Assembly: GCA_004362315.1 (NCBI GenBank)
Contig: SNWL01000003.1
Coordinates: forward strand, 1,426,001-1,490,000
From: Mycobacterium sp. BK086
GTDB lineage: Bacteria > Actinomycetota > Actinomycetes > Mycobacteriales > Mycobacteriaceae
DNA length: 64,000 nucleotides
Reading direction: 5' to 3'
This document shows, piece after piece, positions 1 through 64,000 of this stretch. A program made the translations under genes and the position numbers. Below the pieces are notes generated by a model. That model made no database searches. It had not been told where the DNA came from and saw only the letters and a program-made list of their open reading frames with translations. Every line of letters starts with the position of its first letter. Position 1 is the first letter of the stretch.

Positions 1-33
1 GGCGGCAGGGGTTTTCGCAGTAGCATCGTCGGC

Positions 34-435
34 GTGTCTCGTCCCGGTGCACAACCACTGCACGTCCTGGTGTACAGCAGCAATGCCCGCACCCGCGAGC
101 AGGTGCGGCTGGCGCTGGGTAAGCGCGTCCATCCCGAGCTCCCCGAGCTGACCTACACCGATGTCGCGACCGGCCCCATGGTGATTCAGATGATGGACGC
201 CGGCGGGTTCGATCTGGTGATCCTCGACGGCGAGGCCGCACCGACAGGCGGCATGGGCATTGCCAAACAGCTCAAGGACGAGATCGACGACTGCCCGCCG
301 GTGCTGGTCCTGACCGGCCGGCCCGACGATGCGTGGCTGGCCAACTGGTCGCGCGCGGAGGCGGCGGTGCCACACCCGATCGATCCGATCCGGCTCGGCG
401 ACGCGGTCGTCGATTTGCTACGCACCCCGGTGTAA
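34..435 (+). CDS. Stand-alone receiver-like protein (Rv3143 type), degenerate phosphorylation pocket
   Basis: The 133-aa product has the length and fold pattern of a single response-regulator receiver domain with no output domain, like M. tuberculosis Rv3143, which also lies just upstream of nuo. The likely phospho-acceptor is D65 in LVILDGE, and a Thr follows the next strand (VLVLTG). The acidic pair normally found after strand 1 is missing (VLVYSSNAR instead of VLVVDDD), and the usual KP near the C-terminus reads HP. It may therefore be a pseudo-receiver or protein-interaction module. The start is the GTG at 34, which is close to the window edge, so an upstream start cannot be excluded. It is separated from nuoA by 162 nt. 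Confidence 0.75.
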   Translation: MSRPGAQPLHVLVYSSNARTREQVRLALGKRVHPELPELTYTDVATGPMVIQMMDAGGFDLVILDGEAAPTGGMGIAKQLKDEIDDCPPVLVLTGRPDDAWLANWSRAEAAVPHPIDPIRLGDAVVDLLRTPV

Positions 436-597
436 CGCACTAAACGCCAAATACGCTGTCGCCCTTGCCCTCTCGGCGAGAGATGGGCCGCGCTCAGCTA
501 TACAAGCCATCCTAACGAAATCGCGACAGCGAGTCTCAAGATCGCTAGGCTGTGTCGTAGCTCACATCTCCAGCCCAGCGAGGAGTGACACAGCCAT

Positions 598-957
598 ATG
601 AGTCTCTACACACCCATCTTGGTGTTGGGGGTTATCGCCGCGGCGTTCGCGATCGTGTCGGTGGTGATCGCGTTGGTGATCGGTCCGCGGCGGTTCAACC
701 GCGCCAAGCTCGAGGCGTACGAGTGCGGGATCGAGCCGGTGGCCGGGGAGCCGACCGGTCAGCGGTTCCCGATCAAGTACTACCTGACCGCGATGTTGTT
801 CATCGTGTTCGACATCGAGATCGTGTTCCTCTATCCGTGGGCGGTTTCGTTCGATGCGTTGGGGACGTTCGCGCTGGTGGAGATGCTGATTTTCATGGGG
901 ACGGTATTCGTGGCGTACGGGTATGTGTGGCGCCGGGGTGGGCTGGAATGGGATTAG
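598..957 (+). CDS. nuoA: NADH-quinone oxidoreductase subunit A
   Basis: This is a 119-aa membrane subunit of proton-pumping complex I with three predicted transmembrane helices and the conserved loop YECGIEP between helices 1 and 2. That loop includes the Cys that reports on quinone-site conformation. Length and motif match NuoA. It is the first gene of an uninterrupted operon running to nuoN. The ATG at 598 is preceded by AGGAG at a rather long spacing. The gene overlaps nuoB by 10 nt. Confidence 0.97.
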
Positions 958-1502
958 AAGAGCAGCTGCCGGGCGGCATCTTGTTGTCGACGGTGGAGAA
1001 GGTGGCCGGGTTCGTCCGCAAGGGGTCGCTGTGGCCGGCGACGTTCGGGTTGGCGTGTTGTGCGATCGAGATGATGGCAACGGCTTCGCCGCGGTTTGAT
1101 ATCGCCCGGTTTGGGATGGAGCGGTTTTCGGCCACCCCGCGGCAGGCGGATCTGATGATCGTGGCCGGGCGGGTGAGCCAGAAGATGGCCCCGGTGTTGC
1201 GGCAGGTGTATGACCAGATGGCCGAGCCGAAGTGGGTGCTGGCGATGGGGGTGTGCGCCTCCAGTGGGGGGATGTTCAACAACTACGCGGTGGTTCAGGG
1301 TGTGGATCATGTGGTGCCGGTGGATATTTATCTGCCGGGTTGTCCGCCGCGTCCGGAGATGTTGTTGAACGCGATTCTGGCTCTGCACGCCAAGATCGCC
1401 GAGATGCCGTTGGGGGTGCATCGCGCCGAGGCCATCGCGGCGGCCGAACAAGCCGCACTGGCTGCTCCCACCACCCTGGAACTCAAGGGGCTGCTGCGGT
1501 GA
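948..1502 (+). CDS. nuoB: NADH-quinone oxidoreductase subunit B (N2 cluster)
   Basis: The 184-aa peripheral-arm subunit binds the terminal 4Fe-4S cluster N2, which passes electrons to quinone. The four expected cysteines are visible: the tandem pair C37-C38 in LACCAIE, C103 in GVCASSGG and C132 in LPGCPPRPE. The reading frame is open far upstream, but the ATG at 948, inside the end of nuoA, gives the family-length protein beginning [10 protein letters not shown]. The stop overlaps the GTG start of nuoC. Confidence 0.97.
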
Positions 1503-2203
1503 CCGGTGGGCAGGAGCGCAGCGACCGGGGAATTGGCACCGACAACAACGACGAGGTCATCGGTGTTCGCCATGGCATGTTCGGCATCAACGGCAGCGGC
1601 GACACCTCCGGGTACGGCCGGCTGGTCCGCGAAGTTGCCTTGCCCGGCAGCACACCACGGCCCTACGGCGGCTACTTCGACGAGCTCGTCGACAGATTGG
1701 CAGAAGTGCTGACTCCCGACGTGTTCGGCGCCGCGGTCGAGCGCGTGGTCGTCTTCCGGGGCCAGCTGACCCTGGAGATCCGCCGCGAGCACCTGCTGTC
1801 CGTCGCACAGGCGTTGCGCGACGACGAGCAGCTGCGGTTCGAATTGTGTTGTGGTGTTTCGGGTGTGCATTATCCGGATGACAGTGGTCGTGAGTTGCAT
1901 GCGTTTTATCCGTTGATGTCGATCACGCATAACCGGCGGGTGCAGGTCGAGGTGGCGTGTCCGGACGCCGATCCGCATGTGCCGTCGCTGTTTTCGGTGT
2001 ATCCGACGGTTGACTGGCATGAGCGGGAGACCTACGACTTCTTCGGGATCGTATTCGACGGTCATCCGGGTTTGACCCGTATCGAGATGCCCGATGACTG
2101 GGTGGGCCACCCACAACGCAAGGACTACCCGCTGGGTGGTGTTCCCGTCGAATACCACGGCGCCCAGATACCCCCGCCCGACGAACGCAGGTCGTATCAC
2201 TGA
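1499..2203 (+). CDS. nuoC: NADH-quinone oxidoreductase subunit C (30 kDa)
   Basis: The 234-aa peripheral-arm subunit carries the signature [16 protein letters not shown] near the C-terminus and ends with the conserved RKDYPLGG region. It starts at GTG 1499, whose last two bases are part of the nuoB stop, so the genes are translationally coupled. The length matches mycobacterial NuoC (about 236 aa). Codon use changes visibly inside the gene. The first half is dominated by G/C-ending codons, while about 1840-2060 is rich in GTG, TTG, TTT and GAT codons. Confidence 0.96.
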
Positions 2204-3501
2204 TGAGCACCGAAGAGAACGTGATCGTCCTGGGTGGCCAGGACTGGGAGGACATCGTCGCTGCCGCTCGCAAGGGCGAGGCCGGCGAACGGATTGTGGT
2301 CAACATGGGCCCGCAGCATCCCTCCACCCACGGGGTGTTGCGGTTGATCCTGGAGATCGAGGGCGAGACGGTCACCGAAGCGCGGTGCGGTATCGGCTAT
2401 TTGCACACCGGCATCGAGAAGAATCTGGAGTACCGCACCTGGACCCAAGGTGTGACGTTCGTGACGCGGATGGACTACCTGTCCCCGTTTTTCAACGAGA
2501 CCGCGTATTGCCTTGGCGTGGAACGGCTTCTGGACATCACCGACGACATCCCGGCCCGCGCGAGTGTGGTGCGGGTGATGTTGATGGAACTCAACCGCAT
2601 CTCCAGCCATCTGGTGGCGCTGGCCACCGGCGGCATGGAGCTGGGGGCGATGACGCCAATGTTCTTCGGCTTCCGGGAACGCGAGTTGATTCTCAATGTG
2701 TTCGAGGCGATCACCGGGTTACGGATGAACAACGCCTACATCCGCCCCGGGGGCTTGGCGATCGACCTCCCCGATGACGGACCCCAACGCGTGCGGGATT
2801 TGTTGAAGATTTTGCCGGGCCGGTTGCGTGAACTCGAAGACCTGTTGACCGAGAGCTACATTTGGAAGGCCCGCACCCAAGGGATCGGCTATCTGGATCT
2901 GACCGGCTGCATGGCTTTGGGGATCACCGGCCCGGTGCTGCGCTCCACCGGCCTGCCCCACGATCTGCGCAAGACCCAACCCTATTGCGGCTATGAGACC
3001 TACGACTTCGACGTTGTCACCGCCACCGGCGCGGACTGCTACGGCCGCTATCTGATCCGGGTCGGCGAAATGCACCAATCACTGAAGATCGTCGAACAAT
3101 GCTTGGAGCGGTTGGAGCCCGGCCCGGTGATGATCAGCGACAAGAAGCTGGCCTGGCCCGCCGACCTCCAGTTAGGCCCCGACGGGTTGGGGAACAGCCC
3201 GGCCCATATCGCCAAGATCATGGGCACCTCGATGGAAGGCCTGATCCACCACTTCAAACTGGTCACCGAGGGCATCCGGGTGCCCGCCGGGCAGGTGTAC
3301 ACCGCGGTGGAATCCCCGCGCGGCGAGTTGGGCGTGCACATGGTCTCCGATGGTGGCACCCGCCCCTATCGGGTGCACTACCGCGACCCGTCGTTCACCA
3401 ATCTGCAAGCGGTGGCCGCGATGTCGGAAGGCGGCATGGTCGCCGACGTCATCGCCGCCGTCGCCAGTATTGATCCGGTCATGGGAGGTGTCGACCGATG
3501 A
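2203..3501 (+). CDS. nuoD: NADH-quinone oxidoreductase subunit D (49 kDa)
   Basis: The 432-aa subunit forms the quinone-binding cavity together with NuoB. The hallmark [13 protein letters not shown] is present near residues 33-45, followed by the conserved GYLHTGIEK stretch. It starts at ATG 2203, which shares one base with the nuoC stop. It ends at 3501, overlapping the nuoE start by 4 nt (ATGA). Confidence 0.97.
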
Positions 3502-4232
3502 ATCCCATCGACCTCGTCCTCGGGCCCCGGCCCGAAGAACCCGGCCCACCCATCAGCGGACCCACCCACTACAGCCCCGAGGTGGATCAACGGTTGGCCG
3601 GCGATGCCGCCACGATCATCGCCCGCTACCCGCAGGCCCGCTCCGCCTTGCTGCCCCTGTTGCATCTGGTGCAATCCGAGGACGGGTATGTCACCTCCGC
3701 CGGAATCGCTTTCTGTGCACGTCAACTCGATCTGACCGAGGCCGAAGTGGCTGCGGTGGCCACCTTCTACTCCATGTACCGCCGCACCCCCACCGGGAAG
3801 TATCTGGTCGGGGTGTGCACCAACACCCTGTGCGCCATCATGGGCGGCGACGCCATCCTGGACACCCTGCAAACCGATCTCGGTCTCCACGCTGGGGACA
3901 CCACCGCCGACGGCGCCATCACCCTCGAACACATCGAGTGCAACGCCGCCTGCGACTACGCCCCCGTCATCATGGTCAACTGGGAATTCTTCGACAACCA
4001 AACCCCGGCCACCGCACGCGAACTCATCGAACACATCCGCGCCGGCCACACACCACACGCCACCCGCGGCTCGGAGGTCTGCTCCTTCCGCGACACCGCG
4101 CGGACGCTGGCCGGGTTGCCCCGAGACGCCGAGTCCGGCGGTGGCCCGCCGGGCGCGGCGACGTTGGCCGGCCTGCGGGTGGCCCGCGAACTCGGCATGT
4201 CAGCACCCCCGGTTCCCGAGAGCGAGGTGTGA
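3498..4232 (+). CDS. nuoE: NADH-quinone oxidoreductase subunit E (24 kDa)
   Basis: The 244-aa subunit is thioredoxin-like and holds the 2Fe-2S cluster N1a next to NuoF. The four ligand cysteines have the expected spacing: C107 and C112 (CTNTLC) and C148 and C152 (CNAAC). A C-terminal tail of about 60 residues beyond the core is usual for mycobacterial NuoE. It overlaps nuoD by 4 nt and nuoF by 1 nt. Confidence 0.96.
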
Positions 4233-5557
4233 TGTCGCCTGCGACACCGCTGACGCCGGTGCTTAGCCGGTTCTGGGACGAACCCGAACCGTGGACGCTG
4301 GAAACGTATGTGCGCCATGACGGTTATCAGGCGCTGCGCACCGCGCTGAGCATGAAGCCCGACGACGTCATCGCGACGGTCAAGGAGTCAGGCCTGCGTG
4401 GGCGCGGCGGTGCGGGTTTTCCGACCGGCACCAAGTGGTCGTTCATCCCGCAGGACGCGACCGGAGCAGGCGCCAAACCGAAATATCTGGTGGTGAATGC
4501 CGACGAGTCGGAACCCGGTACGTGTAAAGACATTCCACTGATCCTGACCACTCCGCACTTCCTGGTTGAGGGTGCGATCATCGCGGCGTACGCGATCCGG
4601 GCACGCCACGCCTTCATCTATGTCCGTGGTGAGGTGGTGCCGGTATTGCGGCGACTGCAGGCGGCCGTGGCCGAGGCGTACGCGGCTGGTTATCTCGGCA
4701 CCGACATCCAGGGCTCGGGGTTCGATCTGGATCTCATCGTGCACGCCGGGGCCGGAGCCTACATCTGCGGTGAGGAAACCGCCCTGCTCGACTCGCTCGA
4801 AGGCCGGCGCGGCCAGCCCCGGCTGCGCCCACCGTTCCCTGCGGTCGCCGGGCTGTATGCCTGCCCGACCGTCGTCAACAACGTCGAATCGATCGCCAGC
4901 GTCCCGCCGATCCTGCTGGGTGGCGTGGACTGGTTCAAGTCGATGGGCTCGGAGAAATCGCCTGGCTTCACGCTGTATTCGCTGTCGGGGCATGTCACCA
5001 CGCCCGGACAGTACGAGGCGCCGCTGGGTATCACATTGCGTGAATTGCTCGACTACGCCGGCGGGGTGCGCACCGGCCACGAGCTGAAGTTCTGGACCCC
5101 CGGCGGATCGTCGACCCCGTTGCTGACCGCCGAACACCTGGACGTGCCACTGGATTACGAAGGCATGGCGTCGGTCGGATCGATGCTGGGCACCAAGGCG
5201 CTGCAGATCTTCGACGAGACCACCTGCGTGGTACGGGCGGTGCGGCGCTGGACCGAGTTCTACGCCCACGAGTCCTGCGGCAAGTGCACACCCTGCCGCG
5301 AAGGAACCTACTGGCTCAGCCAGATCTACGAACGGCTCGAGACGGGGCGGGGCACCGAAGAGGATATCGGCAAGCTGCTCGACATCTCCGACACCATCTT
5401 CGGAAAGTCGTTCTGCGCGTTGGGTGATGGCGCCGCATCGCCGATCATCTCGTCGATCAAGTTTTTCCGCGCCGAATACGAGGCCCACCTGAACGGCGGG
5501 TGCCCGTTCGACCCGTACGCCTCGATGCTGGCCGCACCGGAAGGGGTGGGAGCCTGA
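4232..5557 (+). CDS. nuoF: NADH-quinone oxidoreductase subunit F (51 kDa, NADH/FMN site)
   Basis: The 441-aa subunit is the NADH dehydrogenase module that accepts hydride onto FMN and passes electrons to 4Fe-4S cluster N3. The glycine-rich nucleotide motif [10 protein letters not shown] is at 57-66. The N3 cysteines are C349, C352 and C355 ([12 protein letters not shown]) and C395 (FCALGDGA). The ATG at 4232 overlaps the nuoE stop by one base. An in-frame GTG lies one codon earlier (4229). Confidence 0.96.
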
Positions 5558-7935
5558 TGACGCAGACCTCAGATACTGACGCACCGGCACCAGCCGTGGA
5601 GATGGTCAATCTCGTGATCGACGACGTCGAGGTCGCGGTTCCCAAGGGCACGTTGGTAATTCGGGCCGCGGAGTTGATGGGTGTGCAGATCCCGCGCTTC
5701 TGCGACCACCCGCTACTCGATCCGGTCGGCGCCTGCCGGCAATGCCTGGTCGAGGTGGAGGGCCAGCGCAAGCCGATGGCCAGCTGCACCACCACCGTGT
5801 CCGAGGGCATGGTGGTGCGCACCCAGTACACCTCCGAAGCAGCCGACAAGGCTCAGCACGGGGTGATGGAACTGCTGCTGATCAACCATCCGCTGGACTG
5901 CCCGGTGTGCGACAAGGGCGGGGAATGCCCCCTGCAGAACCAGGCGATGTCCAACGGCCGGGTCGAGACGCGGTTCACCGATATCAAACGCACCTTCCCC
6001 AAACCGATCAACCTGTCGACCGAGGTGCTGCTGGACCGGGAACGCTGCGTGCTCTGCGCCCGCTGCACACGGTTCTCCGAGCAGATCGCCGGCGATCCAT
6101 TCATCTCGCTACTGGAACGCGGTGCGCTGCAACAGGTGGGCATCGCCCCGGGTGAGCCGTTCGACTCCTACTTCAGCGGCAACACGGTGCAGATCTGCCC
6201 GGTCGGGGCGTTGACCGGCGCCGCCTATCGATTCCGGGCCCGCCCGTTCGATCTGGTGTCCAGCCCCAGCGTCTGTGAGCATTGCGCCTCGGGCTGCGCC
6301 CAGCGCACCGATCATCGCCGCGGCGTGGTGCTGCGCCGCCTCGCCGGTGACGACCCGGAAGTCAACGAGGAGTGGAACTGCGACAAAGGCCGCTGGGCCT
6401 TCACCTACACCCGCGTCGGCGACCGCATCACCACCCCGCTGGTGCGCGACGAGAACGGTGCCCTGCGCCCCGCGTCCTGGTCCGAGGCCATCGCCGTGGC
6501 CGCCGCGGGATTGTCATCGGGCCGGGCCGGTGTGCTGGTGGGTGGACGGGTCGGCACGGAAGACGCCTATGCCTACGCCAAGTTTGCGCGAATGGCATTG
6601 GGCACCAACGATATCGACTTCCGCTCCCGGCCGCACTCGGTGGAGGAGCAGGAGTTCCTGGCCGCGGCGGTGGCCGGCCGTCGCGAGGTGAACTACGCCG
6701 ATCTGCAGAACGCCCCGGTGGTGGTGCTGGTCGGGTTCGAACCCGAGGACGAGTCGCCGATCGTGTTCCTGCGGCTGCGCAAGGCGGTGCGCAAACACGG
6801 CCTGAAGGTGGTCACGATCGCGCCGTTCGCGTCGTCGGGATCGGTCAAGCTGGCCGCTCGAGTGGTGGCGACCGAACCCGGCCAGGAGGCGTCCGCCCTC
6901 GACGCGCTCGCCGACGAGCTACCACCGGAGGCGATCATCCTCGCCGGGGAACGGCTGGCCACCAGCCGCGGCGCGTTGTCGGCCGCGGCACGCGTGGCGC
7001 AACGCACCGGTGCCCGGCTGGCCTGGATTCCCCGCCGCGCCGGTGACCGCGGCGCCGTGGACACCGGCTGCCTGCCCAACCTGCTGCCAGGTGCACGTCC
7101 CGTCACTGATCCCGCTGCCCGCCAACAGCTCACGAGCGCGTGGCATGTCGACGAACTCCCCACGACGCCGGGCCGCGATACCACCGCGATCCTCGCCGCC
7201 GCAGCCGACGGCGAGCTCGACGCGTTGCTCATCGGCGGGGTGGATCCCACCGATCTGCCCGAGCCGCACGCCACACTCGCCGCGATCGAGTCGACCGGCT
7301 TCGTCGTCAGCCTCGAATTGCGAGAATCCTCGATCACAGCGCTTGCCGACGTGGTGTTCCCGATCGCACCGGTCGTCGAGAAGGCGGGCTCATTCCTGAA
7401 CTGGGAGGGCCGAATTCGCCCCTTCGAACCTGCCCTGCCCGCCAACTCGTTCCCCGACCTCCGGGTGCTGCAGATCCTTGCCGACGAACTCGGGGTGGAC
7501 CTGGGATTCCGCACCGCCGAGGAAGCCCGCGAAGAGATTGCGGCGCTGGGAACCTGGGATGGCGAACGGCCCGCTCCCCCAGCCGTCGCGCCGAAGGACC
7601 CGACGCCGCTGGAGCCGGGCGAGGCAGTCTTGGCCGGCTGGCGAGTGTTGTTGGACGACGGTCGATTACAGGACGGGGAACCGTATCTGGCGGGTACGGC
7701 GCGACCGGTGGTGGTGCGGTTGTCGGCGGCGACGGCGGCCGGGATCGGCGCGGCCGACGGGGATGTGGTCGCGGTGTCGACCGGCCGGGGTGCGATCCAG
7801 GTGCCGCTGGTGGTCACCGAGATGCCCGACGGGGTGGTGTGGCTACCGCTGAACTCACCGGGCAGTGCCGTGCACGAACAACTCGGCGTCACCACGGGTG
7901 CCGTCGTGTGCATCGAGCGGGAGGCGGGCGCATGA
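5557..7935 (+). CDS. nuoG: NADH-quinone oxidoreductase subunit G (Fe-S rich)
   Basis: The 792-aa subunit carries several clusters. These are the 2Fe-2S N1b (C49, C60, C63, C77), the HX3CX2CX5C cluster (H111, C115, C118, C124), a 4Fe-4S set (C164, C167, C170, C214) and the extra N7-type motif CX2CX3CX27C (C240, C243, C247, C275), which only some bacteria keep. The rest is a molybdopterin-oxidoreductase-like domain with no visible cofactor role. The ATG at 5557 overlaps the nuoF stop, and the upstream open frame (from 5500) lies inside nuoF. Confidence 0.96.
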
Positions 7936-9161
7936 GCTATCCGGATATGACGGTGTTCGGCCACGATCCGTGGTGGCTGATCCTGATCAAGGCCGTCGCG
8001 ATCTTCGCCTTCCTACTGCTGACCGTGTTGGTGGCAATCCTGCTGGAACGCAAGATCCTGGGCCGCATGCAGATGCGGTACGGACCCAATCGGGTCGGGC
8101 CGTTCGGCATCCTGCAATCGCTGGCCGACGGCATCAAACTCGCGCTGAAAGAGGGTCTGACACCGGCCGGGGTCGACAAGCCGATTTATTTGATGGCGCC
8201 GGTGATTTCGGTGATCCCGGCGATCCTGGCGTTCGCGGTGATCCCGCTGGGCCCGGTGGTCTCGGTCTTCGGGCACCGGACACCGTTGCAGCTCACCGAT
8301 CTTCCGGTCGCGGTGCTCTACATCCTGGCGGTCACCAGCATCGGGGTGTACGGCATCGTGCTGGCGGGCTGGTCCTCGGGCTCCACCTACCCGTTGCTGG
8401 GCGGACTGCGCTCGAGTGCGCAGGTGATCTCCTATGAGATCGCGATGGCGCTGTCGTTCGCGGCGGTGTTCCTCTACGCGGGCACCATGTCCACCTCGGG
8501 CATCGTGGCCGCCCAGGAACACACCTGGTACGTCTTTCTGCTGCTGCCCTCGTTCGCGGTGTATGTCACCTCGATGGTCGGGGAAACCAACCGGGCCCCC
8601 TTCGACCTGCCCGAGGCCGAAGGCGAACTGGTGGGCGGCTTCCACACCGAATACTCCTCACTGAAGTTCGCGATGTTCATGCTCGCCGAGTACGTCAACA
8701 TGACCACCGTCTCGGCCCTGGCCACCACCCTGTTCCTCGGCGGCTGGCACGCACCGTGGCCGATCAGCCTGATCGAGGGCGCCAACACCGGGTGGTGGCC
8801 GTTGATCTGGTTCGTGGCCAAGGTATGGACATTCCTGTTCGTGTTCATGTGGCTACGCGCCACCCTGCCACGGCTGCGCTACGACCAATTCATGGCACTG
8901 GGCTGGAAACTACTCATCCCGATCTCACTGGTCTGGATCATGATCGTGGCCGTCCTGCACTCGCTCGGCCACGTCGGCATCATCCCCAACCTCATCGCCG
9001 CCGCGGTGCTGCTGCTGGTCCTGCTGGGCGCGAACTCGCTGCGGCACAAGATCTCCCAGCGCAACACCGCACCGCCACCGCCCGCCGCCGATGCGGGGGC
9101 GTTCCCGATCCCTCCGCTGCCCGGTATGCCCGCGTCACGCAAGGAGAAAGCAGATGCCTAA
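7932..9161 (+). CDS. nuoH: NADH-quinone oxidoreductase subunit H
   Basis: The 409-aa membrane subunit links the peripheral arm to the proton-pumping arm and forms part of the quinone channel. It shows about eight transmembrane helices, the conserved [15 protein letters not shown] loop after the first helix, and the acidic loop [18 protein letters not shown]. The C-terminus has a Pro/Ala-rich tail (about 25 residues) typical of actinobacterial NuoH. The ATG at 7932 overlaps the nuoG stop by 4 nt. Confidence 0.96.
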
Positions 9162-9678
9162 GTTCCTCGACGCGATCAAGGGTTTCGGCGTGACGTTCGG
9201 GACCATGTTCAAACGTCCCATCACCGAGGAGTATCCGGAGAAGCCCGGCCCGGTCGCGCCGCGCTATCACGGCCGCCATCAGCTCAACCGCTACCCCGAC
9301 GGCTTGGAGAAGTGCATCGGCTGCGAGCTGTGCGCGTGGGCCTGTCCCGCCGATGCCATCTACGTCGAAGGCGCGGACAACACCGAGGGCGAACGCTTCT
9401 CGCCGGGCGAACGCTACGGGCGGGTGTACCAGATCAACTATCTGCGCTGCATCGGCTGCGGACTGTGCATCGAGGCCTGCCCCACCCGCGCACTGACCAT
9501 GACCAACGTCTACGAAATGGCCGACGACAACCGCTCAGACCTCATCTACGGCAAGGACAAACTGCTGGCACCCCTGCAACCCGGCATGCAACCACCGCCA
9601 CACGCCATGGCACCGGGAACCACCGACGACGACTACTACCTCGGCAAGATCACGGGTGATCACGAGGCAACGCGATGA
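9154..9678 (+). CDS. nuoI: NADH-quinone oxidoreductase subunit I (N6a/N6b ferredoxin)
   Basis: The 174-aa subunit has two ferredoxin-type CX2CX2CX3C motifs, at C54-C57-C60-C64 and C99-C102-C105-C109, for clusters N6a and N6b. Each is closed by CP, as in NuoI. The ATG at 9154 lies inside the end of nuoH (8-nt overlap) and follows a clear AAGGAGAAAG ribosome-binding site, which settles the start. It overlaps nuoJ by 4 nt. Confidence 0.96.
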
Positions 9679-10415
9679 CGACCACCCTGCTGGCGGCCGA
9701 AATGCTCACCCGCACATCGACAACCGAAGCAGTGGTGTTCTGGATCCTGGCCGTGATCGCTATCGCGGGCGCGGTCGGCGTTGTCGCCGCACCCAAGGCC
9801 GTCTACTCGGCGATCTTCCTGGCTACCACGATGATCGCGCTCGCGGTCATGTACGTCGCGCAGGATGCGCTGTTCCTCGGGGTCGTCCAGGTGGTTGTCT
9901 ACACCGGCGCCGTGATGATGCTCTTCCTGTTCGTCCTCATGCTGATCGGTGTCGATTCGTCTGAGTCGCTCGTGGAAACGATTCGTGGCCAACGCATTGC
10001 GGCTATCGCGGCCGGCCTGGGATTCGGGATTCTGCTGATCGCCGGGATCGGCACCGTGGCCACCACGGGATTCGTCGGGCTGACCGAAGCCAACGCAGGC
10101 GGCAACGTGCAGGGCCTGGCGATGCTGATCTTCACCCGGGACCTGTGGGCCTTCGAGCTGACCAGTGCGCTGCTGATCACCGCGGCGCTGGGCGCGATGG
10201 TGCTCGCCCACCGAGAACGCTTCGAGCGACGCAAGACTCAGCGAGAGTTGGTCATCGAACGATTCGCCACCGGCGCCCGCGCCACCCCGCTGCCCAATCC
10301 CGGGGTCTACGCCCGACACAACGCCGTCAACACCCCCGCCCGGCTACCCGACGGTTCGGACGACGAATCGTCGGTGAGCACCATCCTTCGCACCAACGGG
10401 AACGGTCAGCGATGA
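9675..10415 (+). CDS. nuoJ: NADH-quinone oxidoreductase subunit J
   Basis: The 246-aa membrane subunit has five predicted helices. The typical NuoJ stretch [19 protein letters not shown] is present. The C-terminal part from about residue 175 is hydrophilic and Arg/Pro rich. It is joined to nuoI and nuoK by ATGA-type overlaps. Confidence 0.95.
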
Positions 10416-10711
10416 GTCCGGACAACTACCTGTACCTGTCGGCGTTGTTGTTCACGATCGGTGCCGCGGGAGTGTTGTTGCGGCGCAACGCGATCGTGAT
10501 GTTCATGTGCGTGGAGCTGATGTTGAATGCCTGCAATCTGGCGTTCGTGACGTTCTCCCGCATGCACGGCCATCTCGACGGTCAGGTGGTCGCCTTCTTC
10601 ACCATGGTGGTGGCCGCCTGCGAAGTCGTGGTCGGCCTGGCGATCATCATGACCATCTTCCGCACCCGACGCTCCGCCAACGTCGACGACGCTCACCTGC
10701 TGCGGCACTGA
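10412..10711 (+). CDS. nuoK: NADH-quinone oxidoreductase subunit K
   Basis: The 99-aa membrane subunit has three helices and the two conserved membrane glutamates used in proton translocation, one in [10 protein letters not shown] and one in [10 protein letters not shown]. The length is exactly the family norm. It starts at ATG 10412 inside the nuoJ end and overlaps nuoL by one base. Confidence 0.96.
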
Positions 10712-12594
10712 TGCAGACCTTGGTGTGGTTGACCATCGCCCTGCCGTTGGCCGGGGCGGTGATCCTGCTGCTGGGCGGCAAAGCCACCAACACGTGGGGA
10801 CACCTACTCGGGTGCGCCGCCGTGATCGGCGCCTTCGCCTGCGGCGCCGTGCTGTTCACCCACCTGCTGGCGCTGCCGGGCGAGGACCGGGTCGTGCACG
10901 AGGTGTTGTTCTCCTGGGTTCCGGTCGGCGTCCTGCGGGTCGACTTCGGCCTGCAACTCGACGCCCTGTCCATGTGTTTCGTCCTGCTCATCACCGGCGT
11001 GGGTGCCCTCATCCACGTGTATTCGATCGGCTACATGAAAACCGATCCCGGCCGCCGCCGGTTTTTCGCCTACCTCAACCTGTTCGTCGCTGCGATGCTG
11101 CTGCTGGTGTTGGCCGACAACTACCTCGGCTTGTACATGGGCTGGGAGGGGGTCGGTCTGGCCTCCTACCTGCTGATCGGATTCTGGTCGCACAAACCCA
11201 GCGCCGCGACCGCCGCCAAGAAAGCGTTCATCGTCAACCGGGTCGGCGACATGGGCCTGGCGATCGCGCTGATGGTGCTGTTCGCCACCCTCGGCTCAGT
11301 CACCTACAGCACCGTGTTCACCGCGGTCCCGCAGATGACATCCGGGGTGTTGACCGCCATCGGGCTGCTCCTACTACTCGGCGCCTGCGGAAAGAGCGCC
11401 CAAGTCCCCTTGCAGTCCTGGCTCGGGGACGCCATGGAAGGCCCCACCCCCGTCAGTGCTTTGATCCACGCCGCCACCATGGTCACCGCCGGCGTCTACC
11501 TCATCGTGCGCTCCGGTCCGATCTTCACCGCCGCCCCCGCCGCCCAGACCGCCGTCGTCACCGTGGGTGCGGTCACCCTGTTGTTCGGCGCAATCATCGG
11601 CTGCGCCAAAGACGACATCAAAAAAGCCTTGGCCGCCTCCACCATGTCCCAGATCGGCTACATGGTGCTGGCCGCCGGACTCGGGCCGGCCGGCTACGCG
11701 GTCGCGATCATGCACCTGCTGACCCACGGCTTCTTCAAAGCCGGCCTGTTCCTCGGTGCCGGCTCGGTCATGCACGCCATGAACGACGAAACCGACATGC
11801 GGCGCTACGGCGGCCTACGCACCCTGCTGCCCATCACCTTCGTCACCTTCGGCCTGGGCTACCTGGCGATCATCGGCGTACCGCCGTTCGCCGGGTACTT
11901 CTCCAAAGACGCCATCATCGAAACCGCCCTCAACAGCGGCAGCCTCAAGGGCTTCCTACTGGGCGGTGCCGCCCTGCTGGGCGCGGGAATCACCGCCTTC
12001 TACATGACCCGGGTGATGCTACTGACGTTCTTCGGCCAGAAACGCTGGAAACCCAACACCCACCCCCACGAATCCCCCGCAAGCATGACCGCACCCATGA
12101 TCGTGCTAGCCGTCGGCTCCGTCGGCGCCGGCGCTCTACTCGCCCTTGGCAACACCCTCGAGCACTGGCTCGAACCCGTCGTCGGAACCCACGAAACCCA
12201 CCACCTCATCCCCACCTGGATCACCACCCTCACCGCACTCGGCGTCGTCGCCATCGGCATCGCGGTCGCCTACCGGCAGTACGCGAACCACAAGGTGCCC
12301 GAGACCGCCCCGCTCGACGTGTCCGCGTTGACCGTGGCAGCGCGCAACGACCTCTACGGCGATGCGTTCAACGAGGCCGTGTTCATGCGCACCGGGCAGG
12401 AACTGACGAAAGGCCTTGTGGTCGTGGATGAGAAGGGTGTCGACGGCGTAACGCAGGGGCTCGCGCACGTGGTCGGCCGCATCTCGGACCGCCTGCGCCA
12501 GGTGCAGACCGGGTTCGCCCGCTCCTATGCGCTGTCTATGTTGGCCGGCACGGCACTGGTGATCGCCGTCGTCCTCTTCACGGCGTGGAGGTGA
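10711..12594 (+). CDS. nuoL: NADH-quinone oxidoreductase subunit L
   Basis: The 627-aa antiporter-like proton-pumping subunit carries the early signature [16 protein letters not shown], a conserved loop lysine ([33 protein letters not shown] region) and a long amphipathic C-terminal segment ending in a last helix. The ATG at 10711 shares a base with the nuoK stop. It is the longest membrane subunit, as expected. Confidence 0.96.
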
Positions 12595-12599
12595 GCACG

Positions 12600-14165
12600 A
12601 TGACAACCATTCCCTGGCTGACCATCCTGTGGGCGATCCCCGTTGTCGGTGCGGCGCTGATCATCGTGCTCCCGGCCTCGCTGCGGCACTTCGCCAAGTA
12701 CGCCGGCGTGGTCGTCTCGCTGGCGGTGCTGGCGCTGTCGCTTCTGCTCGCGGTGCGGTTCGATCCGGCGGGCACGCAGTTCCAGTTCGTCGAAAACCAC
12801 CCGTGGATACCGTCATTCGGCACCGGCTACATCCTCGGCCTCGACGGGATCGCGCTGGCACTCGTCGTTCTCACCGCCGTCCTGATGCCGTTGCTGCTGA
12901 TCGCCGGCTGGAACGACGCCGACGACCGGCCGGGCTTATCCGGCCGGGCGCCGCACAGTTACATCGCGCTGATGCTCGCCGTCGAGGGCATGGTGATGAT
13001 GTCGCTTGTCGCGCTGGACATCCTGCTGTTCTACGTGTTCTTCGAAGCCATGCTGATCCCGATGTACTTCCTGATCGGTGGCTTCGGCGGCGAGAACCGG
13101 TCCAAAGCGGCGGTGAAGTTCTTGCTGTACAACCTGTTCGGCGGGTTGATCATGCTGGCCGCGGTCATCGGGCTCTATGTCGTCACGTCGGCCAGCAAGA
13201 CGTTCGACGCCGGCACGTTCGACTTCCGCGCCATCGCCGACGCCGTCGCAACCGGAGCGTTCACCATGCAACCCGGTGTCGCCAACGCCCTGTTCCTCGG
13301 CTTCATGTTCGCGTTCGCGGTGAAAGCGCCGCTGTGGCCGTTCCATCGGTGGCTGCCGGATGCCGCGGTACAGGCCACGCCGGCCTCGGCGGTGCTGATG
13401 ATGGCGGTGATGGACAAGGTCGGCACGTTCGGGATGCTGCGCTACTGCCTGCCGCTATTCCCCGACTCGGCAACCTATTTCCGGCCGGTGATCATCGCGC
13501 TGGCCGTGATCGGGATCGTCTACGGCGCCATCCTGGCCATCGGGCAGACCGACGTCATGCGGCTGATCGCCTACACCTCGATCAGCCACTTCGGCTTCAT
13601 CATCCTGGGCATCTTCGTGATGACCAGCCAAGGTCAGGCCGGCTCGACGCTGTACATGGTCAACCACGGCATCTCCACGGCCGCACTGTTCCTCATTGCC
13701 GGCTTCCTGGTCAGCCAGCGCGGCAGCCGGGTGATCGCGGACTACGGCGGCATCCAGAAAGTCGCACCCATCCTCGCCGGCACCTTCCTGATCGCGGGGT
13801 TGGCGACCCTGTCGTTACCCGGGCTGGCGCCGTTCATCAGTGAATTCCTGGTCCTCATCGGCACATTCACCCGCTACCCTGCCTTCGCCGTCATCGCATC
13901 GGCGGCGCTGGTGCTCTCGGCGGTCTACATCCTGTGGATGTATCAGCGGATGATGACCGGATCGGTCACCGACGGCAACGAGAAGGTGCGGGATCTGCGG
14001 CCGCGGGAGCTTCTGGTGGTGGCTCCGCTGATCGGGCTGCTGATCGGGCTCGGGATCTATCCGAAGGTCGCGCTCGACGTCATCAACCCCGCGGTGACCG
14101 CGACGCTGACGTCGATTCATCAGCCCGACCCGGCACCCACCGTCGCGGAGGGAACCCGTCCATGA
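12600..14165 (+). CDS. nuoM: NADH-quinone oxidoreductase subunit M
   Basis: The 521-aa antiporter-like subunit has about 14 helices. Family features include YVFFEAMLIPMYFLIG and the stretch KAPLWPFHRWLPDAAVQATPASAVL. I chose ATG 12600 because GGAGG sits 8-9 nt upstream. In-frame GTG codons at 12585 and 12591 are alternatives that would overlap nuoL. The gene contains a strong DNA inverted repeat (12926-12947). It overlaps nuoN by 4 nt. Confidence 0.95.
   Translation: MTTIPWLTILWAIPVVGAALIIVLPASLRHFAKYAGVVVSLAVLALSLLLAVRFDPAGTQFQFVENHPWIPSFGTGYILGLDGIALALVVLTAVLMPLLLIAGWNDADDRPGLSGRAPHSYIALMLAVEGMVMMSLVALDILLFYVFFEAMLIPMYFLIGGFGGENRSKAAVKFLLYNLFGGLIMLAAVIGLYVVTSASKTFDAGTFDFRAIADAVATGAFTMQPGVANALFLGFMFAFAVKAPLWPFHRWLPDAAVQATPASAVLMMAVMDKVGTFGMLRYCLPLFPDSATYFRPVIIALAVIGIVYGAILAIGQTDVMRLIAYTSISHFGFIILGIFVMTSQGQAGSTLYMVNHGISTAALFLIAGFLVSQRGSRVIADYGGIQKVAPILAGTFLIAGLATLSLPGLAPFISEFLVLIGTFTRYPAFAVIASAALVLSAVYILWMYQRMMTGSVTDGNEKVRDLRPRELLVVAPLIGLLIGLGIYPKVALDVINPAVTATLTSIHQPDPAPTVAEGTRP
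12926..12947. repeat. Perfect 8-bp inverted repeat with 6-nt loop inside nuoM
   Basis: The arms CCGGCCGG flank the loop GCTTAT. Each arm is itself palindromic, so the RNA could form a very stable hairpin within the coding region (encoding RPGLSGR). There is no U-tract, so it is not an ordinary intrinsic terminator. Confidence 0.6.
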
Positions 14166-15727
14166 ACGCGCCCAGCATCGAATACGGCCAGGTGTCACCG
14201 ATGTTGATCGTCCTCGGGGTGGCCGTCGCCGGGGTGCTCGTCGAGGCCTTCGCCCCCCGCAAGGCCCGATACCCCAGCCAGGTTGCCCTGAGTCTGGCCG
14301 GGCTGGTGGCCGCGTTCGTCGCCGTGGTGCTGCTGGGTCGTGGCCTGCACGGCGGGGTCGGCCAGGCCGTCGTGGTGGGTGCGGTTGCCGTGGACGCGCC
14401 CGCGCTGTTCCTGCAGGGCACCATCCTGCTGATCGGGATCCTCGGGGTCCTGTTGATCGCCGAGCGACGAGTACCCGCCGAATTCGACGACAGCGCAGCG
14501 GGTTTGGATGCGTTCACCCCCGACGCGTCGGCCGTTCCCGGCAGCGTCGCGGAGAAGATCGCCACCAAAGCCGCGCTGGTGCAGACCGAGGTGTTCCCGC
14601 TGACCATGTTCGCCATCGGCGGCATGATGATCTTCCCGGCCGCCAACGACCTGCTGACGATGTTCATTGCGCTGGAAGTGTTCTCGTTGCCGCTGTACCT
14701 GATGTGTGGCCTGGCTCGCCGCAGACGGCTGCTGTCCCAGGAATCCGCGCTGAAATACTTTCTGCTGGGCGCGTTCTCGTCGGCTTTCTTCCTCTACGGC
14801 ATCGCCCTGCTCTATGGCTACGCCGGCACCCTGAGCCTGACCGGTATCGCACGGGCCATCGAGACCAGCACCGACAACACTGCGCTGGCGCTGATCGGCG
14901 CGTCACTGGTCACCGTCGGCGTGCTGTTCAAGGTCGGCGCGGTGCCGTTCCACTCCTGGATTCCCGACGTCTATCAGGGCGCACCGACCCCGATCACCGC
15001 GTTCATGGCCGCGGCCACCAAGGTCGCCGCGTTCGGAGCGATGCTGCGCCTTTTCTACGTGGCGCTACCCGGCCTCAATCACGACTGGCGGCCCGTGCTG
15101 TGGGCGGTGGCCATCCTGACCATGGCCGTCGGCACCGTCACCGCGGTGACCCAGACCGACGTCAAGCGGATGCTCGCGTATTCGGCTGTGGCACACGCCG
15201 GTTTCATCCTCACCGGTGTGATCGCCGCCAACCCCGCCGGACTGTCGGCCACGCTGTTCTATCTGTTCGCCTACGGCTTCTCCACACTGGGCGCGTTCGC
15301 GGTGGTCAGTGTGGTGCGCGACGCCAACGGTGCTGAGGAGACCGATATGGCCCGCTGGGCTGGGCTCGGTCGCCGCTATCCCCTTGTCGGCGTGGTGTTC
15401 TCGCTGTTCCTGCTCGCGTTCGCCGGTATCCCGCTCACCAGCGGTTTCGTCAGCAAGTTCGCGGTGTTCAAAGCCGCCGGGCAGGGCGGAGCCATCCCGC
15501 TGGTGGTGGTGGGCGTGATCGCCTCGGCGATCGCCGCCTACTTCTACGTGCGGGTGATCGTGCTGATGTTCTTCACCGACCCACCCGAGAACGCCCCGGA
15601 GGTCGTCACGCCGAGCTCGCTGAGCGTCGCGACGATCACCCTGACGGCGGCCATCACGTTCGCGCTCGGTGCGCTACCCCAGCCGCTGCTCGACCTCGTC
15701 GACCATGCGGCTAGATTCCTGAACTGA
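14162..15727 (+). CDS. nuoN: NADH-quinone oxidoreductase subunit N
   Basis: The 521-aa last antiporter-like subunit contains the lysine-bearing stretch FKVGAVPFHSWIPDVYQGAPTP and, later, TQTDVKRMLAYSAVAHAG. The ATG at 14162 overlaps the nuoM stop. The stop at 15725-15727 overlaps the ATG of the next gene by one base (TGATG), so the operon does not end here. Confidence 0.96.
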   Translation: MNAPSIEYGQVSPMLIVLGVAVAGVLVEAFAPRKARYPSQVALSLAGLVAAFVAVVLLGRGLHGGVGQAVVVGAVAVDAPALFLQGTILLIGILGVLLIAERRVPAEFDDSAAGLDAFTPDASAVPGSVAEKIATKAALVQTEVFPLTMFAIGGMMIFPAANDLLTMFIALEVFSLPLYLMCGLARRRRLLSQESALKYFLLGAFSSAFFLYGIALLYGYAGTLSLTGIARAIETSTDNTALALIGASLVTVGVLFKVGAVPFHSWIPDVYQGAPTPITAFMAAATKVAAFGAMLRLFYVALPGLNHDWRPVLWAVAILTMAVGTVTAVTQTDVKRMLAYSAVAHAGFILTGVIAANPAGLSATLFYLFAYGFSTLGAFAVVSVVRDANGAEETDMARWAGLGRRYPLVGVVFSLFLLAFAGIPLTSGFVSKFAVFKAAGQGGAIPLVVVGVIASAIAAYFYVRVIVLMFFTDPPENAPEVVTPSSLSVATITLTAAITFALGALPQPLLDLVDHAARFLN

Positions 15728-16488
15728 TGATCCTTCTCAGCGATAACCACGGCGCCGTCCGGGTCTTGACGATGAACCGGCCCGAGGTGCGCAACGCGTT
15801 GAGCACGGAACTGTTCGAGGCGCTCTACGCCGCACTCGGGGAGGCCGGTGCCGACGACTCCGTGCGCGCGGTGGTGCTCACCGGGACCGACCCGGCGTTC
15901 TGCGCGGGCGTCGACCTCAAGCAGGCGCAAAACCTGGGCATGGACTACTTCGGCCGGTTCGACAAGATGAACTGCATGAACGCGATCGTCGAGCTGAGCA
16001 AGCCGGTCGTCGGCGCGATCAACGGTCCGACGTTCACCGGTGGCCTGGAGATCGCCCTGGCGTGCGACTTCCTGATCGCCTCGGAGCGTGCGGTTTTCGC
16101 CGACACTCACGCGCGGGTCGGGATCCTGCCCGGTGGCGGGATGACGGCGCGGCTGCCACGCCTGGTGGGTTCCGGGATGGCCCGGCGCCTGTCGATGACC
16201 GGTGAGGTGGTCGACGCGCACCGCGCCGAGAAGATCGGGCTGGTCACCGAAGTGGTTGCCCACGAACAGCTTCTGGACCGTGCGCTCGAACTTGCAGGCC
16301 AGATCGCGGAGGTTCCCGGGCCGACCATGGCCGGCTTGAAGGAGATCTATCGCACCGGGACCGCGGCGGTCACCGGGCCGGCGCTGACGGCCGAACGCGC
16401 TGTTGCGGGAGCGTCCATGGTGGACACCGCGCAGCTCGCGGCCCGCCAGCGTGAGGTCGCCGAACGCAACAAGCGGCAGATTCACTAG
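15727..16488 (+). CDS. Enoyl-CoA hydratase/isomerase family protein coupled to nuoN
   Basis: The 253-aa crotonase-fold protein has the oxyanion-hole segments FCAGVDLKQ (about residues 58-66) and INGPTFTGGLEIALACD (about 98-114), which bind and activate acyl-CoA thioesters. A hydratase would need two active-site Glu. The second region reads THARVGILPGGGMTARLPRLVG, where common hydratases have Glu near G-x-x-P-x-x-G, so the exact reaction is uncertain. Start and stop are firm: the ATG shares a base with the nuoN stop. In M. tuberculosis the nuo operon is, from memory, followed by an opposite-strand PPE gene, so this arrangement differs. Confidence 0.88.
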   Translation: MILLSDNHGAVRVLTMNRPEVRNALSTELFEALYAALGEAGADDSVRAVVLTGTDPAFCAGVDLKQAQNLGMDYFGRFDKMNCMNAIVELSKPVVGAINGPTFTGGLEIALACDFLIASERAVFADTHARVGILPGGGMTARLPRLVGSGMARRLSMTGEVVDAHRAEKIGLVTEVVAHEQLLDRALELAGQIAEVPGPTMAGLKEIYRTGTAAVTGPALTAERAVAGASMVDTAQLAARQREVAERNKRQIH

Positions 16489-16549
16489 CGCCCAAACCGA
16501 CGTATGGGCGCGAAAGTGCGAGTAGATCGCAACATTTCGTCGATCTCGG
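16488..16549 (+). repeat. Dispersed 62-bp repeat, copy 1
   Basis: This copy starts at the last base of the preceding stop codon. It aligns without gaps to the reverse complement of 22251-22312, with 51 of 62 identical by my count. Identical blocks include CGCGAAAGTGCGAGT (15 bp) and CGTCGATCTCGG (12 bp). It fills most of the space between the enoyl-CoA hydratase gene and the lipoprotein gene. Confidence 0.8.
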
Positions 16550-16573
16550 CGCGCGAGTGATTCAATAGGTCTC

Positions 16574-17437
16574 GTGACAGACTGCGTTCGCACCGGTGCG
16601 GCTCTCATCGGCCTGGTGGTACTGGTCAGCGCGTGCGGCAACGCGGAATCGCATCCCGATCAGCTTCCCGAGTCCACCGTCAGTGCCTCGACGGCAGAGG
16701 CGAACCCGGCGCAGTCGGCTCACGATGCGCCGGGCTCGATGATTCCCAGGTACGACGACGCCACCTCGCCCGAGGCCAAGACGGGCCGCGATATCCAACA
16801 GGAGGCCAACCTCCTGAACCATCTCTCGGATAGCGTCAACAACACCCTCAAACTGCCGCACGACATCCAGTTGGTCGGCAAGCAGTGCGATACGGCCAAC
16901 GCGTGGTGGGACCCGGCCGAGAACTCGGTGACGCTCTGCTATGAAGAAGCGACGGAGGGTCTGGAGATCTACACCAAGGCCGGTGACGCCGATCCGAGGG
17001 CGTCCACCGTCAACGGAGAGATCGCCACCTTCTACCACGAGCTCGGCCATATGGTGATCAGCCTGTACGACCTACCCATCACCGGCCGCGAAGAGGATGT
17101 CGCCGACCAGCTTTCGGCCTACATACTGTTGACGCCGGGGCCGGACGGCAAGGTGGACCCGGCCAATGTGCAAGCCATCAAAGACTCAGCACGTGAATTC
17201 CAAGGCTATGCCGAGGCCGCCGGTGAACTCGATGACACCGACCTCGCCGGTGGCCATTCGCCGAACAAGGTCAGGGCCTTCAACATGGAATGCTGGCTGT
17301 ACGGGTCGGACCCGGCGGCCAACGGCGACCTGGTCGGCGACGGCCATCTTCCGCAGAGCCGGGCCGAGCTGTGCGAGGACGAATGGGACAAGCTGAGCCA
17401 CGCGTGGAGTCAGTTGCTGGGCCCGCACTTGAAGTAG
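16574..17437 (+). CDS. Putative lipoprotein metallopeptidase (DUF4344-like)
   Basis: The 287-aa product starts at GTG with an N-terminal signal and lipobox VSAC, placing the lipidated cysteine at C21. It should therefore be anchored on the outside of the membrane. A gluzincin-type zinc motif HELGH lies at 155-159, and an acidic stretch about 15 residues later (REEDVADQLSAY) could give the third ligand. The pattern resembles the DUF4344 putative metallopeptidase family. Substrate unknown. It stands alone on the plus strand after the dispersed repeat and converges with the SDR gene 16 nt downstream. Confidence 0.75.
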   Translation: MTDCVRTGAALIGLVVLVSACGNAESHPDQLPESTVSASTAEANPAQSAHDAPGSMIPRYDDATSPEAKTGRDIQQEANLLNHLSDSVNNTLKLPHDIQLVGKQCDTANAWWDPAENSVTLCYEEATEGLEIYTKAGDADPRASTVNGEIATFYHELGHMVISLYDLPITGREEDVADQLSAYILLTPGPDGKVDPANVQAIKDSAREFQGYAEAAGELDDTDLAGGHSPNKVRAFNMECWLYGSDPAANGDLVGDGHLPQSRAELCEDEWDKLSHAWSQLLGPHLK

Positions 17438-17453
17438 CTGCCCGGAACGACCT

Positions 17454-20140
<2,687 letters not shown>

Positions 20141-20146
20141 ACCCGC

Positions 20147-21259
20147 ATGCTCGGACCGCTCGACGAATACCCCGTCCACCAGGCGCCGCTGCCGATCGCG
20201 TGGCCGGATTCCTCGGATCGAAACTTCTACGACCGCAACTATTTCAATGCCCACGACCGGACGGGCGACATCTTCCTGATCACCGGAATGGGGTACTACC
20301 CCAACCTCGGGGTCAAGGACGCCTACGTGCTGGTACGCCGCGGTGACACACAGACCGCGGTACATCTCTCCGACGCGATCGACCAGGATCGCCTCAATCA
20401 GCACGTCAACAGTTACCGCCTCGAGGTCGTCGAGCCGCTGCAGAAGATTCGGATCGTGATGGACGAGACCGAGGGCATGGCCCTCGATCTCACCTGGGAA
20501 GGCCTGTTCCCAGTCGTCCAGGAGCAGCGGCACGTCATGCGCCAGGGCAACCGGATCACGCTGGACGCGCAGCGATTCGCCCAAGTGGGTTCGTGGGCAG
20601 GGCATATCGCCATCGACGGCGAGGAGATCACCGTCGACCCGTCGACCTGGCTCGGCAGCCGCGACCGCTCCTGGGGTATCCGCCCGGTCGGTGAGGCCGA
20701 GCCGGCGGGCCGTCCCGCCGACCCGCCGTTCGAGGGCATGTGGTGGTTGTACGTGCCGATGGCCTTCGACGACTTCGCGATCGTGCTCATCATCCAGGAG
20801 GCGCCCGATGGCTTCCGCTCGCTGAACGACTGCACGCGGATCTGGCGCGACGGCCGAGTCGAGCAGCTGGGCTGGCCGCGGGTGAAGATCCACTACCGTT
20901 CCGGCACAAGGATTCCCACCGGTGCAACCATCGAGGCCACCGATGCCTCCGGTGCGCCACTGCGGTTCGACGTCGAGTCCAAGCTGCCGGTACCGATTCA
21001 TGTCGGCGGCGGCTACGGCGGCGACTCGGACTGGATCCACGGCACCTGGAAGGGCGAGAAGTTCACCGAGCGGCTCACCTACGACATGACCGACCCGGGC
21101 ATCATCGGGCGTTCGGCGTTCGGCGTGATCGACCACGTCGGACGCGCGGTCTGCCACGACGGCACCTCGTCGTTCGAGGGCTGGGGTCTGTTCGAGCACG
21201 GCGCGCTGGGTCGCCACGACCCGTCGGGCTTCGCCGACTGGCTGACGGTCGCGCCCTGA
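20147..21259 (+). CDS. Conserved protein of unknown function (Rv3169-like)
   Basis: The 370-aa soluble protein has no signal peptide or transmembrane segment. The sequence is rich in Trp, Asp and Gly, with conserved-looking stretches such as FYDRNYFNAHDR near the N-terminus and SRDRSWGIRPVG in the middle. By position and sequence it matches Rv3169, whose function I do not know. The ATG at 20147 follows GGAGG at a good distance. Its fixed place between a phosphotransferase-fold gene and an amine oxidase suggests a shared pathway. Confidence 0.82.
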   Translation: MLGPLDEYPVHQAPLPIAWPDSSDRNFYDRNYFNAHDRTGDIFLITGMGYYPNLGVKDAYVLVRRGDTQTAVHLSDAIDQDRLNQHVNSYRLEVVEPLQKIRIVMDETEGMALDLTWEGLFPVVQEQRHVMRQGNRITLDAQRFAQVGSWAGHIAIDGEEITVDPSTWLGSRDRSWGIRPVGEAEPAGRPADPPFEGMWWLYVPMAFDDFAIVLIIQEAPDGFRSLNDCTRIWRDGRVEQLGWPRVKIHYRSGTRIPTGATIEATDASGAPLRFDVESKLPVPIHVGGGYGGDSDWIHGTWKGEKFTERLTYDMTDPGIIGRSAFGVIDHVGRAVCHDGTSSFEGWGLFEHGALGRHDPSGFADWLTVAP

Positions 21260-21263
21260 CACA

Positions 21264-22244
21264 GTGAAAGTCCTGACCGCCCTGTTCGGGCCCACCGATG
21301 CGGTGGATCGCGCCCGCGCGCTGCGCGATGCCGGTGCCAGCGGTGTCTTCACCTTTGAAGGGCCGCACGACGTCTTCGCTCCGCTGACGCTGGCGTCCGG
21401 CGTCGGCGGCCTGGACCTGATGACCAACGTCGCAATCGCGTTCCCACGCAACGCGATCCAGCTGGCTCACCAGGCCTACGACCACCAACTGCTCGCACAG
21501 GGGCGGTTCACGCTCGGGCTGGGCACTCAGGTGCGGGCCCAGATCGAGAAGCGTTACGGCGCGCAGTTCGACAAGCCTGTCGTACGGATGACCGAGCTGG
21601 TCCGCGCGCTGCGCGCGATCTTCAACACCTGGGAGACCGGTGAGCGCCTGGACTTCCGCGGCGACTTCTACCGGCACACTCTGATGACGCCGACGTTCAA
21701 TCCCGGACCGAATCCCTTTGGGCCGCCACCGATTTACGTCGGGGCACTCGGCCCACGACTGACCCGCGCCACCGCAGAAGTGGCCGACGGGCTTCTCGTG
21801 ATGCCGTTCGGCTCGGCAAAGTTCCTGCGTGAGTCGACGATGCCCGCGGTGCGGGAGGGGTTGGCGGCAGCCGGGCGGACGGAGGACTCGTTCGCGGTGG
21901 TGCCCGAGATCATCGTGTCGGCCGGCGACGACCACGATGCGGCGCGGCGGCTGCTGTCGTTCTACGGATCCACCCCGGCCTACCGTCCGGTGCTCGACAT
22001 CCACGGCTGGGGCGATCTGCAGCCCGAGCTGAATTCGATGTCCAAACAAGGCAAATGGCTGGAGATGGCCGGCCTGATCACCGACGAGATGCTGCACACG
22101 ATCGTGGCATGCGGTACGCCCAAGCAGATCGCGGCGCACATCCGCGAACGTGTGGACGGCGTCGGCGACACCGCCTGCCTGTACCAGCCGGGTCCGATCG
22201 CCACCGACACGCTCGCCGAGATCGTCGACGAACTCGCCCGCTGA
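21264..22244 (+). CDS. LLM-class flavin/F420-dependent oxidoreductase
   Basis: The 326-aa luciferase-like TIM-barrel oxidoreductase is of the mycobacterial TIGR03617 kind. It has [13 protein letters not shown] near the N-terminus and the typical [19 protein letters not shown] stretch. The cofactor is probably F420 or FMN; I cannot decide which from sequence alone. It starts at GTG 21264, 4 nt after the Rv3169-like stop. From memory M. tuberculosis lacks this gene between Rv3169 and aofH, so it looks like an addition to the conserved block. Confidence 0.85.
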
Positions 22245-22250
22245 CCTGTG

Positions 22251-22312
22251 CCGAGATCGACGTTCTGTCGGTATCCACTCGCACTTTCGCGGCCAAACGT
22301 TGGTTTGGGCGA
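22251..22312 (-). repeat. Dispersed 62-bp repeat, copy 2 (inverted relative to copy 1)
   Basis: The reverse complement matches 16488-16549 over 62 positions without gaps. The copy begins 6 nt after the LLM gene stop and runs up to the A of the proposed aofH start codon. The element therefore forms nearly the whole intergenic region and may carry the aofH 5' signals. Confidence 0.8.
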
Positions 22313-23667
22313 TGGGGACAGGCAACATTGGTGGGGTGGGTTATGACGTTGTGGTCATCGGCGCCGGCTTCTCCGGCTTGGCAGCGGCACGTGAGCTGGT
22401 AAAAGACGGATTCGACGTCGTGGTGCTGGAGGGCCGCGACCGGGTCGGCGGACGCTCGAGCACCACGACGCTGGCCGGTGTCCCCGTCGACCTCGGCGGC
22501 ACCTTCGTCGGCCCCACCCAGGACGCCGTCGTGGCGCTGGCCAAGGAGCTCGGCTGCCCCACCGAACCCACCTACAACGAGGGCGCCAACCTCATCCGGT
22601 GGCGTGGCCGGGTGCGGTCCTATCGCGGCACGATCCCCCGGCTGTCGCTGCTGCAGCTGCTCGATATCGGCCGGATCCAGTGGCAGTTCGGCCGTCTCGC
22701 ACGGACCATCGACATCACCTCGCCGTGGGCCTCCCCGAAGGCCAAGCAGCTCGACGCGGTTTCGCTGGGCGGCTGGTTGCACTCGGTGCGCGCCAGCGCC
22801 TCCACGCGCGATCTACTGGCCATCATGGCCCGGGTGACCTGGGGCGCCGAGCCGGACGAGGTGTCGATGCTGCACGCGGTCCGCTACGTCATGGCCGCCG
22901 GCGGGCTGGATCGCATGCTCGACGTCGTCGGCGGCGCCCAGCAGGACCACTTCCCCGGTGGCACACAGCAGATCGCGCTCAAGATGGCCGCCGAGCTGGG
23001 CGACCGGGTCCGGCTCAACTCGGTCGTCTCCCGAATCGAATGGTCCGAGGATGCGGTCGCGGTGGCGTCATCCGGTGGTGTCGTCGAGGGCCGCCGCGCA
23101 ATCCTGGCCATCCCTCCGGCGCACCGCCTGGCCATCGACATCGCCCCACCCCCGCCGATCGGTTACCAACAGCTGGCCCAGCGCTGGCCGCAAGGCGCGC
23201 TCAGCAAGGCCTACGCCGCGTATCCGCGGCCGTTCTGGCGGGACAAGAGCCTGTCCGGCCAGGCGCTGTCGGATCAGGGGCCGGTGTTCATCACCTTCGA
23301 CGTCAGTCCCGGCGACGACGGCCCTGGAGTGCTGCTGGGCTTCGTCGACTCCCGCGGGTTCGACGCGCTGGGCCCCGAACAGCGGCGCCAAGCCGCGCTC
23401 AACGGGTTTGCCGCACTGTTCGGCCCGGATGCCCAGAACCCGATCGAGTACGTCGATCATTGTTGGGGCGCAGAGAGTTTCGCTGCCGGCGGCCCGACGG
23501 CCGCGGTACCGCCGGGAGTCTGGACGGAATTCGGGCCGCTGTTACGCAAGCCGGTCGGGCCGCTGCATTGGGCGGGCACCGAGACCGCCGACGAATGGAC
23601 CGGATTCCTCGACGGTGCGGTGCGCGCCGGGCAGCGCGCGGCAGCCGAGGTCGCCGCGACGCTTTAG
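22312..23667 (+). CDS. aofH: Flavin-containing amine oxidase (Rv3170-like)
   Basis: The 451-aa FAD-dependent oxidase has the N-terminal dinucleotide motif [17 protein letters not shown] (GAGFSG at 17-22), the following GRDRVGGRS segment, and the C-terminal FAD-contacting stretch [19 protein letters not shown] of the monoamine oxidase family. It should oxidise an amine to an aldehyde with H2O2 release; the substrate is unknown. ATG 22312 directly abuts the dispersed repeat. A GTG at 22336 would give a protein starting closer to the FAD motif and is a real alternative. The stop overlaps the convergent hydrolase stop. Confidence 0.88.
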
Positions 23668-24611
23668 GAGCTGATGCGCCGCTGCGCGCTGACCGATTCG
23701 ACCAACGTGCGCAGATGCGCGTTGACCGCCTCGGGGTGCTCCAGGATGGCGCAGTGCCCGCCCGGGATCTCGACCAGTTCGACCAGGTTGGGGGCGGCGT
23801 CGGCGATCTTGCGGGCCTGGCACATCGGCAGCAGCCGGTCCTTGGTGCTACCGATGACCAGGGTCGGCACCGTCAGGCCGGAGAGGTCGATATGACGCGG
23901 TCCCATCTCGTCGACCAGTGCTCGCGCCCAGGCGCCACGTCCAGCGGCAGGTGTGGCGGCGAACAGCTCGTGGATGAGGCGGGCCACCGCGGGGTCGGAT
24001 CCGGCCCCGACGGCCATCAACGCCACGAACCAGCGACTGCCCGGCTGGGCGCCGCGCACCAGGGGAGCCCCGCCGAACGTCTTGATCATCCGGCGCGCGG
24101 CAGCCGACCGGCCGCCGGCCAGCATCGCCGGAACGCGCAGCAGGTCGATTTCTTTGAGCAGGTCACCGGTGGTGGTGTTGATCAGGGCAACCGCATCGGC
24201 GCGCTGAGCCACGCGGTGCCGGTACCGGTCGGACCAGGCGCTGATCGCGATCCCGCCCATCGAATGTCCCGCGATGACGGCCCGCTCCCCTGGTCGCAGG
24301 GCGGCCGACAGGACGGCATCCAGGTCACCGGCCAGGTGGCCGAGGCTGTAGGCCGACCGGCGGGCCAGCCCGCTGCGACCGTGCCCGCGGTGGTCGTAGG
24401 CGATCACCCGGTAGTCGCGGGACAGGTCGTTGATCTGCTCGTGCCAGACCCGGATGGCGCAGGTGATGCCGTGCGCCAGCACGATCGGATAGCCGTCCTC
24501 CGGCCCGAAGACCTCCGTGTGCAGGCGGGTGCCGTCGGCGGCCTTGACCTCGACGACTTGGCTGGGCGGCAGCGCGGGGCCACTGCGAACGGCCGCATGG
24601 GACACCGACAT
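23664..24611 (-). CDS. hpx: Alpha/beta hydrolase (Rv3171c hpx-like)
   Basis: The 315-aa alpha/beta hydrolase has the nucleophile elbow GHSMGG (S117), an Asp in STKDRLLP and a His in [21 protein letters not shown] supplies the oxyanion region. M. tuberculosis Rv3171c is annotated as a non-heme haloperoxidase, but the same triad serves esterases, so the real reaction is open. I start it at ATG 24611, which follows GGGGG, rather than at the upstream codon 24647. Its position next to aofH matches Rv3170-Rv3171c. Confidence 0.86.
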
Positions 24612-24734
24612 GATTCCCCCTTGGTCGGTGCGGCGACGCTGCCCCACCGGGGTTATCAGAGTAGCCGGAACAATGCTCCCGAACCGTCAGACCGCGCCCG
24701 TGGTTACCGGTCCGTGCCTCTCTAAGATGGCCCG

Positions 24735-25379
24735 GTGACCGACCACGCGTTCTCCGACGAGGAGCGCCGCGCCGTCTACCGGGTGATCAACGAACGCCGG
24801 GACATGCGCAGGTTCATCCCCGGCAGCGCGATCCCCGAGAGGGTGCTCACCCGGCTGCTGGCCGCGGCGCACGCCGCGCCCAGTGTCGGCCTGATGCAGC
24901 CGTGGCGGTTCCTGCGCATCACCGACGACGGTCTGCGACACAAGATCCACGCGCTGGTCGACGAGGAACGTCAGCAGACCGCGGTTGCCTTGGGCACCAG
25001 GTCCGCCGAATTCCTGGCGCTCAAGGTCGAAGGCATCCTCGACTGCGCCGAAGTCCTGGTGGTCGCCCTCGGCGAGGGCCGCGACGGGCATGTGTTCGGC
25101 CGGCGCACCATGCCGCACATGGATCTGGCCTCGGTGTCGTGCGCCATCCAAAACCTTTGGCTGGCTGCGCGCGCCGAAGGTCTCGGCATGGGGTGGGTAT
25201 CGATCTTCGATCCAGAGCGCCTCGGCGAGCTACTCGAGATGCCCGCCGATGCCGAGCCCGTGGCGATCCTGTGCCTTGGACCGGTACCCGATTTTCCCGA
25301 CCGTCCCGCCCTCGAGATCGACGAGTGGACGTTCGGCAGGCCGCTCGCCGAGTTCGTCAGCGAGAACCGTTGGAGCTGA
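24735..25379 (+). CDS. bluB: 5,6-dimethylbenzimidazole synthase, BluB
   Basis: The 214-aa flavin-destroying nitroreductase relative converts reduced FMN and O2 to DMB, the lower ligand of cobalamin. The BluB signature is clear: ERRAVYRVINERRDMRRF at the N-terminus with the key Asp in RRD, then HAAPSVGLMQPW, then MGWVSIFDPERL, whose Ser matches the second catalytic position. It starts at GTG 24735. The gene is single and divergent from the hydrolase. No other B12 gene lies in the window. Confidence 0.88.
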   Translation: MTDHAFSDEERRAVYRVINERRDMRRFIPGSAIPERVLTRLLAAAHAAPSVGLMQPWRFLRITDDGLRHKIHALVDEERQQTAVALGTRSAEFLALKVEGILDCAEVLVVALGEGRDGHVFGRRTMPHMDLASVSCAIQNLWLAARAEGLGMGWVSIFDPERLGELLEMPADAEPVAILCLGPVPDFPDRPALEIDEWTFGRPLAEFVSENRWS

Positions 25380-25392
25380 ACGAATTAACCTC

Positions 25393-25674
25393 TTAGCGAC
25401 CCACCGAGTAGCAACCCAGGCCCGGGATGCAGCCACTGGCCCCGCCGGGCCACGCTGATCCGCTGGGCCCGTTCGGGATTGATCCGCTGGCACCGCCCCA
25501 GCCCGCACTACCGCTCGCTCCGCCCGGAATGCCACCCGACACCCCATTCGGGCCGACCGAGCAGAGGCTGCCATCGGGGTTGACGCAGACCGGCTCGGCA
25601 CCCGCGAGCGGAGCTGCCGACACGCTGAAGAGAAGCGCCGTTGCCAGGGCGATCTTCGCCAGTGCCATGGGCAT
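25393..25674 (-). CDS. Small secreted Gly/Ser-rich protein
   Basis: The 93-aa product has a clear signal peptide (about residues 1-26, ending LAGA) and a mature region of Gly, Ser, Pro and Ala with GASGS/GPSGS-like repeats. Cysteines at 30, 38, 82 and 88 could form two disulfides that close the repeat region at both ends. Start ATG 25674 is preceded by GAGG; an ATG at 25668 is an alternative. I recognise no function. It is divergent from another small exported protein. Confidence 0.72.
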   Translation of the reverse strand: MPMALAKIALATALLFSVSAAPLAGAEPVCVNPDGSLCSVGPNGVSGGIPGGASGSAGWGGASGSIPNGPSGSAWPGGASGCIPGLGCYSVGR

Positions 25675-25746
25675 AGGTATACCTCAATCCACGCCACCGA
25701 GCCCAAATCCCATCCACACCCGTTCTGTGGGAGTAGAAACAATCCG

Positions 25747-26019
25747 ATGAAGACGACGAAGACGCTGTTCGCCGCCACGGTGGCAGCCACATCACTGTTG
25801 CTGGCGCCCGCCGCACACGCCGATATCGACGTTGGCCCCAACGTCGTCGTCGGTCCCGATGTCCAGGTCGGACCCGGAATCGCCGATCCTGAACCGGTTG
25901 GAGCGGTACCGGTCGCCGACGCCTTTGACGCCGCGGCTCAGGCCGCCGCCGGACGGCCGCCGTGCCTCGGCAACGACGGCGTGCCCTACTACACGCCGGG
26001 CGACGCACCCTGCGCCTGA
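25747..26019 (+). CDS. Small secreted protein with VGP repeats
   Basis: The 90-aa product has a signal peptide cleaved near AHA-D (residue 25). The mature part opens with a short repeat of the form D/N-V-x-V-G-P (three copies within residues 27-44). It then has an Ala-rich segment and a C-terminal domain with two cysteines (C73, C89) in PPCLGNDGVPYYTPGDAPCA, probably one disulfide. Function unknown. It shares a 72-bp promoter region with the divergent Gly/Ser-rich secreted protein. Confidence 0.72.
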   Translation: MKTTKTLFAATVAATSLLLAPAAHADIDVGPNVVVGPDVQVGPGIADPEPVGAVPVADAFDAAAQAAAGRPPCLGNDGVPYYTPGDAPCA

Positions 26020-26285
26020 GCGGTCAGCGCGAATTCCTTGCGGGCCATTATCTTTCAGTGACGTGTACCCGTCACCGCATCCTCGCTGCCTGAACACCAG
26101 CGCGCAGGCTGAGGCCGTTCATATGCGCGCAACCGCCCCCGACGTGTAGGGTCGTGTGAGGTTGACTTTCCAGCCGCGGTATTCGTCGCAGGCGTGCGGT
26201 GTGCCTTGCACCCGCAATGCGAGCCTTTCGGGCGCGTCCCACTACACGTGCACTTCCCATCTATAGCTCAATTGGAGCTCCCCGA

Positions 26286-26651
26286 ATGCCTCCCTCTATC
26301 TCTGATTCCACGACCGTCGCGCTACACCTCTCTACCGAGTGGCATAACGCCACTGATGTCTGGATTACCGCTATCGGGCACGTCGACATGTCGACTGCCG
26401 ACGATTTCAGCGACTACGTCTTTCGTCGTGCGGGTAACTGCCAGCACCTGACGCTCGATATGACCAAGGTGACGTTCTTTGACTGTGCCGGCTTCTCGGC
26501 GCTCTACCTCATAGCCGAGCGTTGCCACACGGCACACGTCACCTGGGCCGTCCATCCCGCGCACTGCGTGTCGCGCGTCGTCACGATGTGCGATCCGCTC
26601 AAGGAGCTGCCCTTGTCGACCACAGGTGAGTTCGACTCGTTCTGCGCATGA
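26286..26651 (+). CDS. STAS-domain protein (anti-sigma factor antagonist-like)
   Basis: The 121-aa protein has the STAS fold pattern: ITAIGHVDMSTADDFSDYV, then LTLDMTKVTFFDCAGFSAL. In SpoIIAA-type antagonists the motif is DSSG with the second Ser phosphorylated. Here it is DCAG, so the phosphorylation residue is Ala and the usual kinase switch should not work. I chose ATG 26286 because GGAG lies 9 nt upstream; the longer frame (from 26199) lacks a good start. A 33-codon gene follows 23 nt later. The target is unknown, probably an anti-sigma factor elsewhere. Confidence 0.75.
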   Translation: MPPSISDSTTVALHLSTEWHNATDVWITAIGHVDMSTADDFSDYVFRRAGNCQHLTLDMTKVTFFDCAGFSALYLIAERCHTAHVTWAVHPAHCVSRVVTMCDPLKELPLSTTGEFDSFCA

Positions 26652-26674
26652 ACTCCTGAAGGAAGAGACTGATC

Positions 26675-26776
26675 ATGGATCAACTGTTCTCCCACCTCGA
26701 CGAAAGCCACCCCGTCACGCTGGACGAGGAACGATCCTCGGTGCCGGTCGAAAACCCGGAGTTCTCCCACCGTTAG
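26675..26776 (+). CDS. Possible 33-aa small protein downstream of STAS gene
   Basis: This short frame starts at ATG 26675 after the purine-rich GAAGGAAGAG (SD to ATG about 8-9 nt) and ends at TAG 26774. The peptide begins MDQLFSHLDESHP and is acidic, with seven Asp/Glu residues in 33. The 23-nt gap to the STAS stop and the good ribosome site support translation with the STAS gene. It is convergent with the LuxR regulator 6 nt away. No known family. Confidence 0.5.
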   Translation: MDQLFSHLDESHPVTLDEERSSVPVENPEFSHR

Positions 26777-26782
26777 CCGCCG

Positions 26783-29404
26783 CTAGCGCGCCTCGGGATC
26801 CGCATTGCGCATGAGCTGGATCAGTTGCTCACGTTCGTTGATTCCGAGCTGCTTGTAGATCCGGTACAGGTGGCCTTCCACCGTGCGCACCGAGACCACG
26901 AGGTGTTCGGCGATCTGTCGGTTCGACCATCCGGTGGCGACCAGTGTGGCGATCTCACGCTCACGACCGCTGAGCGGCAACGGAACTCCACCGGTCGCGG
27001 TCGCGGGGGTATGCAGCCCGAAGGTGCTGACCAGCCAATGCGCCCGGGTCGACGATTGAAGCCCCGGCAACCGGCTGCCCGCCCGCCGGTGCACCAGGGC
27101 CGCAGCGGCAAAGGCGTCCGCCGCGTGCGCCGCCATCCCGAGCGATTCCCATTCCGCGGCCACTCGGTCCAGGTCGTCGCCGTCCCCGGCCACCACCGCT
27201 TGGGCGTGCTCGGCGGCGAGAGTGGCGATCGGGGTGTTCAGTTGTTCCGCAAGGGTTTTCAATCGCGCCACATCGGGTTCCATGCCGAACCGCATGCCGG
27301 TGTATAGCGCTTCCATCTCGCCGGTGGTGATGCCGGAGCGCCTGGCCGCCTCGACGGCCCGCTCGATCGCGCTGTGCGCATCGGCCATCGCCCCCGTAGC
27401 GGCGCTGTGATAGGCCCTGGCCAGCTCGAGCAGTGGCCGGAACACCTCTACCGCAGGGCTCCAAGTACTTTCGGCCACACTCAGCGCTCGCGCGGCCGCA
27501 CCGCTGTCGCCGCGCAGCACCTCGGCCTGGACGGTCCATGTCGCCACCAGGGGTACCCAACCGCCCGACAGCGTCGATACCATCGCCGACAGCGCGCGTT
27601 GCAGCCAGTCGCAGGCCGCCTGCGGGTGGCCCGCCGCGAGCTGCACCCGCCCTGCCATCGCCGCCACGATCGCTTCGGCGTGCGGGGCCCCATGGGCTCC
27701 GGCCTGCTGCCGGTCGACGATCGCCTGAGCGCCGGCGATATCTCCGTGGTTGAGTGCCGACAGCGCCTCCGACAATGAGATCGCATACTGCTGCGGCCCG
27801 GACGCACAATGCAGCGCTGCGTCATAGCCACGGCTGACCGCGGCCGCCAGGGCCTCGGGTCGCCCGCGCAAGTTCGCCGACGCGGCCGCCGGACCCGCCG
27901 CCCACAGGACCGCCACGGGCATCGCGTCCGGATCGGCGATCACCGCCGCGCTCGCGGCGTCCGCGGTGTCCAGGTCAGCGGCGTAGTAGGCGATCGACGC
28001 CTCCACCGCCAGGGCATAGCTGCGCAGCACGGGCAGCGTGACTCGGGACCGGACCGTGCCCAGTACCTCCTCGGCCATCGCACGATTGCCGCAACCGAAG
28101 AACAGGTTGGTCGCCCGCAGACATCCCCAGCGCACCAGCATGACCTCGTCGCGCGGATCGAACGTGGCCAGCAGCTCCTCAGCCTGCTCGTTGAAACCCT
28201 GCCAGGCGAGCGCGTCGGCGAGCGCGATGGCGGCCCGCAGTCCGCCGCCGTTGTCATAGGCGAAGCGCGCCAACTGTTCGGCGAGGGTCAGGCTGGACAT
28301 CGTCATCGCACTCTCGGCGGCGTCGATCACCAGGTCGATGTCCGGCGTCGCATCGCTGTTCATCATCAGCCGGGCGAGTTCGATGACCAGCCGGGGATCT
28401 CGGGCCGAACTCGGGTCCAGCTCACCGACCAGCGACCAAAATCGCTGTGCGAGAGAGGTATTGATCTGTCTCAGCCTGGCGACACCGCAGCCTCTGCGCA
28501 CCACGTCGGCCAGAACCGGATGCGCCACCTGGACCCGCATGCGTAACGGGTCGCTGATCACGTGGATGACGGAATGGCGTTCGGCATCACTGATCGCGTC
28601 GATATCACACATCGACCGCAGCGCATTCCAGTCCAGAACCTCTGCGGCTGCCACGATTTCGAGAACTTCGCGCTCGTTGGGCGGCAGGCCGCGCACCCGC
28701 GACTCGAGGAGTTGCTCGATATCCGAGCCCAGACGGGGTGAGTGTGTGAGCCGCCAGCGCCCCGTGTCGTCGGTGAGCGCGCCGTCGTCCACCGCGGTGT
28801 CCAGCAGGCCGCGTAGCAGCAGCGGACTGCCTGCGGACAATTCGTGCAGCTGGTCGACGACGGTTCCGGCAACCGGGCCGCCCAACGTCTCGGTGAGCAG
28901 CCGCGCGGTATCGCTGTGCGAGAAGGTGCCCACTTCGATCCGGCGCAGGTACTGGTCTTTCCACAGCGCGGTGATGGCGTCGGGGACCTCGGCTTCCGAG
29001 CGCATGGTGACGATCAGCGTCGCCACGCCGCGTACGGCGAGCTGATGAACAACGATCGCCGACAACGGATCGAGCAAATGAGCGTCGTCGACGACCAGCA
29101 GCAGGTTCTCCACGCTGTCCAGCGCGTCGTGCGCCGCGGCGAGCAGACGAATGGGCTCGAGCGCGCCAGGGATCTGCACGATTCCGGCGAACGCCGCCAG
29201 CGGAACTTCACGGGACGTCTGGGTACCCAGGACGAAATGCGTGGTCATCCCTCGGCCGGTGAATCGTTCAGCAACCTGGCGCGCCAGCGCGGTCTTGCCG
29301 ACTCCGGCCTCCCCGACGAAGACGACGCCGCTGAAGGACGAGTTGTCGACGGCATCGATCGACTGATGGATCTCTGCCGAGCGGGCAACGAACGGCCACT
29401 CCAA
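26783..29404 (-). CDS. Large ATP-binding LuxR-family transcriptional regulator (LAL/MalT type)
   Basis: The 873-aa regulator has three parts. The N-terminal AAA-type ATPase has Walker A GEAGVGKT (31-38) and Walker B LLLVVDDAH (101-109). A long alpha-helical TPR-like middle follows. The C-terminal LuxR helix-turn-helix spans about 805-870 (SGREREIATLVATGWSNRQIAEHLVVSVRTVEGHLYRIYKQL, read in overlapping parts). Such proteins activate transcription when a ligand or partner binds. It lies downstream of the kinase gene on the same strand with a 121-nt gap. A nearby biosynthetic operon is a plausible target, but this is inference. Confidence 0.9.
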   Translation of the reverse strand: MEWPFVARSAEIHQSIDAVDNSSFSGVVFVGEAGVGKTALARQVAERFTGRGMTTHFVLGTQTSREVPLAAFAGIVQIPGALEPIRLLAAAHDALDSVENLLLVVDDAHLLDPLSAIVVHQLAVRGVATLIVTMRSEAEVPDAITALWKDQYLRRIEVGTFSHSDTARLLTETLGGPVAGTVVDQLHELSAGSPLLLRGLLDTAVDDGALTDDTGRWRLTHSPRLGSDIEQLLESRVRGLPPNEREVLEIVAAAEVLDWNALRSMCDIDAISDAERHSVIHVISDPLRMRVQVAHPVLADVVRRGCGVARLRQINTSLAQRFWSLVGELDPSSARDPRLVIELARLMMNSDATPDIDLVIDAAESAMTMSSLTLAEQLARFAYDNGGGLRAAIALADALAWQGFNEQAEELLATFDPRDEVMLVRWGCLRATNLFFGCGNRAMAEEVLGTVRSRVTLPVLRSYALAVEASIAYYAADLDTADAASAAVIADPDAMPVAVLWAAGPAAASANLRGRPEALAAAVSRGYDAALHCASGPQQYAISLSEALSALNHGDIAGAQAIVDRQQAGAHGAPHAEAIVAAMAGRVQLAAGHPQAACDWLQRALSAMVSTLSGGWVPLVATWTVQAEVLRGDSGAAARALSVAESTWSPAVEVFRPLLELARAYHSAATGAMADAHSAIERAVEAARRSGITTGEMEALYTGMRFGMEPDVARLKTLAEQLNTPIATLAAEHAQAVVAGDGDDLDRVAAEWESLGMAAHAADAFAAAALVHRRAGSRLPGLQSSTRAHWLVSTFGLHTPATATGGVPLPLSGREREIATLVATGWSNRQIAEHLVVSVRTVEGHLYRIYKQLGINEREQLIQLMRNADPEAR

Positions 29405-29525
29405 TAGCGGGCCGCCTTCCCGTAGTACGGCTCAGCCGTGCGGCGCACGGTCCCTGTGTAGCGAGTTGATATTAGCGCCCGGATGCACGCTGACCGGGGA
29501 GTACGGACCAACGAGAACCGCCCGC

Positions 29526-30701
29526 CTAGTGCTTCTTGTCCCCTTTCCCGTGCCCCCTGGGTCCCGGGTTGTCAGCCGGCGACGGGGCCGGCGGCGGGAC
29601 AACCGGACTCGGCGGCGGCGCAACGCTCGTCGGCGGCGCCACCGGCGTGCTGGTCCCCACGGGTTGCGGCGGCGCTGTCGAGGACGACGGATCCATCGCC
29701 ATCGCGACCGCTGACACGGCAAGCGCGACCAGCACCGCGGCCGCGGACGCATAGATCCGGCCCCGACCGCGACGCGGCCGTGACGGGGGCGGCGCGAAAT
29801 AGGGTGTGGCCGGAACGGGCGGTCCCGACAGCACTTTGGTCACCGGGCGCGCCGGAACCGGAACCGGCGTCGGGACGTAACATAACGCGGTGTGGTCACC
29901 GGCCAGGGCCGCACGCATCTGTGCCGCACTATCGAAGCGCTGCACCGGGTTTCGCGTGATCGCCCGATCGATGACCGCCGCGAGCACCGGATCGACGTCA
30001 GACCGGACAGTAGCAATCGGCGGTGGCGGATTGTCCATGATCGCGCGGGCCAGCGCGGCCGGATTATCTTGTGCGAATAGACGTCTGCCCAACAACGCCT
30101 CGTACGCCATCAGCCCGACGGCGTACAGATCGTCGCCCACCGACGCGGGCGCGCCGGCGATGCGCTCAGGGCTGAGGTAGCTCATCGTCCCGACGACGAG
30201 ACCGGTCGTCGTAGTCGGCCCACCTCCGGTCTTGGCGATGCCGAAATCCGCGACCTTCATCGAGTCGCCGGGAGCCGACAGGAGGATGTTGCCGGGTTTG
30301 ATGTCGCGGTGCAGAATCCCGGCGCTGTGGGCGACCTGCAGTCCCGCCAAGACGTCGTCGAGCATGGCGCGGACGTGATACGGCGACATCGGGCCCGCGG
30401 CGATGACGTCGGCCAGCGTCTGCCCGGGCAGACGCTCCAGCACGATGAAGGGGCTGCCCTGGTGCTCGCCGAAGTCGAACACCACAACGATGTTCTGGTG
30501 CGACAACCGGGCCGCCGAGCGGGCTTCGTCTTCGAACCGGCGCCGGAAGCCTGGTTCTGCCCCCAGAGCCGGATGCAGCAGCTTCACCGCCACCGGTCGG
30601 TTGAGCCGGGTATCCCAGCCGTCGCGCACCTCGGCCATGCCGCCGCGACCCAGGATCCCGCGTAGCTCGTAGCGGTCCACGAGCATTTCGTGGCCGGTCA
30701 T
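29526..30701 (-). CDS. Membrane Ser/Thr protein kinase with Pro-rich extracytoplasmic tail
   Basis: The 391-aa Hanks-type kinase has the Gly loop GRGGMAEV (18-25), catalytic Lys K40 (VAVKLL), HRD at 131-133 (HRDIKPGNIL), DFG at 152-154 and SPE at 177-179, so it should be active. A transmembrane helix at about 316-336 is followed by an outer tail of about 55 residues rich in Pro/Ser/Thr that ends GHGKGDKKH; there is no PASTA domain. I start at ATG 30701, preceded directly by GAGGGAGGG. The ATG at 30686 is an alternative. It is divergent from the aminotransferase gene. Confidence 0.9.
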   Translation of the reverse strand: MTGHEMLVDRYELRGILGRGGMAEVRDGWDTRLNRPVAVKLLHPALGAEPGFRRRFEDEARSAARLSHQNIVVVFDFGEHQGSPFIVLERLPGQTLADVIAAGPMSPYHVRAMLDDVLAGLQVAHSAGILHRDIKPGNILLSAPGDSMKVADFGIAKTGGGPTTTTGLVVGTMSYLSPERIAGAPASVGDDLYAVGLMAYEALLGRRLFAQDNPAALARAIMDNPPPPIATVRSDVDPVLAAVIDRAITRNPVQRFDSAAQMRAALAGDHTALCYVPTPVPVPARPVTKVLSGPPVPATPYFAPPPSRPRRGRGRIYASAAAVLVALAVSAVAMAMDPSSSTAPPQPVGTSTPVAPPTSVAPPPSPVVPPPAPSPADNPGPRGHGKGDKKH

Positions 30702-30834
30702 CCCTCCCTCGTAGCCCCGAACAGAGAATCGCAAACCTCGCACACGCAGACGTGAGACACCCACGACGATCTTCGTCCGGCGGGCACAGCGCATCACCTG
30801 ATCGCTCGGTCAGGCCGCCGTTGCCCGCTAGGCT

Positions 30835-30850
30835 TTGACGCATCTGTCAA
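30835..30850. promoter_or_regulatory. Inverted repeat TTGAC-N6-GTCAA upstream of aminotransferase gene
   Basis: The sequence TTGACGCATCTGTCAA lies 54 nt before the aminotransferase ATG in the divergent region with the kinase gene. A second symmetrical element, ACCTG-N8-CAGGT, follows at 30874-30891. Either could bind a regulator; TTGAC could also act as a -35 element. Confidence 0.35.
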
Positions 30851-30903
30851 TACGCCGCCTCCACACGGGGTTGACCTGCGGACTGACAGGTGAAAGGAAC
30901 CGC

Positions 30904-32115
30904 ATGAAGTTCGCCCAGTCGAGCAGGTTGTCCAACCTGTCGCACGAAACCCCGGGGGCGATCACCGAAGAGGTGGCCCGGCTGGAATCGGGTGGACACT
31001 CAGTCTTGCGACTGGATGCGGGTGATCCCTATCAGTTCGGCTTCCAGGCACCGGCCGAGCTCGTTCGCGAGATCGCCGACACCTTGACGAATTCGGCGGG
31101 TTACACCTCGCCCAAGGGGTTGCTGTCGGCACGGCGCGCGGTCGTGCAGTACTACTCATCGCGCGGGGTCGCGGATGTCGACGTCGAGAACGTGTTCCTG
31201 GGCAACGGCGCCGCCGAATTGATCACGATGGCGATGACGGCGCTACTCGAAGACCGCGACGAAGTCCTGGTGCCCGCTCCCGACTTCCCGGTGTGGACCG
31301 CGGCGGTCAACGTCAACGGCGGTCGGGCCGTGCACTACCGGTGCGACGAGTCCTCGGACTGGTACCCCGACCTTGCGGACATCGCGGCGAAGGTGACCGC
31401 ACGAACTCGCGCGATCGTGATCATCAACCCCAACAATCCGACGGGCGCGGTGTACCCGCCCGAGGTGCTGACCGGCATCCTGGAGATCGCGCGGGAGCAC
31501 AACCTCATCGTCTGCTCGGATGAGATCTACGACAAGATCCTCTATGACGACGCCGTGCATACGGTGACCGCGGCGCTGGCGCCGGATCTGCTATGCCTGA
31601 CGTTCAACGGATTGTCCAAGGCCTACCGCTGCGCCGGTTTTCGCGCCGGCTGGCTTGCGGTGTCCGGGCCGACCGATCACGCGACCAGCTACCTCGGCGG
31701 GTTGACCACCGTGGCCGGGTTGCGTCGCTGTGCGAATGTACCTGCCCAGCAGGCGATTCGGGTCGCACTTGACGCCGATGCGTCGGGCTGCGACCTGACG
31801 TTGCCCGCCGACCGACTCCTCGCACAGCGCGACCGCGCCTGGGCGGCACTGAACGCGATACCCGGTGTCTCGTGTGTCAAGCCCAAAGGCGCGCTGTACG
31901 CCTTCCCGAAGATCGACCTGCGGCTGTATCCGATCCGCGACGACGAGCAGTTCGTCCTCGATCTGCTGCTGCAGGAGAAGATCCACATCATCCCCGGAAC
32001 GGGCCTCGGTTGGCCTGAGCCCGACCACATTCGGATCGTGACCCTGCCGCAGGCCGACGAACTGGAATCGGCCATCGAGCGCATCGGGCATTTCCTGGCG
32101 ACCTATCGCCAGTGA
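30904..32115 (+). CDS. PLP-dependent class I aminotransferase (AspC/AlaA-like)
   Basis: The 403-aa fold-type I aminotransferase has NPNNPTG at 175-181, DEIYDKIL at 206-213 and the PLP lysine K239 in NGLSKAYRCAGFRAGW. It closely resembles the mycobacterial enzyme annotated aspC (Rv0337c), which is of the alanine/aspartate-pyruvate type, and may be a paralogue. The ATG at 30904 follows GAAAGGAA. The stop directly abuts the stop of the P450 gene on the other strand. It may supply or remove a 2-oxo acid for the adjacent TPP enzyme operon; that is inference. Confidence 0.88.
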   Translation: MKFAQSSRLSNLSHETPGAITEEVARLESGGHSVLRLDAGDPYQFGFQAPAELVREIADTLTNSAGYTSPKGLLSARRAVVQYYSSRGVADVDVENVFLGNGAAELITMAMTALLEDRDEVLVPAPDFPVWTAAVNVNGGRAVHYRCDESSDWYPDLADIAAKVTARTRAIVIINPNNPTGAVYPPEVLTGILEIAREHNLIVCSDEIYDKILYDDAVHTVTAALAPDLLCLTFNGLSKAYRCAGFRAGWLAVSGPTDHATSYLGGLTTVAGLRRCANVPAQQAIRVALDADASGCDLTLPADRLLAQRDRAWAALNAIPGVSCVKPKGALYAFPKIDLRLYPIRDDEQFVLDLLLQEKIHIIPGTGLGWPEPDHIRIVTLPQADELESAIERIGHFLATYRQ

Positions 32116-33411
32116 CTAGCGCCGCGCGATCACTTCCAGCGCGATCTCGCGGCTGGGCTTGGTGGCGATGCCGCGGGGCACCGCACGAGGTGGCTTCCCC
32201 TGCTCGTGAGACCGCAGGTCAAGGGTTTTCATGATGGTGCCGATCGACACCGCCAGCTCACTGTGCGCGAAGGTCGCACCGATACAACGTCGGTACCCGC
32301 CCCCGAATGGCGCGTACTGAAACGGCGACGGCTTGGGGCCGAGGAACCGCTCGGGGTTGAAGGTCGTGGGATCGGTCCATATGTCCGGATTGAAATGCAA
32401 TGCGGGAAGCGCGATTCCGACCACGTCGCCCGCTGAGCAGGCGACGCCGGCGACGGTGAGCGGGGCGGTGAGCCTGCGCAACACGATCGGTACCGTCGGA
32501 TGGACCCGCAATGTCTCCTGGATAACCGCACCGAGATACGGCAGGGTGGCGATGTCCGCAGGCGTGGCCGCGGACGCCAGTTCGTCGATCACCCGGACCC
32601 GGATGCCGTCGTCGCGATGGATGTGGTGCAGTGCCCAGGCCAAGGACGTCGAACTGGTTTCGTGTCCGGCGGCCAGCATCGTCCGCAGCTGATCGCGCAG
32701 AACGTCGTCACCGAGTACGTTGCCTTCGTCATCGGTCGCGTCCAGAATCAGGCCGAGCACATCGCTGCCGTGTTCGCCGCTGCCCCTTCGCTCGTCGATC
32801 TGCTCGGACAACAGCCGGTCCAGTTGAGCGCGGAAGGCAACCAGCCGGGCCCAGGGCCCGCGCCCGGCGACATCACGGCGCAGCCACGGCACCAGCATCA
32901 GCATCGCGCTGCCGGAGCGTAGCAATTGCGTTGTCACCCGCGAGTATTCACTGCGACGGGCGCGATCCGTCACCCCGAACACGACGCGGATGACGACGTC
33001 CAAGGTGATGTTCTGGGCGGCCTCGCCGACGAGTAACCGATCACCCGGTCCCAGCGTGGCGATCTGGTCACACGCGGCCTCGGCGATCAGGTCGACGTAG
33101 TGGCGCATGAGCTCACCGCGGAACGGGGGCGTCAGGACGCTTCGGGCCCGTCGATGTGCCTCGCCGGACAGCAGGATCAGCGAGTTCGGTCCGACGACGG
33201 GTTCGATCGGGTTGGGCAGCGGGGCACGACACTGTGCGCTTGGAGCCGTGAGGATGTCCCGCGCACCCTCGGCGGTCGCAAAGAACAGGACTTCGCCGAG
33301 CCCGGGAAATCGCACAGGGAAAGGTTTTTGGTCAGATGCGTGACGCCGGAAGAATCCTTCTGGGTCGGCACCGGCCCAGGCCGCGCGGCCCAGTGCCGCA
33401 AGCGCGCTCAC
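32116..33411 (-). CDS. Cytochrome P450 (last gene of lipid-type biosynthetic operon)
   Basis: The 431-aa P450 has I-helix AAGHETSS, K-helix ETLR and the heme loop FGGGYRRCIG with Cys at about 376. It would hydroxylate or otherwise oxidise a substrate using ferredoxin encoded elsewhere. It starts at GTG 33411, overlapping the methyltransferase stop by 4 nt (GTGA). It is the ninth and last gene of the operon that begins at 42687, so a tailoring role on the operon product is likely. Confidence 0.92.
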   Translation of the reverse strand: MSALAALGRAAWAGADPEGFFRRHASDQKPFPVRFPGLGEVLFFATAEGARDILTAPSAQCRAPLPNPIEPVVGPNSLILLSGEAHRRARSVLTPPFRGELMRHYVDLIAEAACDQIATLGPGDRLLVGEAAQNITLDVVIRVVFGVTDRARRSEYSRVTTQLLRSGSAMLMLVPWLRRDVAGRGPWARLVAFRAQLDRLLSEQIDERRGSGEHGSDVLGLILDATDDEGNVLGDDVLRDQLRTMLAAGHETSSTSLAWALHHIHRDDGIRVRVIDELASAATPADIATLPYLGAVIQETLRVHPTVPIVLRRLTAPLTVAGVACSAGDVVGIALPALHFNPDIWTDPTTFNPERFLGPKPSPFQYAPFGGGYRRCIGATFAHSELAVSIGTIMKTLDLRSHEQGKPPRAVPRGIATKPSREIALEVIARR

Positions 33412-34136
33412 GTCCGCCTCGACGCCACGACGATCTGGTTACGGCCCAGCCTGCTGATCTCGAGACCGATCGCCGGATCGGCGAGGGCGCGAAATGCCGA
33501 GGGGCTGTATGCGCGTAGCGAACTGATCAGACCGTCGTGAGCGAACGGCAGGAACACGAACGGCAGCATCGACGCCAACCGGAGCAGGTGTACCGGGGCG
33601 GGCGGCCGGTATAGGTCACAGACGAGCAGCCTGTCCGCCACCCGGGTGCCCTCGGTCAACACCCGGGCAGCCTGGGCCGGCCGCAGGTGATGAAACGAGA
33701 GGGCAAACAGCGCCAGGTCATAGGAGCCGTCGGCCGCGTCGATGTCGGTGGCGTCGACGCGGCGCACGACAGCGCGAGGATGGCTGCCCAGGTCGCCGGC
33801 GGCGATGTGCGACACCGATACCGGGTCGATGTCGGTGACCGTGACGTGGGCGTTCGGGTGCGTTTTCAGCAGAGCTCGGGACAGCGCACCGTGACCCGCT
33901 CCGAGTTCCAGGATCTTCGGGGTGGGGATGTCCGCGACCAGTGGCAGGGCCCGGGCGGCGAGGTGATCGTGATCGCGCAGGATTCGGCCCATCCAGTCGA
34001 GCGACCAGATCACCTGCCGCTTGACGCGGTCGCTGACATCGTCTCGGTCCAGGTATTCCGGACGATCGGTCTGAAGACGTCGATCCAGCCACGACGCGTC
34101 GAACCCGCCGCGCGGCATGGTGGCAATGTCCATCAT
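33408..34136 (-). CDS. SAM-dependent methyltransferase
   Basis: The 242-aa class I methyltransferase has motif I ILELGAGHG at about residues 75-83, an acidic residue at the end of strand 2 (VTVTDIDP) and LALFALSFHHL as the post-II region. The substrate atom is unknown. A hydrophobic stretch, LASMLPFVFLPFA, near residue 190 may contact a lipid or membrane. The ATG at 34136 overlaps the O-methyltransferase stop (ATGA). Two methyltransferases in one operon imply at least two methylations or two alternative acceptors. Confidence 0.85.
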   Translation of the reverse strand: MMDIATMPRGGFDASWLDRRLQTDRPEYLDRDDVSDRVKRQVIWSLDWMGRILRDHDHLAARALPLVADIPTPKILELGAGHGALSRALLKTHPNAHVTVTDIDPVSVSHIAAGDLGSHPRAVVRRVDATDIDAADGSYDLALFALSFHHLRPAQAARVLTEGTRVADRLLVCDLYRPPAPVHLLRLASMLPFVFLPFAHDGLISSLRAYSPSAFRALADPAIGLEISRLGRNQIVVASRRT

Positions 34137-35251
34137 GGGCCCACCCAGCTTGGCGACACTTCGTCGGCAACCGCCTCGACCACACTGAGCGGTGAGGCGG
34201 TCGGCACCACCCGGGTCATCCGGAACCCGGCTTGCGCCAACAGCTTCCGGTACTCATCGGCTGACCGCTCGCGGGAGCCGAGGTTCAGCAACATTTCCAG
34301 GTCCACCCAGTTCTCCGGACCGTCGCGGCCGTTCTCGCGCACGACCATCTCGACGAGCAGCACCGTGGTGCCCGGCCGGGCCGCCGCCCGAACATTGCGC
34401 AAGATCTGCAGCGCCTTGTCGTCCGGCCAGTCGTGGATGATGTTCTTCAGCAGGTAAGCATCACCCCCGCCGGGAACCTGATCGAAGAACGACCCTTCGA
34501 CGATCCGCACACGGTCGGCGACGTGGTTGGCGCTCAACAACTCTGGTGCGCCCGCGACGACCCGCGGCACATCGTAGAGCACGCCGTCGGATCCGGGTGT
34601 CGCACCGAGGATCGCGGCCAGCATCGCACCCTGTCCCCCACCGACGTCGACGATCGTGCGATGTGTCGAGAAGTCATAGCTGGCCACCACGACGGCCAGC
34701 GTCATCTGGGCAAGGCTGGTCATCGTCTGGTCGAAGAGGTCGGCATGGTCGGGGATGTGGATGAGATAGTCGAACCCTTCCATGCCGCGCAGTGCGGGCA
34801 CGATCGACTCACCTGTTCGCACCGAGTCGGTGAGCAGCGTCCAGCGTTCACGCTGTTCTTGGGAACCCTGGAACAGAGCCGCTCCCTTCAGCGAGATCGG
34901 CGCGTCGGAACGGAGGGTCGCGGCAAGGGAATTCAGTGCGTAGCGACCGTCGCGGCGGCGACGGAAGATTCCGCGGCCGATCAGCGCCCGCATCAACCGG
35001 CGCAGCGCGTCGGAGTCGGCACCCACCCGGGCAGCCAGCTCATCGATCGACAGTGGTCCGTCCGCAAGCGCATCGGCGATACCGAGCTGAGCGGCCGTCG
35101 TGATCGCCTGCGCGGGCCACCCGGATACGACCAGCTCCATCATGGCCATGGGTGCGGGCAGCATGCGTTGGTGGAGCAGCAGTAGGTGATGCCGAGTCCA
35201 CTCGACTCCGCGGGCGAGCCAGGCGGGCGGCACCTTGGCGGCCTTAGGCAT
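34133..35251 (-). CDS. O-methyltransferase (COMT/tetracenomycin type)
   Basis: The 372-aa protein has a winged-helix dimerisation domain (AAQLGIADALADGPLSIDELA...) followed by a SAM domain with VDVGGGQGAMLAAIL. It carries the catalytic His pattern IIHDWPDDKA found in caffeate- and polyketide-type O-methyltransferases, so a hydroxyl or enol is the expected acceptor. The N-terminal extension of about 30 residues is basic. It overlaps the MMPL gene by 8 nt and the next methyltransferase by 4 nt. Confidence 0.9.
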   Translation of the reverse strand: MPKAAKVPPAWLARGVEWTRHHLLLLHQRMLPAPMAMMELVVSGWPAQAITTAAQLGIADALADGPLSIDELAARVGADSDALRRLMRALIGRGIFRRRRDGRYALNSLAATLRSDAPISLKGAALFQGSQEQRERWTLLTDSVRTGESIVPALRGMEGFDYLIHIPDHADLFDQTMTSLAQMTLAVVVASYDFSTHRTIVDVGGGQGAMLAAILGATPGSDGVLYDVPRVVAGAPELLSANHVADRVRIVEGSFFDQVPGGGDAYLLKNIIHDWPDDKALQILRNVRAAARPGTTVLLVEMVVRENGRDGPENWVDLEMLLNLGSRERSADEYRKLLAQAGFRMTRVVPTASPLSVVEAVADEVSPSWVGP

Positions 35252-37454
35252 GGGGTGCCTCCCGGATTCCGACCCGTTGATGTAGCCGAACGAGTGATGC
35301 CGGTGCCCACCAATTCAATCGGCCCATCAGGTGCATGAACGCCGGAACCAGCAGTACCCGCACGAGGGTGGCGTCGGCCACGATCGCCAGCGTCAATCCG
35401 ACACCCAGCATCCGTAGGAACGACACCTGTGCACCGGACAGTGCCGCGAAGGTGATGGCCATGATCAGTGCGGCGGCGGTGATCACCCGCGCGGTGCGGG
35501 CCAGTCCCAGCGCGACACTGGTGTCGTTGTCGGCGGCGGACTTACCGCTCGCCAGCCAGAATTCGCGGATCCGCGATACCAGGAAGACCTCGTAGTCCAT
35601 CGACAGTCCGAACGCGATGCAGAACAGCAGCACGGGGATGCTGATCGCCAGGGTTCCGGTCGACGTGGTGCCCAAGGCACCGAGGTTGCCGTCCTGGAAG
35701 ATCCACACCAGCGCACCGAATGCGGCGGAGAGCGAAAGAACATTGAGTAGCAACGCTTTCAGCGGCACCACGACGCTTCCGGTCATCAGGAACAGCAGCG
35801 CGAACGTGACGACCGCGATGATCGCGAGGACCATCCACAGCCGGGATCCGATGGCGCCGGCGGTATCCCGGTTGATCTGCGGGGTGCCGCCGATGAGCAC
35901 CTGCCGGCCCGCGGGCGCGGGAACCGCCTGCAGCAGGTCGAGCTGACTCTCGGATGCGTGCGAATACAGCGGTGCGGTGCTGGTGACGGTGAGGAACGCG
36001 CTGCCGTTCGTGACGGCGGTCGCAGCCGTCGGCGGACCCACGGCCGCGCCCTTGACGAAGGTGACGCCGGGCGACGAAACGGACGACACGGCGGGCACCT
36101 CCGACAGTGCCGCGGCGTAGGTATCGAGTTCTGCCGCACTGACGTTCTTGACATCCGGTATCACGATGGTCAGATTCCTGGCCAGGTCGGCGGCGAACTC
36201 GGTGCGCAGCTGGTCGCCGACCACGTGCGCCGAACTCGACGTCGGCAGCACCCGGTCGTCTGGGACTCCCCAGTTGGCGCCGAGGAACGGGGCGCCGAGC
36301 ACCGCCAGAAGCGCGACGATCAACACCGAAACAGGTACCGCCCTGCGCATCGAGAACATGGCCAGCCGATACCACGGGCTCGCCTCCACCGGACGTACTG
36401 CCGCGACCGGACGCCGCAACCAGCGGCGCAGATCCAGCGAGTCCAGCCGGTCACCGAGCAACACGATCGCCGCAGGTGTCACGAAAACCGCAGCGAGAGA
36501 AGCAAATGCGACCACGGCGACACCCGCATAACCGAACGACTTGAGGGCATAGATCGGGAACAACACCATCGCCGCCATCGACAGCGCGACCGTCATCGCG
36601 GAGAACAACACCGTCCGGCCAGCCGAGACCATGGTGTGCCTGAGCGCGTCGTCGCGTCCGGCACCGGCCGCCAGTTCGTCGCGGAACCGGCTCAACAGGA
36701 GCAGCGTGTAATCAATGGCCAGCGCCAGCCCAAGAGCCACAGCGAGATTGAGCGCGAAGATCGAGACATCGGTGGCGAACGTGACCACGTGCAGCACGGC
36801 CATCGCGCCGAAGATCGCGACGGCGCCCACCGCCAGCGGTAACGAGGCCGCGACCAAACCCCCGAACACCCAGACCAGAACCAGGAAGCTGAGCGGAATC
36901 GCGACGCCCTCCATGATCTTCAGGTCTTTCTCGCTCTGCTCGGTGATCTGCAGCATCATGGCCGCCTCACCACCGGCCCGCACGGTCACGCCGTCGCGAT
37001 CGTGAACCACCTTGCGCATCAATACCCCGGCGTTCTTGGGCGCGCCGTTGTCGCCGCCGGTGATGCCCGCCACGATCAGGCCTGTCGTGCCGTCCTTACT
37101 GATCAACGACGCGGCCGCCGACGGCGGAGCGGTCCACGGTGAGCTCACCGTCGCCACGGTGGACGCCTGGCTCAGCGTCTGCACGATCTCGGTGCCCACC
37201 GCCCGCGCCGCGGCGGCATTCGCGCCGTCCGGCGAGCTGACGGTGATCAGCAGCGGCATGTCTCCTTGCCCGAACGTGCTCGCCAGCACACTCCTCGCCT
37301 GCGAGGACTGCGCGCCCGGATCGGTCAGTCCACCCGCGGAAAGCTTGCCGGCGACCGGAACACCGAACGCCGCCATAGCGACCAGCACCAGCACCGCGAT
37401 CGCAATCATCCGCCGAGGAGCGCGAATCGCGAGTGCCGCGATACCCGCTAACAC
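35244..37454 (-). CDS. MMPL/RND-family transporter (MmpL-like)
   Basis: The 736-aa inner-membrane protein has two RND halves, each with a first helix, a large periplasmic loop and a helix bundle. The proton-relay Asp-Tyr pairs are in LALAIDYTLLLLSRFRDE (D about 248) and FGLSMDYEVFLVSRIREF (D about 620). It is shorter than the large lipid MmpLs (about 950-1,000 aa) and lacks their long second loop and tail. I start at GTG 37454, which overlaps the acyl-AMP ligase stop by 7 nt; the 82 upstream codons are a shadow of that gene. It probably exports the operon product. Confidence 0.9.
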   Translation of the reverse strand: MLAGIAALAIRAPRRMIAIAVLVLVAMAAFGVPVAGKLSAGGLTDPGAQSSQARSVLASTFGQGDMPLLITVSSPDGANAAAARAVGTEIVQTLSQASTVATVSSPWTAPPSAAASLISKDGTTGLIVAGITGGDNGAPKNAGVLMRKVVHDRDGVTVRAGGEAAMMLQITEQSEKDLKIMEGVAIPLSFLVLVWVFGGLVAASLPLAVGAVAIFGAMAVLHVVTFATDVSIFALNLAVALGLALAIDYTLLLLSRFRDELAAGAGRDDALRHTMVSAGRTVLFSAMTVALSMAAMVLFPIYALKSFGYAGVAVVAFASLAAVFVTPAAIVLLGDRLDSLDLRRWLRRPVAAVRPVEASPWYRLAMFSMRRAVPVSVLIVALLAVLGAPFLGANWGVPDDRVLPTSSSAHVVGDQLRTEFAADLARNLTIVIPDVKNVSAAELDTYAAALSEVPAVSSVSSPGVTFVKGAAVGPPTAATAVTNGSAFLTVTSTAPLYSHASESQLDLLQAVPAPAGRQVLIGGTPQINRDTAGAIGSRLWMVLAIIAVVTFALLFLMTGSVVVPLKALLLNVLSLSAAFGALVWIFQDGNLGALGTTSTGTLAISIPVLLFCIAFGLSMDYEVFLVSRIREFWLASGKSAADNDTSVALGLARTARVITAAALIMAITFAALSGAQVSFLRMLGVGLTLAIVADATLVRVLLVPAFMHLMGRLNWWAPASLVRLHQRVGIREAPHA

Positions 37455-39058
37455 GGCGACAGCGTTCCCGCCAGCCACTGTGTGCGCGCCTCGAGCCGGC
37501 GAAGTTTTCCGCTGGACGTGCGCGGCAACGTGCCGGGTGCCACCAGCTCGACGTGTCCGACGGCGATACCCGTCCGCTGCAGCACGCTGGACGCCACGTC
37601 TGCTGCCAGGTTCTCGGGGGCGTCGGCTGTGGTCTCGACGATCATGGCCAGTGCCTCGTCGTCCGCATCGACGGGCACGTAGGCGACGGCCACCGCGCAT
37701 CCTGTGCGAACACCGGTCAGCCCGTCGAGTGCGGCCTCGAAATCCTGGGGTGCGTGGTTCGCACCCCGGATGATGATGGTCTCCTTGCTGCGTCCGCAGA
37801 CGAAAAGCTCACCGCCATGGACGAATCCGAGATCACCACAGTCGAGCCAGCCGTCGTGCAGCACCTGAGCGGTCAGGTCTGCGCGACCGAAGTAGCCGGC
37901 CATCACACTCGGCCCCCGGACGAAGATGTGGCCCACCTCGCCGGCGGGCAGCGGACGGGAGTCCTCAGCACGAATCTCGACCTCGACCCCCGCCAGGGGG
38001 CGGCCGGTGCTCACCAGCTCCTTGTTGTCGCGCTCGACGACGCTGAACTGACTGCCCGCCGGCTTGAACGTCACCGCCAACGATGCTTCGGCCAGCCCGT
38101 AGACGGGAGTGAACGCCTGCCCGTCGAATCCCCATGCACCGAAGCGTTCGCTGAAGCGGCGCTGAACCTCGGCACTGGTCAGCTCGGCACCGTTCAGGCA
38201 CAACCGCCACGAACTCAGGTCCACGCCGTCAAGATCCTCGTCGCGAATCCGCTTCAGGCACAAGCCGAATGCGAAATTGGGTGCGGCGGTGATCGTGCCG
38301 CGGTGTCTGGAGATGGCGCGCAGCCAGGCGGCCGGAACGGCCAAAAACAGTTCGGGTGGCAACAACACCAGGGGGCGGGGCAGGTAGAACGCCGTCAACA
38401 GATTTCCGATCAACCCCATGTCGTGATAGAGCGGCAACCAGGTGACACCCACCTGCTCGGGCATGCCCGCGGTGACGAAGTAGTCGGCGATCGCCGCCAT
38501 GTTGTAGAGCAGGTTGTCGTGGGTGAGGGCGACGGGTTTGGGGTCATGGGTGGTGCCCGACGAGAATTGGATGAGTGCGAGATCGGTGGGCGCGATCACG
38601 ACATCGTCGCCTTCAGCGCCACTGAGCTCTACTGTTGTGACGCAACGGCTCTCGGACGACTCGAGCAGTGGCCGGATCCGATCTTCAGTCACCACAAGGG
38701 TGGCTTGAACCGCACGCAACATCGCCGCGGTCCGGTGCCGATACTCGTCGAGCTTGCCCAGCCGCACCGGAGGGTACATCGGCACGGGAATGGCCCCCGC
38801 GTACAGCACACCGAAGAAACTGGCGACGAACTCCGGCCCGGTCGGCAACACCAGCGCGACACGATCGCCGGTCTTCACTCCGGCGGCGCGCAGACCCCCG
38901 GCGAGTGCGCGCGCCTGGCGGTGGATTTCGGTAAACGAGACTGCGGTGTCGTTCTCGTTGCGGTCGACGAAGAACAGTTTCTGCTCGCTGTGCGCTGCGG
39001 CGTCGAGCATCTCGGTCAACGTCGCGAACTTGGGCCGTATCGCCGGGGCTGCGGTCAC
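37448..39058 (-). CDS. Fatty acyl-AMP ligase (FAAL, FadD-type)
   Basis: The 536-aa adenylating enzyme has the A3/P-loop FSSGTTHDPKPVALTH (165-180). Its DPKPV form is typical of FAALs rather than acyl-CoA ligases (GxPKG). TWLPLYHDMGLIGN and YGLAEASLAVTF also fit FAALs, and the C-terminal LPRTSSGKLRR supplies the catalytic Lys. FAALs load a fatty acid as acyl-AMP onto an acyl carrier protein, and the carrier gene is immediately upstream with a 4-nt GTGA overlap. Chain length cannot be predicted here. Confidence 0.92.
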   Translation of the reverse strand: MTAAPAIRPKFATLTEMLDAAAHSEQKLFFVDRNENDTAVSFTEIHRQARALAGGLRAAGVKTGDRVALVLPTGPEFVASFFGVLYAGAIPVPMYPPVRLGKLDEYRHRTAAMLRAVQATLVVTEDRIRPLLESSESRCVTTVELSGAEGDDVVIAPTDLALIQFSSGTTHDPKPVALTHDNLLYNMAAIADYFVTAGMPEQVGVTWLPLYHDMGLIGNLLTAFYLPRPLVLLPPELFLAVPAAWLRAISRHRGTITAAPNFAFGLCLKRIRDEDLDGVDLSSWRLCLNGAELTSAEVQRRFSERFGAWGFDGQAFTPVYGLAEASLAVTFKPAGSQFSVVERDNKELVSTGRPLAGVEVEIRAEDSRPLPAGEVGHIFVRGPSVMAGYFGRADLTAQVLHDGWLDCGDLGFVHGGELFVCGRSKETIIIRGANHAPQDFEAALDGLTGVRTGCAVAVAYVPVDADDEALAMIVETTADAPENLAADVASSVLQRTGIAVGHVELVAPGTLPRTSSGKLRRLEARTQWLAGTLSPC

Positions 39059-39315
39059 GTTCGCTCCTGGATGCGGCGCAACACCAACTGGGCCAGCTCA
39101 CCGACGGTGGTCAGGTCGTCGTCGTCCTGCGCGTCCAGATCGATGTCGTAGCGCGCCTCGATCCGGAAGACCAGCGACAGCACCTGCGCTGAGTCCAGTC
39201 CCGCATCCTGAAGGCCGGATTCGGGCGTGAGAGTGACTGCAGTGCTGTCGGTTTCGGATTCGATGAACCCGATGATCTCCTGGGTGAGCCCCGCCAACGT
39301 GACCTGCTGTGTCAT
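39055..39315 (-). CDS. Acyl carrier protein
   Basis: The 86-aa carrier has the phosphopantetheine site GLDSAQVLSLVF, with Ser42 as the attachment residue, and an acidic helix II/III region (DLDAQDDDDLTTVG). I prefer ATG 39315, which overlaps the KAS III stop as ATGA; a GTG at 39333 would add six residues. It is the probable acceptor of the acyl group from the neighbouring FAAL and the donor for the KAS III-like enzyme. Confidence 0.92.
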   Translation of the reverse strand: MTQQVTLAGLTQEIIGFIESETDSTAVTLTPESGLQDAGLDSAQVLSLVFRIEARYDIDLDAQDDDDLTTVGELAQLVLRRIQERT

Positions 39316-40346
39316 TTCCGGGTTCCGCCCCACTGGATGGCCGCGGCACCCGCGAAGTCGCCGGCGTGCGCGAACCCGGCCATCATCACGACGTCACCGG
39401 CGCCGATCTGGCCATCGCGGATGGCGGCCTCGAAGTTCACCGGGATCGCCACCGCGAACAAATTGCCGCACTCGTGGAAGGTATCGCGATGCCGCTCAGG
39501 CGAAATGTCAAGCGCCTCATTCCAGTTGCGTAGCAACAGGCGATTGGGCTGATTGGTGACCAGCAGGTCGAGGTCGCCCGGTTTCACCCCGATGCGATCG
39601 CAGACCGCACGCACCACCGCGGGAACCTGCCGGTTGCCGCGGGCGAGCACCTTGATGATCTTGCCCTCGTTGAACCCGACATAGCCCTGCCCCGGCCCGG
39701 CCTCCCACCACCGCCGCGCCGGATCTGCGGCCAAGGTCATGTCGGTGGCATTCTCACCGAAGTAGCGGCATTCGACATCGAGCACGGGCGAGCTGTCTGA
39801 CAACGTCACCAAGCCGACCGCCGCACCGTCGCCGGGAACCGACGCCTGAGCCAGCTTGCGTACCTGGTCCTGTTCGAAGATCTTGCCCGCGGCGTTCTGC
39901 GCGACCGCAATCAGCGCGGTGCGCCCAGCGCCGCTCGTCAGTAGCTGGCGAGCGAGCTTGAGCATCAACACAAATGCCGCGCACCCGCCGTTGTGCACGT
40001 CGATGATCCACTCGGGGCTGATGCCGAGGCGCTTCGCGACCTCGCCACCCGCACCGAGGATCGGCAGATCGGGCAGCTGCGAGTGTGTCAGCAGCACATC
40101 GACCTCACTGAGCACATCGGCTCCGTGCCGCGCCGTCAGGTCCGCGACAGCGCGCTCGATCATGTCCACATTGGACTCGTCGTCGGCGGCATGATGGCGG
40201 AAATCCGGTGGCCGGAACATCGGGTTGTCGCGCAGGTCGTCGTTGTCGCTGTACTGCGTGTACCAGTCTGCGGCAACACGGTTTTCGGGCAGATATGTGG
40301 CGACGTCGATCAGGCTGACGGTGGGCTGGGAGCCGGCCGGGCTCAT
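39312..40346 (-). CDS. KAS III-like condensing enzyme with altered triad
   Basis: The 344-aa thiolase-fold protein is of the FabH family. The nucleophile is C122 in HNGGCAAF, and the third triad residue is N295 in ECGNLFAVAIP. The usual His in HQAN is replaced: the motif reads TNQPN, with N265 at the His position. Decarboxylative condensation normally needs that His, so this enzyme may act as an acyltransferase or use a different mechanism. ATGA overlaps join it to both neighbours. Confidence 0.88.
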   Translation of the reverse strand: MSPAGSQPTVSLIDVATYLPENRVAADWYTQYSDNDDLRDNPMFRPPDFRHHAADDESNVDMIERAVADLTARHGADVLSEVDVLLTHSQLPDLPILGAGGEVAKRLGISPEWIIDVHNGGCAAFVLMLKLARQLLTSGAGRTALIAVAQNAAGKIFEQDQVRKLAQASVPGDGAAVGLVTLSDSSPVLDVECRYFGENATDMTLAADPARRWWEAGPGQGYVGFNEGKIIKVLARGNRQVPAVVRAVCDRIGVKPGDLDLLVTNQPNRLLLRNWNEALDISPERHRDTFHECGNLFAVAIPVNFEAAIRDGQIGAGDVVMMAGFAHAGDFAGAAAIQWGGTRK

Positions 40347-41029
40347 GATGTCCGCATCCAGTCCGGCGTGACGGGCAGGCCGTTGCGGTGGCGGTATTCG
40401 GCAATCGCCTTGAGGTTCTTCAATTCCAGGAGATGACCCGCGCCGAACATCTCCCAGAAGTCACCCACCCAGACCGGGCGCTCCGGCGGAGCGGTCTCGG
40501 GATACGGATTGTCGTCGTAGAACGGATGGTGACAGTTGGTCCAGAGCACCACCGAACCGGGCTTGTTGAACACCACCTGGGCGTCCACCACGCGCATCAG
40601 ATAGATCATCCACAGGTGCCGGCCCTGATCCCAGGCGCAGTGATAGTCGACCGTGCGCGCCTCGCGGTTGGCGACGGTGCGGGTGTAGATCTCGGTTTCG
40701 CTGCCCAGCCGGTCGTAGGCCAGCCATAGCCCGGCCTCGTCCGTCGGGGTGAACCCACGCAGGCTGTAGGTCCATTCCTCCAGTGAGCGGGTGTCGGCCA
40801 GGTACTCGTACAGTTCGTCGGGCGGGCAGTCGATGAAATCGTTGACGGTGCAGTACTCGCCGAACACGTCGTCGTGGGGATAGACGGCGTGGATCATCTC
40901 CATCAGCACCGGGGTGGCCTTCTCCCTGGGCGAGGTCTCGATGCGCATCAGCCCGGGGATCGGCTCGTCGACGCCCCCAGTCCGGTGATTGTGGTGGGCG
41001 GTGATGTCCTCGAGCGCGGGCAGTGTCAT
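40343..41029 (-). CDS. Protein of unknown function in biosynthetic operon, possibly SRPBCC fold
   Basis: The 228-aa soluble protein is rich in Trp, Tyr and His. A central region (DCPPDELYEYLADTRSLEEW) resembles the start of SRPBCC/START-type ligand-binding or cyclase domains, and the C-terminus has FWEMFGAGHLLELKNL. I cannot assign it firmly. The ATG at 41029 overlaps the TPP-enzyme stop, and its own stop overlaps the KAS III start, so it is made together with them. A role as cyclase, aromatase or substrate-binding partner is inference. Confidence 0.7.
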   Translation of the reverse strand: MTLPALEDITAHHNHRTGGVDEPIPGLMRIETSPREKATPVLMEMIHAVYPHDDVFGEYCTVNDFIDCPPDELYEYLADTRSLEEWTYSLRGFTPTDEAGLWLAYDRLGSETEIYTRTVANREARTVDYHCAWDQGRHLWMIYLMRVVDAQVVFNKPGSVVLWTNCHHPFYDDNPYPETAPPERPVWVGDFWEMFGAGHLLELKNLKAIAEYRHRNGLPVTPDWMRTS

Positions 41030-42687
41030 CGGTTGTCCTTTTGATCGAGAAACGCAGTGAACGGCGGGATTTCGTCGGCCGAACATTCCACCGCAACCAC
41101 GGACGGGCCGTCGGCGTCCAGTGCGGCCTTGATCGCCACCCCCAGGTCACCGATGTCTGTGACGTCGGTCGACGGCAATGCCGGGAACATCGCGGCCAAT
41201 CCGGCCCCGAGCCGGCTGGGTCCGAATCGGTTGTAGCTGTAGCGGTCACCGTAAAACATCTGCTCGCGGGTGACGCACATCGCGTGGGCGTGGTTGTCGA
41301 ACAACACGAACGTCACCGGAAGCCGATGGTGCAGCGCGGTGTGAATGTCCATGCCGTGCATGAAGAACGATCCGTCACCGGCGATGACGACCGTGCGACG
41401 CCCGCGCGCGAACGTCATGCCGATGCCCGCGCCGAAGCTGTACCCCATGCCGCCCATACCCAGGGCCACCAGGAACCGGCCGTCGCGGCGGGCGGGCAGC
41501 CAGTGGATCGCGGCCGCGCCGACGTTTCCCGCGTCGACGACGATGTCGGTGCCCGCCGGCAGCAGCTCGTCGAGTGCGAGCATCGCCTCCCGGTACCGAA
41601 CCCCCGGCCCGGCATGCCGCGGCGGTGCCAGCTCGCCGCGGCTGACGTCGGCGATCGGCTCAGGGCGTTCCACATCGCCGGCCAGCGCGTCGGCGAGCAG
41701 GTTCAGCGCGGCACGCAGGTCGTCGCTCTCGACATGCGTGGCAGGCACATACGGCGGTGCTGAGCCGATCGACCCTACGGGCAGCCGTTCCAGGTCGAGG
41801 CCCGCCCGGGCCATCAGCGGCAGCCGAGTGCCCACCAGCAGGCACGCCGCGCTGTTGGCCAGCGCCACGCCCACCGCGGGATGGCCCATCACCCCCGCGA
41901 CACCCAGAGCTTCTGGAGCCACATCTTTCGCGTCGGGAACGGCGGCGATGCCCGCGCGCAGCACGGCCCGCAGGTTCTCCAGTTCGGTACGGGCATCGTC
42001 GCGGGCCACCTGGTCGCCGGCGATGATCGTCACCGGACCCTCCACGCCACGCAGCAGCTCGGCCAGCGCAGCGATGTCCCCGACCCGTCGCGGAGGCTCA
42101 TCAGCGAGGTCGGGTGACCCAACCTCGACCGATGCCTGCTGAATGTCCTTGGGCAGCAACAACACCGCGGGGCCGCCGAGGTGTGCCGCAGCCGCCAAGG
42201 CCTCGGGCAACGCGGTCATGATGTCGGCGGGGGTCAGCACCCGCCGGCAGAACACCGACACCGCCGCGAACAACGCCTCTCCGTCCAGCGCGCCGCCCCG
42301 GCCACTCGTGTCCTGGAACGATCCGTGGCCGTCTGCCGACGTCGGCGGCTGGCCGATCAGGGCCAGTACCGGCACCCGGCTGGCGAATGACTCCCCCAGC
42401 CCCGGGATGGTGTTGAGGGCTCCGCCCCCCGACGTCGCGACGACCACACCGATACCGCCCTCGGCACGGCTGTAGGCGTCGGCCATGGCCGCCGCGGAGA
42501 ACTCGTGCTTGGCGACCACCGCGGTGATATCTGGGCAGGCGTATGCGGCGTCGTAGAGGTCCTCGATGTTGGCGCCGTCGACACCGAACACATGATTGAC
42601 GCGCCGCCGTGCCAGGTGTTCGACGATGTAGTCGACTACTCGCGTGCGCCCAGCCCCTGCGCCGTTGGACTCAGAGCTGACCGGCAT
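41026..42687 (-). CDS. Thiamine pyrophosphate-dependent enzyme (acetolactate synthase/decarboxylase family)
   Basis: The 553-aa protein has the three-domain layout of TPP enzymes. The activating Glu is E62 in VVAKHEFSAAAMADAYSR. The TPP/Mg motif starts GDGSFFMHG and ends at LFDN 29 residues later. Whether it decarboxylates a 2-oxo acid, makes an acyloin or ligates two acyl units cannot be read from the sequence. The ATG at 42687 has only a weak ribosome site but is the first plausible start after the promoter region. It is the first gene of the nine-gene operon. Confidence 0.88.
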   Translation of the reverse strand: MPVSSESNGAGAGRTRVVDYIVEHLARRRVNHVFGVDGANIEDLYDAAYACPDITAVVAKHEFSAAAMADAYSRAEGGIGVVVATSGGGALNTIPGLGESFASRVPVLALIGQPPTSADGHGSFQDTSGRGGALDGEALFAAVSVFCRRVLTPADIMTALPEALAAAAHLGGPAVLLLPKDIQQASVEVGSPDLADEPPRRVGDIAALAELLRGVEGPVTIIAGDQVARDDARTELENLRAVLRAGIAAVPDAKDVAPEALGVAGVMGHPAVGVALANSAACLLVGTRLPLMARAGLDLERLPVGSIGSAPPYVPATHVESDDLRAALNLLADALAGDVERPEPIADVSRGELAPPRHAGPGVRYREAMLALDELLPAGTDIVVDAGNVGAAAIHWLPARRDGRFLVALGMGGMGYSFGAGIGMTFARGRRTVVIAGDGSFFMHGMDIHTALHHRLPVTFVLFDNHAHAMCVTREQMFYGDRYSYNRFGPSRLGAGLAAMFPALPSTDVTDIGDLGVAIKAALDADGPSVVAVECSADEIPPFTAFLDQKDNR

Positions 42688-42763
42688 GACGTTCGAGCGC
42701 AGTCGCCCCCGGCACGTGTCCAGAAACAGCGCTCGCCATGACCCCCACCTAGTCTGTCTAACT

Positions 42764-42781
42764 TGCACGAACCCTAGTGCA
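42764..42781. promoter_or_regulatory. Inverted repeat TGCAC-N8-GTGCA upstream of the TPP-enzyme operon
   Basis: The arms TGCAC and GTGCA are 8 nt apart, 77-94 nt before the first gene of the minus-strand operon. An outer GTCTG (42752) and CAGAC (42780) pair extends the symmetry loosely. The position fits an operator or activator site. Confidence 0.4.
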
Positions 42782-43246
42782 GACACCCAGCTCTTCGCCG
42801 GGCTTTGGCGATCTGATAGACAATCGCATCGCGTGGTAGCGGTATTTGCCCGAACCGGGCGCCGAGTGGGCATGCGCGAAATGTGAACACGCCGGTGTCC
42901 GGTAACCGATCGCCGCAGCGGGCCCGACTCGGGTGCTCGCCGACGCGATCTGGCGGGCTTCGACCGATCCGCTCACCGCCAATTGGACACACTGTCAATT
43001 TCCTGTGCGTTAGCCGGTTTTGCGGGCCCGCCGCCCGACGACCGAAAGTGGCGCTGACGGACACGAAGTATCGCCGAGCCAGGGAACTTAGGACCGCGTG
43101 CCCCCTCGGGACGCGTCGTCGCACGTTATTGACCCTGCCGCAACTCCGGGTCCGCGCCAGGCGCCCCGGCAAACCCCCGATGACCCTTGACGTTCGTTTG
43201 TGGCGTACATCACACTGAACTTCTTTCCGTGAACACACGCACTCTG

Positions 43247-43289
43247 CCGCTGGTACAACGCACGTACTCGTACCGCTGGTAAACGCACG
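43247..43289 (+). repeat. Direct repeat pair in the mce operon leader
   Basis: CCGCTGGTACAACGCACG (43247-43264) and CCGCTGGTAAACGCACG (43273-43289) differ by a single missing base. They repeat at 26 nt, about 2.5 helical turns, and end 64 nt before the yrbEA start. They could be tandem binding sites for a regulator. Confidence 0.55.
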
Positions 43290-43337
43290 ACAACCAAGCT
43301 CGAACTTTGCTGGGGGGAAGTAGTTTTGCCAGCGATT

Positions 43338-43346
43338 AAGGAGGTG
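43338..43346 (+). promoter_or_regulatory. Strong ribosome-binding site fixing the TTG start of yrbEA
   Basis: AAGGAGGTG is a near-perfect anti-16S match. It ends 7 nt before the TTG at 43354, which is in frame with the permease, whereas no ATG or GTG is placed as well. This supports the long form of the protein. Confidence 0.7.
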
Positions 43347-43353
43347 CCTGCCG

Positions 43354-44361
43354 TTGACCGCAGGTGTCCATGACGCGACTGCGGCGCAAGCAGCGACCGA
43401 CCCCGAAGGCATCGATCTTGCCTGCGTCGACCTCGACGCGACGATCACCACGAACGGCGAAATCGTCCCCGCCGAGACGCCGGTAGAGATCAGCCCCCAG
43501 CAGGAGCCCGAGCCGGTCGCACAAGCGTCGACCGGCCGGCAAGTCGCCGCGATACTAAGCAGACCGCTTAGGCATGTTGTCGGCCAAATGGATTCGTCGC
43601 TACAGACCCTGGGCCGTTTCTTCGGCCTGGGCGCTCAGGCGTTCGGCTTCCTCATCACGGACCTGATCCGGCTGCGCCACCCGTGGCGAGACACCATCAA
43701 CCAGGCCTGGTTCATCATCAGCGTCACCGCGATTCCGGCATTGCTGGTGTCGATCCCGTTCGGGGTGATCGTGGCGGTGCAGGTCGGCAACTTCATCCAG
43801 CAGGTCGGCGCGTCCTCGGTCTCGGGCGCCGCCGGCGGCCTCGGCGTCATCCGGCAGGGCGCGCCGATGGTGGCCGCGTTGCTGCTCGGCGGCGCAGCCG
43901 GCTCGGCGGTTGCGACGGATCTGGGCGCGCGCACCATCCGCGAAGAGGTCGACGCGCTGCGCGTGATGGGTGTCGACCCGGTCCAGCGACTGGTCACCCC
44001 GCGGCTGGCGGCGATCGTCTTCGTGGCGCCGGTGTTGTGCGCCTTCATCATCTTCATGGGACTCGCGGCGGGCTACGCGATCAACGTCGGCTTCCAGTCC
44101 GGCACGCCGGGAAGCTACATCGCCTCGTTCGCCTCGTTCGCCAACGTCAACGACGTCGTCGTCGCCATGATCAAGACCTGGTTGTTCGGCGTGGTCGTGA
44201 TCCTCGTGGCCTGTCAGCGCGGTCTCGAAGCCAAGGGCGGTGCGCGCGGTGTGGCCGACGCGGTCAACGCCTCGGTCGTCATCGGCGTGGTCGCGGTGTT
44301 CGTGCTCAACCTGATCATCACGCAGGGCGTCTCGATGTCGATGCCGCTGAGGATGGGCTAG
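43354..44361 (+). CDS. yrbEA: MlaE/YrbE-family permease A of an mce transporter
   Basis: The 335-aa ABC permease has about five to six membrane helices and the conserved LGARTIREEVDALRVMGVDP loop that contacts the ATPase. The N-terminal 60-80 residues are hydrophilic and acidic (Pro/Glu rich) and longer than in M. tuberculosis YrbE4A (about 254 aa). The rare TTG start is chosen from the strong ribosome site; ATG 43588 would remove the extension. The first gene of an eight-gene mce operon; the ATPase (MceG/Mkl) is encoded elsewhere. Confidence 0.9.
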   Translation: MTAGVHDATAAQAATDPEGIDLACVDLDATITTNGEIVPAETPVEISPQQEPEPVAQASTGRQVAAILSRPLRHVVGQMDSSLQTLGRFFGLGAQAFGFLITDLIRLRHPWRDTINQAWFIISVTAIPALLVSIPFGVIVAVQVGNFIQQVGASSVSGAAGGLGVIRQGAPMVAALLLGGAAGSAVATDLGARTIREEVDALRVMGVDPVQRLVTPRLAAIVFVAPVLCAFIIFMGLAAGYAINVGFQSGTPGSYIASFASFANVNDVVVAMIKTWLFGVVVILVACQRGLEAKGGARGVADAVNASVVIGVVAVFVLNLIITQGVSMSMPLRMG

Positions 44362-45222
44362 ATGGCGACTCCGTCACGCCATCTGCCCGGCGTCATCCGC
44401 GCTCCGCTGTGGATCGCCGACCAAGGCGACTCCGTCTTCCAGCGCCTCGGACATCAGGTCAGCTTCATCGCCCAGGTGCTCGGCGCGATCCCGCACACGC
44501 TCAAGCACTACCGGCACCAGACCGGGGTGCTGCTGGTCGACGTGATGTGGGGCAACGGGTCACTGATCGTCGGTGGCGGCACGATCGGCGTCCTGATCTT
44601 CATGGGTGCGGCCGTCGGCGGCTCGGTGGGCATCGAAGGCTACGGCGCGCTCGACATGGTCGGGATGGGCCCGCTGACCGGGTTCGTCTCCGCGTATGCC
44701 AACACCCGGGAGATGGCGCCGATGATCGCCGGCATCGGCTTCGCCGCGCAGGCGGGCTGCCGCATGACGGCCGAGATCGGCGCCATGCGGATCTCCGAGG
44801 AGATCGACGCGCTCGAGGCGCTGGGCATTCGGTCGATCCCGTTCGTGGTCACCACCCGCGTGATCGCCGGAATGCTGACCATCATCCCGCTCTACGTGGT
44901 GACGCTGGCGCTGAGCTACGTGTCCTGCGCACTGGTGGTCAACGTGATGCACGGACAGTCATCGGGCACCTACTACCACTACTTCGACTCGTTCATCCAG
45001 CCGTCCGATGTGGTGTTCTCGGTGCTCAAGGCTGTCATCTTCGTGACGCTGATCATCGCGATCCACGGCTATCAGGGCTACTACGCCGTCGGTGGCCCCG
45101 AAGGTGTCGGGCGGGCATCGGGACGGGCCATCCGGGCCAGCATCGTCACCGTGGTGGCCGCCGATATGGTGCTGACGCTGTTGTTCTGGGGCAACAGCCC
45201 CGGGATTCGGATCTCGGGATAG
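44362..45222 (+). CDS. yrbEB: MlaE/YrbE-family permease B of an mce transporter
   Basis: The 286-aa permease is partner to YrbEA, with multiple membrane helices and the loop AEIGAMRISEEIDALEALGIRSIPF. The ATG at 44362 follows the yrbEA stop with no gap. Together the two permeases would form the inner-membrane channel for lipid uptake. Confidence 0.93.
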   Translation: MATPSRHLPGVIRAPLWIADQGDSVFQRLGHQVSFIAQVLGAIPHTLKHYRHQTGVLLVDVMWGNGSLIVGGGTIGVLIFMGAAVGGSVGIEGYGALDMVGMGPLTGFVSAYANTREMAPMIAGIGFAAQAGCRMTAEIGAMRISEEIDALEALGIRSIPFVVTTRVIAGMLTIIPLYVVTLALSYVSCALVVNVMHGQSSGTYYHYFDSFIQPSDVVFSVLKAVIFVTLIIAIHGYQGYYAVGGPEGVGRASGRAIRASIVTVVAADMVLTLLFWGNSPGIRISG

Positions 45223-45225
45223 GGC

Positions 45226-46278
45226 ATGTTCGCATCAGCCGATCAAGGAGGGCGCAGGCCCAGTTCGCGCGCACTGCGAATCCGGGGCCTCATCGCCGCC
45301 GTGGTGCTGATCGTCTCGGGCACCGTGCTGTATCAGCTCGGCACCGGCGGCTACGCAAACACCTTCAAGCTGACGGTGATGGCCGACAAACTGGGCGAGG
45401 GTCTGACGCCGGGTGCCGAGGTGAAGTTTCGAGGCCTGACGATCGGTTCGGTGAAGACACTGCAGTCGGCCGGATTCAACAAGCAGAAGATCACCCTCGA
45501 ACTCGAGCCGAACCAGGCCGCGGCCCTGGCGGCCGACACGACGGCGAATTTCACGTCCTCCAACACCTTTGGGCTGGCCGCCGTCGAACTGACCAGCAGT
45601 GGGGCCGGCCCACGACTGGCCTCCAACCAGACGCTGGTGGTCGATACGAACGTGAAGTCGGCGTCCATCACCGGACTGCTGCGCCAAGGCCAGAAATTCG
45701 GCCGGATCATGGACTCCCCCGATATCGACCACATCATCGGAATCGTGCGCAAGCATGCCGACCTCACCGAGCCGGTCACCCGGTCCTACTTCGATCTGAT
45801 CAAGATGGTTACCGACTCCCAGAAAGTGCCTTTCTCACAGTCGCTTTCGGTGCTCGCCTCGGTGGTCAACGGTGTCAGCGACGCCGTCCCGCTCGTCAGC
45901 CTGGCCTATGACCTGCTCAACGGAATGGAGTTCCTGGCACACCCCGATGGTGTCGACCGGATGAACCTGATCATGAGCCAGTTGTCACAGCTGCTGTTCA
46001 CCGCGGACGGAATCTTCGCCAAGCACATGACCTGGCTGGTCCCGCTGTTCGGCGGAATCATGAGCGTCTTCGTGCCGTACGCGTATATGTACGGAAGCAT
46101 GTCGCCGGCCTACGACCGGATCTCGGGACTTCTGGACCGGACCAGTACGGCGTTCCCGATCATCAACGGCAAGGTCCGGCTGAATCTCGAACTCACCCTG
46201 GACACCATGCCGGGGCTGGCGGCGGCGCTGCCCGCGGAGGCTCCCGCGGCCGCGCCGTCGCAGGGTGGTGGCCGATGA
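45226..46278 (+). CDS. mceA: Mce-family protein A
   Basis: The 350-aa protein has an N-terminal membrane anchor (about residues 20-40), an MCE/MlaD beta domain (about 45-125, with PGAEVKFRGLTIGSVKTL) and a helical C-terminal domain. MceA-F proteins assemble a periplasmic hydrophobic tunnel for lipids. The ATG at 45226 is 3 nt after the yrbEB stop. I cannot say which numbered mce clade it belongs to. Confidence 0.92.
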   Translation: MFASADQGGRRPSSRALRIRGLIAAVVLIVSGTVLYQLGTGGYANTFKLTVMADKLGEGLTPGAEVKFRGLTIGSVKTLQSAGFNKQKITLELEPNQAAALAADTTANFTSSNTFGLAAVELTSSGAGPRLASNQTLVVDTNVKSASITGLLRQGQKFGRIMDSPDIDHIIGIVRKHADLTEPVTRSYFDLIKMVTDSQKVPFSQSLSVLASVVNGVSDAVPLVSLAYDLLNGMEFLAHPDGVDRMNLIMSQLSQLLFTADGIFAKHMTWLVPLFGGIMSVFVPYAYMYGSMSPAYDRISGLLDRTSTAFPIINGKVRLNLELTLDTMPGLAAALPAEAPAAAPSQGGGR

Positions 46279-47285
46279 GAAGCGTGACCAAATCCGTGTT
46301 CTGGCTGACGGTGTTCACCGCGGTCGCGGTGGTTTGTACGCTCATCGTGCTGACGGCGCTGCGCAGTCCGGTGACCGGGTCGCTGTCCCGCTACACGGCG
46401 ACGTTCTCCGACGTGTCGGGGCTCTATGTCGGTGACGACGTGCGTATCTCCGGGGTCCAGGTCGGCAAGGTGCAGACCATCCGGCTCGACGGGCGGGTCG
46501 CCAAGGTGGACTTCACCGCCCAGACCGATCATCCGGTGTACGCCAATACCGTTGCCGCCGTTCGCTATCAGACCCTGATCGGTCAGCGTTACGTGGAACT
46601 GGTCCAGCCGCCCAAGCCCGAAAACCGGCTGCCGGACGGCGGCACCATCCCGATCGGGCAGACGATCCCCTCGTTCGATGTCGCCAAGCTGTTCAACGGG
46701 TTTCAGCCGATGTTCCAGACCCTCGACCCCGCCCAGTTCAACCTGTTGGGCGAGAACCTGCTGCGGCTGATCCAGGGCGACGAGTCCGGCATCGGCCCGT
46801 TCCTGCACGACCTCGACGAGATCTCCAAGCTGGCTGTCGACCGCCAGGTCGTGCTGACCACCATGATCCGTAATCTCAGCGCGATCTCCCAGGACCTGGG
46901 CGGCAAGTCCGGGCAGCTGTTCCAGCTCATCTCCCAGCTCAACGTGGTGCTCGCGCAATTCGGTTCCAAGGCTGAGGAATTCCGCTCCGCCCTGGACAGC
47001 GGACTGCCGGTGCTGCGCAACACCACCCACGTGATGCAATATTTCGAGCGCACGTTCGACGGGACGACCGGTCCGCTCTTCGACCTGAGCAGCCGGATGT
47101 GGCCGCAGACCCCGACGATCATCGCCGGCCTGTCGCTGGCCCCGTCGCTGATCCAGGGCATGCGGAACTGGCTGGTTGACGAGGAACCCGCCACGCCGAC
47201 GTTCTCCTGCTCCCGCGGCGAAGTCACCCTGCCCGGGATCGGCGAGGTGTCCTTCGCACAGCAGAACCTGGTGGTGTGCCGCTAA
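46275..47285 (+). CDS. mceB: Mce-family protein B
   Basis: The 336-aa protein has an N-terminal transmembrane anchor, an MCE domain (YVGDDVRISGVQVGKVQTI) and a helical region. ATGA overlaps mceA. It ends with a short cysteine-containing segment: one Cys near residue 311 (TFSCSRGEV) and a penultimate Cys (VVCR). Confidence 0.93.
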   Translation: MRSVTKSVFWLTVFTAVAVVCTLIVLTALRSPVTGSLSRYTATFSDVSGLYVGDDVRISGVQVGKVQTIRLDGRVAKVDFTAQTDHPVYANTVAAVRYQTLIGQRYVELVQPPKPENRLPDGGTIPIGQTIPSFDVAKLFNGFQPMFQTLDPAQFNLLGENLLRLIQGDESGIGPFLHDLDEISKLAVDRQVVLTTMIRNLSAISQDLGGKSGQLFQLISQLNVVLAQFGSKAEEFRSALDSGLPVLRNTTHVMQYFERTFDGTTGPLFDLSSRMWPQTPTIIAGLSLAPSLIQGMRNWLVDEEPATPTFSCSRGEVTLPGIGEVSFAQQNLVVCR

Positions 47286-48325
47286 TGGAACTCGACAAGC
47301 ACCTCACCACGCTGCGCGCGAAAATCGGTGGGCGGCAAGGCTCGCGAGACGAGGTCGCCACCGCCAGGCGCAACCGCAGAAACGGCATCATCGGCGTCGG
47401 TGTCATCATCGCCTCGCTGGCGGGCACCGCGATGGCCTACCTGAATCCGGCCGACGAGGCCGGCTACACCGCGCACCTGCCCAACTCAGCCGGCCTGCGT
47501 GCCGGCGATCAGGTCCGGGTGGCGGGCATCGCGGTCGGCAAGGTCACCGGCGTTCGCCTCGACGGCGCCCTCGTCGAGATGACGTTCGACGTCGAGAACT
47601 CGGTCAAGGTCGGCTCGGACTCCACCCTGGACATCAAACTGCTGACCCCACTGGGCGGCCACTACGTGGCGCTCGATCCGAAGGGCACGGCGCCGCTGGG
47701 GCGCAACGGGATTCCGCCGCAGCGGGTCACGTTGCCGTTCGAGGTCAACGACATCATCCAGGCCGCCACCCCGGTGGTCAAAGAGGTCGACGGCCAAGTC
47801 ATCCACGACACCTTCGCCGAGGTTGCCAACGCGGCGAACAGGTATCCCGACGCGATCCGCAACCTGCTCCAGTCCGCGGACAAACTGACCGAATCGATGA
47901 GCAAGTCGACCACCGATTTCCACCGCGGCCTGGACTTCATCAACGACGGGCTTCGGGCGATGACCAACGGACGTGCACAGCTCATCGCACTGTTCGAGCA
48001 GTTCGACATCCTCGGCCAGATGTACACCTCGAAGGCCGTCGACATCGTCGAATTCTTCGCTCTGATCAAGGAATTGACCCGCGTCCTCGACCGGCTCACG
48101 ATGTGGTACGGCAAGGATGTGCTGCCCATCGCCGAGGGGATCGAGGACATCAGCGACACCCTGGCCGCTCACCCCGAGCGGTGGGGCACGGCGCTGGACG
48201 GACTTGGCCAGACGCTCAACATCATCGGGCCCATGCTCAGCGGCAACGGAGTCACCTTCGACCAGCACAACCGGCTGGTCCCCGGTCAGGATCTGTGCCT
48301 CCCCAACCTCATGAAGACCTGCTGA
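47285..48325 (+). CDS. mceC: Mce-family protein C
   Basis: The 346-aa protein has a basic N-terminus, one anchor helix (GIIGVGVIIASLAGTAMAY) and an MCE domain with RAGDQVRVAGIAVGKVTGV. ATG 47285 overlaps the mceB stop by one base; an in-frame GTG at 47276 is less likely. The C-terminal end has the VPGQDLCLPN stretch. Confidence 0.92.
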   Translation: MELDKHLTTLRAKIGGRQGSRDEVATARRNRRNGIIGVGVIIASLAGTAMAYLNPADEAGYTAHLPNSAGLRAGDQVRVAGIAVGKVTGVRLDGALVEMTFDVENSVKVGSDSTLDIKLLTPLGGHYVALDPKGTAPLGRNGIPPQRVTLPFEVNDIIQAATPVVKEVDGQVIHDTFAEVANAANRYPDAIRNLLQSADKLTESMSKSTTDFHRGLDFINDGLRAMTNGRAQLIALFEQFDILGQMYTSKAVDIVEFFALIKELTRVLDRLTMWYGKDVLPIAEGIEDISDTLAAHPERWGTALDGLGQTLNIIGPMLSGNGVTFDQHNRLVPGQDLCLPNLMKTC

Positions 48326-48326
48326 C

Positions 48327-49490
48327 ATGGCCGGGGAATCGAGCATCGGCTCGCGACTGCGGTCACGACGGGTCATCGCCGCGGTCGTGGCCATCGTCGC
48401 CGTCCTCGCGGTCGCCGTCGTCGTCGGCATCAAGATCCTCACGCCCAAGATCAATCCCACCCGCGCGATGTGTGCCGAATTCACCGACGCCGTGGGGCTG
48501 TATCCCGGCAACAAGGTCGCGCTGCTGGGTATCGAGGTCGGTTCGATGAACGCGATCGTCAACAAGCCCGACCACGTCGAGGTCGACTTCACCGTGCCCG
48601 CGGACCTCATCCTGCCCGCCGATGTCGGCGCGGTCACCTATTCGCAGTCCATCGTGACCGACCGCCATATCGAACTGACCAAGGCCTACACCGGCGGCCC
48701 GAAGTTCACCGGCCCCGGGTGTATCAAGCTGAAGTCCACCAAGACTCCGATCAGCGTCAGCGAAACATTCTCTGCCATCGGCAATCTCACCGACGCCATC
48801 CTGGGATCCGAACCAGGCCAGGACCCGGCCAAGGCGCCCGGCGTGCAAGCCATCAACGACAGCCTCACCGCAGCGAGCAATTCACTGCAGGGCACCGGGC
48901 CGGGCATCAACAAGACGATGCGCAATCTGCGCACCATGCTCGCCGACCCCTACAAGGCCGACGCCGACTACCGCCAGTTGTTCGAGAACGGCGAGATCCT
49001 GTCCTCCGACTTCCTGAGGAATTGGGACAGTTTCGCCTCGGTGATCCGGACGCTGCCGGTCACCACCCAGTTGATGGAGGGCCTGTCGGACAACTTCGGA
49101 GCGGCGATGGCGTATGTGTCGCACCTGCTGCCGACGCTGATCGAGGCAATCAACCGATTCGGGCCGCGGTTCTACGAGAAGTTCGACGCCCGGTTCGGCG
49201 GCTTGCGTGACCTGCTGAACCGGCACATCCCGGCGATCACCGCGATGATCAATTCGTGGCCGCAGTTCAGCCACTGGATGGCCGACATCTACGAGCCCGC
49301 GTGGGGCACCCACAACGTCACCTATATCCCGCCGCAGGTATCGATCGCGCCGACGCAGGCCGGTGCCATCTGCGAGGGCCTGAAGGAACGCAATATCCCC
49401 GGTGCCGCGGCGGCCTGCGGATCGGGCACCCCGTCCGACCCCATCACCCTCGGTCTGACCAATCTCGTTCTCGGGGCGGCACTGTCATGA
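48327..49490 (+). CDS. mceD: Mce-family protein D
   Basis: The 387-aa protein has an anchor helix (VIAAVVAIVAVLAVAVVVGI) and an MCE domain containing YPGNKVALLGIEVGSM. It starts 1 nt after the mceC stop and overlaps mceE by 4 nt. It is shorter than M. tuberculosis MceD proteins because it lacks a long Pro-rich tail. Confidence 0.92.
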   Translation: MAGESSIGSRLRSRRVIAAVVAIVAVLAVAVVVGIKILTPKINPTRAMCAEFTDAVGLYPGNKVALLGIEVGSMNAIVNKPDHVEVDFTVPADLILPADVGAVTYSQSIVTDRHIELTKAYTGGPKFTGPGCIKLKSTKTPISVSETFSAIGNLTDAILGSEPGQDPAKAPGVQAINDSLTAASNSLQGTGPGINKTMRNLRTMLADPYKADADYRQLFENGEILSSDFLRNWDSFASVIRTLPVTTQLMEGLSDNFGAAMAYVSHLLPTLIEAINRFGPRFYEKFDARFGGLRDLLNRHIPAITAMINSWPQFSHWMADIYEPAWGTHNVTYIPPQVSIAPTQAGAICEGLKERNIPGAAAACGSGTPSDPITLGLTNLVLGAALS

Positions 49491-50533
49491 CCCGACAGAC
49501 GATGCGCGCACTCTGTGCACTGGTGGCGACCCTGACACTGAGTCTCAGTTCGGGCTGCTCACTGGATCCGACCCGGCTCCCGGTGCCAGGCGCCTACACC
49601 CCCAGTCACGCGTACAACATCAAGATCGAGTTCGCGAGCGTGCTCAACCTGCCCGCACGCGCCAAGGTGGACTCCGGTGGTGTGCAGATCGGCGTGCTGG
49701 ACCGCGTTCAGCTCGAGGGCACAACCGCCGTCACCTACGTCGAAATCGCCGGCGATACAAAGCTCCCCGCCAATACCCGTGCTGAGCTCCGCCAAGCCAC
49801 CCCACTCGGCGACATCTACATCGCGCTGCTTCCTCCGGAGGACAAGTCCGGGCCGATCCTGCGCAACGGCGACACCATCCCGCTGCGCAACACCTCACCC
49901 GCGGACAACGTCGAAGACCTCCTGCGCTCGATGTCGAACCTGGTGGCCGGCGGCGCGATCGGCACGCTGCAAACCACCGTGGTCAACGTCAACAAGGCGT
50001 TCCCGGAGGACCCGCACGAGCTGACCCGCATGCAGAAGACCGTCGCCGGCGTGCTCAACGACCTGGCCGCCAATCAGGACACCATCGACCAGATGCTCGA
50101 CGGCATGGCGAACATCACCTCGGGCTTCGCGGACAACACCCAGGTGTTCAACCGGCTCGTCACCGAAGGTCCGGCGAAACTCCATGGCCTGTCGGCGGTC
50201 ACGATGGCAATCCTGGACGTGGTCGGCGCGTCGAAGGATGTCGGCAAGCTCGGCGGCGATCTGATCAACCCGATCGCCGGCGATCTGATGCAGATCCTGT
50301 CCTACATCACGCCGATGATCCACACGATGGCAACACTCGACACCACGATCCCGGTGATTGCCGACAAGTTCGTGGCGCTCTTGCGTTACAAGCTGCTCGG
50401 ATGGTTCCGCGACGGCGGCCCGAAGTACACGATCACCGAACTTCACGCGCCCACCGGACGCGAGGGTGTGGATCCTGCCGACAAAGCCGATGCGGCCGTG
50501 CAAGCGATGCAGACGATGGGACTGGTGCCATGA
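49487..50533 (+). CDS. mceE: Mce-family lipoprotein E
   Basis: The 348-aa protein has a lipoprotein signal (LTLSLSSGCSLDP, lipidated Cys about residue 24) in place of the plain anchor, as expected for the fifth mce gene (LprK/LprN type). An MCE domain follows (PARAKVDSGGVQIGVLDRV). I place the start at ATG 49487, overlapping the mceD stop; the upstream open frame lies inside mceD. Confidence 0.92.
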   Translation: MTRQTMRALCALVATLTLSLSSGCSLDPTRLPVPGAYTPSHAYNIKIEFASVLNLPARAKVDSGGVQIGVLDRVQLEGTTAVTYVEIAGDTKLPANTRAELRQATPLGDIYIALLPPEDKSGPILRNGDTIPLRNTSPADNVEDLLRSMSNLVAGGAIGTLQTTVVNVNKAFPEDPHELTRMQKTVAGVLNDLAANQDTIDQMLDGMANITSGFADNTQVFNRLVTEGPAKLHGLSAVTMAILDVVGASKDVGKLGGDLINPIAGDLMQILSYITPMIHTMATLDTTIPVIADKFVALLRYKLLGWFRDGGPKYTITELHAPTGREGVDPADKADAAVQAMQTMGLVP

Positions 50534-51495
50534 AATTCGGTGCGCGCACCACATTGGCCATCCTGGTGGTGATGACACTGGCCGGCGCGGCGTACATGTC
50601 GTTCGGCGTTCTCGACGTGGGGCCGACCAAGCAGGTCAACCGACTCACGCTGCTACTCAACAGCTCCGGTGGCCTGATGCCGACATCGGAAGTGACGATG
50701 CGCGGTATCAAGGTCGGCCGGGTGACCGGCATCCAGACCACCAACACTGGTTTGGCGGTATCGATGGATGTCGACCGGAAGTATCAGGTGCCCGCGGACA
50801 GCACGATCAGCGTGGAGAACCTCTCAGCGGCCGGCGAACAGTACATCGACTTCAGGCCGAAAGTCATTGCACCGCCGTACTTCAGCGACGGCGCGGTGAT
50901 TCCCGCGGATCGGGTCGCCCCGATCGTGACCGCCAGCGATCTGCTCACCAAGGCCAATGTGCTGTTCACGGCGCTGAACCTCGACCAGATCCACGGCATC
51001 ATCAAGGACATGTCGGCGGCGTTCTCGGGCAATGACGAAACGATCGATTCTCTCGCCGTCACCGCCGGGTTGACCGCGAAGGTGATCCGCGACGACAAGG
51101 AACTGTTGACGACCTTGTTCAGCAATGTCTCCACGTTCACCACCAACCTGGGCGATCTCCATGCCGGCGAGATCATCAGCGAGACAGGAAAAATACTGCC
51201 GAAGTCGGTGCCCGCCTTCCTGCAGCTGATCCAACAGATCGAGATCCTGTCGCACACCGGCATCGGTGTGATCGGCCCGCAGGATCCCGCCGGGATCCTG
51301 GTGGCCAAGTTCGGCGAATGGCTCGATATGCTGGCCGGCCCGCTGGGCACCTTCGCCACCATCCTGCAGCCGGCGATGGCACCGCTGCACGACATCAAGA
51401 TCGACGCCGGCCACTGGCTCGACTTCTGGGAATCGACGTTCAACGACACCGGCGGTGTGCGGGTGCAACTCAACGTTCCCCAATGGCACGAATAA
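50530..51495 (+). CDS. mceF: Mce-family protein F
   Basis: The 321-aa protein has an N-terminal anchor helix (LAILVVMTLAGAAYMSFGV) and an MCE domain (MPTSEVTMRGIKVGRVTGI). It is clearly shorter than M. tuberculosis MceF proteins (over 400 aa), because no extended C-terminal tail is present. The ATG at 50530 overlaps the mceE stop. It is the last of the six Mce subunits. Confidence 0.92.
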   Translation: MKFGARTTLAILVVMTLAGAAYMSFGVLDVGPTKQVNRLTLLLNSSGGLMPTSEVTMRGIKVGRVTGIQTTNTGLAVSMDVDRKYQVPADSTISVENLSAAGEQYIDFRPKVIAPPYFSDGAVIPADRVAPIVTASDLLTKANVLFTALNLDQIHGIIKDMSAAFSGNDETIDSLAVTAGLTAKVIRDDKELLTTLFSNVSTFTTNLGDLHAGEIISETGKILPKSVPAFLQLIQQIEILSHTGIGVIGPQDPAGILVAKFGEWLDMLAGPLGTFATILQPAMAPLHDIKIDAGHWLDFWESTFNDTGGVRVQLNVPQWHE

Positions 51496-51508
51496 GCGAG
51501 TGGCACCA

Positions 51509-52270
51509 ATGAGCACGGACGAGAGCAACAAGGAAAGTTCGGACATGACCAAAGCAATTGTCGGCGAAGACGAAAAGGCCGACGCGACCGAAGCCGAAGC
51601 TACCGTCGAGGCCACGCCCGAAGCCACCTCACCCGAACCGCACCGAGGATCGCGGAGCCGCAGCTTCTGGGTGGCAGTCGTTTTGGTGGTGGTACTCATC
51701 GGCGGCGGCACGTTCGGATTCGTCAAGTACCGCGAGGTGAGCGGCCAGCTCGCGCAGCTGCGCCAGGCCCAAGCCGACCGCGATGCCGCGGCCCAGCTCG
51801 CCCGCGACTACGCGATGAAGTCGCTGACCTACACGTTCGAAGACCCAGACGCCTTCTTCCACGCGGTCGAAGACGGTGTGTCACAACAGCTCAAGGACAA
51901 GTACGTCAACGCCACCGACCTGCTCAAGGCGGTGATGCTGCAGGCGCAGGTGACATCGTCCGGTGAGGTGCTGGCCGTCGACCCGGCCCTTCAGCCCGAC
52001 GGTTCCTACGAAGTGGTGGTGTCGGCGCACCAGACCACCCGCAATCTGCAGAACCCCACGCCGAAGGTGTCGATCATCCTGTTGCGGGTGACCGTGAACA
52101 AGGCCGGAGATGGTTGGCAGGTCACCGATATCGGCCCCAAGACCGGCACCAAAGCGCCTGAAGAACAACAGATCCCGGGTGCCGCACCGCCCGGACCTGC
52201 CCCGGCTCCCGGGGCAGGCCCAGCGCCCGCGCCTGCGCCAGCGCCGCCCGCGCCAGCCAAGCCGCGGTAG
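51509..52270 (+). CDS. Mce-associated membrane protein
   Basis: The 253-aa protein has an acidic N-terminus, one transmembrane helix (about 53-71), an extracytoplasmic NTF2-like domain and a Pro/Ala-rich tail of about 35 residues. This layout matches Mce-associated (Mam-type) proteins that stabilise Mce complexes. I chose ATG 51509; GTG 51500 is in frame and possible. It follows mceF by 13 nt, so it is in the same operon. Confidence 0.85.
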   Translation: MSTDESNKESSDMTKAIVGEDEKADATEAEATVEATPEATSPEPHRGSRSRSFWVAVVLVVVLIGGGTFGFVKYREVSGQLAQLRQAQADRDAAAQLARDYAMKSLTYTFEDPDAFFHAVEDGVSQQLKDKYVNATDLLKAVMLQAQVTSSGEVLAVDPALQPDGSYEVVVSAHQTTRNLQNPTPKVSIILLRVTVNKAGDGWQVTDIGPKTGTKAPEEQQIPGAAPPGPAPAPGAGPAPAPAPAPPAPAKPR

Positions 52271-52280
52271 GTATTCGCCC

Positions 52281-53057
52281 GTGAAGCGGTTGTCAGCGTT
52301 TGTCGCCGTGGTGTTGACGGCGGCCGCCGGCGCCGTGCTCCCCCATGCGGCCGCTGACACCTCGCTGCCGTCGTGCCCGCAGTCGAACCCGGTGATCACC
52401 CCATCGGGCACATCCCCACTGGTGGATTGCACCCTGCACTCCGGTGATCTCGATTTCGCGGTCAATTACTGGAGCGTGCCGGAATTACCCCGGCCGAGGG
52501 CGGTCAAGGTCACCGTGACCGACAAGTCGGGCGCGGTCGTGCAGACGATCGACGAGCTGCTGGAACCCTCGACGCCCAGTGGCGTTGGTATGCAGGACAT
52601 CGACGGTGACGGGCGCGACGAGCTGATCATCCCGATCTCGCAGAATCTGCTCAACGGCGGCAACCCCAACACGCGCTTCGCGGTGTGGCGCGCGGACGGT
52701 GACAGCCGGCACTACGAACGCACCCAAATGGTCGGGCAGGCCGCCTATCCCAGTGGGGACGGCTATCTGGTCACCAACGGCGGCGGGCTGGCGAGCCGCG
52801 ACCTCACCTTCTATCTGCCCACCGGGGCGGGCTACACGCTCGTCGTGGCGTTGACCATCGAGGTCCTGGAGGCCGATCCGGCGACCAAACAGGCACTGAC
52901 CGTGAATTGCCGCGCCCACCAGGAAGACGGTCTCCACGCCGTCGATATGAGCATCCGCCAGGCCGAGGACTACTTCTGCAATTCGCCCGCTGCAAGGGCT
53001 ATTTGGCCGGACGCCAACCGGGTTCAGATCAAGCGCTGGGGTGTGTTCGGCAACTGA
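52281..53057 (+). CDS. Secreted protein with FG-GAP/EF-hand-like calcium loop
   Basis: The 258-aa product has a signal peptide (about 1-26, ending HAAA). The mature protein has a DIDGDGRDE loop at 106-114, typical of FG-GAP/VCBS-type calcium sites, and four cysteines (32, 50 and two near the C-terminus). It starts at GTG 52281, 10 nt after the Mce-associated gene, so it is probably in the mce operon. Function unknown; a cell-envelope partner of the Mce system is plausible. Confidence 0.78.
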   Translation: MKRLSAFVAVVLTAAAGAVLPHAAADTSLPSCPQSNPVITPSGTSPLVDCTLHSGDLDFAVNYWSVPELPRPRAVKVTVTDKSGAVVQTIDELLEPSTPSGVGMQDIDGDGRDELIIPISQNLLNGGNPNTRFAVWRADGDSRHYERTQMVGQAAYPSGDGYLVTNGGGLASRDLTFYLPTGAGYTLVVALTIEVLEADPATKQALTVNCRAHQEDGLHAVDMSIRQAEDYFCNSPAARAIWPDANRVQIKRWGVFGN

Positions 53058-53060
53058 ACG

Positions 53061-53429
53061 CTAGGGCGCGCACCACGCGCGGACCGCCACCAAGAGGTCC
53101 CTGGCCTTGGCGAGGTCGCTCGCGAGACGTTCCGGCGACGCCGGACGGTACGGATCGCTGTTGTCGATCTGGGAGGCCACCATGTTCGACCGAATCCGAA
53201 GGTCGATCCCGGGCGGGCTGCTCAAGTTGTGAAGCGGGCTCAATGGCGCACGAACCTGGGCCGCCACCCACGGCGGAGTTCCGGTCGGAGCGATCTCGTT
53301 GAACACGGTTTCGAGCCGATCCGCGGCCGGCAAAAGGAGACTGCAGTCGTCATCGCGGGCGGCCGCCACGGGTGCCGTGGCAAGGCACATCGTGGCGACC
53401 GTAAGGGCGGTCAGAGTTCGGCGACGCAT
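53061..53429 (-). CDS. Small exported protein with two cysteines
   Basis: The 122-aa product has a signal peptide (about 1-25, ending VAAA). C29 and C120 sit near the ends of the mature domain, likely forming one disulfide around a helical core, a layout seen in mycobacterial hemophore-like proteins, though I cannot confirm that. I start at ATG 53429; the frame extends to 53483. It is convergent with the mce operon, 3 nt from the previous stop. Confidence 0.68.
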   Translation of the reverse strand: MRRRTLTALTVATMCLATAPVAAARDDDCSLLLPAADRLETVFNEIAPTGTPPWVAAQVRAPLSPLHNLSSPPGIDLRIRSNMVASQIDNSDPYRPASPERLASDLAKARDLLVAVRAWCAP

Positions 53430-53518
53430 CGGCTCTACCTTCGCATTTCGAGGCAGATCGCGAACAACCTTTGCCGATTTCACCGCGGCAGCCGGAACGC
53501 GCCTAGGATTCTCTAGCG

Positions 53519-54127
53519 ATGGATTCGTCGGCGGAGTTCGATCGCGGCGCGGTCACCGATATCGCGCTCGCGATGTTCTTGGCGCGCGGATTCGGTTCGA
53601 CGACTCTCGACGACATCGCCGAAGCCAGCGGATTTACGGTGGAGACCGTGACTCGGGTTTTCCCAACACGGGAATCGTTCGTCCTCGGCGTCGCCGACGA
53701 CATGCTCGATTCGGCGGTCAAGCACTTGGCCGAAGGCGAGCAGGATGAAGACCTCGTCGACGCACTGACCCGTGCCCACAAAGAGATGTTGCGCGGGATC
53801 ATTGACGGCACCGGGTCGGTTCCCCTGCAACGGATGCAACAGATGGGGCTGCTGGCGATGGCATCACCCACCCTGGCAACGGCAATCTCGGAACGGCGTA
53901 AAGAGACACTGCCGCTCGCGCTGGCGGACCACTACGGCATGGATCCAGAGGATCCCTTGATACTCCGAACCGTCAGGGTCTGGTCGGCGGTGGTATCGGG
54001 CACCTACGCAGCGGGGATCGGCGATCATGCAGATACCGAGCCCGAACGGGATCTCGACGATACGAAACGCATGACGCGACGCCTCGATCACGCGTTCAAG
54101 CACATCACCGGGCGAAGCGAGTACTAG
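53519..54127 (+). CDS. TetR-family regulator
   Basis: The 202-aa regulator has the N-terminal helix-turn-helix STTLDDIAEASGFTVETVTRVF (read in parts, about residues 24-45). The C-terminal domain has no recognisable ligand class. It is divergent from the small exported protein (89-nt gap) and upstream of the metallo-beta-lactamase-fold gene by 102 nt. I see no clear palindrome in either gap, so its target is unknown. Confidence 0.85.
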   Translation: MDSSAEFDRGAVTDIALAMFLARGFGSTTLDDIAEASGFTVETVTRVFPTRESFVLGVADDMLDSAVKHLAEGEQDEDLVDALTRAHKEMLRGIIDGTGSVPLQRMQQMGLLAMASPTLATAISERRKETLPLALADHYGMDPEDPLILRTVRVWSAVVSGTYAAGIGDHADTEPERDLDDTKRMTRRLDHAFKHITGRSEY

Positions 54128-54229
54128 TCCCCTCTCCCTTCTCGCCTTCTCGGCAGCGGGATGACTTTTCGAACCACGTCGCGTTCAGGCAGTCGAAGGG
54201 CATTTCCCAAGGCCGTCAGGAGAAGAAAC

Positions 54230-55129
54230 ATGAGCGTGGACAACATTTCCCGAATCGACGAGCTGGTTCCGTCGCGCTACGCGGTCCAGGTCGGCGATAT
54301 CGAGGTGCTGGTGATCAGCGACGGGGTGCTGCCGATCACGGCATCGACCCTGGCCACCAATGCCGACTCGGCCGACCTGTCGGGCTGGCTGACCGACCAG
54401 TTCCTGCCGCAAGACGTGGTCGACTGGCCGCTCAACGTGGTCGTGGTGCGCACCGGTGGCCGGACCATCCTGGTCGACGCCGGCCTCGGCGTTGAGTTCC
54501 CGGACTTTCCCCGGGCCGGTCAGACGGTGCACCGGCTGGAGGCGGCCGGCATCGACCCCGGTTCGGTGACCGACGTCGTGCTCACCCATCTGCACATGGA
54601 TCACATCGGCGGGCTGCTCACCGAAGGGTTGAAGGCCCGGCTGCGGCCCGATCTGCGGGTCCACCTGGCCAGCCGTGAAGCGGAGTTCTGGGAGGCGCCC
54701 GACTTCTCCCACACCGTCATGCCGCAGCCGATTCCGGATGTCTTGCGGCGCACGGCCACCCAGTTCCTCAACGACTATCGCGGACAGCTGCGGCCGTTCG
54801 AAACGGAATATGAGGTGGCACCGGGCGTGCTGATCAGCCGCACCGGCGGTCACACACCGGGACACAGCATCGTGAAGCTGGAGTCCCGGGGCGATCGGCT
54901 GACTTTCGCCGGAGATGCCGTGTTCGCCGTCGGATTCGATAAGCCTGAGTGGGAGAACGGTTTTGAGCACGACCCTCTGGAGGCTGCCCGGGTCCGGGTG
55001 GATCTGCTGCGGGAGCTCGCGGCGACCGGTGGATCTCTGGTGGCCACCCACCTGCCGTTCCCGTCGGTTTGCCATGTTGCCGCGGCGGGCGACGTCTTCC
55101 GGTGTGTGCCCGCGACGTGGGATTACTGA
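54230..55129 (+). CDS. Metallo-beta-lactamase-fold hydrolase
   Basis: The 299-aa hydrolase has the zinc motif HLHMDH at 120-125, a further His in GGHTPGH, the bridging Asp in FAGDAV and a late His in ATHLPFPS, so the full two-metal site is present. The length and N-terminal region resemble lactonase-type members. The ATG at 54230 follows CAGGAGAAG. Downstream, the nitroreductase gene starts 9 nt later, suggesting one transcript. It could open a lactone made by the flavin monooxygenase nearby; this is inference. Confidence 0.88.
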   Translation: MSVDNISRIDELVPSRYAVQVGDIEVLVISDGVLPITASTLATNADSADLSGWLTDQFLPQDVVDWPLNVVVVRTGGRTILVDAGLGVEFPDFPRAGQTVHRLEAAGIDPGSVTDVVLTHLHMDHIGGLLTEGLKARLRPDLRVHLASREAEFWEAPDFSHTVMPQPIPDVLRRTATQFLNDYRGQLRPFETEYEVAPGVLISRTGGHTPGHSIVKLESRGDRLTFAGDAVFAVGFDKPEWENGFEHDPLEAARVRVDLLRELAATGGSLVATHLPFPSVCHVAAAGDVFRCVPATWDY

Positions 55130-55138
55130 GGACGCGTT

Positions 55139-55804
55139 GTGGACGTCTACTCGGCAGTGACAAGCCGCCGGGCGGTGCGCGGGTTCACCGACGAGCCCGT
55201 TCCGACAGAACTGTTGGAACGGGTTCTCACCGCGGCGGCGTGGGCACCCTCGGGGTCGAATCTCCAGCCGTGGCGCATCTATGTGCTGACCGGTACGCCA
55301 CTCGCTCGACTCAAGAAGATGGCAGTGGAGCGGGTGGCGACCGGTGACCCTTGGGACGAGCGAGAATTCGAGATGTACCCGAGCACGTTGAAGTCCCCCT
55401 ACGGCGAACGTCGATCAGCGTTCGGCAGGGAACGGTACAGCTCGCTGGGAGTAGCTCGTGACGATTGGGAGGCGCGCCAACGCGCAGCGATCGGCAACTG
55501 GGAGTGTTTCGGGGCACCCGCGGCCCTGTTCTGCTACATCGACCGCGATCTCGGCCGACCGCAATGGGCGGACCTCGGAATGTACTTGCAGACGGTGATG
55601 CTGTTGCTTCGCGCGGAGGGGCTACACAGCTGTCCGCAGATGGCCTGGTCTCAGGTGCGCGCGACCGTCGCCGACGCGGTTTCGCCGCCCGACGATCTGA
55701 TCCTGTTCTGCGGCATGTCAATTGGCTACGAAGACTCCTCGGTGCCGCACATCCGCACCGGCCGGGCACCGCTGGGCGAGACTGTCACCTTCATCGGAGA
55801 CTGA
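55139..55804 (+). CDS. Nitroreductase-family protein
   Basis: The 221-aa FMN-dependent reductase has SRRAVRGFTDEPVP at the N-terminus (the FMN-phosphate Arg pattern) and AAWAPSGSNLQPWR. The C-terminal half has MYLQTVMLLLRAEGLHSCPQM. Possible substrates are nitro groups, quinones or enones. It starts at GTG 55139, 9 nt after the hydrolase stop, and converges with the SnoaL-like gene. Confidence 0.87.
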   Translation: MDVYSAVTSRRAVRGFTDEPVPTELLERVLTAAAWAPSGSNLQPWRIYVLTGTPLARLKKMAVERVATGDPWDEREFEMYPSTLKSPYGERRSAFGRERYSSLGVARDDWEARQRAAIGNWECFGAPAALFCYIDRDLGRPQWADLGMYLQTVMLLLRAEGLHSCPQMAWSQVRATVADAVSPPDDLILFCGMSIGYEDSSVPHIRTGRAPLGETVTFIGD

Positions 55805-55817
55805 GGGCGCGTCGCCA

Positions 55818-56384
55818 CTACCAGCGGGCCGGTGCCGGCGTATCGATGGACAACGGCCGGTCGTATGAGAGATCGGACCGGTCGCGAGTCCCGACGAGAT
55901 AACCCTTGTCGGTGAAGAACGACGACTGCAGAACCCTGGCGTCCGCGATGAACATGCCCTCGACCGTGGAACGGCGAACAGCTATGCGCCACTGCCCCTC
56001 CCGCCGTTCCAGTCGATCGATATAGCGACCGGTGATGAACTGGGCGGTCTTGCCGTCCGCACCGATAAGAACGACGATCGCGTAGCTATCGGCGTGCGCC
56101 GTGTCGCCGTCGATCTCACAGGTGTGGGTAGTGATGTTGTGCGTGTGCACCGTGGAGGTCTCAGCATGCGTCGCATTGGCCCACGCTCCGTACGCCGGGC
56201 CCGGATTCACCGCATGACCGTGCTCGTCCACACCGTCCGCGTGGTAGGCCGAGGTGATCAGGTCGATATCGTGCCGGTCGCAGCCACGAGCGTGTCGAGA
56301 GATGCAGTCGAGGATCTCACTTCGGTCCATGAGGTAGCGGACGTCCCTTCTCAGGGTGTCCGTTTCGGCGGCTGTGGTGGTCAT
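55818..56384 (-). CDS. SnoaL-like/NTF2-fold protein
   Basis: The 188-aa protein has the SnoaL_4-like start (DRSEILDCISRHARGCDRHD) and RREGQWRIAVRRSTVEGMF near the end, as in polyketide-cyclase-like and dehydratase-like NTF2 folds common in mycobacterial catabolic clusters. His and Asp residues in the early helix could be catalytic. It is divergent from the TetR gene 56475-57113, with a conserved palindrome between them. Confidence 0.82.
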   Translation of the reverse strand: MTTTAAETDTLRRDVRYLMDRSEILDCISRHARGCDRHDIDLITSAYHADGVDEHGHAVNPGPAYGAWANATHAETSTVHTHNITTHTCEIDGDTAHADSYAIVVLIGADGKTAQFITGRYIDRLERREGQWRIAVRRSTVEGMFIADARVLQSSFFTDKGYLVGTRDRSDLSYDRPLSIDTPAPARW

Positions 56385-56412
56385 GCCTCTCCTCGCGTCG
56401 GCGTCGATGACA

Positions 56413-56430
56413 CTATACGATCGTACAGCA
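56413..56430. promoter_or_regulatory. Predicted TetR operator, site 1 (SnoaL/TetR divergent region)
   Basis: CTATACGATCGTACAGCA contains a 16-bp palindrome (one mismatched pair) centred on TACGATCGTA. Its 14-mer TATACGATCGTACA is the exact reverse complement of 62331-62344. It lies 45 nt before the TetR ATG and 29 nt from the SnoaL-like ATG, suiting autorepression and control of both genes. Confidence 0.75.
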
Positions 56431-56474
56431 CGGCTCGGATGTCAGAATACTCCTAACCGACGGAGCGAGGAGAC

Positions 56475-57113
56475 ATGGCGACATCGACGCGGCGCGTGGG
56501 CGCCGAAACGTCCAAGACCAGGGACACGCTGCTCGACTGCGTCGAGACGATGATGCTGGAAGAGGGCTATGCCAGTGTCACGTACCGGGCTCTGGCAGCC
56601 AAGGCGGGCGTAACGCCCAGCTTGGTCCAGTACTACTTCCCGACCTTGGACGACATCTTCATCGCCGCGATTCGCCGCTACTCCGAACGTGGCATCGTCC
56701 ATCTCACCGAGCTCATGGAGCAACGGACCGACGATCCCCTGCGAGCGGTGTGGGAGTACAGCTGGGATGAGGCCACCGGTGCGATGATCACCGAGTTCAT
56801 GGCGCTGGGCAATCACCGTAAATCGATCCGCACTGAGATCGCTGCCGTGACCGAGAACGTCCGCAAGCTCCAACTCGACGCGCTGGTCGCCAAATTCGGC
56901 AAGAACGCGAAACCGATCGGCGATCTCTCACTGCCGGCGCTGCAGCTGCTGATGTCCGGCCTGCCGAAATTTCTCAACCTCGAGGCGGGAATAGGGGTCA
57001 GGTCGGCGCACGCGGAAGTCACCGAAGCCTTTGAACGCTACATCGATTCGGTCGAGCCGCCCGCCAAGCCAAAACGCAAGTCCCCCGCACGCAAACCCAC
57101 GGCCCGCCGCTGA
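56475..57113 (+). CDS. TetR-family regulator, probable local repressor of the catabolic cluster
   Basis: The 212-aa regulator has the helix-turn-helix VTYRALAAKAGVTPSLVQYYFPTLDDIF (read in parts, about residues 34-61) and a basic Lys/Arg/Pro-rich C-terminus (PKRKSPARKPTARR). The ATG follows GGAGCGAGGAG. A palindrome 45 nt upstream recurs before the other operons of this region, which makes this protein the best candidate for the shared repressor. It converges with the flavin monooxygenase gene, 4 nt away. Confidence 0.87.
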   Translation: MATSTRRVGAETSKTRDTLLDCVETMMLEEGYASVTYRALAAKAGVTPSLVQYYFPTLDDIFIAAIRRYSERGIVHLTELMEQRTDDPLRAVWEYSWDEATGAMITEFMALGNHRKSIRTEIAAVTENVRKLQLDALVAKFGKNAKPIGDLSLPALQLLMSGLPKFLNLEAGIGVRSAHAEVTEAFERYIDSVEPPAKPKRKSPARKPTARR

Positions 57114-57117
57114 TCCC

Positions 57118-58491
57118 TCAGGCCCCCGCGAACATCCCGCGGTAGCCGTATGCCGGGTGGCGCTCACTGATGCCGGCGCCCGAGCCGAACAGCTTCTCTC
57201 GCAGCGTGCCCGGCCGGTATTCGCTTTGCATCAAGCCTCTGTTCTGGAGCACCGGGACAACGTGTTCGAAGAATTCCTCATAGCTTTGCGGCAGCAACGC
57301 ATTCATGATCTGCACTCCGTCGACACCAGCAGCTTGGTATTCCACAAGACGGTCGGCGATGCTCTCCGGCGATCCGACGACCATCTGGGGAAGCGACAGT
57401 GACGTCAGGAAATCCTTGACCGTCGGTTTCACGCCGTCGGGCCAGGCGTTGATCATCGAAAGGAAGGCGCCACGGATTCCGGGGATCTCCTCAATGATGT
57501 CCGCCAGTGGCGTCGAGGGATCATAGCGGCCGAGATCCATCCCGCTCAGGCTGGAGAAGTACGCGGTCTGCGCCTCTTGGCTGCGGAACTCCTCCAGCTC
57601 GCCCCACTTGCGATAGGCCTCTTCATCAGTCGATCCGGTGATGAACATCATGCCCTGAAGGAACAGGATGTCGCCGTCGCACCTACCGCGATCGCGCGCC
57701 AATTCCCGCACCGTATTGATCTGCTGCGCAATTGTTTCCAGCGACATCGCTGACAGGAACATGAGTTCGGCATGGCTACTGGCGAACTCGAGACCAGCCG
57801 GGGAACCACCGGCTTGGGCCAGGACGGGCGTCCGCTGGGGAGACGGCTCCATCAGGTTGAATCCCTCGACGCTGTAGCGCTTGCCCCGATGGTTGATGTC
57901 GTGCACCTTCGCCGGATCGGCGTATCGCCCCGCCGCCGCATCGTTGACGACGGCATCGACATCCCAGGATCCCTCCCAGAGCTTGTACGTGACATCGACG
58001 TACTCGTCGGCCCAGGCATAGCGTTCGTCATGCGAGAGATTGCCGGGCAGCCCGAGGTTGCGGAAGGCCTGTTCGTTCGCCGAGGTGACAATGTTCCAGC
58101 CGATGCGCCCGTTGCTCAGGTGATCGAGTGTTGACACGGCGCGGGCGAAGACGAACGGGTGGTGCTGGATCACCGAGCTGGTGTAGAGGAATCCGATGTC
58201 GGTCGTTTGGTGCGCCATGGCGGGAATGACCATCGTGCAGTCCCCGATAGGGACGTTCATCGCCATCTCGAAGACGACGTCACGTGATCCGTTGTATTCG
58301 CCCTGAACTCCGATCACATCGGTGAAGAAGAATGCATCGACCTTGGCCCGCTCCGCTTTCTTGGCCAGGTTCACCCACAGATCGAAGTTCTTGAACTCAC
58401 GGTTGCGGGCGTCGGGGTGGCGCCAGATCCCGTGGAAATTATGGCCGATGGAATCCATCACCAGCAGCGTGAAGATCATGCGTTTGGACAT
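57118..58491 (-). CDS. NtaA/SnaA/DszA-family FMN-dependent monooxygenase
   Basis: The 457-aa luciferase-like monooxygenase has the features of the NtaA/SnaA/DszA group: LVMDSIGHNFHGIWRHPDA at the start, STLDHLSNGRIGWNIVTSANEQAFRNLG in the middle (read in parts), and QAGGSPAGLEFASSHAELMF. These enzymes need FMNH2 from a separate reductase and add oxygen to substrates such as sulfones, aminoacetates or cyclic ketones. It is the last gene of a four-gene minus-strand operon, 28 nt after the SDR 58520-59383. Confidence 0.9.
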   Translation of the reverse strand: MSKRMIFTLLVMDSIGHNFHGIWRHPDARNREFKNFDLWVNLAKKAERAKVDAFFFTDVIGVQGEYNGSRDVVFEMAMNVPIGDCTMVIPAMAHQTTDIGFLYTSSVIQHHPFVFARAVSTLDHLSNGRIGWNIVTSANEQAFRNLGLPGNLSHDERYAWADEYVDVTYKLWEGSWDVDAVVNDAAAGRYADPAKVHDINHRGKRYSVEGFNLMEPSPQRTPVLAQAGGSPAGLEFASSHAELMFLSAMSLETIAQQINTVRELARDRGRCDGDILFLQGMMFITGSTDEEAYRKWGELEEFRSQEAQTAYFSSLSGMDLGRYDPSTPLADIIEEIPGIRGAFLSMINAWPDGVKPTVKDFLTSLSLPQMVVGSPESIADRLVEYQAAGVDGVQIMNALLPQSYEEFFEHVVPVLQNRGLMQSEYRPGTLREKLFGSGAGISERHPAYGYRGMFAGA

Positions 58492-58519
58492 CGCACCTTC
58501 TCTCGAATTCGGTTCTGCG

Positions 58520-59383
58520 CTAGCGCATCATGTGTGCGTACTGCCGGTGCGGGTGCACATCGAACATGTCCCGATACGACGGCGGTTGCCGGCCCTCTTC
58601 GTCGGCGATGCCGTACTTCACCGCGAGCTCGGCACCGATGAGAGTCTGACCGCTCACCGCCATCACATCCGGATCGTGGTACAGCGCCCAGATGACGTGA
58701 CCGGTCAGCTCCGGCGTTTCGGCACTGTCCAGGATGTGACCGAACTTCACCGGATTACTGGCGATGATCTTTCGGACCCGGTCCGTGAGCAGTGAACCCA
58801 TCCAAATCGACACTGCAGCAACGCCGAACTCACGGAAGTCGACTGCCATGTCGGCGGCCATCTTGTCCGTACCGGCCTTCGGCACGCCGTAGGCCGGCCC
58901 GAAGGCGTAGTGCACCGCACCCGAGGACGACGAGAAGGCGACCAGACCCTTGCCCTGCGGGATCATCAGCGGGGCCGCGTAAACGGTGGCGACGTAGCTG
59001 CTTCGCAGACCGACATTCAGGGTGTCGATGACGTTGACCGGCTCGTCCCAGAACTTGGTGCGCCCCATCATTTCGTCACGGATGATCGCGGCGTTGTTGA
59101 CCAGAATATCGACGCGGCCGTGGTCGCGACGGATCCTGTCGAATAGCGCCTCGACTTGGGCATCATCTCCGTGATCGACGGCCACCGGGATACCGGTGCC
59201 GCCTGCCGCGGTCACCCGAGCGGCGGTCTCGTCGATGGTGCCGGCGGGGTGCTTCACCGTCGAGTCCCGGGTGCGGCCGGTGACGTAGACCGTGCACCCA
59301 TGGCTGCCCAGCGCATGGGCAATTCCCGCCCCCGCACCACGGCTCGCACCGGTCACGACGGCAATCAGATTGTTGTCAGACAT
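58520..59383 (-). CDS. Short-chain dehydrogenase/reductase
   Basis: The 287-aa SDR has TGASRGAGAG (about 11-20), NNAAI, a serine in FSSSSGAVH and the catalytic YGVPK. A C-terminal extension of about 35 residues beyond the Rossmann core ends HRQYAHMMR. It overlaps the P450 gene by 8 nt, so the alcohol produced by that P450 is a reasonable substrate candidate, though unproven. Confidence 0.88.
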   Translation of the reverse strand: MSDNNLIAVVTGASRGAGAGIAHALGSHGCTVYVTGRTRDSTVKHPAGTIDETAARVTAAGGTGIPVAVDHGDDAQVEALFDRIRRDHGRVDILVNNAAIIRDEMMGRTKFWDEPVNVIDTLNVGLRSSYVATVYAAPLMIPQGKGLVAFSSSSGAVHYAFGPAYGVPKAGTDKMAADMAVDFREFGVAAVSIWMGSLLTDRVRKIIASNPVKFGHILDSAETPELTGHVIWALYHDPDVMAVSGQTLIGAELAVKYGIADEEGRQPPSYRDMFDVHPHRQYAHMMR

Positions 59384-60737
59384 CGATTTTCGCCGCTTCC
59401 TTCAGCTCGGTGATCGGCCGGGCCAGCCCTTGTTCTTCGCAGATGATCTGAAGCCGGTCGACGGTTTCGGCAACACCCGCACCGATCCGCGGACCCGGTG
59501 TGAACGTCGCAGGCAGGTGGCGCATGCCCTGGATGACTCCGACGCTGTCGTAGTGCACGGTCCCCTCCGCCGTGCAGCGGTAGTCCGGAAGCCGGTCCAG
59601 GACCGCGGTGAGCATTGCCTTGAACACTGTGCGTGCCACGTTGGATCCGATGCATCGGTGAACGCCGAGCCCGAAGCTGAAGTGCCGGTTGCCCTTCCGA
59701 TCGAGGATCACCTGGTCGGGGTCGCCGAACACCGCGGGGTCGCGGTTGGCCATCGCCCAGGACAACCAGAGCCGCTGCCCCTCCTGCAGCCTGGTCCCGT
59801 TGAAGTCCATGTCCGCCGAGATCGTGCGCGCATCACCGGGCGCCGGCGTGAAATACCGCAGGAACTCCTCGGTGGCGGGATTGAGGAGAGAGGCGCGCTC
59901 CTTGCTGAGCCGCCGGCGTTGGTCGGGATGGTTCGACAACCACTCCAGTGCGTGTGCGGTCAGCGCCGTGGTGGTGTCGAATCCCCCGCCGATCAACAGG
60001 TTGAGCATGCCCAGTAGTTCGATATCGGGTGGGGCCGCACCGTCGATACGCAGCGTGGCCAAGGCGTCGATGATGCCGGGGCGCGGGCTCTCCCGAATCT
60101 CGGCCAGATTGGTGAACAGGTCGACACCCATCGCCATGTAGAGCTCACGCACGCGCGCGGCGTCCGGCGAGTCAGGCGGGGTATAGACCGATGCGTGCGC
60201 GGGTTCGTTGTAGAGCGTCCACTTCTCCAGCCGCACACCGAGCATCGCCAGCGTCAGCACCGCGGGCACCACGTTGGCCAGGTCGTCGACGAAGTCGATT
60301 CGTCCCGATTCGATGTGGTCGTCGAGGCAGGCCCGCACGATCTCGTCGATGAAGGGTTCCCACCGCTTGACCGCGGCCGGCGACAGGTACGGGTTCAGCG
60401 CGGTGCGGTAGTAGCGGTGCTCGGGGTCGTCCATCTCGAGCATGCCGCCACGGAACCCCTCTGCCTCGACCATCAACGGAATGGAGATTCCCCTATACCC
60501 ACGCCGTTCGTTGTGGACGTCGTGGTCATTTGAGACGTGCGGGCACCGGGCGAGTTCGAACACTTCCTGACTGCCCGCGGCGACCCAGTGGCCGTCGTAG
60601 GTGTCGGTCCAGGCGATCGGACACCGTTGATGCATCTCGTGGGTGATGTCGAGAAAGTCGTCTCGGTAGTCGGCGGCGTGGCGGTCGAAGTGATACCGCG
60701 CAGCCACGTCATCGCGGCTAGACAACGGCACCACCAT
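59376..60737 (-). CDS. Cytochrome P450
   Basis: The 453-aa P450 has I-helix GGGFDTTT, K-helix EEFLR and the heme loop FSFGLGVHRCIGS with Cys at about 362. It starts at GTG 60737 (a second GTG is adjacent), overlapping the upstream SDR stop by 20 nt. Electrons must come from a ferredoxin system outside the window. It lies in the four-gene operon SDR-P450-SDR-flavin monooxygenase. Confidence 0.92.
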   Translation of the reverse strand: MVVPLSSRDDVAARYHFDRHAADYRDDFLDITHEMHQRCPIAWTDTYDGHWVAAGSQEVFELARCPHVSNDHDVHNERRGYRGISIPLMVEAEGFRGGMLEMDDPEHRYYRTALNPYLSPAAVKRWEPFIDEIVRACLDDHIESGRIDFVDDLANVVPAVLTLAMLGVRLEKWTLYNEPAHASVYTPPDSPDAARVRELYMAMGVDLFTNLAEIRESPRPGIIDALATLRIDGAAPPDIELLGMLNLLIGGGFDTTTALTAHALEWLSNHPDQRRRLSKERASLLNPATEEFLRYFTPAPGDARTISADMDFNGTRLQEGQRLWLSWAMANRDPAVFGDPDQVILDRKGNRHFSFGLGVHRCIGSNVARTVFKAMLTAVLDRLPDYRCTAEGTVHYDSVGVIQGMRHLPATFTPGPRIGAGVAETVDRLQIICEEQGLARPITELKEAAKIDV

Positions 60738-61461
60738 TGACCCCGATCACCTGGCCGTTGACGTATCCCGCCCCGTCTGTGCACAGGAAGGAGCACACCG
60801 CAGCGACTTCTTCGCCGACCCCGAGTCGGCCGGCGGGGATGGCCTGGGTGAGCACCTCGGTGGCGGGAAGCTTGCCCTGCTCCTGCTGCTGCCGAAGCAT
60901 CGGAGAATCAATGACGAACGGCGGCACCGTGTTCGCGGTGATGCCTTTGCGGGCGTAGTCCAATGCCACCGTCTTGGTCATGGCGATGACGCCGCCCTTC
61001 GTCGCCGAGTAGTGGCCCTGCGCCGGTGCGCCCTGCTGTCCGGCGGCCGACGAGATGGTCACGACGCGACCCCACTTGCCCGCCACCATGTCCGACAGCG
61101 CGGCACGGATGCAGAGGAACGTTCCGGTGAGGTTCACCGCGAGATAGCGGTTCCACTCGTCGAGTGTGATCTTGTCGAATCGGGTGAAGCCCGCGATCGC
61201 CGCACTGGTGACGAGGATCTCGATCGGCCCGAACGACTCACGGACCGTGGCGAATGCGGCTTCGACCGCGTCCTCGTCCGAGACGTCGACAGGGAATGCG
61301 GCGGCACTTCCACCGGCAGTTTGGATTGCCGCGACCACCTTCTCCGCGGCTTCGGAGTTCACGTCCAGGACCGCCACCCGATGACCATCAGCGGCAAGCT
61401 GTGCGCTGATCGCTCGACCCAACCCGGAACCGCCGCCGGTTACCACTGCTGTTCGGCTCAC
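60718..61461 (-). CDS. FabG-like short-chain dehydrogenase/reductase
   Basis: The 247-aa SDR has TGGGSGLGRA, the catalytic Ser in TISSAAG, YSATK, and the C-terminal GQVIGVNGG of the FabG class. I chose GTG 61461 because AAGGAG lies 8 nt upstream; GTG 61470 would overlap that site. A predicted operator (61484-61501) lies just before the start, so this is the first gene of the four-gene operon. Its end overlaps the P450 gene. Confidence 0.88.
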   Translation of the reverse strand: MSRTAVVTGGGSGLGRAISAQLAADGHRVAVLDVNSEAAEKVVAAIQTAGGSAAAFPVDVSDEDAVEAAFATVRESFGPIEILVTSAAIAGFTRFDKITLDEWNRYLAVNLTGTFLCIRAALSDMVAGKWGRVVTISSAAGQQGAPAQGHYSATKGGVIAMTKTVALDYARKGITANTVPPFVIDSPMLRQQQEQGKLPATEVLTQAIPAGRLGVGEEVAAVCSFLCTDGAGYVNGQVIGVNGGAVV

Positions 61462-61483
61462 TGCGACCACTCCTTCATCGAAT

Positions 61484-61501
61484 GCTGTACGAATGTATAG
61501 C
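61484..61501. promoter_or_regulatory. Predicted TetR operator, site 2 (four-gene operon)
   Basis: GCTGTACGAATGTATAGC differs at two central positions from the consensus GCTGTACGATCGTATAGC. It lies 23 nt upstream of the FabG-like SDR start, in the 70-nt gap after the next SDR gene, so it probably controls an internal promoter for the downstream four genes. Confidence 0.65.
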
Positions 61502-61531
61502 GAAAGTCATACCACCACGCAAGCAGCACAC

Positions 61532-62302
61532 TCAGACGCCCGCGGGCCCGGGTGCGCCATGCATGTACAACGTCTGACCCGAACAGAAACTGGAGGCATC
61601 AGAAGCGAAGAACAAGACCCCGTAACCGATTTCATCAGGCTCACCGAGCCTGCCGAGCCCGTTGGTGAGGGCGATGGCTTCAGGATCCAGCCCATATCGA
61701 GCGGCATCGTCGGTCAACGTTGCGGCACGCACAGCACCCACAGCGATGGCATTCACACGGATGCCCTTCTTTGCCCACGCCGACGCCATCGACCCGGTCA
61801 GGTTGTTCACCGCCGCTTTGGCCGCACCATAGGGCGCCGCCTGAGGCATCGCGAGCAGACTCGCGCCCGACGAGATGTTGACGATCGCGCCCTTACCCTG
61901 GGCCATCATCGGTTTGGCTGCCGCCTTTGACAGGTGCCAGACCGCGGAGAAGTTGAGTGCCAACACGTTCTCGAAGTCGTCGTCAGGCCACTTGAGAATC
62001 GACTTGGTCTCGGCGCCGCCCGCGCAGTTCACGAGAATGTCGAGCCGTCCGAACTCCGCCATGGTCGTTTCGACCAGGCCTCGGCAGGCATCGGCTGTGG
62101 TCACATCGGTGGACACCGCCAGTGCGCGCCGGCCCATCGCCATCACTTCCTTTGCGGTCGACTCGAGCGGATCGGGTCGGCGACCGGCCAAGACGACATC
62201 AGCACCGTGCTCGGCCAGCACCAGTGCGGCGCCGCGCCCAATGCCCGTGCCCCCACCGGTGATGACGGCGACCCGGCCATCAAGTGCGAACCGACTCTTC
62301 AT
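61532..62302 (-). CDS. Short-chain dehydrogenase/reductase
   Basis: The 256-aa SDR has TGGGTGIGRGAA, CAGG in place of NNAG (DILVNCAGG), a Ser in NISSGAS and the catalytic YGAAK. It ends QTLYMHGAPGPAGV. It is divergent from the P450 gene at 62368 across a 65-nt region holding two predicted operators, and is followed by the four-gene operon on the same strand after 70 nt. Confidence 0.89.
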   Translation of the reverse strand: MKSRFALDGRVAVITGGGTGIGRGAALVLAEHGADVVLAGRRPDPLESTAKEVMAMGRRALAVSTDVTTADACRGLVETTMAEFGRLDILVNCAGGAETKSILKWPDDDFENVLALNFSAVWHLSKAAAKPMMAQGKGAIVNISSGASLLAMPQAAPYGAAKAAVNNLTGSMASAWAKKGIRVNAIAVGAVRAATLTDDAARYGLDPEAIALTNGLGRLGEPDEIGYGVLFFASDASSFCSGQTLYMHGAPGPAGV

Positions 62303-62330
62303 TGCGCTCCCTCGAGTTGTGCAACTGCGT

Positions 62331-62344
62331 TGTACGATCGTATA
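62331..62344. promoter_or_regulatory. Predicted TetR operator, site 3 (SDR/P450 divergent region)
   Basis: TGTACGATCGTATA is an exact reverse-complement match to 56414-56427. It lies 29 nt from the SDR start and 24 nt before the P450 ATG, placed to cover both promoters. Confidence 0.75.
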
Positions 62345-62350
62345 GCAATG

Positions 62351-62368
62351 GCATACAGTCGTACAGCA
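62351..62368. promoter_or_regulatory. Predicted TetR operator, site 4, abutting the P450 start
   Basis: GCATACAGTCGTACAGCA matches site 1 at 14 of 18 positions. Its centre is 21 bp from that of site 3, which is two helical turns, so two dimers could bind the same face. It ends at the A of the P450 ATG, leaving no room for a separate ribosome-binding site. Confidence 0.6.
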
Positions 62369-63555
62369 TGAGCGACCTGTACTACGACCCGTGGGACTTC
62401 GACATCGACCTGGATCCCTACCCGACGTACCGGCGGCTGCGTGACGAGTGCCCGGTCTATTACAACGATCGGCACGATTTCTGGGGTGTCAGTCGCTATG
62501 CGGATGTGGATGCGGCGCTGAAGGATACGACGCGACTCAGCTCCGCCAAGGGCGACATCCTCGAGGTCGTGATGACGGATCCGGTGATGCCGCCCGGGAT
62601 CTTCATCAACGAGGATCCGCCGTTGCACACAATTCACCGCGCGATCGTGTCGCGAGCGTTCACACCGAAGAAGATGCGCGCCATCGAGGACAAGATCCGC
62701 GCCTTCTGCGTGGCCTGCCTGGATCCGCTGGTCGGCGGCACTCACTTCGACTTCGTGGAAGACCTGGGCGCCGAACTCCCGATGCGCACCATCGGGATGC
62801 TCGCGGGTATCCCTGACGCCGAGCAGCCCGCGGTGCGTGAGCATGCCAATCAGGTTTTGCGCAATGAACCCGGAAAGCCGATGGCGATCAAGAAGGACCG
62901 CTATTTCACCGGCGAGATGTTCGGCGAGTACGTCGAATGGCGGGAGAAGAACCCGTCCGACGACCTGATCACCGAACTGCTCAACGTGGAGTTCGACGAT
63001 GAGAACGGGACGACCCGCAAGCTCACCAAGCAGGAGCTGATCGTGTTCCTGGCCGTCGTGGCAGGTGCGGGCGTCGAGACCACCGGCCGACTGTTCGGCT
63101 GGATGGGCAAGGTCCTGGCCGAACATCCTGACCAGCGCAAGGAACTCGCCCAGGATCATTCTCTGATTCCGACCGCGATCGAAGAGCTGCTGCGCTATGA
63201 GCCACCCGGTCCGCATGTGGCGCGCTACGTCACCACCGACGACGTCGCCTTTCAGGGGCAGGTGATTCCGTCGGGCAAGCCCTTGCTGCTCATGCTCGCG
63301 TCCGCCAATCGCGACGAGCGCCACTTCGACGACCCGGACAGATTCGACATTCACCGAAAGCCCGGTGGCCACCTGACATTTGGGCGAGGTGCGCACTTCT
63401 GTGTCGGCTCTCCATTAGCCCGTCTCGAAGGGCGGGTCGCACTCGAGGAAGTTCTCAAACGCTGGCCCGAATGGGACATCGACATGGCCGGCGCACGACG
63501 GTCGCGGACCTCGACGGTGCGCGGCTGGGACAGCATGCCGGCGGTCATCGCCTGA
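62368..63555 (+). CDS. Cytochrome P450, probably leaderless
   Basis: The 395-aa P450 has I-helix AGAGVETTG, K-helix EELLR and the heme loop LTFGRGAHFCVGSPLAR with Cys at about 345. The length and the start (YYDPWDFDIDLDPYPTYRRL) resemble mycobacterial P450s acting on steroid or terpene compounds. ATG 62368 has no Shine-Dalgarno sequence and sits directly after operator 4, so translation from a leaderless mRNA is likely. The SDR gene starts 1 nt after its stop. Confidence 0.92.
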   Translation: MSDLYYDPWDFDIDLDPYPTYRRLRDECPVYYNDRHDFWGVSRYADVDAALKDTTRLSSAKGDILEVVMTDPVMPPGIFINEDPPLHTIHRAIVSRAFTPKKMRAIEDKIRAFCVACLDPLVGGTHFDFVEDLGAELPMRTIGMLAGIPDAEQPAVREHANQVLRNEPGKPMAIKKDRYFTGEMFGEYVEWREKNPSDDLITELLNVEFDDENGTTRKLTKQELIVFLAVVAGAGVETTGRLFGWMGKVLAEHPDQRKELAQDHSLIPTAIEELLRYEPPGPHVARYVTTDDVAFQGQVIPSGKPLLLMLASANRDERHFDDPDRFDIHRKPGGHLTFGRGAHFCVGSPLARLEGRVALEEVLKRWPEWDIDMAGARRSRTSTVRGWDSMPAVIA

Positions 63556-63556
63556 C

Positions 63557-64000
63557 ATGGGCGCTTCATCCAATCGGGTCGCCGTCATCACCGGTGCTGC
63601 CCGCGGCCAAGGCCGTAGCCATGCAATCGCGTTGGCCGCCATGGGCATGGACATCATCGCCATCGACCGGTGCGCGGATATCGACTCGATTCCGTACCCG
63701 TTGGCCACCCCCGACGAGCTCGATGAGACAGCGAACCTGATACGTGCAGCCGGAGGGAGGATCACGACGGTGATCGCCGATGTCCGCGACCTGGCCGCAC
63801 TCCAATCTGGAATTGATTCCGGTGTAGCGGAATTCGGTGACATCGATGTCGTGATCGCCAATGCCGGAGTGGTCGGCATGGGCTTGACCGACCCACTCGA
63901 CGGCGCGGTGTTCGACGATATCGTCGGCACCAATCTTCGCGGCGTGTGGCACACGATCGCCGCCACCGCACCGTCGATGATCCGCAAGGGCGGCGGTTCG
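63557..64000 (+). CDS. Mycofactocin-coupled SDR-family oxidoreductase (truncated by window end)
   Basis: The first 148 residues are visible. TGAARGQGRSHA is the nucleotide motif, and the following insertion with CADIDSIPYPLATPDELDETA is the mark of the mycofactocin-dependent SDR subfamily (TIGR03971 type), in which NAD stays bound and electrons pass to the peptide cofactor mycofactocin. NAGVVG follows. The catalytic Tyr/Lys lie beyond the window. It is 1 nt after the P450 stop, so it should oxidise the alcohol made by that enzyme. Confidence 0.87.
   Translation, partial: MGASSNRVAVITGAARGQGRSHAIALAAMGMDIIAIDRCADIDSIPYPLATPDELDETANLIRAAGGRITTVIADVRDLAALQSGIDSGVAEFGDIDVVIANAGVVGMGLTDPLDGAVFDDIVGTNLRGVWHTIAATAPSMIRKGGGS

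What the first reader, a model, noticed from the sequence alone, without database searches (positions are those of the whole stretch)
32116..42687. Nine-gene gap-free operon for an uncharacterised, exported acyl product
Seen: nine minus-strand genes with every junction overlapping by 4-8 nt (TPP enzyme, unknown protein, KAS III-like enzyme, ACP, FAAL, MMPL, O-methyltransferase, methyltransferase, P450). Known: FAALs load fatty acids on ACPs, KAS III enzymes condense or transfer acyl groups, TPP enzymes make C-C bonds from 2-oxo acids, and MMPL proteins export lipids. Inferred: a fatty acid is loaded on the ACP, joined to a second unit (acyloin or 3-oxo type), methylated, oxidised and exported. 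I do not recognise this gene combination as a described mycobacterial pathway, and no PKS or NRPS module is present.
Basis: partly seen in the sequence, partly recalled or inferred. Interest (0 to 1): 0.88.

Follow-up and report, generated by a model that had tools for sequence, protein, structure and literature searches.

The report
Fatty-acid-primed carbazole-type operon in mycobacteria
This gene cluster in an environmental mycobacterium probably builds a fatty-acid-tailed, ring-forming aromatic compound of the carbazole type, and a smaller version of the same machinery sits in many mycobacteria under names that suggest ordinary metabolism.

Summary
The nine packed minus-strand genes are real. 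The 'unknown' protein is the key: a CqsB2-type carbazole synthase (PDB 6ipv, E 1e-46; four of five published catalytic residues identical, Glu105 replaced by Asp). The TPP enzyme's closest solved relatives are 'HKA synthases'. With the KAS III-like enzyme they resemble the triad that builds carbazoles in Streptomyces. Here the acyl group would come from a free fatty acid via FAAL and ACP, and MMPL would export the product. Best reading: a 1-alkyl-2-methylcarbazole (lipocarbazole-like) or close aryl analogue, methylated and oxidised. A convergent AlaA-type aminotransferase (30904-32115 +) belongs to it: orthologues in 16 of 248 genus genomes, all with the operon's FAAL. The cyclase is far wider: 165 of 248 genomes of the genus, 16 of 31 genera of the family. 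The common form (triad plus HisC/Pat-type aminotransferase) has a SigL-type promoter in 65 of 71 loci and matches, by order and annotation, MAP4208-4211 of M. avium paratuberculosis, named ilvB, fabH and pat. The mycobacterial triad is its own subfamily (KAS His replaced by Asn). Substrate and product are inferred, not shown.

The parts
41026..42687 (-). [quoted passage not shown]
   Evidence: Pfam TPP_enzyme_N/M/C; best PDB matches BbmA 8xod/8x3x E 2e-47 and CsmA 8x3z E 4e-41, entries described as 'ThDP-dependent HKA synthase'. NCBIfam's best models are acetolactate synthases, all far below their cut-offs
40343..41029 (-).
   Evidence: PDB 6ipv/6ipw CqsB2 E 1.3e-46; catalytic positions D(E105), Y144, Y172, H206, E209; only NCBIfam hit ScyC, a scytonemin cyclase/decarboxylase, E 0.001, below cut-off; Foldseek top hit CqsB2 E 1.9e-12 on a low-confidence model
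39312..40346 (-). KAS III-like condensing enzyme (CqsB1/NzsJ role); Cys122, Asn265 in place of FabH His, Asn295
   Evidence: ACP_syn_III_C; PDB FabH and PqsC; catalytic columns in 120 sequences; FabH models of NCBIfam hit below cut-off
39055..39315 (-). acyl carrier protein with DS motif
   Evidence: PP-binding PF00550; sequence GLDSAQ
37448..39058 (-). fatty acyl-AMP ligase loading the ACP
   Evidence: NF006624 fatty acyl-AMP ligase best NCBIfam hit, below its cut-off; best PDB 3pbk Fatty Acyl-Adenylate Ligase E 1.5e-87
35244..37454 (-). MMPL transporter (start codon uncertain)
   Evidence: PF03176; MmpL3 model hit far below cut-off; start candidates
34133..35251 (-). O-methyltransferase of the kind found in aromatic natural-product pathways
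   Evidence: PF00891 + PF08100; best PDB AlpH, then an unnamed methyltransferase, CalO6 and MmcR; OMTs 67% and 71% identical next to a lone cyclase gene in L042 and L043
33408..34136 (-). second SAM methyltransferase (absent from two otherwise complete relatives)
   Evidence: PF13649; absent in L038 and L061
32116..33411 (-). cytochrome P450
   Evidence: PF00067; P450s 57-60% identical also near the triad in the four class B loci and in L079 and L116
42671..42739 (-). conserved 22-aa leader ORF overlapping the ThDP gene start
   Evidence: same-type ORF found in 15 of 16 class A loci searched (not L064); variable positions by codon position 5, 6, 12 over codons 2-16 in 16 sequences of equal length (window included)
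30904..32115 (+). AlaA-type aminotransferase, convergent with the operon, probably part of the pathway
   Evidence: PDB AlaA 4cvq E 5.6e-155; at 76% identity or more listed in 16 of 248 genus genomes, next value 59%, all 16 with the operon's FAAL; a 57% paralogue elsewhere in the genome

Best explanation
A biosynthetic operon of the bacterial carbazole kind with a fatty-acid loading module. Shown by homology: HKA-synthase-like ThDP enzyme, KAS III-like enzyme, CqsB2-type cyclase, ACP, FAAL, MMPL, OMT, MT, P450 and a linked aminotransferase. [quoted passage not shown] (2) FAAL activates a free fatty acid and loads it on the ACP; (3) the KAS III-like enzyme takes the acyl group on Cys122 and condenses it, with loss of CO2, onto the keto acid; (4) the cyclase closes and aromatises the new ring, giving a 1-alkyl-2-methyl-3,4-dioxygenated carbazole in which the alkyl chain is the fatty acid minus its carboxyl carbon; (5) O-methylation, a second methylation and P450 oxidation; (6) MMPL moves the lipid-tailed product to the cell envelope. 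Function of the product (radical scavenging in the envelope, in analogy to antioxidant carbazoles such as lipocarbazoles) is a guess.
For: Cyclase: CqsB2 is the only PDB sequence hit, E 1.3e-46, 46% identity over the aligned segment; catalytic residues kept: H206 in 116, E209 in 117, Y172 in 115, Y144 in 114 of 117 family sequences, D at position 105 in 114. ThDP: nearest solved enzymes are HKA synthases. ThDP, cyclase and KAS genes are all present in 96 of the 100 loci L031-L130 (19 A, 4 B, 73 C), nearly always in that order (L117 differs), and in 26 of the 29 loci L143-L171 from other genera and families (not in L149, L162, L168; in L148 the KAS is about 5 kb away). A HisC/Pat-type aminotransferase is present in 73 of 73 class C loci, right after KAS in those displayed; the chlocarbazomycin cluster has a HisC-type aminotransferase proposed to make indole-3-pyruvate (PMC10100901, passages). 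FAAL best PDB hit is a fatty acyl-adenylate ligase. KAS tree: the 22 rows of class A and of the FAAL-bearing class B form one clade (100/99), joined by two rows without FAAL (100/99), beside the other 43 class C rows (100/99). An OMT follows a lone cyclase gene in L042 and L043. ACP, FAAL and MMPL also surround a chalcone-synthase-like enzyme in L174 and L178, so the loading/export cassette is reused with KAS-fold enzymes.
Against: No product, substrate or activity was measured. The KAS is only 26% identical to that of L159, whose cyclase is 72% identical to CqsB2, and has Asn where FabH and L159 have His; the ThDP enzyme is 34% identical to that of L159, and NCBIfam's best models for it are acetolactate synthases, though at 179 bits against a cut-off of 538. 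The cyclase has Asp for Glu105. So the mycobacterial triad is a separate subfamily and may use another aryl unit. The class A aminotransferase is AlaA-like, not an obvious tryptophan aminotransferase. The cyclase structure model is poor (pLDDT 52.9).
Confidence: 0.68

Rival explanations
1. Same chemistry with a different aromatic partner: phenylpyruvate or 4-hydroxyphenylpyruvate is used, and the cyclase makes a naphthalene-type or other ring instead of a carbazole.
For: Distinct subfamily: KAS His to Asn in 119 of 120, cyclase Glu105 to Asp in 114 of 117; KAS 26% and ThDP 34% identical to the L159 enzymes. The class C aminotransferase is nearest to PDB 4r2n, 'Putative phenylalanine aminotransferase'.
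Against: The aminotransferase of the chlocarbazomycin cluster is also HisC-type (PMC10100901). Closing a ring onto benzene needs a less nucleophilic carbon than indole C2 (general chemistry, not tested). Lipocarbazoles come from Tsukamurella (reference in PMC7466098; that they bear a long lipid chain and that the genus belongs to this family are recalled).
Confidence: 0.2
2. One reading: a linear acyloin or 3-oxo lipid is made by TPP enzyme and KAS, methylated, oxidised and exported, with the unknown protein playing a minor part.
For: All enzyme classes it names are present.
Against: The unknown protein is a conserved CqsB2-type cyclase with kept catalytic residues, found together with TPP and KAS genes in 96 of 100 loci.
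Confidence: 0.07
3. Ordinary metabolism as annotated in relatives: branched-chain acetolactate synthase, FabH and histidine-type aminotransferase.
For: NCBIfam's best models are acetolactate synthase and FabH. Relatives are annotated so, e.g. MAP4208 ilvB, MAP4210 fabH, MAP4211 pat (PMC2806251), and PMC3416667 discusses MAP4208 under branched-chain and MAP4211 under histidine synthesis.
Against: Those NCBIfam hits are far below cut-off; best PDB matches are HKA synthases; KAS lacks the FabH His; linkage to a CqsB2-type cyclase; SigL-type promoter in class C.
Confidence: 0.02

Closest known systems
Carquinostatin/neocarazostatin/carbazomycin (Cqs, Nzs, chlCz) carbazole pathways of Streptomyces
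   Different: FAAL would supply a free fatty acid to the ACP instead of 3-hydroxybutyryl-ACP or acetyl-ACP; MMPL exporter; no prenyltransferase among the operon's genes; KAS Cys-Asn-Asn; cyclase Asp for Glu105; AlaA-type aminotransferase
Lipocarbazoles of Tsukamurella pseudospumae
   Same: Predicted product type: carbazole core with a lipid side chain (chain recalled)
   Different: No gene cluster for them is given in the passages I saw, so orthology cannot be tested; they are 3-oxygenated (PMC7466098), while this operon has OMT, MT and P450
SigL-linked triad of mycobacteria (own-genome copy L031; by order and annotation MAP4208-4211)
   Same: Same three core enzymes; in L031 65-79% identical to the window's
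   Different: HisC/Pat-type aminotransferase beside the triad, no FAAL/ACP, SigL-type promoter; the window operon lacks that aminotransferase and that promoter and has FAAL and ACP
ACP-FAAL-type III PKS-MMPL clusters (L174, L178)
   Same: Same loading and export cassette around a KAS-fold condensing enzyme
   Different: Chalcone-synthase-like enzyme, no ThDP enzyme or cyclase hit in the fetched 20 kb

Membership tests
CqsB/Nzs-type bacterial carbazole biosynthesis | CqsB2/NzsI-type cyclase with Glu105, Tyr144, Tyr172, His206, Glu209 | tested here: met
   E 1.3e-46 to CqsB2; four residues identical, Glu105 conservatively Asp
CqsB/Nzs-type bacterial carbazole biosynthesis | ThDP-dependent alpha-hydroxy-beta-keto-acid synthase | tested here: met
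   At family level only: nearest solved structures are HKA synthases by sequence and fold; activity not measured, and only 34% identical to the L159 ThDP enzyme
CqsB/Nzs-type bacterial carbazole biosynthesis | CqsB1/NzsJ-type KAS III-like enzyme | tested here: inconclusive
   KAS III-like with Cys and Asn kept but His replaced by Asn; 26% identical to the KAS of L159
CqsB/Nzs-type bacterial carbazole biosynthesis | aminotransferase that makes indole-3-pyruvate | tested here: inconclusive
   AlaA-type beside this operon, HisC/Pat-type in class B and C operons; substrate unknown
CqsB/Nzs-type bacterial carbazole biosynthesis | product with a carbazole skeleton | not testable with these tools
   needs chemistry
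Fatty acyl-AMP ligases (FAAL) | closer to FAALs than to acyl-CoA ligases | tested here: met
   best PDB hit fatty acyl-adenylate ligase 3pbk; best NCBIfam NF006624 fatty acyl-AMP ligase, below cut-off, though the second-best model is named a long-chain-fatty-acid--CoA ligase; PF23024 C-terminal domain
SigL regulon | SigL-type promoter upstream | tested here: not met
   none in the window and 0 of 18 class A loci, against 65 of 71 class C loci

The most novel reading that the evidence does not exclude
About two thirds of mycobacterial genomes and half of the sampled genera of their family carry an unrecognised ring-forming alkaloid pathway (triad plus aromatic aminotransferase), in mycobacteria mostly under SigL control and misnamed ilvB-fabH-hisC/pat, that makes envelope-located lipid-aryl antioxidants; the window operon is a SigL-free branch that gained its own fatty-acid loading and export cassette, and its Cys-Asn-Asn condensing enzyme marks a new enzyme subfamily.
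Probability: 0.4. Interest if true: 0.9.

Novelty: new variant of a known kind. Interest (0 to 1): 0.8.

Why it matters
Carbazole assembly is described in the papers seen here only for Streptomyces gene clusters, while carbazoles from Tsukamurella are listed without genes. The same core machinery proves to be a common, largely SigL-linked trait of mycobacteria, also present in relatives, and is annotated as amino-acid and fatty-acid metabolism, so expression studies have discussed it as such. If right, it gives mycobacteria a new class of envelope metabolite with a clear, quickly testable structure prediction, gives the SigL sigma factor a chemical output, and offers a three-enzyme system with a variable acyl chain.

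Tried and rejected
Considered and rejected: plain acetolactate synthase/FabH metabolism; linear acyloin lipid; OleA-type hydrocarbon or tetronate pathways (recalled only; no family hit pointed there). Empty-site test (does a relative without the operon have the STK and yrbE-like flanks joined?): 61 genomes each, gave no clean empty site; left open. Naming genus g30 (4.1-5.3 Mb among its matching genomes; 69-73% G+C in L143-L145) as Tsukamurella is a guess from size and composition; no tool could name it. Cyclase structure prediction was poor. I could not obtain the sequences of CqsB1, CqsB3 or the Nzs proteins, so L159 (cyclase 72% identical to CqsB2) stands in for them. First promoter scan, with a looser pattern over 125 upstream stretches of all classes together: 59 hits, against 15 of 125 on the opposite strand and 61 of 2500 shuffles; the tighter pattern and class split were chosen after seeing it.

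Rows dropped: one search took best hits in 129 (cyclase), 124 (KAS) and 124 (ThDP) loci and left out those with in-frame stops or too short, keeping 117 and 120 for the counts (window included, CqsB2 not counted); one search left out a hand-made list of 27 loci as near-duplicates (93 rows kept). Loci are not species: several were fetched twice (e.g. L034/L052, L039/L062). Class limits differed: one search used KAS identity 84/74%, which puts L060 (class A by gene content) and L066 in B; one search used 83.4% and presence of FAAL. Four loci of L031-L130 without a usable KAS hit (L042, L043, L091, L098) were outside the class counts.
Full report
Observation. The nine minus-strand genes are present and tightly packed. 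With the start codons chosen here, seven of eight junctions overlap by 4 or 8 nt; the MMPL/FAAL junction overlaps by 7 nt if GTG 37454 is the MMPL start.

The unknown gene. Protein P0008 has one PDB sequence match at E up to 10: CqsB2, E 1.3e-46. Its only NCBIfam hit is the scytonemin cyclase ScyC, E 0.001, below cut-off. CqsB2 is the carbazole synthase of carquinostatin biosynthesis; the review PMC7466098 (read: parts 1 and 2 of 5 of the text, through section 2.2, plus passages) names Glu105, Tyr144, Tyr172, His206 and Glu209 in its proposed mechanism. In 117 family sequences the matching residues are Asp in 114 (Glu only in L159), Tyr 114, Tyr 115, His 116, Glu 117; the window has D, Y, Y, H, E. 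A predicted model is of low confidence (pLDDT 52.9), yet Foldseek ranks CqsB2 first, E 1.9e-12.

The ThDP enzyme and the KAS. The ThDP enzyme's best PDB sequences are BbmA and CsmA, E 2e-47 and 4e-41, ahead of acetolactate synthases at 1e-30; a model of moderate quality (pLDDT 75.7) also finds these first, and their entries are described as 'ThDP-dependent HKA synthase' ([quoted passage not shown] Against this, NCBIfam's best models are acetolactate synthases, the best at 179 bits against a cut-off of 538. The KAS III-like protein keeps Cys122 and Asn295 but has Asn265 where FabH has His; this holds in 119 of 120 family members, the exception being L159. So the mycobacterial triad is its own subfamily: it should work like the Cqs triad, but membership is shown only for the cyclase and, at family level, for the ThDP enzyme.

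What the operon adds. FAAL (nearest PDB: fatty acyl-adenylate ligase 3pbk) and ACP would replace the 3-hydroxybutyryl-ACP supply of the Streptomyces pathway. In the known chemistry the acyl carbonyl becomes ring carbon 1 (my inference from the review's scheme), so a fatty acid would give a 1-alkyl carbazole. The OMT is nearest to AlpH, and OMTs 67% and 71% identical stand directly beside a lone cyclase gene in L042 and L043, which fits methylation of the cyclase product. ACP, FAAL and MMPL also surround a chalcone-synthase-like enzyme in L174 and L178, so the cassette is modular.

The aminotransferase. P0011, convergent with the P450 gene, is AlaA-like (4cvq, E 5.6e-155). Hits of 76% identity or more were listed in 16 of 248 genomes of the genus; the list is cut, but it is ordered by E-value and the next value is 59% (own paralogue 57%). 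All 16 carry the operon's FAAL at 70% or more; one of them, G172, has a shortened operon (L032). Class A loci have this gene in 17 of 19 (the other two, L060 and L064, are cut short on that side) and the HisC/Pat-type aminotransferase in 0 of 19; class C loci have the latter in 73 of 73 and class B in 4 of 4. One type seems to stand in for the other.

Distribution. Cyclase matches: 165 of 248 genomes of the genus, drawn from a larger group, 122 of 351 genomes and 16 of 31 genera of the family (overlaps), 28 of 394 genomes and 6 of 137 genera in the class sample. A scan of named genomes gave 486 relatives, of which the best 80 were kept: named species of Mycobacterium, Mycolicibacterium and Mycolicibacter, plus MAGs labelled Mycobacterium, Mycobacteriaceae or Actinomycetota. 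ThDP, cyclase and KAS genes are together in 96 of the 100 loci L031-L130 and in 26 of the 29 loci L143-L171. The window genome has a second, class C copy (L031, cyclase 81% identical). Three genomes of 3.2-3.3 Mb (G075, G089, G115) show only weaker, multiple cyclase matches, best E 1e-37 to 1e-43, as expected of decayed copies; I did not look further.

Regulation. Class C loci lie near an ECF sigma gene (66 of 73 within the fetched stretch). The motif TGAAC[C/T]-N16-CGT occurs from -120 to +40 of the ThDP gene in 65 of 71 class C loci, 0 of 18 class A, 1 of 6 class B (L066, which lacks FAAL) and 8 of 27 loci of other genera; random windows of the same loci: 11 of 2743, 1 of 699, 0 of 229, 7 of 1041. 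A looser first scan of all 125 upstream stretches gave 59 hits against 15 on the opposite strand. The motif matches the SigL promoter consensus of M. tuberculosis as I recall it. The sigma gene is taken as sigL from synteny with secY (the neighbourhood of sigL is recalled) and from M. avium paratuberculosis, where MAP4208-4211, a few genes from sigL (MAP4201), rose with the SigL-linked genes under a rhodanine compound (PMC2806251, passages) and were lower in a furA mutant (PMC4319475, passages). That these four genes are the class C operon is inferred from order and annotation; I did not fetch that genome. PMC3416667 (passages) discusses MAP4208, up under acid-nitrosative multi-stress, as branched-chain and MAP4211, down in THP-1 cells, as histidine synthesis. 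PMC2806251 and PMC4319475 list no M. tuberculosis homologue for MAP4209. Class A instead has a conserved leader with a 22-aa ORF.

Evolution. In a KAS tree of 93 rows, class A with the FAAL-bearing class B rows (L060 included) forms one clade (22 rows, 100/99), joined by L066 and L081 (100/99), beside the other 43 class C rows (100/99); the rows from other genera lie on one side of a branch (99/98); L159 sits on a very long branch.

Novelty. Searches over the open PMC library for carbazole biosynthesis with CqsB2, Nzs names, mycobacteria, FAAL, MMPL, lipocarbazole and MAP locus tags (listings, with text or passages of five papers read) listed no paper that ties this triad to carbazole making in mycobacteria; most subscription papers are not covered. 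Carbazole clusters in the papers seen (PMC7466098; PMC10100901, passages) are from Streptomyces. I judge it a new variant of a known kind. Not shown: aryl substrate, product, function, direction of MMPL transport.

Noticed in passing
L031 (G000:C5:72001-91000), 7993-12422: Second copy of the ThDP-cyclase-KAS triad in the same genome, with HisC/Pat-type aminotransferase, ECF sigma and MarR genes nearby and a SigL-type promoter motif.
   Followed up: yes
window 42671-42739 (-): Conserved 22-aa leader ORF (MASAVSGHVPGATALERHAGQL) that overlaps the ThDP gene start; kept in 15 of 16 class A loci searched.
   Followed up: partly
L174 9835-15436; L178 9423-14871: ACP-FAAL-type III PKS-MMPL clusters in other mycobacteria: the same loading and export cassette with a chalcone-synthase-like enzyme.
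   Followed up: partly
L042 9996-11779; L043 8808-10635: Cyclase gene directly followed by an O-methyltransferase gene, without ThDP or KAS hits in the fetched 20 kb.
   Followed up: no
L032 (G172:C1:223001-243000): Class A operon without MMPL, OMT, MT and P450 genes that keeps aminotransferase, FAAL, ACP, KAS, cyclase and ThDP genes.
   Followed up: no
G075, G089, G115: Genomes of 3.2-3.3 Mb with only weaker, multiple cyclase matches, probably decayed copies.
   Followed up: no
L161 14441-15973: A triad in a genome of another family of the class with a FAAL-like gene (34%) about 3 kb away, a possible independent pairing.
   Followed up: no
window 43354-52270 (+): Divergent run of genes that looks like a yrbE/mce operon (label from recall, no family search made); the first gene has a close homologue beside the operon in 13 of 19 class A loci.
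   Followed up: no
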